DNA of 47,229 bases from Thermococcus sp. (lineage in GTDB: Archaea; Methanobacteriota_B; Thermococci; Thermococcales; Thermococcaceae). The number at the start of each line of letters is the position of its first letter. Position 1 is the first letter of the stretch. The stretch covers positions 1 to 47,229 of the forward strand of contig NZ_WANV01000032.1 in the NCBI RefSeq assembly GCF_015521605.1. Direction: 5' to 3'. The notes beneath the pieces are model-generated. The model made no database searches. It had not been told where the DNA came from and was given only the letters and a program-made list of their open reading frames with translations. The position numbers and the translations under genes were made by a program. Shown in pieces: positions 1 through 47,229 of the stretch.

Positions 1-689
1 CCGTAGATGTGCACCTCCCACCTTTCGCCGAACTCGCTCCCCTCGTCTATTCTTATGACGGTTGGCTTGTAGGTTACCTTCTCACCCGTTACGGGGTTCA
101 TGAGGAACTCAGGATGGATGTACTGCCCCATCAGGCTCTCGTTCTTGAAGTGGAGCGTTATGGCGAGGTTTTTTCCGGGGTCGGTCGAGGAGGTCAGCAC
201 GGAGACCCATTCGATGGTATCCTTCTCCCCTGGGACGCTCGCCATCGAGCTCAGAGGCCCGGTGTAGGTCATGTTGGGCATCTTAATCGGCATCAGCTTG
301 AGAACCGGCTGGAGGGTTATGTTGAGAACTACATCGTCGGGCAGTGAGAACCCGGGACCGCTCCCTTCGTTGGTCTCGTTCGCCTCGCAGCCGGAATCTT
401 CGTCCATATCCGCTGTGCACAGTACGTTCCCGTCCTCGTCGAACTGGACGCTCCCGCTGGCAGGTGGGCTTCCGGTGGAAGTTCCGGTGTCGGTTTCGGT
501 TGCTGTTTCAGTCGGAGCTCCCGTGTTGGTGGGAGTGGTTTCCGTCTGGTAAGATGTTGACTCGGCTGAAGTTGGAGTGGTGTTCTGAACGGATTTTGTC
601 CCGGTCGGGGAACCATCCCCAATACACCCGCTCAGAAAAACAAGCAGGCTCAGTGCAACGAGGAGCAATAACCTGGAACGTCTTTTCAT
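1..689 (-). CDS. Secreted lipoprotein of unknown function (3' end outside window)
   Basis: An open frame runs from an ATG at 689 to the window edge without a stop, so the C-terminus is missing. The first 22 residues form a lipoprotein signal: basic MKRRSR, a Leu/Val-rich core and lipobox LSGC, so the mature protein should be anchored by a lipid on Cys22 outside the membrane. A Thr/Ser/Pro-rich linker (about residues 25-75) follows, typical of glycosylated surface spacers in Thermococcales. Then comes an acidic stretch with two cysteines (LCTADMDEDSGCEAN) and a folded domain with N-glycosylation sequons. GGAGGT lies 8 nt before the start. A TATA-like ATTTAAG on the minus strand lies near 773-785. 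I recognise no family. The gene diverges from the ABC transporter at 860. Confidence 0.85.
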   Translation of the reverse strand, partial: MKRRSRLLLLVALSLLVFLSGCIGDGSPTGTKSVQNTTPTSAESTSYQTETTPTNTGAPTETATETDTGTSTGSPPASGSVQFDEDGNVLCTADMDEDSGCEANETNEGSGPGFSLPDDVVLNITLQPVLKLMPIKMPNMTYTGPLSSMASVPGEKDTIEWVSVLTSSTDPGKNLAITLHFKNESLMGQYIHPEFLMNPVTGEKVTYKPTVIRIDEGSEFGERWEVHIY

Positions 690-823
690 ACCTATACCTC
701 CAAATCCAACCCAGAGCCAGAAAAGGAAATTGGAAGGCATACTGGAGTTTGGATTTTACCCAATTCTGTACCTTATTTTATTTAAGAGTTTCTCCTGTGC
801 GAAGTCACTCAAAGGATAAAGTT

Positions 824-831
824 TATTAATC
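824..831 (+). promoter_or_regulatory. Promoter (TATA box) of the ABC-2 transporter operon
   Basis: TTTATTAA preceded by the purine-rich BRE-like AAAG lies about 29 nt before the ATG at 860. This predicts a very short leader. GGTGG just before the start is the ribosome site. Confidence 0.5.
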
Positions 832-859
832 AACTCTGATTATTACAAGCGGTGGTAGA

Positions 860-1621
860 ATGATTGAGGTCGAGAACCTCATCAAGAACTTTGGCTCAAC
901 TAAGGCCGTAAGGGGGATAACGTTCACCGTCAATGACGGCGAGATTTATGGCCTCCTCGGCCCCAACGGGAGCGGAAAGAGCACCACCATGAAAATCCTT
1001 TCTGGAATAATGAAGCCCACATCGGGCAGGGTCGTTGTTAACGGTATCGACGTGAGCAGGGACGCCCTGGGGGTGAGGAGGATAGTCGGCTACGTCCCCG
1101 AAACGCCGGTTCTCTACGAGAGCCTCACCCCGGTTGAGTTCTTCAACTTCGTGGGGAGCGTGAGGAGAGTTCCAAAAGAGGATCTTCAGGAACGCGTGGA
1201 GACCTTTGTCAGGGCATTCGGGATAGAGAAGTACCTTGGCGAGATGATAGGCTCGCTCAGCTTCGGAACCAAGCAGAAGGTCTCCCTCATCTCCGCCATG
1301 CTCCACGACCCGGAGGTTCTCATCCTGGATGAGGCCATGAACGGTCTCGACCCAAAGAGTGCAAGAATTTTGCGTGAGCTTTTGCTTCAGTTTCGGGAGG
1401 AGGGCAGGAGCATAGTCTTCTCCACCCACGTCCTGGCCCTGGCCGAGACCATATGCGACCGCGTTGGAGTCATCTACAACGGCGAGATAATCGCGGAGGG
1501 AACCGTGGAGCAGCTCAAGGAGTTTGCCCACGAAGAGAGCCTTGAGGATGTCTTCCTGAAGCTCACCGAGAGCCAGGACGAGGTGGCTGGGATAGTCAGG
1601 GCGCTTAAAGAGGCCCTTTAG
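860..1621 (+). CDS. ABC transporter ATP-binding protein (ABC-2 type exporter)
   Basis: This 253-residue cytoplasmic ATPase would power the membrane protein encoded 9 nt downstream. Walker A (GPNGSGKST) lies near residues 34-42, Walker B (VLILDEAMNGLDP) near 153-165 and the H-loop (STH) near 188-190. The ABC signature is LSFGTKQK instead of the usual LSGGQ, which is common in the CcmA/NatA/DrrA-like group that works with ABC-2 permeases. The C-terminal part (EESLEDVFLKL) is the usual end of this group. Start at 860 is supported by GGTGG at short spacing and a TATA box upstream. The substrate cannot be told from sequence; drug, lipid or polysaccharide export are all possible. Confidence 0.93.
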   Translation: MIEVENLIKNFGSTKAVRGITFTVNDGEIYGLLGPNGSGKSTTMKILSGIMKPTSGRVVVNGIDVSRDALGVRRIVGYVPETPVLYESLTPVEFFNFVGSVRRVPKEDLQERVETFVRAFGIEKYLGEMIGSLSFGTKQKVSLISAMLHDPEVLILDEAMNGLDPKSARILRELLLQFREEGRSIVFSTHVLALAETICDRVGVIYNGEIIAEGTVEQLKEFAHEESLEDVFLKLTESQDEVAGIVRALKEAL

Positions 1622-1630
1622 GGTGGGAGC

Positions 1631-3094
1631 ATGTTCGAGATAGTCAGGATACTTTACAGGGAGCTCCACTACAGGCGTTTGAGGAGCAACCCCCAGATAG
1701 CGGCAGACCCAGAAAAGTTCAGGAAGCAGCTGAGGAGCACGGGCGATATAAAGAGGGGCATGGCGATTCAGTCAGTTGCGTTCCTGTTCTTCGGGATTAT
1801 GATGGCCGGCGCGGTGATGGCGGCGGAGGATGAGACCCGGGCGGCGGTGGTATTCGCCACCTACGCCCTTCTCCCCTTCGTCATGGCGCTCTATACGACG
1901 ACGGTAAACGCATCCTACGCGGTCTCGATGGGAATCTTTGAACCCCTCAGACCGCTCCCCCTGAAGACGAGTTCCATCTACCTCAGCGTACTCCTGGCTA
2001 TCGATAACGTTCCCGCGGTCGTTGCACTCCTACCTGCGGTTATTGTCATGACAGTAAAATATGGGGTCTTGGGGGTACTCGGCCTGTTCTGGATACTCAC
2101 AGGGGCTTTCCTCGGCCACGTCCTCGGGCTGGTAGTTTTCACGTTCTTTGGCTCTGCCAGCGTTGGTGGCAGGTTCTCGAAGCTCAAGACCCTCGCCAGA
2201 ACCCTAGGGGTTATCCTGTTCATCAGCATGTTCTATGCCATCAACTATGTCCAGCAATACGTCAACGAGCACTACGAGGAGATTCTGCCCTTCTTCTCGA
2301 AGTACTCGGTGGCCTATCCTTTCTCTGTGGCTTCGATAACAGAGCCTCTCCATTCCCTCCTGCTCATCCTGGGCTATCTCGCGGTTCTCGTTCCCCTCTA
2401 CCGGTTTATCCTCGGAAGGCTGTGGCGCAGAATGGAGGAGGGTGTGACAGTCTCCCGCACGAGAATCCTGAGATTTAAGGCGGAGACCCACCATCCCGTC
2501 CTGGCGCTTGCACTCAAGGATTTGAGGATAGCCTTTAGAAGGAGTGCGCTGCTCGTCGGCCTGATCTTCCCTCTCTTCATAATTCTGCCCAGTGCCATCG
2601 GCATTCTTACGTCCGGGAAGGTCGAAAACTGGGCGGTTGCATCGGTTCTCCTAATGATAGCCTGGGTGGCCTCGGTGGGAATCGACACGGTGCTAAAAAT
2701 AGACGGCCAGGAGTTCGAATTCCTGCGGAGTCTTCCCATAACGGTTGGCCAGTTCGTCAGGGCAAAGCTCCTCGTTATGAACGCAGTCCCCGTAACCGCC
2801 GGCGTTGGTCTGGTTTTGATAACCTCTTACCTCGATGCCAGCCTTCTCATCCTGCTGCCCGCTGCCTTGCTCCTTCCCTTCCTCACCTCATCGATAGCGA
2901 TGGCCTTCTTCTATCACGGCGAGGACGAGTTGGCGGTTCCTGAGACTGACTTCGGGCACGTCCTTGCACTCATGGTGATAAACGGGATTGCGCTTGGAGT
3001 GGTCGCGGGCCTGTGGTATTTTATGGGATACCCCTACGCGCTCGCCCTTACGCTCCTCGGGGTTCTGATGGTCCAGAAATCCCTCAGCAGGTGA
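1631..3094 (+). CDS. ABC-2 type permease, membrane subunit
   Basis: This 487-residue integral membrane protein has about 11-12 hydrophobic segments in two similar blocks (roughly residues 40-250 and 285-480), split by a cytoplasmic linker containing basic and acidic residues near 255-280. It follows the ATPase gene after 9 nt with its own GGTGGGAG ribosome site, so the two are surely co-transcribed and form one transporter. No soluble domain is present. I cannot assign a substrate. The last 11 nt overlap the convergent gene on the other strand. Confidence 0.88.
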   Translation: MFEIVRILYRELHYRRLRSNPQIAADPEKFRKQLRSTGDIKRGMAIQSVAFLFFGIMMAGAVMAAEDETRAAVVFATYALLPFVMALYTTTVNASYAVSMGIFEPLRPLPLKTSSIYLSVLLAIDNVPAVVALLPAVIVMTVKYGVLGVLGLFWILTGAFLGHVLGLVVFTFFGSASVGGRFSKLKTLARTLGVILFISMFYAINYVQQYVNEHYEEILPFFSKYSVAYPFSVASITEPLHSLLLILGYLAVLVPLYRFILGRLWRRMEEGVTVSRTRILRFKAETHHPVLALALKDLRIAFRRSALLVGLIFPLFIILPSAIGILTSGKVENWAVASVLLMIAWVASVGIDTVLKIDGQEFEFLRSLPITVGQFVRAKLLVMNAVPVTAGVGLVLITSYLDASLLILLPAALLLPFLTSSIAMAFFYHGEDELAVPETDFGHVLALMVINGIALGVVAGLWYFMGYPYALALTLLGVLMVQKSLSR

Positions 3095-3440
3095 TGTGGA
3101 ATATCGCAAGGACTTTCCTTCTTCCCCGGAGGTCGTTGAAGAGTTCGACTGCCTCACCGGTCGGCTTTTCGATGACCTCTTTGTTTGCCACCAGCTCCCC
3201 GCTCTCTGGGAGGAGCGAGAGCTTCCCCCAGGCGCCGGTTCCGACTATCAAAACATCGAACTCCTCCGTGAGGTACTCCCTCAGCTCATCCGGGTCGAGC
3301 TTATGGCTCGTGCCGTGCTTCCTCTTGCTGAGCCACTTCTTGCGCTCCCCCACCTTTCCGCTCGGATATATCACGATGTCGCCCTCGTAGACCTTACCAT
3401 CCACGAGTATCCTGCCGAATCCGGGAAACTCTACCCTCAT
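3084..3440 (-). CDS. Mth938/NDUFAF3-like domain protein (DUF498)
   Basis: This 118-residue soluble protein matches the Mth938-domain family by its N-terminal FPGFGRILVDGKVYEGDIVIYPSG, the central EEFDVLIVGTG and the C-terminal GRRKVLAIFHITC, where archaeal members end in a similar strand. Eukaryotic relatives assist respiratory complex I assembly; archaeal functions are not established. It starts 4 nt after the stop of the Nudix gene, so the two form an operon. Its 3' end overlaps the transporter permease gene tail to tail by 11 nt. Confidence 0.85.
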   Translation of the reverse strand: MRVEFPGFGRILVDGKVYEGDIVIYPSGKVGERKKWLSKRKHGTSHKLDPDELREYLTEEFDVLIVGTGAWGKLSLLPESGELVANKEVIEKPTGEAVELFNDLRGRRKVLAIFHITC

Positions 3441-3444
3441 GGTA

Positions 3445-3954
3445 TCACCTCGGGCTCAGGGCGTCCCTCAGAATCTTCCCGTGGTCGAAGGCGAGCGGCA
3501 GTTTGAGCGCCTCCTCAACTGGAACGACATGAACCTCCCCCGCATCATCCCCGGCCCTGAGTTCTCCGGAACCAATGGCCAGGAAGGCTGCCGTTACGGT
3601 GTGTCCCCTTGGGTCGCGCTTCGGGTCGGAGTAAATGCCGACGAGCTTGATGAGCCTCACGTCGAGGCCGGTCTCCTCCCTCGCCTCCCTTCTGGCGGCG
3701 TCCTCAACGGCCTCACCGTACTCGACGAAGCCGCCGGGCAGGGCGTAGTGGCCCTTAAACGGCTCGTGCTTCCGCTTTATCAGAACGACGCCGTTGTTGT
3801 GGATGATGACGATGTCTACGGTAAGGCCTATGCACCTGTGCATCTCGACCGTTAGTTCTGGATGCCTCTCCCTGAGAAAGTCCCTAAGCTCCTCCCTTAC
3901 GGGGGATGTATCGTAGCCCTTCGGGGCCTTTACGAGCAGAACGTAGCGGTCCAT
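3445..3954 (-). CDS. Nudix hydrolase (ADP-ribose pyrophosphatase-like)
   Basis: This 169-residue enzyme carries a complete Nudix box near residues 75-97: a GG, then E at +6, and REAREETG, the metal-binding signature GX5EX7REUXEEXGU. It also has SDPKRDPRGHTVTAAFLA, the segment typical of ADP-ribose or (deoxy)nucleotide-sugar hydrolases. The N-terminal 40 residues are an extra region not belonging to the catalytic fold. The start is supported by GAGGTGGTG. The likely activity is hydrolysis of an NDP-X compound to NMP and P-X; the exact substrate is unknown. Confidence 0.9.
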   Translation of the reverse strand: MDRYVLLVKAPKGYDTSPVREELRDFLRERHPELTVEMHRCIGLTVDIVIIHNNGVVLIKRKHEPFKGHYALPGGFVEYGEAVEDAARREAREETGLDVRLIKLVGIYSDPKRDPRGHTVTAAFLAIGSGELRAGDDAGEVHVVPVEEALKLPLAFDHGKILRDALSPR

Positions 3955-4017
3955 AACACCACCTCAGGGAAGTCCCTTCTCATCATCTTCAGCATGCTGA
4001 CGTTTCATCATCGGCGG

Positions 4018-4872
4018 TTATAGTTGTTCCCATGGATTTATATCGTTAAGCTTCTCGACCTTGACGCTCACCGCCAGCTCGTTCACGTCTTCCATGGAGA
4101 AGGAGAAGCTTCTGTGCTTCAGGAAGAGGGCGGTGAATGCGTTCGCCCTCTTCAGCGCCTGGATGAAGGGGCACTGGGAATAAAAGCTCACAAAGCCCGC
4201 GAGAAAAACGTCTCCGGCGCCGGTTGATTCTTCTACATCGACCTCCACGGGTCTGTATGTGTACCCCTTTCCCCTGAGGTATGCGAAACCCGGCTGTGCC
4301 CCGTTGGTTACCAGCAGGACCTCGGCGTCCCCCGGCCCAAAGTTCCTCAGGTAGCCAATCTCCGCGAGATCGGCATGTAGCACCTTCAGGCCGTCGAGGA
4401 AGGAGGCGTCTATCTCGATAAGCCTGACCTTTCCTGGCCTGGGGCTTCGTATGAACCCCTGAACATCGGCGGCGACGAAGGGGCTTCTCGTCTTCGCCTC
4501 CTCTACGGTTTCGGGCGGTATCTCGCCGGCCACAGGGTTGAGGACTATCATGTCGTACCTCCCCTTGGGAAGTTCTGTTATCCTCTCGGCAACTGACAGG
4601 AGGCTCAGCTCCCTCCGGTTGGCATCGAGGTAGCGGAGCTCGTAGGCGGTGCTCTTTTCGGAGGGTATTATCCGGAGCTTTATCCCGAGGGCCCTCAGCT
4701 CGTCGAGCCACCCGTCCGGAAAGTCTTCACCGACGCTCGTCAGAACCTCAACGTCGCAGAAATTTGAGAGGGCTATTGCCGAGTAGTACGCTCCCCCTCC
4801 TATCCTGGTCTCGAATTTCGAACCCTTCACAATTGTGTCGACGACGAGATGTCCGACCAGAAGGCACTTCAT
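4018..4872 (-). CDS. PfkB/ribokinase-family kinase, probable myo-inositol 3-kinase
   Basis: This 284-residue kinase has the ribokinase-fold N-terminal glycine pair (IGGGAYYSAIALS) and the C-terminal catalytic signature ESTGAGDVFLAGF, in which the Asp is the catalytic base. The protein is short for the family. Known (from memory): its counterpart at the same position upstream of gar1 and tfb in T. kodakarensis, TK2285, was shown to phosphorylate myo-inositol to the 3-phosphate. Inference: this copy does the same, on the basis of synteny and overall sequence style. The promoter is divergent from gar1; TTTTTATTTAAG on the minus strand lies near 4907-4919. Any other sugar or nucleoside substrate is possible without testing. 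Confidence 0.85.
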   Translation of the reverse strand: MKCLLVGHLVVDTIVKGSKFETRIGGGAYYSAIALSNFCDVEVLTSVGEDFPDGWLDELRALGIKLRIIPSEKSTAYELRYLDANRRELSLLSVAERITELPKGRYDMIVLNPVAGEIPPETVEEAKTRSPFVAADVQGFIRSPRPGKVRLIEIDASFLDGLKVLHADLAEIGYLRNFGPGDAEVLLVTNGAQPGFAYLRGKGYTYRPVEVDVEESTGAGDVFLAGFVSFYSQCPFIQALKRANAFTALFLKHRSFSFSMEDVNELAVSVKVEKLNDINPWEQL

Positions 4873-4940
4873 TTTAACCGACCTAATCTTCTGTTTTAGA
4901 GGCCACTTAAATAAAAACCTTTTGGAAATTTTGCGAAAAG

Positions 4941-4948
4941 TTTATAAA
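4941..4948 (+). promoter_or_regulatory. Promoter (BRE/TATA) of the gar1-tfb operon
   Basis: CGAAAAG followed by TTTATAAA is a near-consensus archaeal BRE/TATA. Transcription should begin near 4968-4973. A second BRE/TATA-like copy (CGAAAAG CTTAAAA, 4957-4970) follows 22 nt later and would give a nearly leaderless message for the ATG at 4996. Confidence 0.6.
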
Positions 4949-4995
4949 GTCAAAATCGAAAAGCTTAAAAGGATATGTCCTTTTGGGGTGGGGCT

Positions 4996-5307
4996 ATGAG
5001 GCGCCTGGGCAAAGTTTCTCACTACGCAAAGCAGGGGTTCCTTATTCTGCGCACTGACTGGGTTCCTTCGCTCAACGACCCGGTGGTTGACAAGAAGCTC
5101 ACCGTGGTTGGGGTAGTGAAGGATGTCTTCGGGCCAGTTAGCAGGCCGTACGTTGCGGTCAAGCCCAGGGTAAAGAATCCCGAGGGCTACATCGGGGCTC
5201 TGCTCTACGTTGATACAAAACGCAGGAAGTCAAAGCCGGGGAAGTCCGGCAGAAAACGCACCAAGGGCGGAAAGGCTAGACGCCCTGCCCCCAGAAAGAG
5301 GGGGTGA
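4996..5307 (+). CDS. gar1: H/ACA RNP component Gar1
   Basis: This 103-residue protein begins MRRLGKVSHYAKQGFLILRTDW, very close to Pyrococcus Gar1 as I remember it. The six-stranded barrel (residues about 1-72) holds LTVVGVVKDVFGPVSRPYVAVKP, where Gar1 contacts the Cbf5 thumb in box H/ACA pseudouridylation particles. The C-terminus is a Lys/Arg/Gly-rich tail. An ATG 21 nt upstream (4975) is in frame, but homologues begin at MxRLGK and GGGGTGGGG sits just before 4996, so I use 4996. The gene is followed after 6 nt by tfb. Confidence 0.92.
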   Translation: MRRLGKVSHYAKQGFLILRTDWVPSLNDPVVDKKLTVVGVVKDVFGPVSRPYVAVKPRVKNPEGYIGALLYVDTKRRKSKPGKSGRKRTKGGKARRPAPRKRG

Positions 5308-5313
5308 GAGCTT

Positions 5314-6225
5314 TTGGCTGATAAGAATATTTGTCCGGTCTGTGGCTCCGATAAGCTGTTTTATGACCCGCGGAGGGGGGAGATTGTCTGTTCTGTCTGC
5401 GGTTACGTCGTTCAGCAGAACGTCATCGATGAGGGTCCCGAGTGGCGCGCCTTCGATCCCGACCAGAGGGCAAAGCGCGCCAGAACCGGTGCACCCATGA
5501 CCCTGATGATCCACGATAAGGGCCTCTCCACGGACATAGACTGGCGCGATAGGGATATACACGGCAACCAGATAACCGGGATGTACAGGACGAAGATGAG
5601 AAGGCTTAGAATGTGGCAGCGCAGGATGAGGATAAACGACGCCGCCGAGAGGAACCTCGCCTTCGCCCTCAGTGAGCTTGACAGGATGGCCGCCCAGATG
5701 ATGCTGCCGAGGCGCGTCAAAGAGGTGGCCGCTTCCCTGTACAGGAAGGCGGTCATGAAGAAGCTCATCCGCGGAAGGTCGATAGAGGGCATGGTCTCCG
5801 CGGCTCTATACGCGGCCTGCCGTATGGAGGGCATCCCAAGGACGCTCGACGAGATTGCGGCCGTTTCTAAGGTAACCAAGAAGGAAATCGGGAGGAGCTA
5901 CCGCTTCCTCGCGAGGGGCCTTGGTCTGAACCTCAGGCCGACCAGCCCGATAGAGTACGTTGACAGATTCGGCGATGCACTCGGTGTAAGCCAGAGGACG
6001 AAGAAGCGCGCCAAGGAGATACTTCAGGAGGCCATCAAGAGGGGCATCACGAGCGGAAAGGGTCCGACGGGACTGGCCGCCGCTGCGCTGTACGTCGCCT
6101 CGCTTTTGGAGGGGGAGAAGAAGACCCAGCGTGAGGTGGCGGAGGTAGCCCATGTAACCGAGGTCACGGTGAGGAACAGGTATAAAGAACTCGTCGAGAA
6201 GCTCGGCATAAACGTTCCAATATGA
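5314..6225 (+). CDS. tfb: Transcription initiation factor B (TFB)
   Basis: TFB recognises BRE, bridges TBP and RNA polymerase and sets the start site. The 303-residue protein has a zinc ribbon (CPVC at 7-10, CSVC at 26-29), the B-reader/linker (about 40-105) and two cyclin repeats (about 110-195 and 205-300). The second ends in the BRE-binding helix-turn-helix ([19 protein letters not shown]). The start is TTG, with GGGGTGAGAG directly before it. In T. kodakarensis the tfb copy between gar1 and the histone gene is TFB2 (from memory, TK2287), so this may be one of two TFBs in the genome. It is co-transcribed with gar1. Confidence 0.96.
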
Positions 6226-6228
6226 GGG

Positions 6229-6729
6229 ATGCCCTTGCTGATAGCGGTAACGGGCGATACACATCACGGCGACAAGACAAAGAACCTCCCCTCCCTTCTT
6301 TTCGAACACCTTGGGGGTAAAAAGCCGGATTTGATACTCCACACGGGCGATGTCACCTCCCACGAACTCCTGGAAAGGCTTGAGGATTTTGCACCGGTCG
6401 TAGCCGTCAGGGGAAACGCCGACCATCTCAGACTCCCTGAGGAAGAGGTCGTCGAGGTGGGAGGCGTTAGGATCGGCCTCCTCCACGGCCATCAGTTTTT
6501 CTCGCTCAACGCCCAGTTTTTAGCGCTCAAGGCACTGGACATGGGCGTAAGCGTTCTGATATTCGGACACACGCACCGTTTCTACCACGATACCTACTCG
6601 ATTCACGGTGAAAGCGTGGTTCTTCTCAATCCCGGTTCCCCGACGTTTCCCAGAATGGACTCGCCCGGTTTTGCGTTTCTGGAGATCAACGGCGAGAGCG
6701 TTAGGGTGAATAGGATACGTTTCTGGTGA
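6229..6729 (+). CDS. Metallophosphoesterase (YfcE/MJ0936-type phosphodiesterase)
   Basis: This 166-residue calcineurin-like enzyme has the metal-binding motifs in order: GDTHHGD, LILHTGDVT, VRGNADH (GNxD), LLHGH and FGHTH. These predict a binuclear metal centre that hydrolyses phosphodiesters or phosphomonoesters. It follows tfb by 3 nt. The ATG at 6229 lacks a good ribosome site; GAGGGATG is better placed for a TTG at 6235 (MLIAVTGD), so the true start may be two codons later. The physiological substrate is unknown. Confidence 0.9.
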   Translation: MPLLIAVTGDTHHGDKTKNLPSLLFEHLGGKKPDLILHTGDVTSHELLERLEDFAPVVAVRGNADHLRLPEEEVVEVGGVRIGLLHGHQFFSLNAQFLALKALDMGVSVLIFGHTHRFYHDTYSIHGESVVLLNPGSPTFPRMDSPGFAFLEINGESVRVNRIRFW

Positions 6730-6777
6730 AGTGTCAAAACTCGCAGAAAAGCAGAAAATGGTGGAAAAGAAAGGCCA

Positions 6778-6981
6778 TCAGCTCTTGATAGCGAGCTTGA
6801 TGTCCTCGGCCTTGACGGTCTTCCTGCCGGCGTGGTGGGCGAGGTCGACCGCCTTCTTGGCGATCTCCATGGCCTTCTCCTCAAGGTGCTCGGCCAGGAG
6901 CTTGGCGGCGTCCTCGCTGACGCGGGCGGCGCCGGCCTTCCTTATCAACCTGTCAACTGGGGCAATCGGCAACTCAGCCAT
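6778..6981 (-). CDS. Archaeal histone
   Basis: This 67-residue histone fold (about residues 3-66) has the typical start [20 protein letters not shown] and the paired-helix end ([17 protein letters not shown]). The dimers wrap DNA into archaeal chromatin. By position next to rbcL it corresponds to histone B of T. kodakarensis (HpkB). The strong promoter (TATA at 7043-7052) and GGAGGT ribosome site fit an abundant protein. The 3' end faces the phosphoesterase gene with 48 nt between them. Confidence 0.96.
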
Positions 6982-7042
6982 TTTCCCAACCTCCTAAACG
7001 TTGTTTTGCAGGTATCTGCGTTCTATTCTAAGAACAAAGGTC

Positions 7043-7052
7043 TATATAAACC
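7043..7052 (-). promoter_or_regulatory. Histone promoter
   Basis: Read on the minus strand, CGAAAGGTTTATATAGA is a close match to BRE plus TATA. It lies about 62 nt before the histone ATG, so the message would have a leader of roughly 35 nt carrying GGAGGT. Confidence 0.7.
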
Positions 7053-7324
7053 TTTCGGAAACCGGGCTCTCTGGAGGCGATAATCGGCCATTTTCGGGTG
7101 AGTTGTTGAGAAATTTGGCATCCTTAGGCTGCTGACTTATAAACAGCCCAATGCTAACCCGAGGGCGAAGTTTTGAAAAAGCTTATTTGCCCCTGAAATC
7201 GTGTTTATCGGCCGGACACGGCTTCAATTTTTAAAAGGGGGGCAGGAGTTTGGAGCGCTGGAGCTGGAAAAGTGTCTCCAATCGCCACATAAAGCCATGA
7301 ATGTACCAATTATGTACCGTAGCC

Positions 7325-7332
7325 TTTTTATA
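7325..7332 (+). promoter_or_regulatory. rbcL promoter and strong ribosome site
   Basis: TTTTTATA at 7325-7332 is the last TATA-like box before rbcL. Transcription should start near 7354-7357. AAGGAGGTGA at 7360-7369 is a full-length Shine-Dalgarno sequence 4 nt before the ATG at 7374. Confidence 0.6.
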
Positions 7333-7373
7333 GGGATTGATGCGATATCAGAATTTACCAAGGAGGTGAAAGC

Positions 7374-8708
7374 ATGAGTGAAAGGTTCGACAAGATATAC
7401 GACTACTACGTCGACAAGGGCTACGAGCCAAACAAGAAGAGAGACATAATAGCCGTTTTCCGCATAACCCCCGCCGAGGGGTACTCAATAGAAGCCGTTG
7501 CCGGCGGTGTGGCGGCAGAGAGCTCGACCGGGACGTGGACGACCCTGTATCCCTGGTACGAGGAGGAGCGCTGGGCTGACCTGTCCGCCAAGGCCTTTGA
7601 GTTCCACGACATGGGCGACGGGAGCTGGATAGTCAAGATCGCCTACCCGTTCCACGCCTTCGAGGAGGCCAACCTCCCCGGACTTCTCGCGAGCATAGCT
7701 GGGAACGTCTTCGGAATGAAGCGCGCCAAGGCGCTCCGTCTTGAGGATCTGTACTTCCCCGAGAAGCTTATCAGGGAGTTCAGCGGTCCGGCTTTTGGTA
7801 TCGAGGGCGTCAGAAAGATGCTCGACATCAAGGACAGGCCGATCTACGGTGTTGTTCCGAAGCCGAAGGTTGGCTACTCGCCGGAGGAGTTCGAGAAGCT
7901 CGCCACCGACCTGCTCATGAACGGCGCAGACTACATGAAGGACGACGAAAACCTCACCAGCCCGTGGTACAACCGCTTCGAGCAGAGGGCCGAGATTATC
8001 GCAAAGATAATCGAGAAGGTCGAGAACGAGACAGGTGAGAAGAAGACCTGGTTCGCCAACATAACCTCGAACCTTCCTGAGATGGAGGAGAGGATAGAGA
8101 TACTCGCCGATCTCGGTCTCAAGCACGCGATGGTCGACGTCGTCATAACTGGCTGGGGAGCGCTCCAGTACATCCGCGACCTGGCGGCCGACTACGGCTT
8201 GGCGATCCACGGCCACAGGGCAATGCACGCGGCCTTCACCAGGAATCCCTATCACGGCATATCGATGTTCGTTCTGGCCAAGCTCTACAGGCTCATCGGT
8301 ATAGACCAGCTCCACGTTGGAACCGCCGGGGCAGGGAAGCTTGAGGGCGGCAAGTGGGACGTCATCCAGAACGCAAGGGTACTGAGGGAGAGCGTTTACA
8401 AGCCGGACGAGAACGACGTCTTCCACCTTGAGCAGAAGTTCTACGGCATAAGGGCCGCGTTCCCGACCAGCTCCGGTGGACTTCACCCGGGCAACCTGCC
8501 GATGGTCTTCGACGCCCTCGGGACCGACATAGTTATCCAGCTCGGAGGCGGAACCCTCGGCCACCCGGACGGGCCGGCGGCTGGAGCGAGGGCCATCAGG
8601 CAGGCAATCGATGCCTACATGCAGGGCATCCCGCTCGACGAGTACGCCAAGAGCCACAAGGAGCTCGCCAGGGCCCTTGAAAAGTGGGGTCACGTCACCC
8701 CTGTCTGA
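7374..8708 (+). CDS. rbcL: Form III ribulose-1,5-bisphosphate carboxylase/oxygenase
   Basis: This 444-residue RuBisCO large subunit acts in the archaeal AMP/nucleoside pathway, not a Calvin cycle: it carboxylates ribulose 1,5-bisphosphate made from AMP to give two 3-phosphoglycerates. Catalytic residues are visible: the proton-abstracting Lys of VPKPKVG (about 163-165), the carbamylated Lys and metal ligands of YMKDDE (about 189-192), HGHRAMHAAF with the His near 280-285, and the phosphate-binding loops (HVGTAGAGKLEG, FPTSSGGLHPG, QLGGGTLGHPDG). Length and motifs match T. kodakarensis RbcL. No small subunit gene is nearby, as expected. A T-rich tract follows the stop. Confidence 0.97.
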   Translation: MSERFDKIYDYYVDKGYEPNKKRDIIAVFRITPAEGYSIEAVAGGVAAESSTGTWTTLYPWYEEERWADLSAKAFEFHDMGDGSWIVKIAYPFHAFEEANLPGLLASIAGNVFGMKRAKALRLEDLYFPEKLIREFSGPAFGIEGVRKMLDIKDRPIYGVVPKPKVGYSPEEFEKLATDLLMNGADYMKDDENLTSPWYNRFEQRAEIIAKIIEKVENETGEKKTWFANITSNLPEMEERIEILADLGLKHAMVDVVITGWGALQYIRDLAADYGLAIHGHRAMHAAFTRNPYHGISMFVLAKLYRLIGIDQLHVGTAGAGKLEGGKWDVIQNARVLRESVYKPDENDVFHLEQKFYGIRAAFPTSSGGLHPGNLPMVFDALGTDIVIQLGGGTLGHPDGPAAGARAIRQAIDAYMQGIPLDEYAKSHKELARALEKWGHVTPV

Positions 8709-8730
8709 CCGGTTTGACGGCTTTTTTCTT
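8709..8730 (+). terminator. Possible T-rich terminator after rbcL
   Basis: T6 (8722-8727) followed by CTT directly after rbcL resembles the oligo-T termination signals used in Thermococcales. No stem is required in this group. Confidence 0.4.
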
Positions 8731-8806
8731 CCATTTTCGTCTTCCGTTCAACTTTTCAGCCGGAGGAGATTTAACAGCTGAGGGCCTTCTTTTCTTGGTG
8801 GGAATC

Positions 8807-9397
8807 ATGGTTCATCCGGGTGGATTCTTGGAGGTAATCACAGGTCCGATGTTCGCTGGAAAAACGACCGAGCTGATAAAGCGCATCGAGAGGCAGATGT
8901 TCGCGAAAAGGAAGGCGGCACTGTTCAAACCGGCCATCGACAACAGGTATTCCGAGGACGAGGTTGTTGCGCACAATGGTCTCCGGTACGAAGCCTTTGT
9001 CATTCCGACCGATGAGGAAGGGGTTGACAGGATAGTGGAGATAACAAAGAGAGAGGGCTACGAGGTCATAGGCATTGACGAGGTTCAGTTCTTTCCCATG
9101 ACCATCGTAGAGGCTCTTGAGAGGCTCGCCGACGAAGGTGTCTACGTCATCGCCAGCGGACTCAACCTGGACTTCAAGGGAGACCCCTTCCCGGTTACGA
9201 AAGAGCTCCTCGTGAGGGCGGACAGCATAGTTTACCTCACCGCCGTGTGCACGGTCTGCGGAAGGCCTGCAACGCGGAGCCAGCGCCTCATAGACGGAAA
9301 GCCTGCCCCCCGGGATTCACCCGTCATCCTCGTCGGCGGAAGCGAGAGTTACGAGGCCAGATGCAGGGAGCACCACGAGGTTCCTAACTCTGAATGA
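8807..9397 (+). CDS. tdk: Thymidine kinase (type II)
   Basis: This 196-residue enzyme phosphorylates thymidine or deoxyuridine with ATP in nucleoside salvage. The P-loop is GPMFAGKTT (about residues 13-21), the Walker B/lasso start is IGIDEVQFF, and a zinc knuckle is formed by CTVCGRP and the late CREHH. The frame is open upstream to 8684, but the first 41 codons read through the rbcL stop and T-tract, and GGTGGGAA precedes the ATG at 8807. The 3' end overlaps the convergent threonine synthase gene by 14 nt. Confidence 0.94.
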   Translation: MVHPGGFLEVITGPMFAGKTTELIKRIERQMFAKRKAALFKPAIDNRYSEDEVVAHNGLRYEAFVIPTDEEGVDRIVEITKREGYEVIGIDEVQFFPMTIVEALERLADEGVYVIASGLNLDFKGDPFPVTKELLVRADSIVYLTAVCTVCGRPATRSQRLIDGKPAPRDSPVILVGGSESYEARCREHHEVPNSE

Positions 9398-10553
9398 CCC
9401 TGCTCCACGTGTTCGTGTCCTTGAGCCCGTGCCCGGTTGCCACAACGACGACGCTCTCTCCCCTCTCTATCACACCTTCCTCCCGCATCTTTTCAGCGAG
9501 TGCCAGAGCCGTGGCCGACGATGGTTCAACGAAAAGTCCCTCCCTTCCGAGGAGCATTCCGGCTTTGGCGGCGTCTTCGTTTGTAACTGTGCCGAGATGA
9601 CCGCCGCTTTCCCTGATTGCCCTGAGAACGTTCTCCCCGTCCACGGGCACCTTGACGGCTATGGCGCTCGCAATAGTGGGCACCTTTTTGGTTATCTTCT
9701 CGATGGGTTTTCCGGTCTCCCATGCCCTGACTATTGCGTCGTAGCCCTCTATCTGAACTCCCGCTATTCTGGGAAGCTGGTCTATCAGGCCGACCCTCCG
9801 GAACTCTTTGAGTCCCTTCCATATGGCCCTCAGGTGGGTGCCGGCACCTATGGGCACTATTATCCAGTCGGGAACCTTGAAATGGAGCTGGTCGATGATT
9901 TCAAAGCCCGTGGTCTTTTGTCCCTCGACCCTGAAGTGGTAGTTCCCGGTCAGATAGTAGCCCTCCTCCGCGGCTCTTCTCTCCGCCTCGGCCAGCGCCT
10001 CGTCGTAGGTCTTTCCGAAGACATCCACTTTGGCCCCGTACATTCTGGCCTGAAGGAGCTTGCCCTCCGGCGTGCCCTCGGGGACCACTATCGTCACCTC
10101 AAGCCCCGCCTTTGCACCGTACGCGCTTATGGATGCCGCCATGTTGCCCGTCGATGCCACTATGACCCTCCGAGCATGGAACTCTAGGGCCTTGGTTATT
10201 TCGACGCTTGAACCCCTGTCCTTGAAGGCCCCCGTTGGGTTTTCACCCTCGTTCTTGATGTACAGTCTGGAGATCCCGAGCTTCTCTTCGAGCCGTTTTA
10301 CGCGGTACAGCCTGGTGCCCCCCTCGTTCAGGGTGACGACCTTTCTCAGATTTGAGACCGGGAGGAACATCCAGTACTTCCACATGTGGGGGTGCTCCCT
10401 GAACCAGGAATCGTTATCCTGAAGAATCTCGGCTATATCCTCGTAGTGATACCGAACGTCCAATGGGGAGCCGCATTTCCTGCACTTGTAAACCCCACAC
10501 GCGAGGGAGTACTCCTCACCGCACCCTGTGCAGACCATCTTTGCCGCGAACAT
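9384..10553 (-). CDS. thrC: Threonine synthase (PLP-dependent)
   Basis: This enzyme converts O-phosphohomoserine to threonine. The 389-residue protein has an N-terminal zinc-ribbon-like domain (CTGC, CRKC) followed by the fold-type II PLP domain. That domain carries the Schiff-base Lys in PTGAFKDRGS (Lys about 111), the phosphate-binding site GAGTHLRAI and EPSSATALA near the end. The frame is open eight codons further (TTG at 10577), but the TATA box at 10584-10591 would start transcription near 10560, so the ATG at 10553 is preferred, almost leaderless. A role as a related lyase cannot be excluded, though the family assignment is firm. Confidence 0.88.
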   Translation of the reverse strand: MFAAKMVCTGCGEEYSLACGVYKCRKCGSPLDVRYHYEDIAEILQDNDSWFREHPHMWKYWMFLPVSNLRKVVTLNEGGTRLYRVKRLEEKLGISRLYIKNEGENPTGAFKDRGSSVEITKALEFHARRVIVASTGNMAASISAYGAKAGLEVTIVVPEGTPEGKLLQARMYGAKVDVFGKTYDEALAEAERRAAEEGYYLTGNYHFRVEGQKTTGFEIIDQLHFKVPDWIIVPIGAGTHLRAIWKGLKEFRRVGLIDQLPRIAGVQIEGYDAIVRAWETGKPIEKITKKVPTIASAIAVKVPVDGENVLRAIRESGGHLGTVTNEDAAKAGMLLGREGLFVEPSSATALALAEKMREEGVIERGESVVVVATGHGLKDTNTWSRVIQS

Positions 10554-10583
10554 GGCTATCACCGGTACTGGTTTCAACGACGC

Positions 10584-10591
10584 CTTTTAAA
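10584..10591 (-). promoter_or_regulatory. thrC promoter
   Basis: GGTTTAAAAGG on the minus strand is a TATA box about 31 nt before the chosen thrC ATG. This decides the start at 10553 over the upstream TTG. Confidence 0.55.
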
Positions 10592-10602
10592 CCTGAAGCC
10601 GA

Positions 10603-10618
10603 CCGAAAAGCTTAAAGT
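10603..10618 (+). promoter_or_regulatory. Promoter of the Phr-like regulator
   Basis: CCGAAAAG followed by CTTAAAGT is a good BRE/TATA pair. It predicts a start near 10640 and a leader of about 20 nt with GGGGGTGAGAG. It is divergent from the thrC promoter about 20 bp away. Confidence 0.6.
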
Positions 10619-10658
10619 AATCTTTTCTTACATCAAGTTAGGGAAAGGGGGTGAGAGC

Positions 10659-11255
10659 ATGGAGTCAAATAAGAAAATGGGAAGGCTGCTTGACATCCTC
10701 GGAAACGAGACGCGGCGAAGGATACTCATCCTGCTCACCAAGAGACCGTACTTCGTGAGCGAGCTCAGCCAGGAGCTTGGAGTGGGCCAGAAGGCCGTCC
10801 TTGAGCATCTCAGGATACTTGAGAGTGCGGGCCTCATTGAGGGCAGGACGGAGAAAATCCCCCGCGGCAGGCCTAGGAAGTACTACACCATAAAGCGCGG
10901 CTTCCGCCTTGAGGTTCTGCTCACGCCCTATGCGTTCGGCACGGAGATGTACGAGCCCAAAGCCCCAAGGCAGACAAAGGAGTACGCTCAGGCCAGAGCG
11001 CTCATAAAGTCCACCGAACCGACTGAGGCAAAGATAGATGAGCTGCTGACCTTTCTGACGGAGATACAGGAGAGGATAGAGGAAATCATCAGGACGAAGC
11101 AGGAGCTGGAGGAAGTTCGCCTCCTCACGGAGACCTACATTGAGAACCTGTTCCGCCGCATCGCCCAGGAGAACGAGAGGGAATTCGAGAGGCTTGTGAA
11201 GGAGTTCAGGACGAGACTTCCAAAGAAAATACTCGAAGACTTGGAAGACTTTTAG
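10659..11255 (+). CDS. phr: Phr-like heat-shock regulator (ArsR-type winged helix)
   Basis: This 198-residue dimeric DNA-binding protein has an N-terminal winged helix (about 8-80; recognition region VSELSQELGVGQKAVLEHLRIL, wing RGRPRKYYTI). Its long C-terminal coiled coil (about 120-190) is rich in Glu/Arg. The N-terminal half agrees closely with Pyrococcus Phr as I remember it; Phr represses hsp20, an AAA ATPase gene and itself at normal temperature. It lies next to thrC and rps17e. The ORF extends upstream to 10386, but only as antisense to thrC. GGGGGTGAGAG marks the start at 10659. Confidence 0.85.
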   Translation: MESNKKMGRLLDILGNETRRRILILLTKRPYFVSELSQELGVGQKAVLEHLRILESAGLIEGRTEKIPRGRPRKYYTIKRGFRLEVLLTPYAFGTEMYEPKAPRQTKEYAQARALIKSTEPTEAKIDELLTFLTEIQERIEEIIRTKQELEEVRLLTETYIENLFRRIAQENEREFERLVKEFRTRLPKKILEDLEDF

Positions 11256-11292
11256 GAAGCAGCTCGAAGGGAATAAATCCTAGAAAAGGGCC

Positions 11293-11496
11293 TCAGAGCA
11301 TCTTGCCCTCTTCCTTCATCCTCACGAGCCTGGTTATGTAGCCTGCTATCCTGTTCCTGATGGTCTTGCTGGTGACGTTGGTGAGCTCCTCGACCTTTTT
11401 CTTGTTGTGCTCGAAGTCCCTGGTGAACTCGTTCGGGTAGCGGTCAAACAGCTCGCGGGCAACCCTCTTGATGAACGTCTGCTTGATGTTTCCCAT
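11293..11496 (-). CDS. rps17e: 30S ribosomal protein S17e
   Basis: This 67-residue basic helical protein starts [20 protein letters not shown] and contains [19 protein letters not shown], diagnostic for archaeal/eukaryotic S17e in the small ribosomal subunit. Three start codons stack in frame (TTG 11502, ATG 11499, ATG 11496). GGGGGGAT precedes them, and the family usually begins MGxI, so 11496 is chosen. A TATA box (CTTTTAAAAGG, minus strand, about 11552-11562) lies upstream. Confidence 0.95.
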
Positions 11497-11551
11497 CATC
11501 AATCCCCCCGTTAGCTTGATTCTGACAACCGTAACTCACAATCATGGAAGG

Positions 11552-11562
11552 CCTTTTAAAAG
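11552..11562 (-). promoter_or_regulatory. rps17e promoter
   Basis: CTTTTAAAAGG on the minus strand is a TATA box about 60 nt before the S17e start. It lies just downstream of the small ORF ending at 11585, so rps17e has its own promoter. Confidence 0.5.
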
Positions 11563-11584
11563 TTTTCCCGAAGGGAGAGGCAGT

Positions 11585-11749
11585 TCAAATCCCCTTTTTC
11601 AGCTTTGTGATTGCGGTGTCCAACAGGTCGCCGCTGGTTTTCTTTGGGTATCTGATCCCCAGGGAGTTTATCCTTACTATGGAGAACCCAATGTGCACTC
11701 TAACGAGACCCCTGAAAAGGCGTCCCCACCTCACAGTATCACCTGTCAT
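11585..11749 (-). CDS. Possible small basic protein (54 codons), unknown
   Basis: An ATG at 11749 opens a 54-codon frame ending TGA at 11585. It has plausible protein-like composition: basic, with strands such as RVHIGFSIVRINSLGIRY and a C-terminal helix ending KLKKGI. A TATA box (CTTTTTAAAG, 11766-11775 on the minus strand) is placed so that transcription would begin at or just after the ATG. An alternative GTG start at 11734 is preceded by AGGTGATAC. The frame fills what would otherwise be a 330-bp gap between rps17e and the DUF371 gene. I recognise no family. An overlapping plus-strand frame looks worse because it crosses the S17e promoter. Confidence 0.5.
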   Translation of the reverse strand: MTGDTVRWGRLFRGLVRVHIGFSIVRINSLGIRYPKKTSGDLLDTAITKLKKGI

Positions 11750-11805
11750 AGTATTTTTTGTCTATCTTTAAAAAGTTTTTCATAAATTCTTCAGCCGTCC
11801 AGAGG

Positions 11806-11813
11806 TTTATAAA
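11806..11813 (+). promoter_or_regulatory. Promoter of the DUF371 gene
   Basis: TTTATAAA lies 22-29 nt before the ATG at 11835 with no room for a Shine-Dalgarno, so the message is predicted to be leaderless. Confidence 0.55.
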
Positions 11814-11834
11814 CCCACGCTCCAACTCGGAACC

Positions 11835-12254
11835 ATGCTGAGGGAAGTCATCCATTGCAGGGGCCACGAGAACGTCAGGGCGACGCATAAATCCACCCTT
11901 GAGTTCACGAAGGAGGACTATCTCACACCCCGCGGGGACTGCATACTCTGCATCGGGGCGGATAAGGGAATAGACGACCTCAGCGATGAGTTTAAAGCCG
12001 CCCTGAGGGCCGGAAAGAAGCTTCTCATCAGGATAAAAGTTGGAGAACTGGTGGACGAGGTTCTCGCCGAGGGGAGTCCGGGGCTGGTGCTTGACCACCC
12101 CTGTTCGATGGTCGTCCGGAAGAGCGAGTACATCGACGCCAGAACCCTCGCGATAAGGGCGAACAAGGCCGCAAGGGACATTGACAGGAAAATAGTGGAG
12201 CTCCTGAAGAGCCCCAGAACCACCGCCGAGGTTGAGCTGATAATCCTAGATTAA
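11835..12254 (+). CDS. DUF371 family protein
   Basis: This 139-residue soluble protein has the hallmarks of archaeal DUF371: GHENVRATHKSTLEFTKEDYLTPRGDCILCIGADKG at the N-terminus and a later DHPCSMVVRKSEYIDARTLAIRANKAARDIDR. The conserved Cys/His/Asp pattern suggests an enzyme or nucleic-acid-related role, but the function is not known. It appears leaderless (TATA at 11806-11813). Its stop overlaps the convergent GH130 gene by 4 nt. Confidence 0.85.
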   Translation: MLREVIHCRGHENVRATHKSTLEFTKEDYLTPRGDCILCIGADKGIDDLSDEFKAALRAGKKLLIRIKVGELVDEVLAEGSPGLVLDHPCSMVVRKSEYIDARTLAIRANKAARDIDRKIVELLKSPRTTAEVELIILD

Positions 12255-13162
12255 ACACCTTCCCTTCTCCACCCGCCGATTGCGAGCCCCACGTACCTAT
12301 CGGCGCCGCCGTAGTAGAGGTAGCGTTTTCCATCGTGTTCTATCATGGCCTCCGCGAACACCACGTTGTCAACCCATCCGTGGAGCTCCCAGTCGAAGGT
12401 CGGCTTGAGGATTGGGCTCTCGGTTCTCCAGATGAGCCTTCTCGGGTCTTCGCGGTCGAAGAGGGCCGCGTGCGTGTAGTAGACGAGCTTCCCGTCCTCG
12501 TGGAAGGCTTCGCTGTGTATCAGGAGTATCCCGTCCTCCGTGAGGATTGGTGCGGGTCCGGGCTCAACGAGGTGCCCCCTCGGCCTCATGACGGGCTCCC
12601 TCTCGTACTCCCAGTGGATGAGGTCCTTTGAATGGGCAAGCCAGACATTGGAGTCACCGAAGTACATTATGTAATGTCCCTTGAACGGACCGGACTTCAT
12701 CTTTTCCGTCAGTATCGCCCCGCTCTTGGTCCAGTTCTCGGTGGTGTTTTTCTGAGCCGGGAACTCCTCAAAAACCACCCCGTGCTTCTTCCAGTTCAGC
12801 AGGTTCTTCGAGGTGGCGATGCAGAGGCGTGCCGTCCTTCCATCGTAGCCGGTGTAGGTCATGTAGTAGGTCTTTCCGACTCTCACGACGCGGGGATCCT
12901 CAACGCCGAGGCTCTCCCACTCGTATTCAGGCTCCATAACAGGCTCCGGGTGCCTGATGAAGTTGATGCCGTCTTCGCTCAGCGCCAGCCCTATTTTTCC
13001 GGTTATCTCTTCCCCCTTCGCCTCCGCACGGTAGAGCATGACCACCTTTCCCCTCCTCTTGACCACCGCAGGGTTGTAGACGTTCTTTGAGTCGAATCCT
13101 TCATCTGACGGGGAAAGCACGGGTTTTGGGAGTTTTTCAAACCTGAACTCATAGGGGCTCAA
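12251..13162 (-). CDS. GH130 family glycosidase / beta-mannoside phosphorylase-like
   Basis: This 303-residue five-bladed propeller protein has the GH130 pattern: NPAVVKRRGKVVMLYRAEA, VEDPRVVRVGKTYYMTYTGYD (the Asp of EDPR is the general acid in the family), a central WTKSGAIL, and YYGGADRYVGLAIG at the end. GH130 members phosphorolyse or hydrolyse beta-mannosides, releasing mannose 1-phosphate. No signal peptide, so cytoplasmic. It is the last gene of the treT-trmB-malK operon. The frame is open to 13183, but GGAGGTG is placed for the TTG at 13162. Whether it acts on beta-1,4 or beta-1,2 mannosides is undetermined. Confidence 0.85.
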   Translation of the reverse strand: MSPYEFRFEKLPKPVLSPSDEGFDSKNVYNPAVVKRRGKVVMLYRAEAKGEEITGKIGLALSEDGINFIRHPEPVMEPEYEWESLGVEDPRVVRVGKTYYMTYTGYDGRTARLCIATSKNLLNWKKHGVVFEEFPAQKNTTENWTKSGAILTEKMKSGPFKGHYIMYFGDSNVWLAHSKDLIHWEYEREPVMRPRGHLVEPGPAPILTEDGILLIHSEAFHEDGKLVYYTHAALFDREDPRRLIWRTESPILKPTFDWELHGWVDNVVFAEAMIEHDGKRYLYYGGADRYVGLAIGGWRREGV

Positions 13163-15014
13163 CGCTAACACCTCCGTCAGCAACTACGAGGTATCTCCTT
13201 CCCCCGAATGAAGCACCCCTCAGGACGATGTTCATTCCCTCCGCCGGCCGGAGGGTGAGCCCGTCCCCCGCCTCCATTCCCAGCGCGGCCGTAACGAATG
13301 CAAAAACGCTCGCCGCGCTCCAAACCTGGGGGGAGTTAGCCCTCGGGACGGGAACGAGCTCGTTCAGGCCGCTGTACAGCTCCGGAAGCTCCCTTTCCGG
13401 CAGAAGCTTCGCGGCCGCAAAAATCCTATCGGCCAGCTCCTTTGCGAGGTCTGTCCTTCCGATTCTAGACAGTCCTAGGGCTATCAGCGCGTTGTCGTGC
13501 GGCCACACGCTTCCTCTGTGGTAGCTGAACGGGTTGTAGGCTTTCTCTCTGGTACTGAGGGTTCTTATCCCGTACCGGGAAAGCATGTCCGGCTGGAAGA
13601 GCCTCTCTGCGAGTTCCTCATCGTGCTCCGCTATCCCAGTCAGGAGCAGATGCCCCATGTTCGAGGAGACGACCCTGAGTGGCCTTCCCTCCCCGTCCAG
13701 CGCGAGGGCGTAGTAGCCGCCGACCCAGAAGTCGCGGTTGAACCTTCTTCTGAGCCGCTCCGCCTCCGTGAGGAGGGTCTTCTCAGCGATGTCTGTCAGC
13801 TCAAGCTCCCCCGCAAGTTTGAGCGCCCAGTAGGCGTAGCCCTGCACCTCGACGAGCGCTATCGGTGGCTCAGGGACGCTTCCGTTTTCGTCAACTATCC
13901 CATCTTTTGAATCCTTCCACCCCTTGTTGCCGAGTATCCCAGGAACGTAGGTTATGTAGCCGTCATCTTCGAGCTTTCCAAGCATCCACTCGACGGCGGC
14001 GGTGAGGTTTGGCCTCAGTTCCTCAATCACTTCTCTGTTCCCGGTCCAGCGCAGGTACTCGCCCGCCAGCGCCACGTAGAGTGGGGTGGCATCGACAGTG
14101 CCGTAGTAAGGGGCGAAGGGAACCTTTCCGGACTGGGCGAGCTCCCCAAGGCGGAACTCGTGCGGTATCTTTCCGGGTTCTTCCTCGTTCTTTGGGTTGG
14201 TCCCCCTTCCCTGGAGCCGCCCGAAGAGCCTCAGCGTGCCGGCGGCGTATTCCGGGTAGTACGGCAGGAGAAAGAGTGAGGTTATTATCGCGTCCCTTCC
14301 GAAGGGACAGGCGAAGTACGGAATACCTGCTAGGGGAACCGGCCCGAAGCGGGTGAAGAGCGTCAGGGCGTTAATGTTCTCGACGGCCCTTTCAAATATC
14401 CCGTCGATAGCGGGTGAGCCGGTGAAGGCAACGTTTTTTATCGTTTTTCTTTTCTCAGCTAGTATCTCCGAGACCCTGCCTTCGATTTTCGGGATGAAGC
14501 GGACGTAGAGGACGGCCTTTTCGAGGGGCGGTATCGTGAGCTTCGCCCTCAGGACGCTTCCATTCCTTTCCATGTTGGTCTCAATGAAGAGGCTCCTCCT
14601 TCCAGCTGGGCTCTCCTTCAGGTGCGCTCCCCCCGCTGGGGCTATCGCCTCTCCACCCGTCAGCCCCATGAAGCCCCTGACCTGGAATATGTCCTCCAGG
14701 GGCGCCTCGTAGGAGTATCTGACCTCGACCCTGAGCGGTTCGGGGGAGGTGTTGTAGAAAGAGAATCTTTCCTCGTAAATCCCGTCCAGCGTTCTCAGCC
14801 TCACCAGAATTCCACGTTCGCCGAGGGAGAAGTGCGAAACCGCCCGGGTGAACGTCGAGGATGCCCCGATGAAGCCCGGTTCTGGAAACGTCTCAAGCCT
14901 TGCCCTCCTGACGAACCGGGTGTCGAGAAAATAAAAGCCGTCGTAATGGGAGGGCATGTCCCCCCTCTCATCGCTCAGGACGAAGGCCCCGTTGCCAGCC
15001 AGGATGGTTCTCAT
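13149..15014 (-). CDS. Glycogen-debranching-like (alpha/alpha)6 glycosidase
   Basis: This 621-residue protein has an N-terminal beta-sandwich (about 1-190) of the type found ahead of amylo-alpha-1,6-glucosidases and a C-terminal (alpha/alpha)6 catalytic barrel. Barrel features include ACPFGRDAIITSLFLLPYYPEYA, GWKDSKDGI, VEVQGYAYWALKL and HRGSVWPHDNALIALGL. There is no signal peptide, so it acts inside the cell, presumably on imported oligosaccharides. Relatives include debranching enzymes and GH63-type glycosidases (some cleave mannosyl- or glucosylglycerate), so the bond cleaved is uncertain. It overlaps the GH130 start and begins 3 nt after the isomerase stop. Confidence 0.85.
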   Translation of the reverse strand: MRTILAGNGAFVLSDERGDMPSHYDGFYFLDTRFVRRARLETFPEPGFIGASSTFTRAVSHFSLGERGILVRLRTLDGIYEERFSFYNTSPEPLRVEVRYSYEAPLEDIFQVRGFMGLTGGEAIAPAGGAHLKESPAGRRSLFIETNMERNGSVLRAKLTIPPLEKAVLYVRFIPKIEGRVSEILAEKRKTIKNVAFTGSPAIDGIFERAVENINALTLFTRFGPVPLAGIPYFACPFGRDAIITSLFLLPYYPEYAAGTLRLFGRLQGRGTNPKNEEEPGKIPHEFRLGELAQSGKVPFAPYYGTVDATPLYVALAGEYLRWTGNREVIEELRPNLTAAVEWMLGKLEDDGYITYVPGILGNKGWKDSKDGIVDENGSVPEPPIALVEVQGYAYWALKLAGELELTDIAEKTLLTEAERLRRRFNRDFWVGGYYALALDGEGRPLRVVSSNMGHLLLTGIAEHDEELAERLFQPDMLSRYGIRTLSTREKAYNPFSYHRGSVWPHDNALIALGLSRIGRTDLAKELADRIFAAAKLLPERELPELYSGLNELVPVPRANSPQVWSAASVFAFVTAALGMEAGDGLTLRPAEGMNIVLRGASFGGRRYLVVADGGVSVEPL

Positions 15015-15017
15015 GGA

Positions 15018-16496
15018 CTACCCCTCAAGGAAGGATTTTACCTCCCTTGAGTCCTCAAGGTTTATTGCCTTTACCCCCCAGAGCCTCGCGGTAAAGCGGA
15101 GCTCCTCGGTGTAGTTGCCTGGAACCAGTGAGAGGTGGTTGGCCCCCATGGCCGAGATGAAGGTTTCTTTGTCGAGCGGGTTCTTTATGGCCGTATGCGG
15201 CCACTGTTTGCCCCACTTGAGCTTTGATTCCATATCCTCCGTTATCTCGACGCCCTCCGCGAGGAAGTAGAGGATGTAGTACTCTCCCCCGCGGCGTATG
15301 AGCCTCGCCACGGTGAACTCCGCCGGCGGGGTTCTGTACGTCAGTGCCCCGCCGCTCGCCCCCTGGCACTGCCCCTGGATCGTGGTGGCCTTGAGGTTCT
15401 CCTCGGGGTTCTCGCTCAGCCTCGCATAGTAGAGCGATGACGCCCCGCAGTTAGCTATCATGACGACCTCATCGTCCACGTACTTTATGTCCCCGAAGAG
15501 TGGTGGCTTCCCGCTCAGGTAGAAGAGGAGCGCCGAGCTTATCGTGCCCTTGACGTCGCCCTCGCAGGTGGCGGGGATTACCTCCTTCTTGCCCTCGGCA
15601 TCGCGGCTGAACGGGAACAGCGCGGGAATCAGGCAGGCGGTGACGCCGTAAACCTCGCTCAGCTCCGGCTGGCACTTTATCGAGACGGCCGAAACATCCG
15701 CCTGCTCGCCCCAGCTCTCCTTTGCGGCGAGATAGATGGCTATCTGCCTCCTCAACGCCTCGGGTGTGAGCATGATGTCGTCAAACTCCACGGTCGTCTC
15801 CTGGGTCAGCCAGTCGTAGAACTCTTCCACGCGGACCCTCAGCTTTTCGTCCGAGAGCAGCTTCTCTGCCCTCCTTACCAGAACGTACTGGTCGAGCATT
15901 ATGAAGTCACCGACGATTCTCTTAAGCCTCGGCAGGTCGTCCATGAGGTGCTCCATCCCGAGGGTGTACGGTGCACCCCAGAGGAGCAGGGACTTCCTGG
16001 AGAGCCTGGCCACCGCTTCGACGGCCCTCGCCCATGCCTTTACCTTCTCGACGTCGCCCTTGAGGCGGACGTGGTTCAGCGCGTACTCGTTCACGGAGCT
16101 CTCCCACAGCGAAGCCCCTACCGAGGTGACGCACGTGGTTCCGGCCCAGGCCGGGTCATCGTCGGCGTAGAGGAGTAGCGGCCTCTTCGCTTCTCTCACC
16201 ATCGCCGTGACCAGGTTGCTCTCCGTCCAGTGCCATATGCCGGCTATAACCCCGCTGACACCCCTTCCGGCTATCATCTGACCGGCCCTGAAGCTCTCCT
16301 CCATCGAATCTATCCCGAAGTTTCTTCCGGCTTCGAGGGCCTCATATTTTCCAAGCCTCTCGTTCACGTCGAGAACTTCAAAGCCGGCCTTTCTCAGCTC
16401 CTCGATGAGGGTGGAGTGCTTCTCCATCAGGGCCTTCTCGCGCTCAATCGAGAGGGCCGTTGGCCGGGGGTCAGTGAACGTTACTACGGCTATCAT
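15018..16496 (-). CDS. L-fucose/L-arabinose isomerase-like protein
   Basis: This 492-residue protein has the three-part layout of the fucose/arabinose isomerase superfamily: an N-terminal Rossmann-like domain (FTDPRPTALSIEREK ... GVSGVIAGIWHWTESNLV), a middle domain with AVSIKCQPELSEVYGVTACLIPAL and CEGDVKGTISSALL (acidic metal ligands E and D), and a C-terminal beta domain with HLSLVPGNY. These enzymes interconvert aldoses and ketoses. Here, between MalK and glycosidases, it may act on the released monosaccharide. The real substrate is unknown. GAGGTGG positions the ATG at 16496; the frame is open three codons further. It follows malK by 10 nt. Confidence 0.85.
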   Translation of the reverse strand: MIAVVTFTDPRPTALSIEREKALMEKHSTLIEELRKAGFEVLDVNERLGKYEALEAGRNFGIDSMEESFRAGQMIAGRGVSGVIAGIWHWTESNLVTAMVREAKRPLLLYADDDPAWAGTTCVTSVGASLWESSVNEYALNHVRLKGDVEKVKAWARAVEAVARLSRKSLLLWGAPYTLGMEHLMDDLPRLKRIVGDFIMLDQYVLVRRAEKLLSDEKLRVRVEEFYDWLTQETTVEFDDIMLTPEALRRQIAIYLAAKESWGEQADVSAVSIKCQPELSEVYGVTACLIPALFPFSRDAEGKKEVIPATCEGDVKGTISSALLFYLSGKPPLFGDIKYVDDEVVMIANCGASSLYYARLSENPEENLKATTIQGQCQGASGGALTYRTPPAEFTVARLIRRGGEYYILYFLAEGVEITEDMESKLKWGKQWPHTAIKNPLDKETFISAMGANHLSLVPGNYTEELRFTARLWGVKAINLEDSREVKSFLEG

Positions 16497-16506
16497 GGAT
16501 ACCACC

Positions 16507-17625
<1,119 letters not shown>

Positions 17626-17634
17626 AAAATCACC

Positions 17635-18654
17635 TCAAACTACGGTCAGCCGGATCATGGTTGTCTCATAATCTTCCAAAACCGCAAACATTCCCCCAAC
17701 CTTCACTATTCCCCTCTCCGTCTCCAGGTCGAAGTTGTCTATTCCCTCATCGAGGGCTACCGTGTAGCCCACAACACGGCCTTCGAGTTCCTCCACCTCT
17801 CCCGTGACGAGGTTTCTTCCAAGCACCTTTGCGTAGATGACGCCGTCGTTGAGGTGCCTCCTTATGATGTCCACGGCGTGGAAACTCGCAAAAAACCGCA
17901 GGTCGTCCCTGTTTTTTATCCCCTCAAGTATGAGGCTCGACTCCTTGAAGGCCTCCCTGATGAAGCTGTACTGGGAGAATATTATCTCCGGATAGGTCGC
18001 CTTAAAGCTGGGCGGATTCCTCGGTCTGAACCCTATGTTCTGGATGTCTATGACCTCCCTGCCGTCGAACATCCCTATGAAGTGGTTCAGCTTGTGGAAC
18101 TTCCTCACGTAGAGGTTGCCGAGCCTGACGAAATCCGAGAGGTCTATCTGTTCCTCTGTGTAGAGGGATATCGTGGTTCCCCTCTTGAGGGCCGCCTTTA
18201 TGTTGTCCTCTATCTTCTCAAGGAACTTCTCGGGGGCCACCAGTATGGCCTCGTATGAGCTGGAGTCTATTGACTCCTTCACCATCTCGACGGCTATGTT
18301 GAGGTCCTTCGTGCGCCAGATTCCGGGTCTCTCCTCGGTCTTTACCTTGACCCTCTGGAGCTCCCTCTCAAGCTCCTCCTTGATCCCATCTATGTCCCTC
18401 TTAAACTTCAGGAACGCTATCTTCGGGGAGTACGCGACGTACACCTTCGGAGAGCCCTCAACCTCGTTGACGAAGCCCCTCGCCTTCAGCGACGCTATGG
18501 TATCATAAACCCTGTTGTAGGGCACGCCACTCCTTTCAGATATCTCCTTCGCCGTGCTCGGCCCGTAAACAAGAAGCGTCCAGTATATCATGACCTCGTA
18601 CTTCGTGAAGCCGATTCTGGTCAGCATGGTTATGGCCTTCTCGCTGATCTCCAT
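17635..18654 (-). CDS. trmB: TrmB sugar-sensing transcriptional regulator
   Basis: This 339-residue regulator has an N-terminal winged helix (about 10-80: LTRIGFTKYEVMIYWTLLVYGPSTAKEIS, recognition helix PYNRVYDTIASLKARGF) and a C-terminal sugar-binding domain with FFASFHAVDIIRRHL and VGYTVAL. The end, GGMFAVLEDYETT, matches TrmB of T. litoralis/P. furiosus, which represses the maltose/trehalose operon and is released by sugars. It starts 2 nt after treT. Two matching palindromes in the treT/SBP intergenic region are its likely targets, so it would regulate its own operon. Confidence 0.92.
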   Translation of the reverse strand: MEISEKAITMLTRIGFTKYEVMIYWTLLVYGPSTAKEISERSGVPYNRVYDTIASLKARGFVNEVEGSPKVYVAYSPKIAFLKFKRDIDGIKEELERELQRVKVKTEERPGIWRTKDLNIAVEMVKESIDSSSYEAILVAPEKFLEKIEDNIKAALKRGTTISLYTEEQIDLSDFVRLGNLYVRKFHKLNHFIGMFDGREVIDIQNIGFRPRNPPSFKATYPEIIFSQYSFIREAFKESSLILEGIKNRDDLRFFASFHAVDIIRRHLNDGVIYAKVLGRNLVTGEVEELEGRVVGYTVALDEGIDNFDLETERGIVKVGGMFAVLEDYETTMIRLTVV

Positions 18655-18656
18655 AC

Positions 18657-19904
18657 TTACCCCTCCTCCCCAGAAAATGAGAGGAGGAGGTCTAAATACC
18701 TTTCCAGGTGCTTGGTGATGAGGAAGTTCTCCCTTACCCTTTCCCTGGCGCCGATGCCAAGCCTCTCAGCCTCCTCTGGATGCTTCAGCAGATAGAGGGT
18801 CTTCTCAACCGCGTCCTCCACGCCTTTCACGAGGAAGCCGGTCTCGCCGTCAACCACCTGGAACCTGATACCTCCAACGGCCCTGCCAACCACTGGCTTG
18901 CCCTTCCACATGGCCTCCGTGACCGTCAGTCCAAATCCCTCCCTGATGGACATCTGCAGGACCACGTCACTCGCCCGCTGGAAGGCGTTGACCTCCCTGG
19001 CGTGGACTCCCGTCAGGTTCGTCAGGACTTTCACGTCATAGTCTTCCCCAATCTTCCTCAGAGTTTTCTCGAAGTAGACCCAGCCCTCTGGGTCGTCGGC
19101 CGCCATGACTCCGACGAGGAGCAGCTGAACCTCCGGGATCTTCTCCTTAACCCGCTTGTAAACGTCAATAACGTCAAACACGCCCTTCCAGGGGTCGAAG
19201 CGGGCGACTTGGGTTATAATCGGCCTGTCGGGGTCAACGTCGAACCTTTCGAGGGTTCTGAGAACTTCCGACTCGCTCAGCTCCATGTTCTTCTCGCTCA
19301 GCGGGTCGATGGAGGGGGGCATGATGATGGTTTTCTCCGGGTTCAAATCCGGCTGGACGTATTCTGGGAGGTGGAAGATGTACCTGTCGTATCTCTGCAC
19401 GTACTTCCTCAAGAACGCCCAGAATTCTCTGTTAGGGTCGCTCAGGTCGATGTGACACCGCCAAATCCAGGGCTGTTTTTTCTCGTAGAAGTCTATGAGG
19501 GCTGCCGGCTGCGGGTCGTGGATAAGGACGTAGTCGAATTCTGTCAAGTCCGCTTTTTGAGCGTTTTCCTCATTGGTTTTGAGGTAGAGTTCCTTCATTT
19601 CCTCGGTGAGTTTGAGGTTTTTGTTGCCTTGGAGGGCGTTGTGGAAGCTTTTGGTGACGTTGAAGAACTCGTCGCTTCCCTCGATGACCCACCACTCCGC
19701 TCTTATTCCGACGTCGTTCATGAGGGGCACGAGGTTGTGGAGTATTTCCGCGACACCGCCGCCGTAGGCGGTTGAGTTGACGTGCACGAACTTGGCTCCC
19801 AAGAGCTTTTCTGCCTTCTCTATGATCTTCGAGACTGCGTCTTCTCCGGCAACGGAAGAATAGTCCTCAATCCTCTTCTGGGGCAGTTTCTTAACTCGGA
19901 ACAT
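18657..19904 (-). CDS. treT: Trehalose glycosyltransferring synthase TreT
   Basis: This 415-residue GT4-family retaining glycosyltransferase reversibly makes trehalose from NDP-glucose and glucose. It matches P. horikoshii/T. litoralis TreT, with FVHVNSTAYGGGVAEILHNLVPLM, EWWVIEG, IHDPQPAALIDFYE, WRCHIDLSDPNREFW and the GT4 C-terminal EGFGLTVTEAMWKGKPVVGRAVGGI (the EX7E region). The frame is open 21 codons further upstream, but AAGGAGGAG precedes the ATG at 19904 and the upstream stretch covers the operator, so 19904 is chosen. It is the first gene of the operon, just downstream of a TrmB-type palindrome. Confidence 0.93.
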   Translation of the reverse strand: MFRVKKLPQKRIEDYSSVAGEDAVSKIIEKAEKLLGAKFVHVNSTAYGGGVAEILHNLVPLMNDVGIRAEWWVIEGSDEFFNVTKSFHNALQGNKNLKLTEEMKELYLKTNEENAQKADLTEFDYVLIHDPQPAALIDFYEKKQPWIWRCHIDLSDPNREFWAFLRKYVQRYDRYIFHLPEYVQPDLNPEKTIIMPPSIDPLSEKNMELSESEVLRTLERFDVDPDRPIITQVARFDPWKGVFDVIDVYKRVKEKIPEVQLLLVGVMAADDPEGWVYFEKTLRKIGEDYDVKVLTNLTGVHAREVNAFQRASDVVLQMSIREGFGLTVTEAMWKGKPVVGRAVGGIRFQVVDGETGFLVKGVEDAVEKTLYLLKHPEEAERLGIGARERVRENFLITKHLERYLDLLLSFSGEEG

Positions 19905-19922
19905 ACGGATACTCCTCCTTTG

Positions 19923-19937
19923 TATACTTTTAGTATA
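19923..19937. promoter_or_regulatory. TrmB-type operator at the treT promoter
   Basis: TATACTTTTAGTATA is a 6-3-6 palindrome matching the TACT-N3-AGTA core reported for TrmB sites. The treT TATA box lies at 19966-19977 on the minus strand, so the site covers roughly +8 to +22 of the transcript. This is a repressing position. Confidence 0.75.
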
Positions 19938-19965
19938 TGAATGTCCGGCAAATGTTTGGTTATCC

Positions 19966-19977
19966 ACATATAAAAAG
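19966..19977 (-). promoter_or_regulatory. treT operon promoter
   Basis: Minus-strand CTTTTTATATGT is the only good TATA box between treT and the upstream gene on this strand. Transcription should begin near 19945. Confidence 0.55.
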
Positions 19978-20035
19978 TTTTTTGAAATATGTCCTGGATT
20001 TTAGTGGACGACTTGTAAATAAAGTTGGCATTTCC

Positions 20036-20079
20036 CATTGTTTATCTAGATATTCTCCAAAATTTTTTGGGAAACAATG
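20036..20079. repeat. Inverted repeat in the treT/SBP intergenic region
   Basis: CATTGTTT (20036-20043) is repeated inverted as AAACAATG (20072-20079). TTTCCC (20031-20036) also pairs with GGGAAA (20069-20074). It lies midway between the two TrmB-type operators in AT-rich DNA. A regulatory role is only a guess. Confidence 0.35.
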
Positions 20080-20109
20080 AACATAAATTAGCAGGGGCTT
20101 TCCGAAAAA

Positions 20110-20117
20110 TATAAATA
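20110..20117 (+). promoter_or_regulatory. Promoter of the SBP-permease operon (first sugar locus)
   Basis: TCCGAAAAA (BRE) precedes TATAAATA. Transcription should start near 20138, and GAGGTG lies before the ATG at 20167. The downstream end of the TATA box overlaps the operator at 20116. Confidence 0.7.
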
Positions 20118-20130
20118 TACTAAAAGTATA
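20116..20130. promoter_or_regulatory. TrmB-type operator at the SBP promoter
   Basis: TATACTAAAAGTATA is the exact reverse complement of the site at 19923-19937. It overlaps the end of the TATA box and the region before the transcription start, so a bound repressor would block TFB/polymerase. Confidence 0.75.
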
Positions 20131-20166
20131 CAGCCCTAGTGAACAGCCTTGGTGAGGTGTCTATCT

Positions 20167-21480
20167 ATGAGGTTTCATGCCAAAAGGTTTGCATTGCTTT
20201 TGAGCGTGCTGTTGTTAGCCGCCTTTGTTTCGGGATGCATCTCCGGAGGGGGAACGTCCCCCACGCAGACAACCTCCAGTCCCGGACAGACGACCACTCA
20301 GGAACAGGTTGAGATAGTCGTCTATGGTCAGTGGGGTGGAGTTGAGGGTGAGAACTTCCAAAATGCCCTGAAAGTTTACGAGCAGGAGCACCCGAACGTT
20401 AAGATAAAGTACGTGGTTCAGTCCAAGCTCAGGGATGCCGTTCTCACGGAGCTCGCCACCGGTTCACCAGGTTTTGACATAGCGATTCTTCCATGGCCGG
20501 CGCTCATTACCGAGCTCGGTCAGAAGAACCAGCTTGAGCCCATGAATTCCGTCGTTGACGCTTATAAAGGCGACATTATGGAGAACCTACTTGAACCTGT
20601 GAAGGTTGGGGACACCTACTATGCCGTTCCCATAAAGGCCTGGGCGAAGCCCGGAATATGGTACAACGTCCACGACTTCGAGAAGTACAACCTGACCCCA
20701 CCTAAGACCCTCGATGACCTTAAAGCCGTCTGTAAGGTCTTTGAGCAGAATGGGATCCAGCCCATGGCCAGCGGAGCAGCCGACAAGTGGCCTCTTAGTG
20801 ATATCTTCGAGGCGGTTCTTATAAGGGTTGGCGGTCCTCAGCTTCACAACGACCTCATGACCCACAAGGTCAAGTGGACCGACCCGCAGGTTCTTGAGGC
20901 CTTCAAGGTTCTCAGCGACCTCCTCAAGGAGGGCTGCTACGGTGACCCCAAGGTTGCCATCGGTGAGAAATGGGAGGTTCAGGTTACCAGGCTCGGCCAG
21001 GGAGAGGTTGCCATGTACTTCATGGGCAACTGGATCAACCTGATGCTTCAGAACCAGGGATACCAGCCCGGCACCGACTATGACCTGATTCCGTTCCCCG
21101 TCATCAACCCCAACGCAGACTTTGCCATCGTCGCCGGTGGTGACTGGGTTATCATACCCAAGGGGGCCCCGCACAAGGATGCCGCCTTTGAGCTCGCCAA
21201 GTGGCTCGCCGGTCCAGAGTACCAGAAGATAATGGTCGAGCAGAAGGGCTACCTCGCCCCCAACCTTCAGGTTCCCAAGAGCGCCTACGACCCGGTTGAC
21301 GCGAAGATAATAGACATGATGGCCAAGTACACCGTGGTTCCGGACCTCGACGATAACGCTCCATCAGGATTCCAGCCGATAATCTGGGACAAGCTCTTCG
21401 AGCTCTGGGCCAACCCGGACAACTACCAGCAGATAGCCCAGGAGCTTGAACAGTACGCAGAACAGTACTACGGCTCATGA
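20167..21480 (+). CDS. Sugar ABC transporter substrate-binding lipoprotein
   Basis: This 437-residue solute-binding protein is secreted by a lipoprotein signal (MRFHAKRFALLLSVLLLAAFVSGC; lipid on the Cys near residue 24), followed by a Gly/Ser/Thr linker. The mature domain is of the family 1 extracellular type (VYGQWGGVEGENFQNALKVYEQEHPNVKIKY ... FDIAILPWPALITELGQ ... GGDWVIIPKGAPHKDAAFELAKWLAGPEYQKIM). It lacks obvious likeness to T. litoralis MalE as I remember it and is more like alpha-glucoside (AglE-type) binders. The frame opens 18 nt earlier at TTG, but GAGGTG fits the ATG at 20167. Confidence 0.92.
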   Translation: MRFHAKRFALLLSVLLLAAFVSGCISGGGTSPTQTTSSPGQTTTQEQVEIVVYGQWGGVEGENFQNALKVYEQEHPNVKIKYVVQSKLRDAVLTELATGSPGFDIAILPWPALITELGQKNQLEPMNSVVDAYKGDIMENLLEPVKVGDTYYAVPIKAWAKPGIWYNVHDFEKYNLTPPKTLDDLKAVCKVFEQNGIQPMASGAADKWPLSDIFEAVLIRVGGPQLHNDLMTHKVKWTDPQVLEAFKVLSDLLKEGCYGDPKVAIGEKWEVQVTRLGQGEVAMYFMGNWINLMLQNQGYQPGTDYDLIPFPVINPNADFAIVAGGDWVIIPKGAPHKDAAFELAKWLAGPEYQKIMVEQKGYLAPNLQVPKSAYDPVDAKIIDMMAKYTVVPDLDDNAPSGFQPIIWDKLFELWANPDNYQQIAQELEQYAEQYYGS

Positions 21481-21490
21481 GGTGCCTGAG

Positions 21491-22378
21491 ATGGGCGGAA
21501 GGAGGGACTGGCTCAGCAAGGATTTCCTGATCCTGATGATGCCCGCCTTCATCCTCCTTTTAGTTTTTATACTCTATCCGATTTTCAACACGTTCTACCT
21601 GGGGTTCACCAAGTGGGACGGCTTCACCCAGCCCCAGTTCGTTGGACTCGATAACTACCGAACCATGATGGGTGACCCGCTCTTCTGGACGTCGGTGAAG
21701 AACAACATATTCATATTCATCGTTTTCCTGCCCTTTGTGACCATGCTCGGCCTTGGTTTTGCGCTCCTCCTCCACAACAGCGCCGTTGTGGGGCGCAACC
21801 TGCTCAGGGGCTTCGTTATGCTCGGAATGGTGATGCCCCTTACCGTCGTAGGTATCGTCTGGATGCTGCTCCTGGACCCCAACGCGGGTATCGTCAACCA
21901 CGTTCTGAGCGTCTTTGGGATTGAGCCCAGGGCATGGATTCAGGACCCCAGCACGGCGATATACTTCGTTATAATAGGCTCCCTGTGGGCGTGGCAGGGC
22001 TTCTCGACCACCGTGTTCCTGGCTGGACTGGAGGGGCTCGACGTTGAGGTTCTTGAGGCATCGGTTATTGACGGTGCAAACCCCTGGCAGCGCTTCAGAT
22101 ACGTCATACTGCCCCTGCTGAAGCCCGCATTAATAGTCGTCGTCACGATGAGCTCCATCTACATACTCAAGGTCTTCGACCTCGTTTACGTGCTCTCCGG
22201 TGGCGAATCCGTGCCGATGTACCTCTCGGTGCTGGCCTACATGGTGTACTACGAGATATTCCGCATGTTCAAGTGGGGCTACGCGGCCGCGATAGCGACG
22301 TTGCTGACCGTTGCAGTGTTCCTGTTCTCCATAGGGATGCTGAAGAGGATGATAAGTGAAAGGGGAGTGGGCTCATGA
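21491..22378 (+). CDS. Sugar ABC transporter permease (MalF-like)
   Basis: This 295-residue membrane protein has six hydrophobic segments and the CUT1 EAA loop EASVIDGANPWQRFRYVILPLLKP (about 205-228), which docks to the MalK-type ATPase. The frame overlaps the SBP gene upstream, but GGTGCCTGAG sets the ATG at 21491, 10 nt after the SBP stop. It forms the channel with the next gene. The ATPase partner is presumably MalK encoded on the other strand, since none lies in this operon. Confidence 0.92.
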   Translation: MGGRRDWLSKDFLILMMPAFILLLVFILYPIFNTFYLGFTKWDGFTQPQFVGLDNYRTMMGDPLFWTSVKNNIFIFIVFLPFVTMLGLGFALLLHNSAVVGRNLLRGFVMLGMVMPLTVVGIVWMLLLDPNAGIVNHVLSVFGIEPRAWIQDPSTAIYFVIIGSLWAWQGFSTTVFLAGLEGLDVEVLEASVIDGANPWQRFRYVILPLLKPALIVVVTMSSIYILKVFDLVYVLSGGESVPMYLSVLAYMVYYEIFRMFKWGYAAAIATLLTVAVFLFSIGMLKRMISERGVGS

Positions 22379-23196
22379 AGGTAAGCACTAGATACAAGGT
22401 CACCATTAATCTCGTGGCTTGGACTATAGGGCTGATGCTCCTCATACCCCTCCTGGGGCTGATAATGACCTCCGTCAGGCCGTTCGACGAGATAGTTAAC
22501 GGCTGGTGGAACCTCAGGAACGCCCACTTTATCATCAACAACTACGTCAGCGTGTGGGACGCTGGCTTCTGGAGGAACATCCTCAACTCCATCCTGATAG
22601 CCACGGTGGCCACGATAGTCCCGATACTCATCGCCGGAATGGCCGCCTACGGCTTTACCTCATTCAGCTTCCCGATAAAGACGATGCTCTTCCTCACCCT
22701 CGTGGCCATCCAGGTCGTTCCGCAGCAGGCAGTCATAGTCCCGCTCCTGAGGCTCTTCCGCGACCTGCACATGTACGACCAGTATTACGGCATAATCCTC
22801 GTTCACACGGCCTTCGCGCTTCCATGGACGATATTCTTCCTCCGCAACTTTTTCATGTCCATTCCCAAGGACTATGAGGAGGCTGCAAGGATAGACGGCC
22901 TCAGTGACGTTGGGATATACTTCAGGGTGATACTACCCATAGCGATGCCAGCAGTCATCAGCGTTGCGGTGGTGCAGTTCATCTTCGTGTGGCAGGACCT
23001 ATTCTTCGCCATAACCCTGCTGAGGCCGGAAAAGTGGCCAGTATCCGCCGGCGTGACTCAGTTCATAAGCCGCTACAACCCCAACTGGGGACAGCTGACG
23101 GCAGCAGGAGTGCTGGCGATAATAGTACCCATAACTGTCTACGTCGTGCTCCAGAAGTACTACATGAGGGGAGTGTCCGGCGGAATCAAGGGCTGA
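22375..23196 (+). CDS. Sugar ABC transporter permease (MalG-like)
   Basis: This 273-residue membrane protein with six hydrophobic segments carries the EAA motif EEAARIDGLSDVGIYFRVILPIAMP (about 165-189). It is the second half of the transmembrane channel. It starts inside the end of the upstream permease gene by an ATGA overlap, a sign of translational coupling. The periplasmic-type loop after the first segment (DEIVNGWWNLRNAHFIINNYVSVW) is normal for this family. Confidence 0.93.
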   Translation: MKVSTRYKVTINLVAWTIGLMLLIPLLGLIMTSVRPFDEIVNGWWNLRNAHFIINNYVSVWDAGFWRNILNSILIATVATIVPILIAGMAAYGFTSFSFPIKTMLFLTLVAIQVVPQQAVIVPLLRLFRDLHMYDQYYGIILVHTAFALPWTIFFLRNFFMSIPKDYEEAARIDGLSDVGIYFRVILPIAMPAVISVAVVQFIFVWQDLFFAITLLRPEKWPVSAGVTQFISRYNPNWGQLTAAGVLAIIVPITVYVVLQKYYMRGVSGGIKG

Positions 23197-23227
23197 GCCC
23201 TTTCAAAACTTTTTTGGAGGGATATGT

Positions 23228-24418
23228 ATGGAGTTCGTCCTCGGTGTCAACTACTGGCCGAGAAGGAAGGCCATGTTCTGGTGGAAGGAGTTTGAGGAGG
23301 ATGAGGTTCGGGAGGAGTTCACGGTAATAAAGGAGCTCAACCTCGATGTCGTGAGGATTTTCCTGCTATGGGAAGACTTCCAGCCGGAACCCGAAAGGGT
23401 CGACGAGAAATCCCTCCGGAACCTGGAGAGGGTCATGGACATAGCGCATGAGCTCGGACTGGGGGTCATGCCGACCTTCTTCATCGGGCACATGAGCGGA
23501 ATAAACTGGCTCCCGGAGTGGACGCTCTCCGAGACCCCTCACCCCCGGTTTCTGACGTACTCAAACGGGAGGGTCGTTGACCTCGGTGCGAGGGACATCT
23601 ACGAGGAGCCTGACCTTTTGAAGGCTGAGGAGCTGCTCCTTCGGACGGTCGGCTCCGAGCTCGACGACCATCCGGCGCTGTACGCGTGGGACATCTCCAA
23701 CGAGATAGACAACGTCAGGATTCCCCGCACTCCCTGGGCCGGGAAAAGATGGGTTCGGTTTGTTTACGAGACGCTGAAGGCCAGTTCCAGCAAGCCGGTA
23801 ACCTTCGGCATCCATCAGGAGGACATCCAGGGGGACAAGCACTTCCGCGTGGGCGATGTCGCCGAGGGAAACGACTTCCTCTGCATGCACGCGTATTCGG
23901 TCTACACCGACTTCACCGATCCCCTTGACCCGTACTTCGTTCCCTTCGCGTGCCTGCTCACGAGGGCACTTGGAGGGAAGGAAGTTCTAATGGAAGAGTT
24001 CGGGATGCCGACGACACCGGAGGAGACCAGAAAGGTACGCTCCGTGACCGGAAAGCACGAGGCCGAGCACTACCTGATAAACGAGGGGGACGCCGCGAGA
24101 TGGCTCGAAGAGACCCTCAAAGCCCTCTACGAGTTCGGAACCCTCGGTGCGTTCTACTGGAACTTCGCCGATTATCACGAGAGCGTATGGGACAGGCCTC
24201 CCCTCGACAGGGCGGTTCATGAGAGGTTCTTTGGCCTCCTGAGGAGCGACGGGAGCCTGAAGCCGACAGCACTTGTGATCAGGGAGTTCAGGAAAAAGAT
24301 GGGCGAACTTAAAAGGAGAAACGTGGAGATAGATGTGCCGGAAGACTACTACTCAGACCCTAAGGGCAACCTTGTGAGGCTGTACAGGGAGTTCAGGAAA
24401 AAGCTCGGCCTTGAGTGA
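23228..24418 (+). CDS. Clan GH-A glycosidase (GH5/beta-mannanase-like), cytoplasmic
   Basis: This 396-residue TIM-barrel hydrolase has the two clan GH-A glutamates: the acid/base in YAWDISNEID (residues about 152-161) and the nucleophile in EVLMEEFGMP. Aromatic-rich segments (GVNYWPRRKAMFWW, FYWNFADYHESVWDRPPLDR) suit sugar binding. There is no signal peptide, so it should cleave imported oligosaccharides inside the cell. The family resembles mannanases/mannosidases; the glycosidic specificity is inferred only. It follows the permease gene by 31 nt with GGAGGG before the ATG. A T6 run (23210-23215) in the gap could attenuate expression. Confidence 0.85.
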   Translation: MEFVLGVNYWPRRKAMFWWKEFEEDEVREEFTVIKELNLDVVRIFLLWEDFQPEPERVDEKSLRNLERVMDIAHELGLGVMPTFFIGHMSGINWLPEWTLSETPHPRFLTYSNGRVVDLGARDIYEEPDLLKAEELLLRTVGSELDDHPALYAWDISNEIDNVRIPRTPWAGKRWVRFVYETLKASSSKPVTFGIHQEDIQGDKHFRVGDVAEGNDFLCMHAYSVYTDFTDPLDPYFVPFACLLTRALGGKEVLMEEFGMPTTPEETRKVRSVTGKHEAEHYLINEGDAARWLEETLKALYEFGTLGAFYWNFADYHESVWDRPPLDRAVHERFFGLLRSDGSLKPTALVIREFRKKMGELKRRNVEIDVPEDYYSDPKGNLVRLYREFRKKLGLE

Positions 24419-24428
24419 GGTGGTTGCC

Positions 24429-25379
24429 GTGATCGTATCCGTTGGGGAAGTGCTCATAGACTTCATAGCCCTCCAGGAGGGAAAGCTGAAGGACGTGAAG
24501 TCCTTCGAGAAGCATCCCGGCGGTGCCCCCGCCAACGTTGCCGTCGGACTCGCGAGGCTCGGCGTTGAGAGCGCGCTGGTAAGCAAGGTCGGTGACGACC
24601 CCTTTGGGGACTTCCTGCTCGAAAGGCTCCGTGACGAGGGTGTGAAGACATACATATCCAGGGACGCCGAAAAACACACCGGTGTCGTCTTCGTCCAGCT
24701 GATCGGCGCCAAGCCGGAGTTCATCCTCTACGACGGCGTTGCCTACTTCAACCTAAAGCCTGAGGACGTGGAGGCGGTCCTTCTTGAGAACGCGGAGGTC
24801 GTTCATTTCGGAACCGTGCTCTTCGCCAGGGAGCCCTCGCGCTCAACGCTCTTCGGAGTTTTAGGGGGACTTAAGGGGAAGGTTCCGCTGAGCTACGACG
24901 TCAACATAAGGCCCGACCTCTGGCGCGGAAGGGAGGAGGAAATGCTGAGGGACATAGAGAGGGCGTTGAAACTGGCCGATATCGTCAAGCTCGGCGACGG
25001 CGAGCTGGAGTACCTCAGAAACAACGGGGTAAGCCTCGATGACTTCGACTTCAAACTGCTCGCGGTAACTCTGGGTGAGAAGGGCAGCGAGCTGACGAGC
25101 GGGGGTGTCAGGATTCACGTGCCGGCCTATAGGGTTGAGCCTCTCGACACCACAGGGGCTGGAGATGCCTTTACAGCCGCCCTCTTGGCTGGCCTGCACT
25201 ACTCGAACCTGCTCGGTGCGGGGACCATTGAGGAGGAACACCTCAGAAAAATCGGCCGTTTCGCAAACCTCATAGCGGCGCTCTCAACGACCCTTAGGGG
25301 TGCCTGGAGCGTTCCAAAAATGGAAGAAGTGGCCCTGATGAGGGAGTTCAGGGAGCTCTACCAGCGCTCCAAGAGGTAG
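24429..25379 (+). CDS. PfkB-family sugar kinase (fructokinase-like)
   Basis: This 316-residue kinase has the PfkB signatures KHPGGAPANVAVGLARLG (N-terminal) and DTTGAGDAFTAALLAGL (C-terminal, catalytic Asp). The segments VGEVLIDFI and YDVNIRPDLW are typical of fructokinases and 2-keto-3-deoxygluconate kinases. Together with the isomerase-like gene of the divergent operon it could turn an aldose into a phosphorylated ketose. A GTG start at 24429 with GAGGTGG is chosen; the frame opens earlier with TTG at 24411, overlapping the upstream gene. Its 3' end overlaps the convergent glycosyltransferase by 22 nt. Confidence 0.9.
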   Translation: MIVSVGEVLIDFIALQEGKLKDVKSFEKHPGGAPANVAVGLARLGVESALVSKVGDDPFGDFLLERLRDEGVKTYISRDAEKHTGVVFVQLIGAKPEFILYDGVAYFNLKPEDVEAVLLENAEVVHFGTVLFAREPSRSTLFGVLGGLKGKVPLSYDVNIRPDLWRGREEEMLRDIERALKLADIVKLGDGELEYLRNNGVSLDDFDFKLLAVTLGEKGSELTSGGVRIHVPAYRVEPLDTTGAGDAFTAALLAGLHYSNLLGAGTIEEEHLRKIGRFANLIAALSTTLRGAWSVPKMEEVALMREFRELYQRSKR

Positions 25380-26500
25380 TCCTTTTCTTCAAGGAATATC
25401 CTTGCCCTCTCCTCTATCAGTTTTTCAGCCTCAAGCGTGCTCATGTCAATCGTCCTCTTGACGAAATCTGCCGTCTTTGCAAAGTACAGCGGCACTAGGG
25501 GCTCGGCCTCGGTTAGGATTCCGTTTTTGTACGCCACCGCTCCGTCGTAGAGGACGTGGCTCCAGAGCCTGTCGTCGAACTCTAAGGTCTTGAGAGCTTC
25601 TTTCACCCCCTTGAGGGTCTCCTCGCTCAGGGCCCTTCTGAGCACTGGCTCATGCTGGGCAAAGAGCTCCTTCGCTCTTATCTCAAGAAGCTCCAGGGTC
25701 ACCTTTACGGGCTCGGGTTCACCTTTCTCAAGCTCCCCAAAGACCGGAACTGGCTCTATTGTTCTCACACCATTCCAGACGTTCTCATACCTCCCCATCA
25801 GCATGAACAGCGTCCCAACGACCTGGTTGAACATGGGGCCTAACGAGGCCGCCGGGTCTTTGGGGTCGTGTATCTTCATTCCCAGGGCCGTCTGGATGAT
25901 TTTGAAGCCCCTCGCTATGGCCGTCGTCGTCAGGAATATGTCCACCCCAAAGCGGGCAACGTGGGTCTTCCAGACATCTTCGTCTTCAAGGTAGACCTCC
26001 ATGAGCCTTCTGCTTATTCCGAAGTCCCCGCCTATCGGCTGCCTGACGTTCTTCCCGTAGAGCGAAGCCGTCATCGGGTAGGCTATGTTGTTGGTTATCG
26101 TGCCGTCCCACTTGTGCCTTATGTACAGCGGTGCCACGAAGTCATAGCCTTCTTCTATGGGCCTGGCGAAGCGGTATATCCACTCCGGCGTTATGCTCCT
26201 CAGGTCGCTGTCAACGAACACTATGGCATCTGCGTCCCTCCCGAGGGCGAACTCCATGAGCTCCTTCATGGCGCTTCCCTTTCCAGGGATGGGCCACCTG
26301 TAGATGAAGCTGTGGACTTCCACCCCATCCGGAACCTTTGTTTTCAGCACTGCATCCCTCGTCCCGTCGGTGCTCCCCCCGTCGGCGTTGACGACGATCC
26401 CACCGCCAAAATATTTTTTCAGCCCCTCTGCAGCCTGTTTCACGACAAAAGAAATTGTTTCCCCGTTGTTGTAACTGGGAATCCCAACGATAACCCTCAT
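25358..26500 (-). CDS. GT-A glycosyltransferase, glucosylglycerate/mannosylglycerate synthase-like
   Basis: This 380-residue GT-A enzyme has the nucleotide-sugar fold at the N-terminus (VGIPSYNNGETISFVVKQA), VVNADGGSTDGT and the metal-binding FVDSDLRS, followed by SITPEWIYRFARPIEEGYDFV and FGVDIFLTTTAIARGF. This layout resembles synthases that put glucose or mannose on (phospho)glycerate (GT81/GT78/GpgS group). The presence of glycerate kinase in the neighbouring operon supports a glycerate acceptor, but this is inference. No membrane segments. GGTGGAGAAG sets the ATG at 26500. It is divergent from the Gfo/Idh operon and shares its operator and TATA region. Confidence 0.75.
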   Translation of the reverse strand: MRVIVGIPSYNNGETISFVVKQAAEGLKKYFGGGIVVNADGGSTDGTRDAVLKTKVPDGVEVHSFIYRWPIPGKGSAMKELMEFALGRDADAIVFVDSDLRSITPEWIYRFARPIEEGYDFVAPLYIRHKWDGTITNNIAYPMTASLYGKNVRQPIGGDFGISRRLMEVYLEDEDVWKTHVARFGVDIFLTTTAIARGFKIIQTALGMKIHDPKDPAASLGPMFNQVVGTLFMLMGRYENVWNGVRTIEPVPVFGELEKGEPEPVKVTLELLEIRAKELFAQHEPVLRRALSEETLKGVKEALKTLEFDDRLWSHVLYDGAVAYKNGILTEAEPLVPLYFAKTADFVKRTIDMSTLEAEKLIEERARIFLEEKDYLLERW

Positions 26501-26522
26501 CTTCTCCACCCTCATAAGTTAC

Positions 26523-26539
26523 AACCATTTAAAGTGGTT
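26523..26539. promoter_or_regulatory. Palindromic operator (site A) of the second sugar locus
   Basis: AACCATTTAAAGTGGTT is a 7-3-7 palindrome with one mismatch and an ACT/ATT-N3-AGT core. Its copy precedes the SBP gene at 28639. It lies 14 nt before the plus-strand TATA box and over the predicted minus-strand start site of the glycosyltransferase gene. Confidence 0.7.
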
Positions 26540-26548
26540 TATTTTGAA

Positions 26549-26564
26549 AAGGGTTATATACCTT
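26549..26564. promoter_or_regulatory. Bidirectional TATA between glycosyltransferase and Gfo/Idh genes
   Basis: GGGTTATATACC reads as a TATA box on both strands. On the plus strand GAAAAGG lies before it; on the minus strand CGAAAGG lies before it. Both genes can thus start from the same TBP site. The plus message would start near 26580, almost leaderless for the ATG at 26587. Confidence 0.6.
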
Positions 26565-26586
26565 TCGACCGTACTGGAATCAGGCG

Positions 26587-27600
26587 ATGCCCATGGAGCT
26601 GAGGGTAGGAGTGATAGGCTGTGGAAACATATTCAACCTCGCCCACAAGAGGGCGCTGAGGGGGATAGAGGGGATTAGGGTCGTTGCCTGCATGGATATA
26701 GACGCGGCCAGAGCCAAGGAAGGTGCTAAGGAGCTTGGGGCGAAAGCCTTCACGAGCCTTGATGAGTTTCTTGACATTGACCTCGACGTCGTGGAAATCC
26801 TCACACCAACCTACACCCACGCTGAGCTGGCCCTCGCGGCACTTAAGGCTGGAAAGCACGTCATAGTCGAGAAGCCGATAGCCCTCACCGTCGAAGAGGC
26901 CGAGAAAATGATAAGGACCGCGGAAAAGGAGGGCCTGCACCTTTTCGTTGGCCATGTAAGGCGCTTTGACCTCAGGTGGATTCAGATGAAGGAAGTCATA
27001 AAGAAGCGCAACATCCTTCCCATGCACATCAGAAAGGCCGAAGTCCAGAACCTCCCCTTCCCGAAGGACTACTGGTACTGGGACGAGAACAGGAGCGGCG
27101 GCGTTGCCGTTGACCTGGGGGTTCACGTCACGGATTTCCTGCGCTGGTTTTTCGAGAGCGAGCCGGTGAGCGTTTATGCCGTTGGAAAGTCCATCAAGGA
27201 GGAGGCAAGGGCGAACGGAACGTTCGACCACTTCATGATGATGATAGCGTTCGAGGGAGGGAAGACGGGCATAGCGGAGGTCAGCTGGGCGTATCCGTAC
27301 CCCTCACGCTACGGTGTGTTCTACCACCACGTTGACATCATCGGAAAGAACGGCAGGATACGCTACACCCCTCTGGACACACCGGTGGTCGGCGTTGCCA
27401 AGGCCAACTTTGAGATGCCCCGCTTCTCACCGCTCCTTTCGACCTTCCCGGATGCCTTCGAGAGGGAGTTGAGACACTTCTTTAACTGCATCAAGGGCAG
27501 GGAGGAGCCAGTGGTCACGGCGGAGGACGGCCTGGTCGCGCTGAAGATTGCAGAGATGGCCAAGGAAAGCGCCCGGAAGGGGGAGGTGGTTGAGATATGA
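26587..27600 (+). CDS. Gfo/Idh/MocA-family oxidoreductase 1
   Basis: This 337-residue NAD(P)-dependent dehydrogenase has the Rossmann glycine motif VGVIGCGNIFN, CMDIDAA after strand 2, the family motif HVIVEKPIAL (catalytic Lys) and VAVDLGVHVTDFLRWF, which supplies the Asp/His of the active site. Family members oxidise a sugar or inositol hydroxyl, often at C1 or C3. It is the first gene of the second locus, preceded by site A and a shared TATA box, and overlaps the second oxidoreductase by ATGA. The ATG at 26593 is an alternative start. Confidence 0.92.
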   Translation: MPMELRVGVIGCGNIFNLAHKRALRGIEGIRVVACMDIDAARAKEGAKELGAKAFTSLDEFLDIDLDVVEILTPTYTHAELALAALKAGKHVIVEKPIALTVEEAEKMIRTAEKEGLHLFVGHVRRFDLRWIQMKEVIKKRNILPMHIRKAEVQNLPFPKDYWYWDENRSGGVAVDLGVHVTDFLRWFFESEPVSVYAVGKSIKEEARANGTFDHFMMMIAFEGGKTGIAEVSWAYPYPSRYGVFYHHVDIIGKNGRIRYTPLDTPVVGVAKANFEMPRFSPLLSTFPDAFERELRHFFNCIKGREEPVVTAEDGLVALKIAEMAKESARKGEVVEI

Positions 27601-28610
27601 GGAAGCTCAGCTTCGGAATAATAAGCTACGCCCACCCGCATGCCCTTCGTTTTGCCTCTGTGATTGCGGGGGGCAAGAGAACAAAGCTCGTCGCTATATC
27701 CGGCGACGGCTCGAACTCTGACGTGGCAAGGGCGGAGGCTAAGAAGTACGGGGCGAGGTTCTACAGGAACTACGAGGCCCTCCTGAGGGACGAAAACGTG
27801 GAGGCGGTTTACGTTGCCATAGAGACGTACAGACACAAGGAAATAGCCATCCGGGCAGCTGAGGAGGGCAAGCACATACTCCTTGAGAAGCCCATCGCCC
27901 TGAACCTCAAGGACGCGGATGAGGTGATAAGGGCCGCTAAAAAGGCGGGAGTTAGGCTTATGCTGCCCTTCAACCCGCGCTTTACCGATCCCCTCAGGAA
28001 GGCCAAGGAGATGATTGATGCCGGGGAGATAGGTGCCCTGGAGTACATACAAACGATTTCTGAAAACGTCAAGCCGCCGATATTCCTCCAGGGGCTCGAC
28101 ATGAGCTGGTTCCTGGATGTCAGGAAGTCGGGCGGCGGGGGCTTCATGGACACAGCTCCTCACGGCGTTGACTCCCTCCTCTGGCTCACCGGAGACGTGC
28201 CCAAGAAGGTTTACGCTGACATAGGGAGCAAAATATACGGATTCCCGGTGGACGATATAGGGACGGCCGTCCTTGAGTTCAAGAAGGGTGTTCTGGCGGT
28301 TCTTACCGCGGGCTGGGGCAACCCGAGGGGCTACTCCTACGGCATCGAGATAAAGTACTACCTCGTTGGCAGGGAGGGTTTCCTAGATGTCAGAACCGCA
28401 TATCCGGACTTCACGGTCTATCAGGACAGGGCCGAAAAGATATACTGGGACAGGCCGGACGTCAGGGGGATAGTGAACTCATTCACGGAGGCCGTGCTCA
28501 AAGATCGGGAGATTCCCATAACGGGGGAGGATGCCAAGAAGAATCTTGCCATAATCCTCGCGGCTTACGAATCCTCCCGGAAGGGTAGAACCGTGAAGCC
28601 CAGGCTTTAA
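27597..28610 (+). CDS. Gfo/Idh/MocA-family oxidoreductase 2, with atypical N-terminus
   Basis: This 337-residue paralogue has the family motif HILLEKPIAL and GFMDTAPHGVDSLLWL for substrate binding. At the position of the Rossmann glycine motif it reads LSFGIISYAHPHALRFASV, without GxGxxG. The cofactor may therefore be bound differently, or this may be a partner subunit. It is translationally coupled to oxidoreductase 1 (ATGA overlap), so the two probably act together, as a heteromer or in consecutive steps. No related dehydrogenase lies elsewhere in the window. Substrate unknown. Confidence 0.88.
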   Translation: MRKLSFGIISYAHPHALRFASVIAGGKRTKLVAISGDGSNSDVARAEAKKYGARFYRNYEALLRDENVEAVYVAIETYRHKEIAIRAAEEGKHILLEKPIALNLKDADEVIRAAKKAGVRLMLPFNPRFTDPLRKAKEMIDAGEIGALEYIQTISENVKPPIFLQGLDMSWFLDVRKSGGGGFMDTAPHGVDSLLWLTGDVPKKVYADIGSKIYGFPVDDIGTAVLEFKKGVLAVLTAGWGNPRGYSYGIEIKYYLVGREGFLDVRTAYPDFTVYQDRAEKIYWDRPDVRGIVNSFTEAVLKDREIPITGEDAKKNLAIILAAYESSRKGRTVKPRL

Positions 28611-28638
28611 TCTCAAACTTTTACTTTTGTGTAAATAC

Positions 28639-28655
28639 AACCACTTTCAGTGGTT
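28639..28655. promoter_or_regulatory. Palindromic operator (site B) of the second sugar locus
   Basis: AACCACTTTCAGTGGTT is a perfect 7-3-7 palindrome (AACCACT-N3-AGTGGTT). It ends 13 nt before the TATA box of the SBP operon (TTATATAT, 28669-28676), almost the same distance as site A from its plus-strand TATA box. Confidence 0.75.
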
Positions 28656-28668
28656 TTAAACACAAATC

Positions 28669-28676
28669 TTATATAT
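28669..28676 (+). promoter_or_regulatory. Promoter of the second SBP-transporter operon
   Basis: TTATATAT is the TATA box. The start should be near 28697, giving a leader of about 35 nt with GGGTGATG before the ATG at 28731. Confidence 0.6.
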
Positions 28677-28730
28677 GTTGTTCACATAAGTTCGTTGAAG
28701 TACCTTACTTGAGGTATCGGGTGATGTCCC

Positions 28731-30017
28731 ATGAAGAGGTTGTTTGGACTTTTGTTGGCAGGTATTGTGGTTTTCGCAGTGGTGGCCAGCGGCTGTATCT
28801 CCCCCGGAGGGGAGACTAAGGTGACAGTGACGTTTCTGTCAACACAGCTGAACCCGCCAGAGGAGAGGGCCTTCGTTCAGGAAGACCTTCTGAAGGGCTT
28901 TACATCAGAGACGAACATCGAAGTCAACTTCGTCCCCATCTCCTACACGGATATGGTTACGAGGCTTGAGGGCGAGATGCAGACGGGAAAGGTCACCATT
29001 GATGTCATAGGTGACCTTCACGGTGGTATGGACTACATGGCCTCCAAAGGCTGGCTTGAGGACCTGAGCAAGATGCCCAAGCTTGAGGGAAGAACCTTCA
29101 TCAGCACCTTCGAGCAGTACTCATACATCCGCGGCCAGAAGGTCTACGTGCCCTGGATGAGCGCTACCTATGTCATGGTCGTCAACAAGGATGCCTTCAA
29201 GTACCTCCCTGCTGGGCTCACGGAGGATGACGTTATCAAGGGCACGGACAAGTGGACGTACGACGCCCTCCTCCAGTGGGCAAAGAACCTGGAGGAAGCG
29301 ACCGGTCAGCCGCAGCTCGGCTTCCCGGCCGGACCAAATGGACTCTTTGTCAGGTTCCTTCACGGCTATCTCTATCCGAGCTACACCGGTTATCAGGCCA
29401 AGGAATTCGACAGTCCAGAAGCAGTGGAGATGTGGAACTACCTCAAGGAGCTCTGGCCTTACGTTCACCCATCGAGCACCACCTGGGATGCCATGGCAGA
29501 CCCGCTCCTTAAGGGCGAGGTCATGATAGCCTGGGACCACACGGCGAGGATTAAGAACGCCATTGAGACCAAACCTGACCAGTTCGTCGTTGTTCCCGTT
29601 CCACGCGGGCCGAAGGGCAGGGGATTCATCGTCGTCCTTGCGGGCCTTGCCATACCCAAGGGAGCGCCTCATGAGGAGGAGGCCTGGAAGCTCATAGACT
29701 ACCTGACCCAGCCTGACACGCAGGTCAAGGTTCTTGAGAAGACGGGATTCTTCCCGACCGTTGAGGAGGCGAGCGGAAAGCTGCCTGAGGGGCCGCTCAA
29801 GATACTTGCCCAGGGAGTTCAGGCGCAGGCCAGCACCAAGGACGCACTCGTCGTCATGATACCGAACCTTGGAGACAAGGGCGGACAGTTCAAGGAGTAC
29901 TACAAGCAGGCATTCGAGAGGATAGTCCTCAACAACGAGGACCCAGCAACCGTTACCAAGGAGATCAAGCCCGACCTAGTCAAGCTCTTTGAGGACATTG
30001 GTGCGCCAGTGCCGTGA
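28731..30017 (+). CDS. Sugar ABC transporter substrate-binding lipoprotein 2
   Basis: This 428-residue exported binding protein starts with a lipoprotein signal (MKRLFGLLLAGIVVFAVVASGC; lipid on Cys22). The mature part is a family 1 solute-binding protein (VTFLSTQLNPPEERAFVQEDLLKGFTSETNIEVNFVP ... VIGDLHGGMDYMASKGWLEDL ... VLAGLAIPKGAPHEEEAWKLIDYLTQPDTQVKVLEKTGFFPTVEEA). It delivers a ligand to the permeases at 30027 and 30875. It is distinct from the SBP at 20167, so the two loci take up different compounds. Operator site B lies upstream. Confidence 0.93.
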   Translation: MKRLFGLLLAGIVVFAVVASGCISPGGETKVTVTFLSTQLNPPEERAFVQEDLLKGFTSETNIEVNFVPISYTDMVTRLEGEMQTGKVTIDVIGDLHGGMDYMASKGWLEDLSKMPKLEGRTFISTFEQYSYIRGQKVYVPWMSATYVMVVNKDAFKYLPAGLTEDDVIKGTDKWTYDALLQWAKNLEEATGQPQLGFPAGPNGLFVRFLHGYLYPSYTGYQAKEFDSPEAVEMWNYLKELWPYVHPSSTTWDAMADPLLKGEVMIAWDHTARIKNAIETKPDQFVVVPVPRGPKGRGFIVVLAGLAIPKGAPHEEEAWKLIDYLTQPDTQVKVLEKTGFFPTVEEASGKLPEGPLKILAQGVQAQASTKDALVVMIPNLGDKGGQFKEYYKQAFERIVLNNEDPATVTKEIKPDLVKLFEDIGAPVP

Positions 30018-30026
30018 GGGATGGCC

Positions 30027-30878
30027 ATGGAACGGCGCTCTCTCGTTCCCTATCTTTTAATTTTACCCGCCCTTGCATACCTGCTGTTTTTTGTTGGTTA
30101 CCCTCTTATTCAGGCCCTGTACCTCGCATTCACCCAGAACGGGGCGCTCTCCCTTGAAGTGTGGAGGAGGACGTTTAGCGATTACTACTTCTGGAGCGCG
30201 TTTAAGTATACCATTGCTCTTGCCGGTGTTATAGTCCCGATTCAGGTCTCCCTCGCGGTCGTTCTTGCTCTCCTCATGAACCGCGTGTTTAAGGGTAAGG
30301 ATGCCGCCCTCTATGCCCTCATAATCCCCCTCACTATAAGCGACGTGGCGGCCGGTTTGATATGGTACTCCATGCTCTCCCCTTACGGTTTCATAAACAA
30401 GCTCCTCATGAATCTGGGCATTATAACCCAGCCCATCTACATGTTCGGTTATGAGTACCGCACGAGGGAGTTCTTTGCGATAGTCATAGCGGAGCTGTGG
30501 CGCTCCACGGCGATAGTCTTCGTGATAATCCTCGCGGGCCTCCAGATGATAAGCAAGGAGTACCTTGAGGCCGCAGAGGTCTTCGGCGCCAGCTACTGGA
30601 CCAAGCTCAGGCGCATCGTTCTGCCCCTCCTGAAGCCCAGCATACAGAGCGCGCTCATAATAAGGACGCTCTTCGCAATGCAGATATTCGGTGTAGTCTG
30701 GATACTTGCCGGCAGGGACATCCCCGTTCTCGCCGGTGAAGGCTACTACCAGCTCACGGAGATAAAAGATGCGGGCGTGGCATCGGTGTATGCCCTCGTC
30801 ATAGCCGGTCTCTCCATACTGCTCGGTGCCCTATATATCAAATTCCTGCGCGCTGAGTACCTGGAGGTGGGAGAATGA
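30027..30878 (+). CDS. Sugar ABC transporter permease 1 (second locus)
   Basis: This 283-residue membrane protein with six hydrophobic segments has the EAA loop EAAEVFGASYWTKLRRIVLPLLKPS (about 190-214). Two in-frame ATGs occur, at 30021 and 30027; GAGGGATGG fits the second better. It follows the SBP by 9 nt. With the next permease and the ATPase at 31718 it makes a complete CUT1 importer. Confidence 0.92.
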   Translation: MERRSLVPYLLILPALAYLLFFVGYPLIQALYLAFTQNGALSLEVWRRTFSDYYFWSAFKYTIALAGVIVPIQVSLAVVLALLMNRVFKGKDAALYALIIPLTISDVAAGLIWYSMLSPYGFINKLLMNLGIITQPIYMFGYEYRTREFFAIVIAELWRSTAIVFVIILAGLQMISKEYLEAAEVFGASYWTKLRRIVLPLLKPSIQSALIIRTLFAMQIFGVVWILAGRDIPVLAGEGYYQLTEIKDAGVASVYALVIAGLSILLGALYIKFLRAEYLEVGE

Positions 30879-31708
30879 ACGACGAGACCAAGTACGCCCT
30901 CAAGAAGATAGGTTTCTACACCGCCGTTTTCACGGCCGTCGTGTGGATACTGGTGCCCATCGTGATATCCTTCCTCTATGCATTCACCAGCAAGGCTGAC
31001 TACTACGACCCCACAAAGATAATCCCAACGAGCTTTACCACCGAGTACGTCAACACCATACTCTTCACCCTCGGCGCGTGGGACGGGATAAAGAACAGCA
31101 TAATAGTGGCCGTAATGACCATCGTGATAAGCTTCGTTCTTGGTGTCCCTGCGGGCTACTCGATCTCCAAGTACATTTTCCCTGGAAGGGATCACATAAA
31201 ACTCTTAATAATCGCCCTCAGGATGTTCCCTATTCCGGTCATGGCGATACCCTTGCTGGTTCTCTATATCGATCTGCACCTCGCGGATACGCTTCTCGGT
31301 GTCGCCCTCGCCCACGCTGCAATGGCGCTTCCATTCGTTGTCCTCATAACGTCGAGCATTTTTGCCGGCGTCTCGACGGAATACGAAGAGGCAGCAATGG
31401 TCTTCGGCCTTACCAGGTTCGGCTCCTTCAGGAAAATAACCCTGCCGCTGGCGATGCCTGGACTTACCGCGGCGGCGATGTTCACCTTCGTCATGAGCTG
31501 GAACGAGGTCTTCGTTGCATCGATTCTCACTCTGAACAACAGAACTCTGCCGGCCCAGATACTGTCGATAATGGCAGGCTCAAGTGGTGGTGCCGCCCCC
31601 GATTACTACAAGTTCGCGGCGGCCTTCATAATGACCCTCCCGGCGATGCTGTTCATCCTGTTCGCCAGGAGGTATCTGGTCACGATGTGGGGTATAACGC
31701 TCAAGTGA
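30875..31708 (+). CDS. Sugar ABC transporter permease 2 (second locus)
   Basis: This 277-residue membrane protein with six segments carries the EAA loop EEAAMVFGLTRFGSFRKITLPLAMPGL (about 167-193). It is coupled to the preceding permease by an ATGA overlap. It ends with the usual short cytoplasmic tail (RRYLVTMWGITLK). Confidence 0.93.
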   Translation: MNDETKYALKKIGFYTAVFTAVVWILVPIVISFLYAFTSKADYYDPTKIIPTSFTTEYVNTILFTLGAWDGIKNSIIVAVMTIVISFVLGVPAGYSISKYIFPGRDHIKLLIIALRMFPIPVMAIPLLVLYIDLHLADTLLGVALAHAAMALPFVVLITSSIFAGVSTEYEEAAMVFGLTRFGSFRKITLPLAMPGLTAAAMFTFVMSWNEVFVASILTLNNRTLPAQILSIMAGSSGGAAPDYYKFAAAFIMTLPAMLFILFARRYLVTMWGITLK

Positions 31709-31717
31709 GGTGTTACC

Positions 31718-32821
31718 ATGGTTGAGGTCAAACTTGATGGCATAACCAAGAGGTTTGGGAACTTCGAGGCGGTAAAGGATCTCACACTTACGATAAAGGA
31801 CGGGGAGTTTCTCGTCCTCCTCGGACCGAGCGGTTGCGGAAAGACCACAACGCTCAGGATGATCTCTGGCCTTGAGACGCCCACCGAGGGCAGGATATAC
31901 TTTGGGGACAGAGACGTCACGTACCTGCCTCCCAAGGACAGGAACATCTCGATGGTGTTTCAGAGCTACGCCGTCTGGCCGCACATGAAGGTCTTCGACA
32001 ACATAGCCTTTCCCCTAAAAGTGAAGAAGTATCCCGAAGACGAGATAAAACGGCGCGTCAAGTGGGCGGCCGAACTGCTTCAGATAGAGGAGCTCCTCGA
32101 CCGCTACCCGGGACAGCTGAGTGGCGGCCAGAGGCAGCGCGTCGCCGTTGCGAGGGCCATAGTGGTAGAACCCGATGTTCTGCTTATGGATGAGCCGTTA
32201 AGCAACCTCGACGCAAAGCTCAGGGTGGCGATGCGCGCCGAGATAAAGAAGCTCCAGACGAAGCTGAACGTCACGACGATATACGTTACCCACGACCAGG
32301 TTGAGGCAATGACCATGGGAGACAGGATAGCTGTTATGAACCAGGGGAGGCTCCTTCAGGTAGGACCCCCCACGGAGGTTTACCTGAAGCCGAACTCGGT
32401 CTTCGTGGCAACTTTTATCGGCGCACCTGAGATGAACCTGCTGGACGCCAGCCTTGTGGAAAGCGGGGGCATAGTCCTCGAAGGGGACGGCTTCAGGATA
32501 CCCCTGCCCGAGGATTTCAGGGATATACTCCTTGACTACCTTGGGAAGGATGTTCTGGTGGGCATAAGGCCGGAGCACATGACAGTGAAGGGGGTATCCA
32601 CCCTGGAGCACGTGACCAGGAGCGTCGAGATAGACGGAGTCGTCGATTTCATTGAGGCCCTTGGGACGGACACCATAGTGCACGCCAAGGTCGGTGGGAA
32701 CATCATCAAGATAAAGCTGCCCGGACATATACCATTACCCATCGGGGAAAAGATTAAAATAGAGATCGACCTTGACAACCTTCATATCTTCGACAAGGCC
32801 ACTGAAAAAGCGATAATCTGA
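31718..32821 (+). CDS. MalK-like sugar ABC transporter ATPase (second locus)
   Basis: This 367-residue CUT1 ATPase has Walker A GPSGCGKTTT (about 36-45), MVFQSYAVWPHM, LSGGQRQRVAVARA, VLLMDEPLSNLD and VTHDQVEAMTMGDRIAV. The C-terminal OB-type domain (about 240-367) ends HIFDKATEKAII. It is a paralogue of the malK at 16507, but lies in frame with its own SBP and permeases, so this transporter does not need the first ATPase. GAGGTG precedes the ATG, and the gap to the permease is 9 nt. Confidence 0.94.
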   Translation: MVEVKLDGITKRFGNFEAVKDLTLTIKDGEFLVLLGPSGCGKTTTLRMISGLETPTEGRIYFGDRDVTYLPPKDRNISMVFQSYAVWPHMKVFDNIAFPLKVKKYPEDEIKRRVKWAAELLQIEELLDRYPGQLSGGQRQRVAVARAIVVEPDVLLMDEPLSNLDAKLRVAMRAEIKKLQTKLNVTTIYVTHDQVEAMTMGDRIAVMNQGRLLQVGPPTEVYLKPNSVFVATFIGAPEMNLLDASLVESGGIVLEGDGFRIPLPEDFRDILLDYLGKDVLVGIRPEHMTVKGVSTLEHVTRSVEIDGVVDFIEALGTDTIVHAKVGGNIIKIKLPGHIPLPIGEKIKIEIDLDNLHIFDKATEKAII

Positions 32822-32830
32822 GGCCTGCCT

Positions 32831-33844
32831 ATGGAGGAGAAGGAGATAAAGTCCCTGCTCAAGGAGCTCGGCCTGAACGAGTACGAGGTTAGGGCGTACC
32901 TTACCCTCATCAGGAACGGCCCCCTCACGGCGGGGGAACTCGCGACGCTCTCAAAGGTTCCTCAGCCCAGAATATACGACGTGATAAGAACGCTCATGGC
33001 CAAGGGCTTCGTGACAACGAGTCAGGGACGGCCGAAGCAGGTCATTCCCCTCAGTCCCGACAGCGTCATGGATGCCATAAAGAGGCGCTACGATGAAAAG
33101 ATAGAGACTCTCAAGGCCGCCCTGGAGAAGCTCTACACCCCCCGTGGGGAAATCGGAAGCGTCACGGTGGTCAAGAGCAGGATAACCCTGGAGGAATACA
33201 TCAGGCGGGCGATAAAGAACAGCAGGTTTCATCTCAGCATTGCAGTGCCTATGGAGCTCCTCGACAGGCTTAAGGACGACCTCGGCGTGAAGAGGGACTC
33301 CGTGAGGATAAACCTCTTCGTTTACGGCGAGGGTGAGGTGTCCCCCATCGCGACAGAAATCCGTATGCGTGAAGTTCCTGACCCCATAATCATAATTCAG
33401 GACAGGGACATGGGCATATACCTCCCCTACGAGGCGTTAACTGCCGGCAGTTCCCTCCATGGCTACGGGCTGGTCATACACGACAACAACCTCCTCTTCA
33501 TGCTTGACCGCTACTTCTACCATGCCCTCTGGCCAACGGGTAGGGTCGTTTACAGGGAGGAGCGGGCACTCAGGCTCCCGAGGGAGTACATCCACATAAG
33601 GGAGCTTGTTTCAGACCTGCGGCGGTTCAGCATTCAGAATGCTAAGGTTGAGGTTTTTGGCCGCTTCGTTCGTTCGGGAGAACCGGTTCATCTCGTGGGG
33701 AGGATCGTTGAGTTCTACGAGGACGAGGGCAAAGTTATCTCGAACATAACGGTGGAAACTGAAGATGGTGAGAGGCACGTGGTGGGTGGCTGGAACGCCT
33801 CCCTGGAGGACATAGAGGCCGAGCGCATTATCCTCTTTGAGTGA
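32831..33844 (+). CDS. TrmB-family transcriptional regulator, second paralogue
   Basis: This 337-residue regulator has a winged helix (about 5-75: LGLNEYEVRAYLTLIRNGPLTAGELA, recognition helix PQPRIYDVIRTLMAKGF) and a TrmB-type C-terminal ligand domain ending FGRFVRSGEPVHLVGRIVEFYE and GGWNASLEDIE. Architecture equals TrmB at 17635, but the recognition helix differs (PQPRIYDVIRTL against PYNRVYDTIASL), in line with a different palindrome. It is the fifth gene of the SBP operon, so it would control its own transporter through sites A and B. Confidence 0.9.
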   Translation: MEEKEIKSLLKELGLNEYEVRAYLTLIRNGPLTAGELATLSKVPQPRIYDVIRTLMAKGFVTTSQGRPKQVIPLSPDSVMDAIKRRYDEKIETLKAALEKLYTPRGEIGSVTVVKSRITLEEYIRRAIKNSRFHLSIAVPMELLDRLKDDLGVKRDSVRINLFVYGEGEVSPIATEIRMREVPDPIIIIQDRDMGIYLPYEALTAGSSLHGYGLVIHDNNLLFMLDRYFYHALWPTGRVVYREERALRLPREYIHIRELVSDLRRFSIQNAKVEVFGRFVRSGEPVHLVGRIVEFYEDEGKVISNITVETEDGERHVVGGWNASLEDIEAERIILFE

Positions 33845-33866
33845 ACTCTTTTGCAGGGGGAGGGAG

Positions 33867-35210
33867 ATGGACGCCAGAACGGCCGCACTGGACATCATGA
33901 GGGCAGCCATTGAAAGCTCCGATCCCTACCGGGCGGTGAGGAGGGGCATTAACTTCGATGGGAACCGCCTGACAGTCTCTGGTGAGGAATTTCCCCTGTC
34001 CGGGAAGGTCTACCTCCTCGCCTTCGGCAAGGCCGCGTGCTCCATGGCAAGGGCCGTCGCCGACCTCCTCGGGGAGCGCATCGAGGAGGGAGTGATAATC
34101 ACCAAGTACGGCTACGCCGAGAACTGTCCCAGGACGGAAAGACTGAGGATCATCGAGGCCGGCCATCCCGTTCCGGACGAGAACTCCCTTTTGGGTGGAA
34201 AGCTCGGCCTCAAACTGGCCGGAAAGGTTGGAGAGGATGACGTTCTCCTTGTCCTTATCTCAGGCGGCGGTTCTGCGCTCTTCCTCCTCCCCGAGAGAGG
34301 GATAACCCTGGAGGACAAGATCAGGACGAACGAGCTTTTACTCAAAAGCGGTGCCAAAATATACGAGATAAACACCGTGAGAAAGCACATCTCGGCCGTC
34401 AAGGGCGGCAAGCTGGCGAAACGCGTTAGGGGGACTGTGATAAGCCTCATCCTCTCGGACGTCGTGGGCGACCCGCTTGAGGCCATAGCATCGGGCCCGA
34501 CCGTGAAGGACCCCACCACCTTCCGGGACGCCTTCAGAATCCTGGAGCTCTACGGCGTCTGGGAGAAGCTGCCGGAGAGCGTTAAGAGGCACATCGAGCT
34601 GGGACTCAAAGGGAAGGCCGAGGAGACCCTCAAGGAAGACCTCCCAAACGTCCACAACTTCATAGTCGGAAGCGGCAGGATGGCGTGTGAGGCGGCGCTG
34701 GCGAAAGCTAGGGAACTCGGCTACAACGCCCTGCTGCTAACCACGACCCTTGAAGGCGAGGCCAGGGAGGTGGCACTCGCGGTGGGCTCGATAGTCCAGG
34801 AGGTAGCCAGATACGACCGCCCGGTTCCAAAGCCGGCCGTCCTCATAGCCGGCGGCGAGTGGACGGTGACGATTGAAGGAGAAGCCGGCCTCGGCGGGCC
34901 AAACCAGGAGTTCGCCCTGAGCGTTGCCAGGAAGATAGCCGGGCTGAATGCAGTTGTTTTGGCCGTCGATACCGATGGGACGGACGGGCCTACCGATGCA
35001 GCAGGTGGTATCGTCGATGGAAAGACGTTGGAAGAACTTAAGAAAGCTGGAATCGACGTCGAGGAAGCCCTGAAGAGGCACGACGCCTACCGGGCGCTGG
35101 AAAGAGTGGGTGCGCTCCTCAAGACCGGGCCTACCGGGACGAACGTGAACTCGCTGGTGATAGCGGTCATACGAGATCCCGCCACTCTCTCTGGAAATAC
35201 AGAATCATGA
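33867..35210 (+). CDS. Glycerate 2-kinase (type II, MOFRL)
   Basis: This 447-residue cytoplasmic kinase phosphorylates D-glycerate, in archaea to 2-phosphoglycerate, which enters glycolysis above enolase. Typical segments are LLAFGKAACSMARAVADLLG, AGHPVPDENSLLGGK, LLVLISGGGSALFLLP, the GGEWTVTIEGEAGLGGPNQEFALSVA core of the MOFRL domain and AVDTDGTDGPTDAAGGIVDG. GGGGGAGGGAG sets the ATG at 33867. It follows the TrmB paralogue by 22 nt and is the last gene of the second locus, implying that glycerate is a product of the imported compound. Its 3' end overlaps the frameshifted gene on the other strand. Confidence 0.93.
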   Translation: MDARTAALDIMRAAIESSDPYRAVRRGINFDGNRLTVSGEEFPLSGKVYLLAFGKAACSMARAVADLLGERIEEGVIITKYGYAENCPRTERLRIIEAGHPVPDENSLLGGKLGLKLAGKVGEDDVLLVLISGGGSALFLLPERGITLEDKIRTNELLLKSGAKIYEINTVRKHISAVKGGKLAKRVRGTVISLILSDVVGDPLEAIASGPTVKDPTTFRDAFRILELYGVWEKLPESVKRHIELGLKGKAEETLKEDLPNVHNFIVGSGRMACEAALAKARELGYNALLLTTTLEGEAREVALAVGSIVQEVARYDRPVPKPAVLIAGGEWTVTIEGEAGLGGPNQEFALSVARKIAGLNAVVLAVDTDGTDGPTDAAGGIVDGKTLEELKKAGIDVEEALKRHDAYRALERVGALLKTGPTGTNVNSLVIAVIRDPATLSGNTES

Positions 35211-35872
35211 GGGCGAGGATTATCACCGGAGTGCTCACCAAAAGGAGCGCCGCGAAAACCCTGATGTCTTTGGTGTTTGAATATTTCCTGGAAGGTTTTT
35301 ACAACGGGTATGAGATAAAGCATTCCAGCGAGCAGAGAGGCCGTTCTGTGGGCCCTTTTATTTTTCTTGAAAATCATAATCTTCTCCCCGTGTCTGATTG
35401 CGACTTTGGAGTTTCCAGGAATTAATCCGAGGGTCAATATCAGGAGAGTTAGTGCGAAGATGTATGGGTTTAACCACAGGAGAACTCCGCCGAGGAGGGC
35501 AAGGCCCAGGAGCGATGTGATGTTCAGGCCGATGGTTCTCTGGAGTTTGACATTCCTGCTCAGTGGATCCGTGAGGTGCAGTCTTATCCTTCTGGCGACG
35601 GATTTCCTGCTTCCCTCCAGCGATATAACCCTTCTGCCGGGGATTGGGATCTTCAGGGGAACCGTTGAAGCTATTAGAAAGCTCTTCTCTGAAAAGTCGA
35701 TCAGATAAAAGTGGGTCTCGTAGCGTTCTTTGATATATCTCGGCGCGTAGCCCCAGATTTCCCCATTCGCGCCTTGAATGTAGTGTACAAATCTCAGCCT
35801 GAGTAAGGTTTCCTTCACTCTCTGGGCGTCGTCATCGTCGAGGGGAATGATCCTCTCAAACCTTACTTGCAT
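35167..35872 (-). CDS. Membrane protein of unknown function, apparent frameshift
   Basis: The gene starts at the ATG at 35872 with AAGGACACC and a TATA box (minus strand, 35893-35903). The N-terminal half (about residues 1-110) is soluble; then hydrophobic segments follow (SLLGLALLGGVLLWLNPYIFALTLLILTLGLI and SLLAGMLYLIPVV). In the unbroken frame the rest (to 35087) becomes hydrophilic and runs 124 nt into the glycerate kinase antisense. If one T of the T5 run at 35296-35300 is ignored, the other frame gives KPSRKYSNTKDIRVFAALLL and on to YFQREWRDLV, a further membrane segment, stopping at 35167. The feature ends there. No family recognised. Confidence 0.75.
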
Positions 35873-35956
35873 AGGTGTCCTTATGATTATGCCTTTTTAT
35901 AGTTATCGCGGGAAAAGCGATAAATACGGGCGTGTGGAATCAGTACGGGTGAAATC

Positions 35957-36589
35957 ATGAACCGCGTTCCACGAAGGGAGCTCGTGAGAAAGGGCTGGCA
36001 CGTCCTCCCGGGAATCCTCGGGGCCCCAATAATAGTGTTCACCCCGAAGTGGGTTACGCTCGTCGTCGTCTGGTTCTTTGCCTCTCTCTACACGCTCCAG
36101 CACCTCAAGCTCCTCCGCGGCTGGAATCTTACCGTACCCATAGCCGACCTGAGCTACAGGACGATGGCGAGGGAGGACGAGGCAGACAACTACCTCGGCA
36201 GCTTCCTCTTTTGGGTCACCGCGGGGATAATCTGCACGGTCTTTCCGAAAATAGCGGCCCTCTCGGCGCTGTGGGTTTCGACCTTCGGAGACTGCTGCAA
36301 CGCCATAGCCGGCCAGCTCCTCGGCGGACCGAGAATCCCGTGGAACCAGAGAAAGACCCTCATTGGGAGCATCGTAATGCTCGCGGTCTCATTGATTGCG
36401 CTCCGGGCAAGCCACTGGGTTCTCAATCTTGACGCTTCCCCTGCCCTCCTGGTGGGAATCGGGCTGGTCGCTACCTTCCTCGAAAGCCTCCCCCTGCCCT
36501 CGGCCTACGATGAGTTCACCGTCCCTTTCTCAACGGCGCTCCTGCTCTGGCTGGCCTACGGGGGTGCCCTGCTGTCTCCGACATGGTGA
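35957..36589 (+). CDS. Dolichol-kinase-like / CTP-dependent polyprenol kinase family protein
   Basis: This 210-residue membrane protein with about six hydrophobic segments has the family motif WVSTFGDCCNAIAGQLLGG followed by RKTLIGSIVM, seen in dolichol and phytol kinases and phosphatidate cytidylyltransferases (nucleotide binding near a GDxxAxxxG-type motif). In archaea such proteins probably phosphorylate a lipid alcohol using CTP or transfer CMP for lipid synthesis. A TATA box (ATAAATAC near 35919-35926) is divergent from the frameshifted gene. GGGTGAAATC precedes the ATG. The substrate is uncertain. Confidence 0.8.
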   Translation: MNRVPRRELVRKGWHVLPGILGAPIIVFTPKWVTLVVVWFFASLYTLQHLKLLRGWNLTVPIADLSYRTMAREDEADNYLGSFLFWVTAGIICTVFPKIAALSALWVSTFGDCCNAIAGQLLGGPRIPWNQRKTLIGSIVMLAVSLIALRASHWVLNLDASPALLVGIGLVATFLESLPLPSAYDEFTVPFSTALLLWLAYGGALLSPTW

Positions 36590-36590
36590 A

Positions 36591-37391
36591 TCAGGGCTCC
36601 ACGAACTCCCAGCCTCTCCGGTGAGTCTCTATCCCCTCGGCCTTTACTCCCAGTGACCTTATCTCCTTCTTCAGCCCCCATAGGAACTCCTCGAACTTCT
36701 CCTCATCGGTCAGAACCTCGTGGCTTTCCGGGTACTCATCGCGGAGGAGTTCCCGGAACTCCCTGCCAGAGGCGCGGAGGTTGAGCACCTCGAAGAAGTA
36801 GTAGTCAGCAAAGCCCTTTGTGTCCTCGACTATGGCGGAGACGTCCGTTATCTCGGGGATTATCGGGCTGACAAAGACGTAGGTCTTCAGGCCGGCTTCC
36901 TTCAGCTCCTTCAGTGCGCTCACCCTCGCCTCGTGGAGGGGTGTAAGGGGCTCAAAGAGCCTCTTCTCTCTCCCCGTGAAGCCGTTTATCGTCAGGCCCA
37001 CCTCTATCGTCCGGAACTCTTTGAAGAGGTCGATGTCCCTCGTAACGAGGGGCGACTTGGTGAGCACTGAAAGTTCGTTCCTCTTGTCCATGTAGCGGAG
37101 AACCCGTCTTGTCAGCTTGAGCTCGGCCTCTATCGGCTGGTACGGGTCGCTCACCGTCGACATGACGACGCTCCCAGAAACATGCCTCCTTGCCAGGTCG
37201 GGTGCGTTGGTCTTGACCTCGACCCATCTCCCCCATTCCCCGTAGTCCTTCCACCGGGTCAGGAACTTTGCGTAGCAGTATTCGCATGCGAAGGCGCAGC
37301 CGACGTACTGGTTGACCGCCCACTCCACGCCCGGGATTTTCGATTTGGTGTAGATGCTCCTGGCGCGCCTCTTTATAACCCGAACCTTCAT
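36591..37391 (-). CDS. Radical SAM protein (SPL family)
   Basis: This 266-residue protein has the radical SAM cluster motif CAFACEYC (Cys at about 32, 36, 39). GSVVMSTVSDPYQPIEAELKLTR, LTKSPLVTRDIDLF and IEVGLTINGF are typical of the spore photoproduct lyase-like group of archaeal radical SAM proteins. It binds a 4Fe-4S cluster and SAM; the actual substrate is not known. It is convergent with the dolichol-kinase-like gene (1 nt gap) and divergent from the metalloprotease. Confidence 0.88.
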   Translation of the reverse strand: MKVRVIKRRARSIYTKSKIPGVEWAVNQYVGCAFACEYCYAKFLTRWKDYGEWGRWVEVKTNAPDLARRHVSGSVVMSTVSDPYQPIEAELKLTRRVLRYMDKRNELSVLTKSPLVTRDIDLFKEFRTIEVGLTINGFTGREKRLFEPLTPLHEARVSALKELKEAGLKTYVFVSPIIPEITDVSAIVEDTKGFADYYFFEVLNLRASGREFRELLRDEYPESHEVLTDEEKFEEFLWGLKKEIRSLGVKAEGIETHRRGWEFVEP

Positions 37392-37429
37392 AAGGACTTT
37401 TTATCCATTCTCCTTAAAAGGTGAGCGGC

Positions 37430-38077
37430 ATGAGGTTGAGGGTTCGCCGTCGGCCGGTCAAGTATGCAAGGCTTGAGGTGAGGCCGGACGGGACGGTCCT
37501 GGTCACCGCCCCCGATGGATTCGACGTCGATAGCCTGATTGAGAGGCACAGGGGCTGGCTAGAGGGAAAACTGGCCGAGATAGACGGCCTCCGCGAGATA
37601 GCAGAGTCGGGCTTTCCCATCAACGGCGAGTTCTACCAGGTCATTCAGGGCAGGAAGGCCAAGGTGCATACGAAGTTCAAGACGGTCTTCCTCTCACCCA
37701 GCAGGGAGGAGGTTCTCTCGTGCCTCAAGAAGCTCCTCCGGAAGGAGCTCCTCCCCATCGTGGATGAGTACTCCGAAAAGATGGGCATCCAGCCGGGAAA
37801 GGTCTACATCCGCCACCAGAAGAGCCGCTGGGGGAGCTGTTCTCCCAGGGGGAACCTGAACTTCAACATCCGCCTCATAGCGATTCCGCCCGAACTCAGG
37901 GAGTACGTTGTAATCCATGAGCTTGCCCATCTGAAGTACATGAACCACTCCAGGGCTTTCTGGGAGCTGGTGGGAAGGTTCTACCCCGACTACAAAACCG
38001 CAAGAAAGGAGCTTAAGAAGTGGTGGACGATAATCGAGCTGAACCCCCACTGGAAGTGGCTGGCTGGCGGGGTCTAG
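37430..38077 (+). CDS. YgjP-like zinc metalloprotease domain protein (DUF45)
   Basis: This 215-residue protein of the YgjP family has the zinc-binding HELAHLKYMNHSRAFW (HExxH and a later Glu/His) and YIRHQKSRWGSCSPRGNLNFN, the family signature. The N-terminus (VRRRPVKYARLEVRPDGTVLVTAPDGF) is the usual beta region. Members are putative peptidases. The frame opens at a GTG nine nt earlier, but AAAGGTGAG suits the ATG at 37430. It is co-transcribed with the NfeD-like gene 2 nt downstream. Confidence 0.9.
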   Translation: MRLRVRRRPVKYARLEVRPDGTVLVTAPDGFDVDSLIERHRGWLEGKLAEIDGLREIAESGFPINGEFYQVIQGRKAKVHTKFKTVFLSPSREEVLSCLKKLLRKELLPIVDEYSEKMGIQPGKVYIRHQKSRWGSCSPRGNLNFNIRLIAIPPELREYVVIHELAHLKYMNHSRAFWELVGRFYPDYKTARKELKKWWTIIELNPHWKWLAGGV

Positions 38078-38079
38078 GG

Positions 38080-38475
38080 ATGTGGCGTAGAAGGGCCAGT
38101 AACCTCCTCAAGCTCCTCGCACTGATGGCCGATGAAATTATTGTTGGTGTTTTCATTTTTCTGATACTCCCTGAAATAGGTGTGGAGATACCCCTCTGGG
38201 CGGGCTTGCTTGTGATGTCCCTTCTTTTGGTCAAGGACTTCCTGATAGCGCCCTTCGTTCTCGGCGGTGGTGCGGACAGGAGGCCGGAGATTGGCCCCGA
38301 GAGGCTGATGGGAAGAACGGCTCTGGTTGTGGAAGACCTCTCCCCCGAGGGGGTCGTTAAACTCGACGGTGAGCTCTGGAAGGCGGAATGTTTAAACGGA
38401 ACCGCCAAAAGGGGCGAGGAGGTCAGGATAATCTCAGTTCAGGGCACTAAGGTTCTCGTGGAACGCCGAGAGTAG
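38080..38475 (+). CDS. NfeD-like membrane protein with OB-type domain
   Basis: This 131-residue protein has two hydrophobic segments (about 20-38 and 41-58) and a C-terminal OB-type domain (about 75-131: LMGRTALVVEDLSPEGVVKLDGELWKAECLNGTAKRGEEVRIISVQGTKVLVE) typical of NfeD. NfeD normally pairs with a stomatin-like protein, but none is encoded here. The frame is open upstream to 38020 only by running into the protease gene. It follows that gene by 2 nt and overlaps the next minus-strand gene by 29 nt. Confidence 0.8.
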   Translation: MWRRRASNLLKLLALMADEIIVGVFIFLILPEIGVEIPLWAGLLVMSLLLVKDFLIAPFVLGGGADRRPEIGPERLMGRTALVVEDLSPEGVVKLDGELWKAECLNGTAKRGEEVRIISVQGTKVLVERRE

Positions 38476-38884
38476 CCAGAACCCTCGCGACTTCCTCCGG
38501 GTTGTTGGTCGTGAAGGAAACAGTCCATCCCTTCTTCTGGTGTATCGTGATGCAGCCCCTGGCAGGCAGGTTGAAGTGTATCGTCCCGTAGCAGGAACTC
38601 CAGCCCTCTCCAACCCGGAAGCTCGCGATGTTCTCGATGGGAACGGTCTTCCTGACCACAAGCCCCAGGATGCCCCTAATCCGCAGCTCGCGCTCGTCTA
38701 TCTCGATTTTAATCGCCATTACATCTATGAGCAGAATCACAACGCCCACCGTGGTTGCGAGCATTATCTCAACGCCCTCGTTTGCCCGATACGTCGCATA
38801 GAGGCCCGCAAACATCGCTAGTATTGGGGCCAGCATGATGATCTGAAACACCCTGCTCGTCAGTGTCTCCTCGTAGAGCGCCAT
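38447..38884 (-). CDS. Small membrane protein with a PH-like domain
   Basis: This 145-residue protein has two N-terminal hydrophobic segments (about 12-30 and 40-58) followed by a beta-rich domain (DERELRIRGILGLVVRKTVPIENIASFRVGEGW ... GCITIHQKKGWTVSFTTNNPEEVARVLATL) resembling bacterial PH domains. Function unknown. Its 3' end is antisense to the NfeD-like gene by 29 nt. The promoter region 38885-38951 is shared with the CoA-binding protein, where CTTTAAAG can serve as TATA on both strands. Confidence 0.7.
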   Translation of the reverse strand: MALYEETLTSRVFQIIMLAPILAMFAGLYATYRANEGVEIMLATTVGVVILLIDVMAIKIEIDERELRIRGILGLVVRKTVPIENIASFRVGEGWSSCYGTIHFNLPARGCITIHQKKGWTVSFTTNNPEEVARVLATLGVPREP

Positions 38885-38951
38885 TTTATCACCGGAGAAA
38901 CTTCTCGGTTAGAGCTTTAAAGGTTGGCTTCCAAACCCCTCCGGTGATGGT

Positions 38952-39380
38952 ATGGTCAGGATAATGCCAGTTGACAGGCTTAGCGACGATGAAATTAGGG
39001 AAATACTGACGAACTACAGGAAGATAGCCCTCGTTGGGGCCTCTCCAAATCCGGAGCGCGCCTCCAACGACGTCATGCGCTACCTGCTTGAGCACGGCTA
39101 CGAGGTCTATCCGGTGAACCCGCGCTACGATGAAGTCCTCGGAAGAAAGTGCTATCCGAGCGTTCTCGATATCCCCGATGACGTAGAGATAGTCGACCTC
39201 TTCGTAAGGCCGGAGTTCACGATGGACTACGTCGGACAGGCGATAGAGAAGGGCGCGAAGGTCGTCTGGTTCCAGTTCAACACGTACAGCAGGGATGCCT
39301 TCAAAAAGGCCAGGGAAGCGGGCTTAATCGCGGTTGCCCACCGCTGCATAAAGCAGGAGCACGAGAGGCTTATCGGCTAA
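38952..39380 (+). CDS. CoA-binding domain protein (YccU-like)
   Basis: This 142-residue Rossmann-like protein matches the CoA-binding domain family: RKIALVGASPNPERASNDVMRYLLEHGYEVYPVNPRY, CYPSVLDIPDDVEIVDLFVRPEFT and VVWFQFNTYSRDAFKKAREAGLIAVAHRCIKQEHERL. The conserved Cys of HRC is near the end. Such small proteins bind CoA; the physiological role is unclear. GGTGATGGT precedes the ATG. It overlaps the convergent methyltransferase gene by 4 nt. Confidence 0.92.
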   Translation: MVRIMPVDRLSDDEIREILTNYRKIALVGASPNPERASNDVMRYLLEHGYEVYPVNPRYDEVLGRKCYPSVLDIPDDVEIVDLFVRPEFTMDYVGQAIEKGAKVVWFQFNTYSRDAFKKAREAGLIAVAHRCIKQEHERLIG

Positions 39381-40477
39381 CCCCTGTACCTCAGCACGTG
39401 GATGTCCCTCACCAGCCTGTGCCTCTCCTCGTGGTCGGTGTACCTCCCCAGAACCTCAAAGCCGAGCTTACCGAGCCACTTTCTGTCTTTTCTGTATATC
39501 CCCCCGCCGCTCAGCTTGTAGGCAGGGAAGACGAAGACGACCCTTCCGTTCCTCTTCAAAACATCGGCAAAGCTCTCGAAAACGGGGTAGTAAAGTCTGT
39601 CCAGCTCGTTGGCGAGCTTTATTGCCTCACCCTTAGTAGGGTTTCTCCTGAGGGGCTTTCCGAGGTAGGGTTCAGTAACTACAGCGTCGAACCGCTGGCG
39701 GAAGCACCTCTTGAGCTTCCTCGCGTCGCAGACCTCAAGGTGGGCCGAGTTCTTGAGCCGGAACTCTTTCCTGAGCCATGCAAGGTTCTTTTTGGCGTCC
39801 CGTATCCTCTCAGGGTCGCGGTCGCTACCGTAGGCGTTCAATCCCTGAAGAACGAACTCCTGGACAATGGTCCCTATGCCGCAGAATGGGTCTAGGAACG
39901 AGCCCTTTCTCACTTCCGTCAGGTTCACCATTATCCTCGCGAGCCTGGGCGGAATAGAGAGGATGGGTCTCTGAACCGGCCTCTCCACATCGAGCTTCTT
40001 CAGCTCGAAGGGGTCGGCAACCTTAACAGTCTCACCGACCCAGAAGCTCCCATCCTTGGGAAAAAGGAAGACGAAGTCCCTGGTTTCGGGGAAGCCCTTG
40101 AGGATGAGTTCCGCCGGCATTGCGTAGGTCTTAGCAGGCTTGAAGAACTTTGAAGGCCCTTCCGCCTTGAACTTCCTCTTTATCGCACTCCCCAGCTTCC
40201 GCCAGAGCTTCCAGTCGCTCTCACCGTAGAGGCTGACCGTGAAGAGCCTCGCGTATTCGAGGTCGCCTATCGCGTCCTCCCCTTCGCCAACAATTCTCAC
40301 GAGCTTCAGAGAGCCGCCGAGCCAGTGGAAGTATCTCTCGACCTTCGGGCTTGAGTCAAATACCATCCAGTCACGGTCTGCCCCGATAATATTCACTTTC
40401 AGGTTAAACCTTTTCGCAAACGCATGAAACTCTGCCTCACTCAGACGGGGATTTTTTCCGAATATCACAGCGTACAT
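39377..40477 (-). CDS. THUMP/Trm-G10-type RNA methyltransferase-like protein
   Basis: This 366-residue protein has an N-terminal region like the THUMP/ferredoxin-type domains of tRNA methyltransferases (about 1-150) and a C-terminal SAM-binding domain with FLDPFCGIGTIVQEFVLQGLNAYGSDRDPERIRDAKKNL. Where the Trm-G10/Trm14 group has DPPYG or NPPFG it reads VTEPYLGKPL. This is an unusual motif IV, so the target may not be guanine N2. Methylation of tRNA is likely but not proven. Minus-strand TATA near 40498-40509 and GGAGTGA before the ATG. Confidence 0.82.
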   Translation of the reverse strand: MYAVIFGKNPRLSEAEFHAFAKRFNLKVNIIGADRDWMVFDSSPKVERYFHWLGGSLKLVRIVGEGEDAIGDLEYARLFTVSLYGESDWKLWRKLGSAIKRKFKAEGPSKFFKPAKTYAMPAELILKGFPETRDFVFLFPKDGSFWVGETVKVADPFELKKLDVERPVQRPILSIPPRLARIMVNLTEVRKGSFLDPFCGIGTIVQEFVLQGLNAYGSDRDPERIRDAKKNLAWLRKEFRLKNSAHLEVCDARKLKRCFRQRFDAVVTEPYLGKPLRRNPTKGEAIKLANELDRLYYPVFESFADVLKRNGRVVFVFPAYKLSGGGIYRKDRKWLGKLGFEVLGRYTDHEERHRLVRDIHVLRYRG

Positions 40478-40597
40478 AGTCGTTCACTCCACACCGGTTC
40501 TTAAAAACGTTCCGAGGGTTAGATTAATAAGAAGAAGCGCGTAATATGTTAAATAGGAGTTTAGGTAAAATCTACAATCCTGCGGGGGATATGTCGT

Positions 40598-41881
40598 ATG
40601 ATTGCCAAAGAGGTGCTGGCATCCGTTGAGGTAATTCCAGACCCCTATATAAAATCTGCAACATATGCTAAAATTGGTGAGAGATTAGCCAAGGCCAGGA
40701 ACAACCTGTACAGAACCGCATTTCTCCGTGCCGTTGAGACCGCCAAGGAGATAGAGGATCCCGTGACGATGTTCCGCGCCCTGCTGTCCGTTGGTTATTC
40801 CATGGGGAAAGCAGGACTTAAATCGGCGAAAAGGATATATCTGGGGGTTCTGGAGGACTCCAAGATACTTCCAGCGCCCCAGCGGGACATGCTCATGCAG
40901 AGCGCCGCGGCGTACATGCTGGCCCTTGGAGATGTAAACGAAGCCATAACCTATGCCTTGGAGATAGAGAACCGCGGGGCCAGGAACGAGATGCTTCTCC
41001 AAATCCTCCGCACGAACACACGCATGATCGGAAAGGAGCGCCTGAAGGTGGCCTACAGGCTCAGGAAGAGCAAGCTCATTGTGGACTACATCGACTCCGA
41101 GCCCCACCGCTCCAAGGCAATGCTGGAGCTTATAAAGGCCTACCTCTTCCTGGAGAGCTACGAAAACGCCATATCTCTCCTCAGAGAAATAGGCATCAGG
41201 GACTGGGCCAGACAGGCCTTTAAGGAAGTTGCCTTCTACCTGAAGGAAAAGGAGGTTCTCGGGCACTACATAGACACGCTTGAGGCAGTGGCCAACGACC
41301 TCATAGAGAAGTTTGGAAATGACTTCACGGTGGAGCTTGCTTTTGTCTTTGCCCTCAGCGGTGAAGGCACGCCTGCCCTCGACCTTATCAGGCGTCTCGA
41401 CAACAGGGAGACAATACTGGTGGAGATGGCCCTGGAGCTCCTTGAGAGGGATCATGACGTTCTCCCGAACTTCATCTCGGCCATGAACGAGGAGGAGGTG
41501 GCCCTTGCCGGAAAGGCCGTGATGAACAAAATCCTTGAGAAGCCCGAAAAAGGCAGCTGGGCAATTGTACGGGCCATAGGGAACGGCACAACCAGTGAGG
41601 AAGTCTGGGCTAAAATCGCCCGCTACTACGTTATCAGGGGCGAGCTGGAGGGGGCAATGAAGATAGGGAACCTGATTCGGAATGAGCGGTTACGTTCGAT
41701 AATAATGGCCGATGTCGCCCACCACCTCGTTAAGAGGGGGGAGGTCGAGAAGGCTATAGACGCTGCGCTTGAAGTCAGAAACCCGAGGTTCTCCTCGATT
41801 CTCGTCTCGGAGATACTCATTAAGGCCCTGGAACAGGAGCTTCCGGGGAGGGTCAGGTCATGGAACGGCTCAAGGCACTGA
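40598..41881 (+). CDS. Helical-repeat protein of unknown function
   Basis: This 427-residue soluble protein consists almost wholly of alternating helices. Repeating units of about 33 residues occur (for example RSKAMLELIKAYLFLESYENAISLLREIGIRDWARQAF, then ERLRSIIMADVAHHLVKRGEVEKAIDAALEVRNPRFSS), as in TPR or SEL-type solenoids. I recognise no enzyme motif. It probably binds a partner protein. GGGGGATATG precedes the ATG. The gene overlaps the next by 22 nt, suggesting a functional pair. Confidence 0.75.
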   Translation: MIAKEVLASVEVIPDPYIKSATYAKIGERLAKARNNLYRTAFLRAVETAKEIEDPVTMFRALLSVGYSMGKAGLKSAKRIYLGVLEDSKILPAPQRDMLMQSAAAYMLALGDVNEAITYALEIENRGARNEMLLQILRTNTRMIGKERLKVAYRLRKSKLIVDYIDSEPHRSKAMLELIKAYLFLESYENAISLLREIGIRDWARQAFKEVAFYLKEKEVLGHYIDTLEAVANDLIEKFGNDFTVELAFVFALSGEGTPALDLIRRLDNRETILVEMALELLERDHDVLPNFISAMNEEEVALAGKAVMNKILEKPEKGSWAIVRAIGNGTTSEEVWAKIARYYVIRGELEGAMKIGNLIRNERLRSIIMADVAHHLVKRGEVEKAIDAALEVRNPRFSSILVSEILIKALEQELPGRVRSWNGSRH

Positions 41882-42153
41882 TAGGCAGAAAAGAGAACCG
41901 GGTCGATTTCGTCAGTTACCTCATCACCATCCTTCTGACGAACAAGGAACTGTACTCCGATGAGGTGCTCTTCAGAGACGCGGTTGAAGAGATATACAGA
42001 ACCCTCCGCACGGAGGTCTTGGAGAAGAACAGAAAAGACCTCATAGATGCGTATGAAACAGCCGTTCTCCTCAGAGTCACTGTTTCCGGTTCCCTGGACT
42101 CCCCGGACAAACTTCTGCTGGAAATCAAGAAAAACCTCACCAGGTGGGGCTGA
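41860..42153 (+). CDS. Small helical protein of unknown function
   Basis: This 97-residue soluble, probably all-alpha protein (LKALIGRKENRVDFVSYLITILLTNKELYSDEVLFRDAVEEIYRTLRTEVLE) has no known motif. It starts inside the end of the helical-repeat gene (22 nt) with GGGGAGGGTCAGGTC before its ATG. Its stop overlaps the YjbQ start (TGATG). The three genes form one operon, so it may be a partner of the helical-repeat protein. Confidence 0.7.
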   Translation: MERLKALIGRKENRVDFVSYLITILLTNKELYSDEVLFRDAVEEIYRTLRTEVLEKNRKDLIDAYETAVLLRVTVSGSLDSPDKLLLEIKKNLTRWG

Positions 42154-42557
42154 TGCTGTTTGAGGTTAAGGTTCCTACGGAGGAGAAGTTTCAGATCGTT
42201 GACATAACCGACGAGATCCAGCACCTGGTGTGGAAGAGCGACGTTACCAGCGGCATCGCGGTCGTTTTTACCTCCCACACCACGACGGGACTGGTGATAA
42301 ACGAGAACGAGGGCGGATTGCTGGAGGACATTAGGGCAAAGATGAAGGAGCTTGTTCCCAGAGGAGCGGGTTATGTCCACGACCGCATAGACAGCAACGC
42401 CCACTCACACCTCAGGGCGGCCCTCTTTCTGAATCCCGAGGTCGTCGTCCCGATAGAGAACGGAGAGCTGCTCCTCGGAACCTGGCAGAGAATCCTCTTT
42501 ATCGAGCTTGACGGGCCGAGGCACAGGAAGGTTCTGGTGAAGATCTGCAGGTGCTAG
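42153..42557 (+). CDS. YjbQ-family protein (UPF0047)
   Basis: This 134-residue protein matches the YjbQ/UPF0047 family: VDITDEIQHLVWKSDVTSGIAVVFTSHTTTGLVINENEGGLLEDIRAKM and HDRIDSNAHSHLRAALFLNPEVVVPIENGELLLGTWQRILFIELDGPRHRKVLV. Known: some members have thiamin-phosphate synthase activity in vivo, but the general role is unsettled. AGGTGGGG sets the start at 42153; the frame opens three codons earlier at GTG. It is convergent with the GTPase gene, overlapping 4 nt. Confidence 0.92.
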   Translation: MLFEVKVPTEEKFQIVDITDEIQHLVWKSDVTSGIAVVFTSHTTTGLVINENEGGLLEDIRAKMKELVPRGAGYVHDRIDSNAHSHLRAALFLNPEVVVPIENGELLLGTWQRILFIELDGPRHRKVLVKICRC

Positions 42558-43111
42558 ACGTACTGGGCGTAATATGCCAGCCTCCTGATCAGCTCGTTGA
42601 ATCCCTCGTACGTGACCAGGGAGAGGGGTATCGCGTCCTGTTCAAGGCGCTTCTTTATTGTCCGCCTTATCTCTTCCACCCTCTCCGGTGGGACAAGGTC
42701 TATCTTGTTGATCACAACGATTATTGGCTTCTCGTAGCGGAACTTGAGCATGTGGTGGAGCTTTTCCATGCCCCTGTGCAGGCCGACGGTGGCGTCGACC
42801 ATATGGATGACTATATCCGAGGAGACTATCTCGTTGATTATCTCCCGGAACTTCTCCTCGCTCAGAACCTTGCCCCTCAGCTCCCTCTGGGGGTCAAAGA
42901 GACCGGCGGTGTCTATGAGCACGAACTCATCGGCTCCCCCGAGGGGGTTCTTCATGCTCTTCGGTATCTTGAGCTTTCCAAAGCGCCGTCTTATCGTCCC
43001 CTTGGTCGTTCCGGGGAGGTTCTCCACCTCCGATATTTTACCTCCTATGAGGGCGTTCATGAGCGTTGACTTGCCGACGTTCTCGGCACCTATAATCGCA
43101 ACCTTTATCAT
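42554..43111 (-). CDS. Era-like GTP-binding protein
   Basis: This 185-residue small GTPase has all the G motifs: GAENVGKST (G1, about 8-16), TT in the switch region (PGTTKGTIRRR), DTAG (G3), NKID (G4), and LVTYEG as a likely G5. The layout is that of the TrmE-Era-EngA group without an extra domain, so the partner (ribosome, RNA or protein) is not evident. The frame is open 22 codons upstream, but GGGGTGAGGGT precedes the ATG at about 43111. Divergent from the OB-like protein gene. Confidence 0.9.
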   Translation of the reverse strand: MIKVAIIGAENVGKSTLMNALIGGKISEVENLPGTTKGTIRRRFGKLKIPKSMKNPLGGADEFVLIDTAGLFDPQRELRGKVLSEEKFREIINEIVSSDIVIHMVDATVGLHRGMEKLHHMLKFRYEKPIIVVINKIDLVPPERVEEIRRTIKKRLEQDAIPLSLVTYEGFNELIRRLAYYAQYV

Positions 43112-43160
43112 ACCCTCACCCCACAGATATTTACAAGGCTGGCCTATAAAGGTGATGAGC

Positions 43161-43475
43161 ATGCCCAAGCGGGTCAAACTCGGTCATCATTATTATTACA
43201 TTGTTACGGTTGATGAGCTGAATTCCGGCGGTTTTCGCGGTAAGAACGTCGTCATCGAGGGCACCATAGAGGACAAACCCCTGGTGGAGTTCCTCCCCAT
43301 GGAGTTACCTGGTTACAGGACGACCTTTAAAGTTTCCGGCCTCAGGGTGGAGTTCTCGGGAAGCCCCTGCCTGGGGAAGGGCGAGTGGGTGAAGGTCTAT
43401 GGCAGATTCCTCGGTGACTGCATAATGGCCAGCGCCATCGAAACAGAGAAGGCCGTTTTCACGACGGAGGAGTGA
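43161..43475 (+). CDS. Small beta-rich (OB-like) protein of unknown function
   Basis: This 104-residue protein has repeated strands (HHYYYIVTVDELNSGGFRGKNVVIEGTIEDKPLVEFL, TTFKVSGLRVEFSGSPCLGKGEWVKVYGRFLGD) in the style of an OB fold that might bind nucleic acid; this is a guess from pattern. AAAGGTGATGAGC precedes the ATG at 43161. A longer frame from 42744 is only antisense to the GTPase. Its stop overlaps the GTG/ATG start region of the HD gene, so they are co-transcribed. Confidence 0.75.
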   Translation: MPKRVKLGHHYYYIVTVDELNSGGFRGKNVVIEGTIEDKPLVEFLPMELPGYRTTFKVSGLRVEFSGSPCLGKGEWVKVYGRFLGDCIMASAIETEKAVFTTEE

Positions 43476-43477
43476 AA

Positions 43478-44047
43478 ATGTCCCTTTTAGACCTTTTTAT
43501 CGAGGCAGGAAACCTGAAAAGACTCCCCAGAACCGGCTGGCTCCTCAGGGGCGTTTCAAGCCCGGAGAGCATAGCGGACCACAGCTACCGCGTCGCCCTC
43601 ATCACGCTCTTCCTGGCCGACGAGCTGAGGGCGAAGGGTATTGAGATAGACGCTGAACGGGCACTCAGGATAGCGGTTCTCCACGACCTCGCCGAGGCGA
43701 GGATCACCGACGTACCCCTAACGGCTCAGTACTACCTCGACAAGGGCAGGGCCGAGAAGAAGGCCGCGATGGAGCTTTTCATCAAGACATCGAATCCAAG
43801 GGAGTACTTCAGGCTCTGGCGCGAGTACGAGGAGGGATTGAGCCCCGAGGGCAGGCTCGTAAAGTTCGCCGACAAGCTGGAGATGCTGATTCAGGCACTC
43901 GAATACGAAAGGGCCGGCTTCAAAGACCTCGACGAGTTCTGGAGCGCCCTTGACTCCATCAGGGAGAGCGAGTTCTACGGACACTTCCGGGAGCTCGTTG
44001 AAGAGCTGGCTGAAATGAGAAAGGAACTGTCGCGGGCATCACGTTGA
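43478..44047 (+). CDS. HD-domain phosphohydrolase (5'-deoxynucleotidase-like)
   Basis: This 189-residue protein has the HD motif pattern in DHSYRVALITLFLADEL (first His), AVLHDLAEARITDVPL (HD pair) and VKFADKLEMLIQALEYE (late Asp), as in YfbR/HDDC2-type nucleotidases that dephosphorylate deoxynucleoside monophosphates. GGAGGAGTGA precedes the ATG at 43478; a GTG at 43472 is in frame. It overlaps the convergent TrmO-like gene by 9 nt. Confidence 0.9.
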   Translation: MSLLDLFIEAGNLKRLPRTGWLLRGVSSPESIADHSYRVALITLFLADELRAKGIEIDAERALRIAVLHDLAEARITDVPLTAQYYLDKGRAEKKAAMELFIKTSNPREYFRLWREYEEGLSPEGRLVKFADKLEMLIQALEYERAGFKDLDEFWSALDSIRESEFYGHFRELVEELAEMRKELSRASR

Positions 44048-44692
44048 GCCGTGATGCTGCCTCAGCTTATCCTTTATTTCCACAGGCAGGTTCTCGTACA
44101 CTTCCATCAGGGCTTCGAGGAGCTCCACCAGATCTTTTGCTGTCAGTGTCGTCGTCTTTGGCCCCAGCTCAAGAACCAGCGCCTCGTACTCCTCCGGAGG
44201 GACTTCCTCCAGCTCGTCGAGGTGCTCGTTTTTCCGCGGTATCAGGTTGACCTCCCCGACCTGCCTCGATGAGGGGATATCGAGTTCCCCCTCCGGAATC
44301 TGGGTTTCCCCCGGGCAGTCGAGCCTCTCCACGAGTATCTTGATGTCAACAACCGGCGTTCCGTCCATCGCGTCTATCCAGTCTATGTAGAGCCTGTTTC
44401 CCTCTATGCGGTTTATCCTCACCGCGTATATGGCCAGGGGGTTGGGCCTGACCGGCGAGCGCGTGGCGAAAACTCCCCTGAGAGGGTTCTCTGGGTTGTT
44501 GTAGGGATGAACCTTCAGAATGCTCCTCCTCTCCGGCCTGTCGCTGGCGTGAAACCAGAGGATCAGCTTTATCCAGTCGCCCTCGGCGAGGCCGTCCATC
44601 GCTTCCCTGAACTCGGGAAGGATTTCAATGAGGGTCTCTCCGTTCTTCCTCACGTAGCCGACGGGAACGAGTTTGAAGGGCTCGAAGTCCAT
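44039..44692 (-). CDS. TrmO/TsaA-like tRNA methyltransferase with C-terminal extension
   Basis: This 217-residue protein has the TsaA/TrmO domain in about residues 1-150: KLVPVGYVRK at the start, GDWIKLILWFHASDRPE, LRGVFATRSPVRPNPLAIYAVRI and GTPVVDIKIL. TrmO in bacteria methylates N6 of t6A37 in tRNA-Thr. About 70 residues at the C-terminus are an extra acidic helical part. GGAGGA precedes the ATG. The archaeal substrate is inferred from family. Confidence 0.85.
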   Translation of the reverse strand: MDFEPFKLVPVGYVRKNGETLIEILPEFREAMDGLAEGDWIKLILWFHASDRPERRSILKVHPYNNPENPLRGVFATRSPVRPNPLAIYAVRINRIEGNRLYIDWIDAMDGTPVVDIKILVERLDCPGETQIPEGELDIPSSRQVGEVNLIPRKNEHLDELEEVPPEEYEALVLELGPKTTTLTAKDLVELLEALMEVYENLPVEIKDKLRQHHGST

Positions 44693-44710
44693 TGCCGGTT
44701 CCTCCAGGTG

Positions 44711-44720
44711 AAAAGAAAAA
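44711..44720 (-). terminator. Possible oligo-T terminator after ahcY
   Basis: Minus-strand TTTTTCTTTT lies between the ahcY stop and the start of the TrmO-like gene, in the 37-nt gap. It could end the ahcY transcript. Confidence 0.35.
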
Positions 44721-44729
44721 TATTGGGAC

Positions 44730-45995
44730 TCAGGTCCCGTGCTCCCAGCTCTCCAGGTATTTCCTCTGCTCCTCCGTGAGCTCCTCGATCTTTATGCCCA
44801 TCGAGGCGAGCTTTATGCGGGCGACCATCTCGTCTATCTCCCTCGGGAGCACGTAGACCTTCGGTTCAAGCCTCTCGTGGTTGTTCCGTATGTATTCGGC
44901 CGCCTTTGCCTGCAGGGCGAAGCTCATGTCCATTATCTCCGCCGGGTGGCCGTCGGCCGCCGCGAGGTTCACCAGCCTGCCCTCGGCGAGCAGGTATAAC
45001 CGCCTTCCGTCCTTGAGCTTGTACTCGGTTATGTTCGGCCTGGGCTCGCTTATCTCGACCGCGAGCTCCTTGAGATCCGGCTTGCTTATCTCCACGTCGA
45101 AGTGGCCGGCGTTGGCGAGGATCACCCCGTCCTTCATGACCTCGAAGTGCTCCTTTCTTATACAGTTGATGTTACCGGTAGAGGTGACGAATATGTCGCC
45201 CACCCTCGCCGCTTCCATCATGTCCATGACCATGAATCCGTCCATCCTTGCCTCAAGCGCTCTAATCGGGTCAGTCTCCACCACTACCACCGTCGCACCG
45301 AGGCCCCTCGCACGCATCGCTATGCCCCTGCCGCACCAGCCGTAGCCAACAACAACGACGTTCTTACCGGCTATGAGGAGGTTCGTTGTCCTCAGGATTC
45401 CGTCCCACGTTGACTGGCCGGTTCCGTAGCGGTTGTCGAACAGGTATTTGGTGTAGCTGTCGTTCACAGCTATGATGGGGAACCTCAGCACGCCGTCCTT
45501 CTCCATCGCGCGGAGCCTTATCACGCCGGTCGTTGTCTCCTCACTCGCGCCCCAGACACCATCGACGAGCTCCTCTCTCTCCCGCATTAGGGTGCTTATC
45601 ATGTCAGCGCCGTCGTCTATGATGATGTTAGGTTCTATATCGAGCGCCCTGTGCATGAACTCGTAGTACTGCTCCCTGTCTTCCCCCCTTATTGCGTAAA
45701 CCTTGACCCCTGCCTTTGCCAGTGCCGCCACCACATCGTCCTGTGTCGAGAGCGGGTTGCTCGCCGCCGCCGAGACCTCCGCACCGGCGGCTTTGAGCGT
45801 AAGGAGCAGGAAGGCCGTCTTCATCTCAAGGTGGAGCGTTGTGGCTATCCTGACCCCCTTGAAGGGCTTCTTTCTCTCGAAGTCGGCCCTTATGTGCTGG
45901 AGAACCGGCATGAAGCGGGATACCCAGTCTATCTTTTTCTCTCCGCTTGGGGCGAGTGATATGTCCTTAACGCAGTAATCCTTCGTGCAGTCCAT
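44730..45995 (-). CDS. ahcY: S-adenosylhomocysteine hydrolase
   Basis: This 421-residue NAD-dependent enzyme splits S-adenosylhomocysteine (the product of SAM-dependent methylation) into homocysteine and adenosine. Visible motifs are [14 protein letters not shown] (substrate site), [39 protein letters not shown], the NAD-binding [21 protein letters not shown] and NAGHFDVEI. The frame is open 31 codons upstream, but GGTGATG is well placed for the ATG at 45995. The next ATG upstream (46001) is less well spaced. It is located near methyltransferase genes but has its own promoter. Confidence 0.96.
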
Positions 45996-46147
45996 ACTCA
46001 TCACCGGTGAAGCATTGGGGCTGTCCCTTAAAACCCTTGGGTTACCAATTTTGTGTCTTTGGAACATTTTCCTTTGATAGTCCCACAAAACTCAGCATAC
46101 TCAGAAAAGGTTTTTAGGTGGAAGTTGCTAGAAAGGTTGGTGTTCCC

Positions 46148-46717
46148 ATGATAGTCGACCTTTCGATGCCCCTCTCGGACGATACCCCCATCTATCCGGA
46201 TGACCCGCCGGTGAGCGTTAGGCTCTGGGCGGTTATCGAGAGGGACGGCTACTACATGAACGTTCTGAAGATGGGTGAGCACTCGGGGACACACGTTGAT
46301 GCTCCGGCGCACTTCATCCCCGGGGGGAAGACAATTGACGAGATGCCCCTGGACCGGTTCGTGGGAAGGGGCATGGTGGTGGACGTCAGGAACGGAAACG
46401 GCACGGTGCGCTTGGACGAGATTCCGGATGAGGGCTACTTTGACAGAGTGGTGCTGTTCCTAACCGGGGGAAGGGAGCTCTCGCCGGAGGTTGCGCTGTT
46501 TCTTGTTGCCGAGGGAGTTAAAGCCGTGGGCACCGACTCCATGAGCATAGGGGACGATGCCGTTCACAGAATATTCCTCAGTGAGGAGGTGCCCGTGTTT
46601 GAGAACCTGGTCAACCTGGAACTTCTCGCGGGCAGAGAGTTTACGTTCATGGCATTCCCCCTTAAGATCGAGGGCGGTTCGGGGAGTCCGGTGAGGGCTG
46701 TGGCATTTGTGGAGTAA
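46148..46717 (+). CDS. Cyclase-family hydrolase (kynurenine formamidase-like)
   Basis: This 189-residue metal-dependent hydrolase has the family motif HSGTHVDAPAHF (metal-binding His/Asp, about 40-51), followed by IDEMPLDRFVGRGMVVDV and AVGTDSMSIGDDAVHRIFL. Members hydrolyse formamides such as N-formylkynurenine or act as cyclases; the substrate here is unknown. GGTTGGTG precedes the ATG at 46148, though the frame opens with GTG at 46118. A TATA-like GTTTTTAG lies about 40 nt upstream. No tryptophan-pathway gene lies nearby to specify a role. Confidence 0.9.
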   Translation: MIVDLSMPLSDDTPIYPDDPPVSVRLWAVIERDGYYMNVLKMGEHSGTHVDAPAHFIPGGKTIDEMPLDRFVGRGMVVDVRNGNGTVRLDEIPDEGYFDRVVLFLTGGRELSPEVALFLVAEGVKAVGTDSMSIGDDAVHRIFLSEEVPVFENLVNLELLAGREFTFMAFPLKIEGGSGSPVRAVAFVE

Positions 46718-46894
46718 GATTCACGTTTGTTTTCTAATCCGGCTGCCGTTGACCCTTTGTGTGGCCGTTCCTCCCTATCTATCCGAGATTAAACGCAATT
46801 AAACGTTGTGAAACCTTCGTTAACGGTTAAAGAAGAAAAACCCTCTCTCAGAGCTTTTTTCTAAACAATCGGCAATATAAATAGACGATTTCGT
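46718..46894. other. Intergenic DNA between cyclase and secreted protein genes
   Basis: No protein gene is seen. It has T-rich runs after the cyclase stop and AT-rich DNA with a second TATA-like ATATAAAT at about 46875-46882, which may be an additional promoter. Confidence 0.4.
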
Positions 46895-46921
46895 GAAAAA
46901 AGCTTAAATATTGCTTTTTTC
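46895..46921. repeat. Perfect 9-bp inverted repeat around the promoter of the last gene
   Basis: GAAAAAAGC (46895-46903), loop TTAAATATT, then GCTTTTTTC (46913-46921). The CTTAAATA inside is the TATA box of the gene at 46947. A symmetric site over a TATA box suggests an operator, though AT-rich DNA makes chance symmetry easier. Confidence 0.45.
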
Positions 46922-46946
46922 ATAGAAACACACTGGGTGAAGTGCC

Positions 46947-47229
46947 ATGATGTGGAGAAAAGTGATGGCAATCCTCTTCGGGTTGCTGATTGTAGGAATG
47001 CCCCTGGCGTCCAAGGGCGTCAGCGCCGCCACCACCGTCACGGTGATCTTGGTGAGTGACAATGAGGCCGATTGCGCCATCGCTGAGTACCTGGCCAATG
47101 TGACTGGTGCGGTGATTGTCACAACCACGTGGGGTGCTTACGACCCGAACGTGACGGCGGAGATCATGAGTTACGCCCCAGATGAAGTGATAATCATCGG
47201 CGGGCCTGATGCGGTCGTTGAACAGTACG
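46947..47229 (+). CDS. Secreted protein with cell-wall-binding-2-like repeat (5' part)
   Basis: An ATG at 46947 with GGGTGA before it begins a frame that runs off the window end after 94 codons. Residues 1-26 are a signal peptide (MMWRKVMAILFGLLIVGMPLASKGVSA). The mature start (VTVILVSDNEADCAIAEYLANVTGAVIVTT, then APDEVIIIGGPDAVVEQY) has the form of the putative cell wall binding repeat 2, in which IIGGxxAV is typical. Known members are surface-exposed. The remaining domains lie outside the window. An inverted repeat surrounds its TATA box. Confidence 0.7.
   Translation, partial: MMWRKVMAILFGLLIVGMPLASKGVSAATTVTVILVSDNEADCAIAEYLANVTGAVIVTTTWGAYDPNVTAEIMSYAPDEVIIIGGPDAVVEQY

Follow-up and report, generated by a model that had tools for sequence, protein, structure and literature searches.

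Examination of the window, that is the whole 47,229-nucleotide stretch of Thermococcus sp. DNA that was analysed, revealed two copies of a palindrome set among genes for sugar-related enzymes, an ABC transporter and a regulator of the TrmB family. The features on which the argument rests are as follows.

12251..16505, minus strand: operon of a GH130 phosphorylase, a GDE/MGH1-like glycoside hydrolase and a Fucose_iso_C isomerase; adjoins a third palindrome (site C) in relatives, with no site here
16507..24418: maltose/trehalose cassette (MalK, TrmB, TreT, SBP1, permeases, GH), which replaces the site C promoter
19923-19937: TrmB-type comparison site, TATACT-TTT-AGTATA
20116-20130: TrmB-type comparison site, TATACT-AAA-AGTATA
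24411..25379, plus strand: PfkB sugar kinase, fructokinase-like; site C covers its predicted start in relatives, and here it is joined to the maltose/trehalose operon
25358..26500, minus strand: glycosyltransferase GT, glucosyl-3-phosphoglycerate/mannosylglycerate synthase-like (profile search; start set by conservation)
26523..26539: site A, palindrome AACCATT-TAA-AGTGGTT, AACCATTTAAAGTGGTT, candidate operator (exact match)
26554..26561: TATA box TTATATAC, apparently common to GT (minus) and OxA (plus)
26587..27600, plus strand: OxA, Gfo/Idh/MocA oxidoreductase (profile search)
27597..28610, plus strand: OxB, Gfo/Idh/MocA oxidoreductase (profile search)
28639..28655: site B, palindrome AACCACT-TTC-AGTGGTT, AACCACTTTCAGTGGTT, candidate operator (exact match)
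28669..28676, plus strand: TATA box TTATATAT of the SBP-permease-ATPase-regulator operon
28731..30017, plus strand: ABC sugar-type solute-binding protein (profile search)
30021-30878 and 30875-31708, plus strand: two ABC permeases (the first by profile search, the second by position and size only)
31718..32821, plus strand: ABC ATPase of the UgpC/MalK type (profile search)
32831..33844, plus strand: regulator of the TrmB family, orthologue of T. barophilus TrmBL5, TERMP_01835 (profile search, primer match and orthologues)
33837..35210, plus strand: glycerate 2-kinase-like GlyK (profile search)

The genes of this pathway probably serve to take up and degrade a glycoside of a sugar, perhaps a hexosylglycerate, as suggested by the glycerate kinase, the MGH1/GDE hydrolase, GH130, the fructokinase-like PfkB and a glycosyltransferase of the GPGS/MGS kind. 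The hydrolase (13149-15014, minus strand; adjoining site C in relatives) aligns over its full length, with 1248.8 bits, to the solved archaeal amylo-alpha-1,6-glucosidase 7vma, and in view of so close a relative hexosylglycerate is taken as a lead only. Mannosylglycerate breakdown, the first idea, is weakened by the same relative and is kept as one possibility. A search of the PDB sequences with the solute-binding protein returned no relative at E 1e-10.

The original prediction had placed the two palindromes at 26523-26539 and 28639-28655, with their centres 23 nt (A) and 22 nt (B) before TATA boxes starting at 26554 and 28669, and the sequence agrees on all these points. The box at site A was set by alignment on TTATATAY; TTTGAAAA, the pick of a naive TATA scorer, was replaced. 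The sites at 19923 and 20116 contain the published TrmB operator consensus TACTN3AGTA (PMC4158304), so that the claim of a common ACT-N3-AGT core spacing with different outer bases is correct. Full TrmB half sites, TACT..AGTA, do not occur at A and B, which read CCAYT..AGTGG and have only this core in common with them; the TGM operator of TrmBL1, TATCACN5GTGATA, is absent from both, in its halves as in its spacing.

The three bases directly before the palindrome (26520-26522 and 28636-28638) are nearly invariant, being TAC at A and in most B sites. This near invariance is found on one side only, and the operator may thus be asymmetric and longer than 17 bp.

It had also been claimed that site A covers the start of the opposite glycosyltransferase gene. 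The most probable start codon, chosen by conservation, is the ATG at 26500, 3' of a GGTGGAG ribosome site, rather than 26515. Site A therefore covers the predicted transcription start of GT and leaves its start codon free.

The exact motif AACCAYTNNNARTGGTT (AACCAYT-N3-ARTGGTT) was searched for in a sample of 94 Thermococcaceae genomes, with the reversed pattern as control. Fifty sites were found in 30 of the 94 genomes, every one inside the GT/OxA/transporter/regulator cluster, against a single site for the control; random occurrence in coding DNA, which would have spoken against the prediction, is not what the related genomes display. In its own genome (2.03 Mb) the motif matches exactly at A and B only, where simple arithmetic on uniform bases gives a chance expectation of about 0.0007 exact matches for the window and 0.03 for the genome. 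Allowing one mismatch adds one place in this genome, inside a 393-codon open frame; among the six best other places with up to two mismatches none has the site-TATA arrangement, and five lie in open frames of 164-861 codons. With regard to a wider regulon, one-mismatch matches outside the cluster are scattered, about one per genome, and no commoner than those of the reversed control, and hence we claim no regulon members beyond the cluster.

Within the cluster, conservation is high. Site A is kept with at most one mismatch at orthologous loci in five of the six genera sampled, the sixth being without the regulator, so that its presence at such loci, on which the prediction also depended, is confirmed. 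Site B likewise keeps its place before the transporter operon, with 0-3 mismatches, and when up to three mismatches are allowed essentially every intact locus has A, B or both at the corresponding position. The site columns carry a mean of 1.8-1.9 bits, compared with 0.4-0.5 in the upstream flank.

The regulator at 32831 has the two domains of its family, with 75.7 bits for the N-terminal TrmB helix-turn-helix domain PF01978 (cut-off 25.6) and 147.9 bits for the C-terminal effector domain PF11495 (cut-off 22.2). It scores below the NCBIfam equivalog cut-offs for TrmBL1 (137.6 against 650 bits), TrmB (89.9 against 600), TrmBL2 (60.7 against 530) and halobacterial TrmB (194.4 against 500). TrmB binds sugar through G320 and E326 and has a Tyr-Asp pair in its recognition helix (PMC4158304). 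In the regulator a GG...ED stretch aligns with its counterpart in 3qph, so that the Gly/Glu pair of the sugar site is present, and the Tyr-Asp pair is found in all orthologues as PR[IV]YD. The recognition helix, VPQPRIYD, differs from those of TrmB (VPYNRVYD) and TrmBL1 (IPHTRVYD) of the same genome, as had been asserted, and VPQPR[IV]YD is invariant in 42 orthologues.

An orthologue in genome G086 is 63% identical to the regulator, lies in the same operon and is matched without mismatch by the published RT-qPCR primers for TERMP_01835. The primer match supports G086 being T. barophilus and, together with the common operon, identifies the regulator as the orthologue of the protein named TrmBL5 in PMC10667668, the only paper within the literature searched to use that name. 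This 2023 paper calls the role of TrmBL5 unclear and reports the operon to be up at 40 MPa (PMC10667668). Maltose changed TERMP_01835 only slightly (PMC10667668), hence the inducer of TrmBL5 is probably not maltose in T. barophilus. A TrmBL4 site, TACTN6AGATA, was proposed upstream of TERMP_01840 at 1,624,822-1,624,836 (PMC10667668); site B (1,624,854-1,624,870, locus L108) precedes this element by about 17 nt. The element lies around the TATA box and beyond, and its part past the TATA box lacks conservation across genera.

An orthologue of the regulator is present in 46 of the 94 genomes. The exact motif occurs in 30 of these 46 and in none of the 48 others (Fisher 3e-13, a descriptive value since species are not independent). 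A sharper comparison is offered by nine genomes, found by searching with GT and OxA, that have the divergent GT/OxA pair and no orthologue of the regulator; eight belong to genus g3, probably Pyrococcus, and the ninth is G025. Their GT/OxA intergenic regions contain no site, the best match having 3-5 mismatches. Site A with at most one mismatch is thus found in all 41 genomes that have the regulator and a locus that could be determined, and in 0 of 9 regulator-less ones (Fisher p 4e-10), counts that are again not independent across species and, with the nine lying mostly in one clade, amount to few independent contrasts. Losses agree with this pattern. In G080 the regulator and its neighbours are fragments and the site is gone too, and in G078 the transporter genes and site B were lost together while OxA and site A are still there. 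Comparison of genomes therefore supports a motif that follows the regulator gene and not the target genes, and it favours the original view of the palindromes as likely sites of the TrmB paralogue at 32831.

It could be argued that TrmB, TrmBL1 or TrmBL4 owns the sites and that the linked TrmBL5 gene is a passenger. In favour of this, the TrmB site has the same ACT-N3-AGT core, and proteins of the TrmB family have been reported to cross-bind on one promoter (PMC4706686). However, genomes without TrmBL5 keep TrmB-family genes (26-37% identity) without having the motif, the GT/OxA pair has no site where TrmBL5 is missing, and the outer bases are unlike TACTN3AGTA. Moreover, deletion of trmBL4 in T. 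barophilus left TERMP_01835 unaffected (PMC10667668). We therefore regard ownership by another family member as quite improbable.

A different element was seen in regulator-less relatives. Five loci, probably of Pyrococcus (L132, L134, L136, L137 and L138), share it around AGTAACTAAA between GT and OxA, in several cases with the palindrome TTTAGTAACTAAA, and it is perhaps the site of another regulator. A separate case is G076 (L118, 5290-10268), where OxA no longer adjoins site A and GT and an insertion of about 2 kb divides OxB, so that the cluster is breaking up there.

Seven relatives (L080, L083, L086, L089, L090, L091 and L093) have a third site, C, which departs from the motif by 0-1 mismatch and lies between PfkB and the divergent operon for the isomerase, the GDE/MGH1-like hydrolase and the GH130 phosphorylase. 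Four others (L081, L085, L087 and L092) have at the same place, upstream of PfkB, a changed palindrome AACAACCAAAAGTTGTT, which suggests a kept but altered operator; it has the symmetric form AACAAC-CAAAA-GTTGTT. The regulator-less G051 has a broken palindrome at the site C position.

Sites A, B and C are arranged alike, the site being followed after 12-16 nt (14-16 nt at A, 12-14 nt at B) by a TATA box, with the better conserved half AGTGGTT facing it. For OxA, the transporter operon and the isomerase operon the site lies upstream of BRE and TATA. For GT and PfkB it lies beyond the TATA box, at about 25 nt from the centre of the box, which is the expected place of the transcription start. This constancy bears on whether the palindromes might function in a transcript, as a terminator hairpin or as an element of the leader, instead of binding a protein. 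Their seven-pair arms and three-base loop would suit a hairpin, as would the place of site B, 28 nt 3' of the OxB stop with a T run after it. Site A, on the other hand, lies between divergent gene starts and not at a 3' end, A, B and C keep one distance and one side relative to the TATA box irrespective of gene direction, the TAC next to one arm is fixed too although it is outside the stem, and presence follows the regulator gene. A role in RNA is so improbable on grounds of position and co-occurrence with the regulator that we set it aside.

The TATA box at site A is flanked by BRE-like runs of A on both strands, at about 26547-26553 on the plus strand and 26562-26567 on the minus strand. When 32 distinct sequences were aligned on the TATA box, the three minus-side columns TTT (AAA on the minus strand) were invariant, at 2.0 bits each, against 0.3-0.8 bits for the same columns at B, where no gene runs the other way. 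A BRE on both strands of one TATA box, the mark of a bidirectional promoter, is thus conserved at A and not at B. Promoters of this BRE-TATA-BRE type, with starts about 50 nt apart, are known from P. furiosus and were shown in vitro for PF1918 (PMC6640164). GT and OxA appear, by this comparison, to use one and the same TATA box. With a BRE on both sides, site A lies at once upstream of the oxidoreductase promoter and over the predicted GT start, which, at 25 nt from the TATA centre, falls on the centre of site A.

Taken together, these observations make it very likely that A and B are operators of the TrmBL5 orthologue at 32831, under a model of upstream activation and downstream repression. 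A TrmBL5 dimer would bind the palindrome through the ACT-N3-AGT core and the new outer CC/GG bases. Activation would be expected for the operons of the oxidoreductases, of the transporter with regulator and glycerate kinase and, in relatives, of the isomerase, hydrolase and phosphorylase, which have the site just upstream of BRE/TATA, the position from which proteins of the TrmB family activate; divergent GT (A) and, in relatives, PfkB (C) have it on the predicted transcription start, the repressing position, and would be repressed. As a single TATA box with a BRE on each side appears to serve both genes at site A, binding there would favour one direction of a two-way promoter, and the simplest account is a bound regulator that closes the GT direction and leaves that of OxA alone, or helps it. 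The comparison establishes the sites, their conservation, their link to the regulator gene and their geometry; binding, both modes of control, the ligand and the sugar that is carried and broken down are inferences. TrmBL1 offers a parallel, since in vitro its sites downstream of the promoter bring about repression and its upstream sites activation (PMC4706686). PfkB on the repressed side, however, fits a purely catabolic grouping poorly.

The regulator might also bind and only repress everywhere, by blocking recruitment of TBP/TFB or polymerase, as TrmB does at malE. TrmB is a pure repressor in the maltose/trehalose system (PMC4158304), and the edge of the sites is just 12-16 nt from the TATA box. 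But TrmB represses over BRE/TATA (PMC4706686), while A and B leave the BRE and TATA of OxA and the transporter free, and of three templates with a TrmBL1 site upstream of BRE, two were activated in vitro (PMC4706686). We hold pure repression to be unlikely and keep to activation from upstream combined with repression from downstream.

In the genome under study site C is absent, and the maltose/trehalose cassette lies exactly between the starts of the isomerase (16505) and PfkB (24411), as a consequence of which the isomerase operon and PfkB now follow TrmB-type promoters. In G071, with a regulator 99% identical, the cassette is absent and site C is present. On a tree of neighbouring proteins from 32 loci the cassette and site C states are scattered; the cassette state of G050 was assumed, its contig ending at PfkB, and we claim no exact number of gains or losses. 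By this distribution it looks like a recurrent replacement of one regulator's promoter by another's.

A broader reading would make TrmBL5 a direction switch that chooses between divergent genes at a symmetric TATA box, with the operator-TATA unit used twice, for GT and the oxidoreductases and for the hydrolase operon and the sugar kinase, and with a mobile TrmB-controlled cassette having repeatedly moved the genes of the second place from TrmBL5 to TrmB control. We put this forward tentatively, as quite possible yet somewhat short of probable.

The regulator belongs to a known family. For TrmBL5, whose operon responds to high hydrostatic pressure by induction in T. barophilus, the predicted sites appear to be the first operator and the first regulon to be given. 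They further suggest that a TrmB-family protein may shift its DNA specificity through the outer half-site bases while keeping the ACT-N3-AGT core. Site A has an unusual promoter architecture that is directly testable, and is a natural test case of whether one bound regulator can steer a single archaeal TATA box in either direction. The evidence for the original interpretation is comparative, and stronger than that prediction had asked for. Site C in relatives, the BRE on either side of the apparently shared TATA box at A and the equation of the regulator with TrmBL5 go beyond what had been predicted.

Several known systems can be set beside this locus. TrmB of the trehalose/maltose operon of Pyrococcus furiosus and Thermococcus litoralis likewise combines helix-turn-helix and sugar-binding domains, an ACT-N3-AGT core and linkage to a sugar ABC transporter. 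It differs in outer bases (TA../..TA, here AACC../..GGTT), in recognition helix (YNRVYD, here QPRIYD) and in having its site over BRE/TATA, where the present sites are upstream of BRE. TrmBL1/Tgr, also a TrmB-family member, is an activator when bound upstream of TATA and a repressor when bound downstream of it, with one reported two-way case on a single divergent region (PF1535-1538 / PF1539), but the motif and half-site spacing of its TGM, TATCACN5GTGATA, are unlike A and B, and its regulon is global, with about 28 promoter regions, in contrast to a local set of two or three sites. T. barophilus TrmBL5 is the same gene in the same transporter cluster (TERMP_01835-01840), for which neither operator nor regulon had been given, TACTN6AGATA having been proposed as a TrmBL4 site instead. 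For TrmBL1 and SurR alike, two-way action on a single divergent region has been reported (PMC4706686), and the principle of two-way control at A thus has precedent; compared with those cases, the new feature is what appears to be a single shared TATA box with a conserved double BRE. The bidirectional promoters of P. furiosus do use one symmetric TATA box for both strands (PMC6640164). Their reverse transcripts are regarded as antisense RNA, for the most part non-functional, whereas here conserved genes run in both directions and one predicted regulator site flanks the TATA box.
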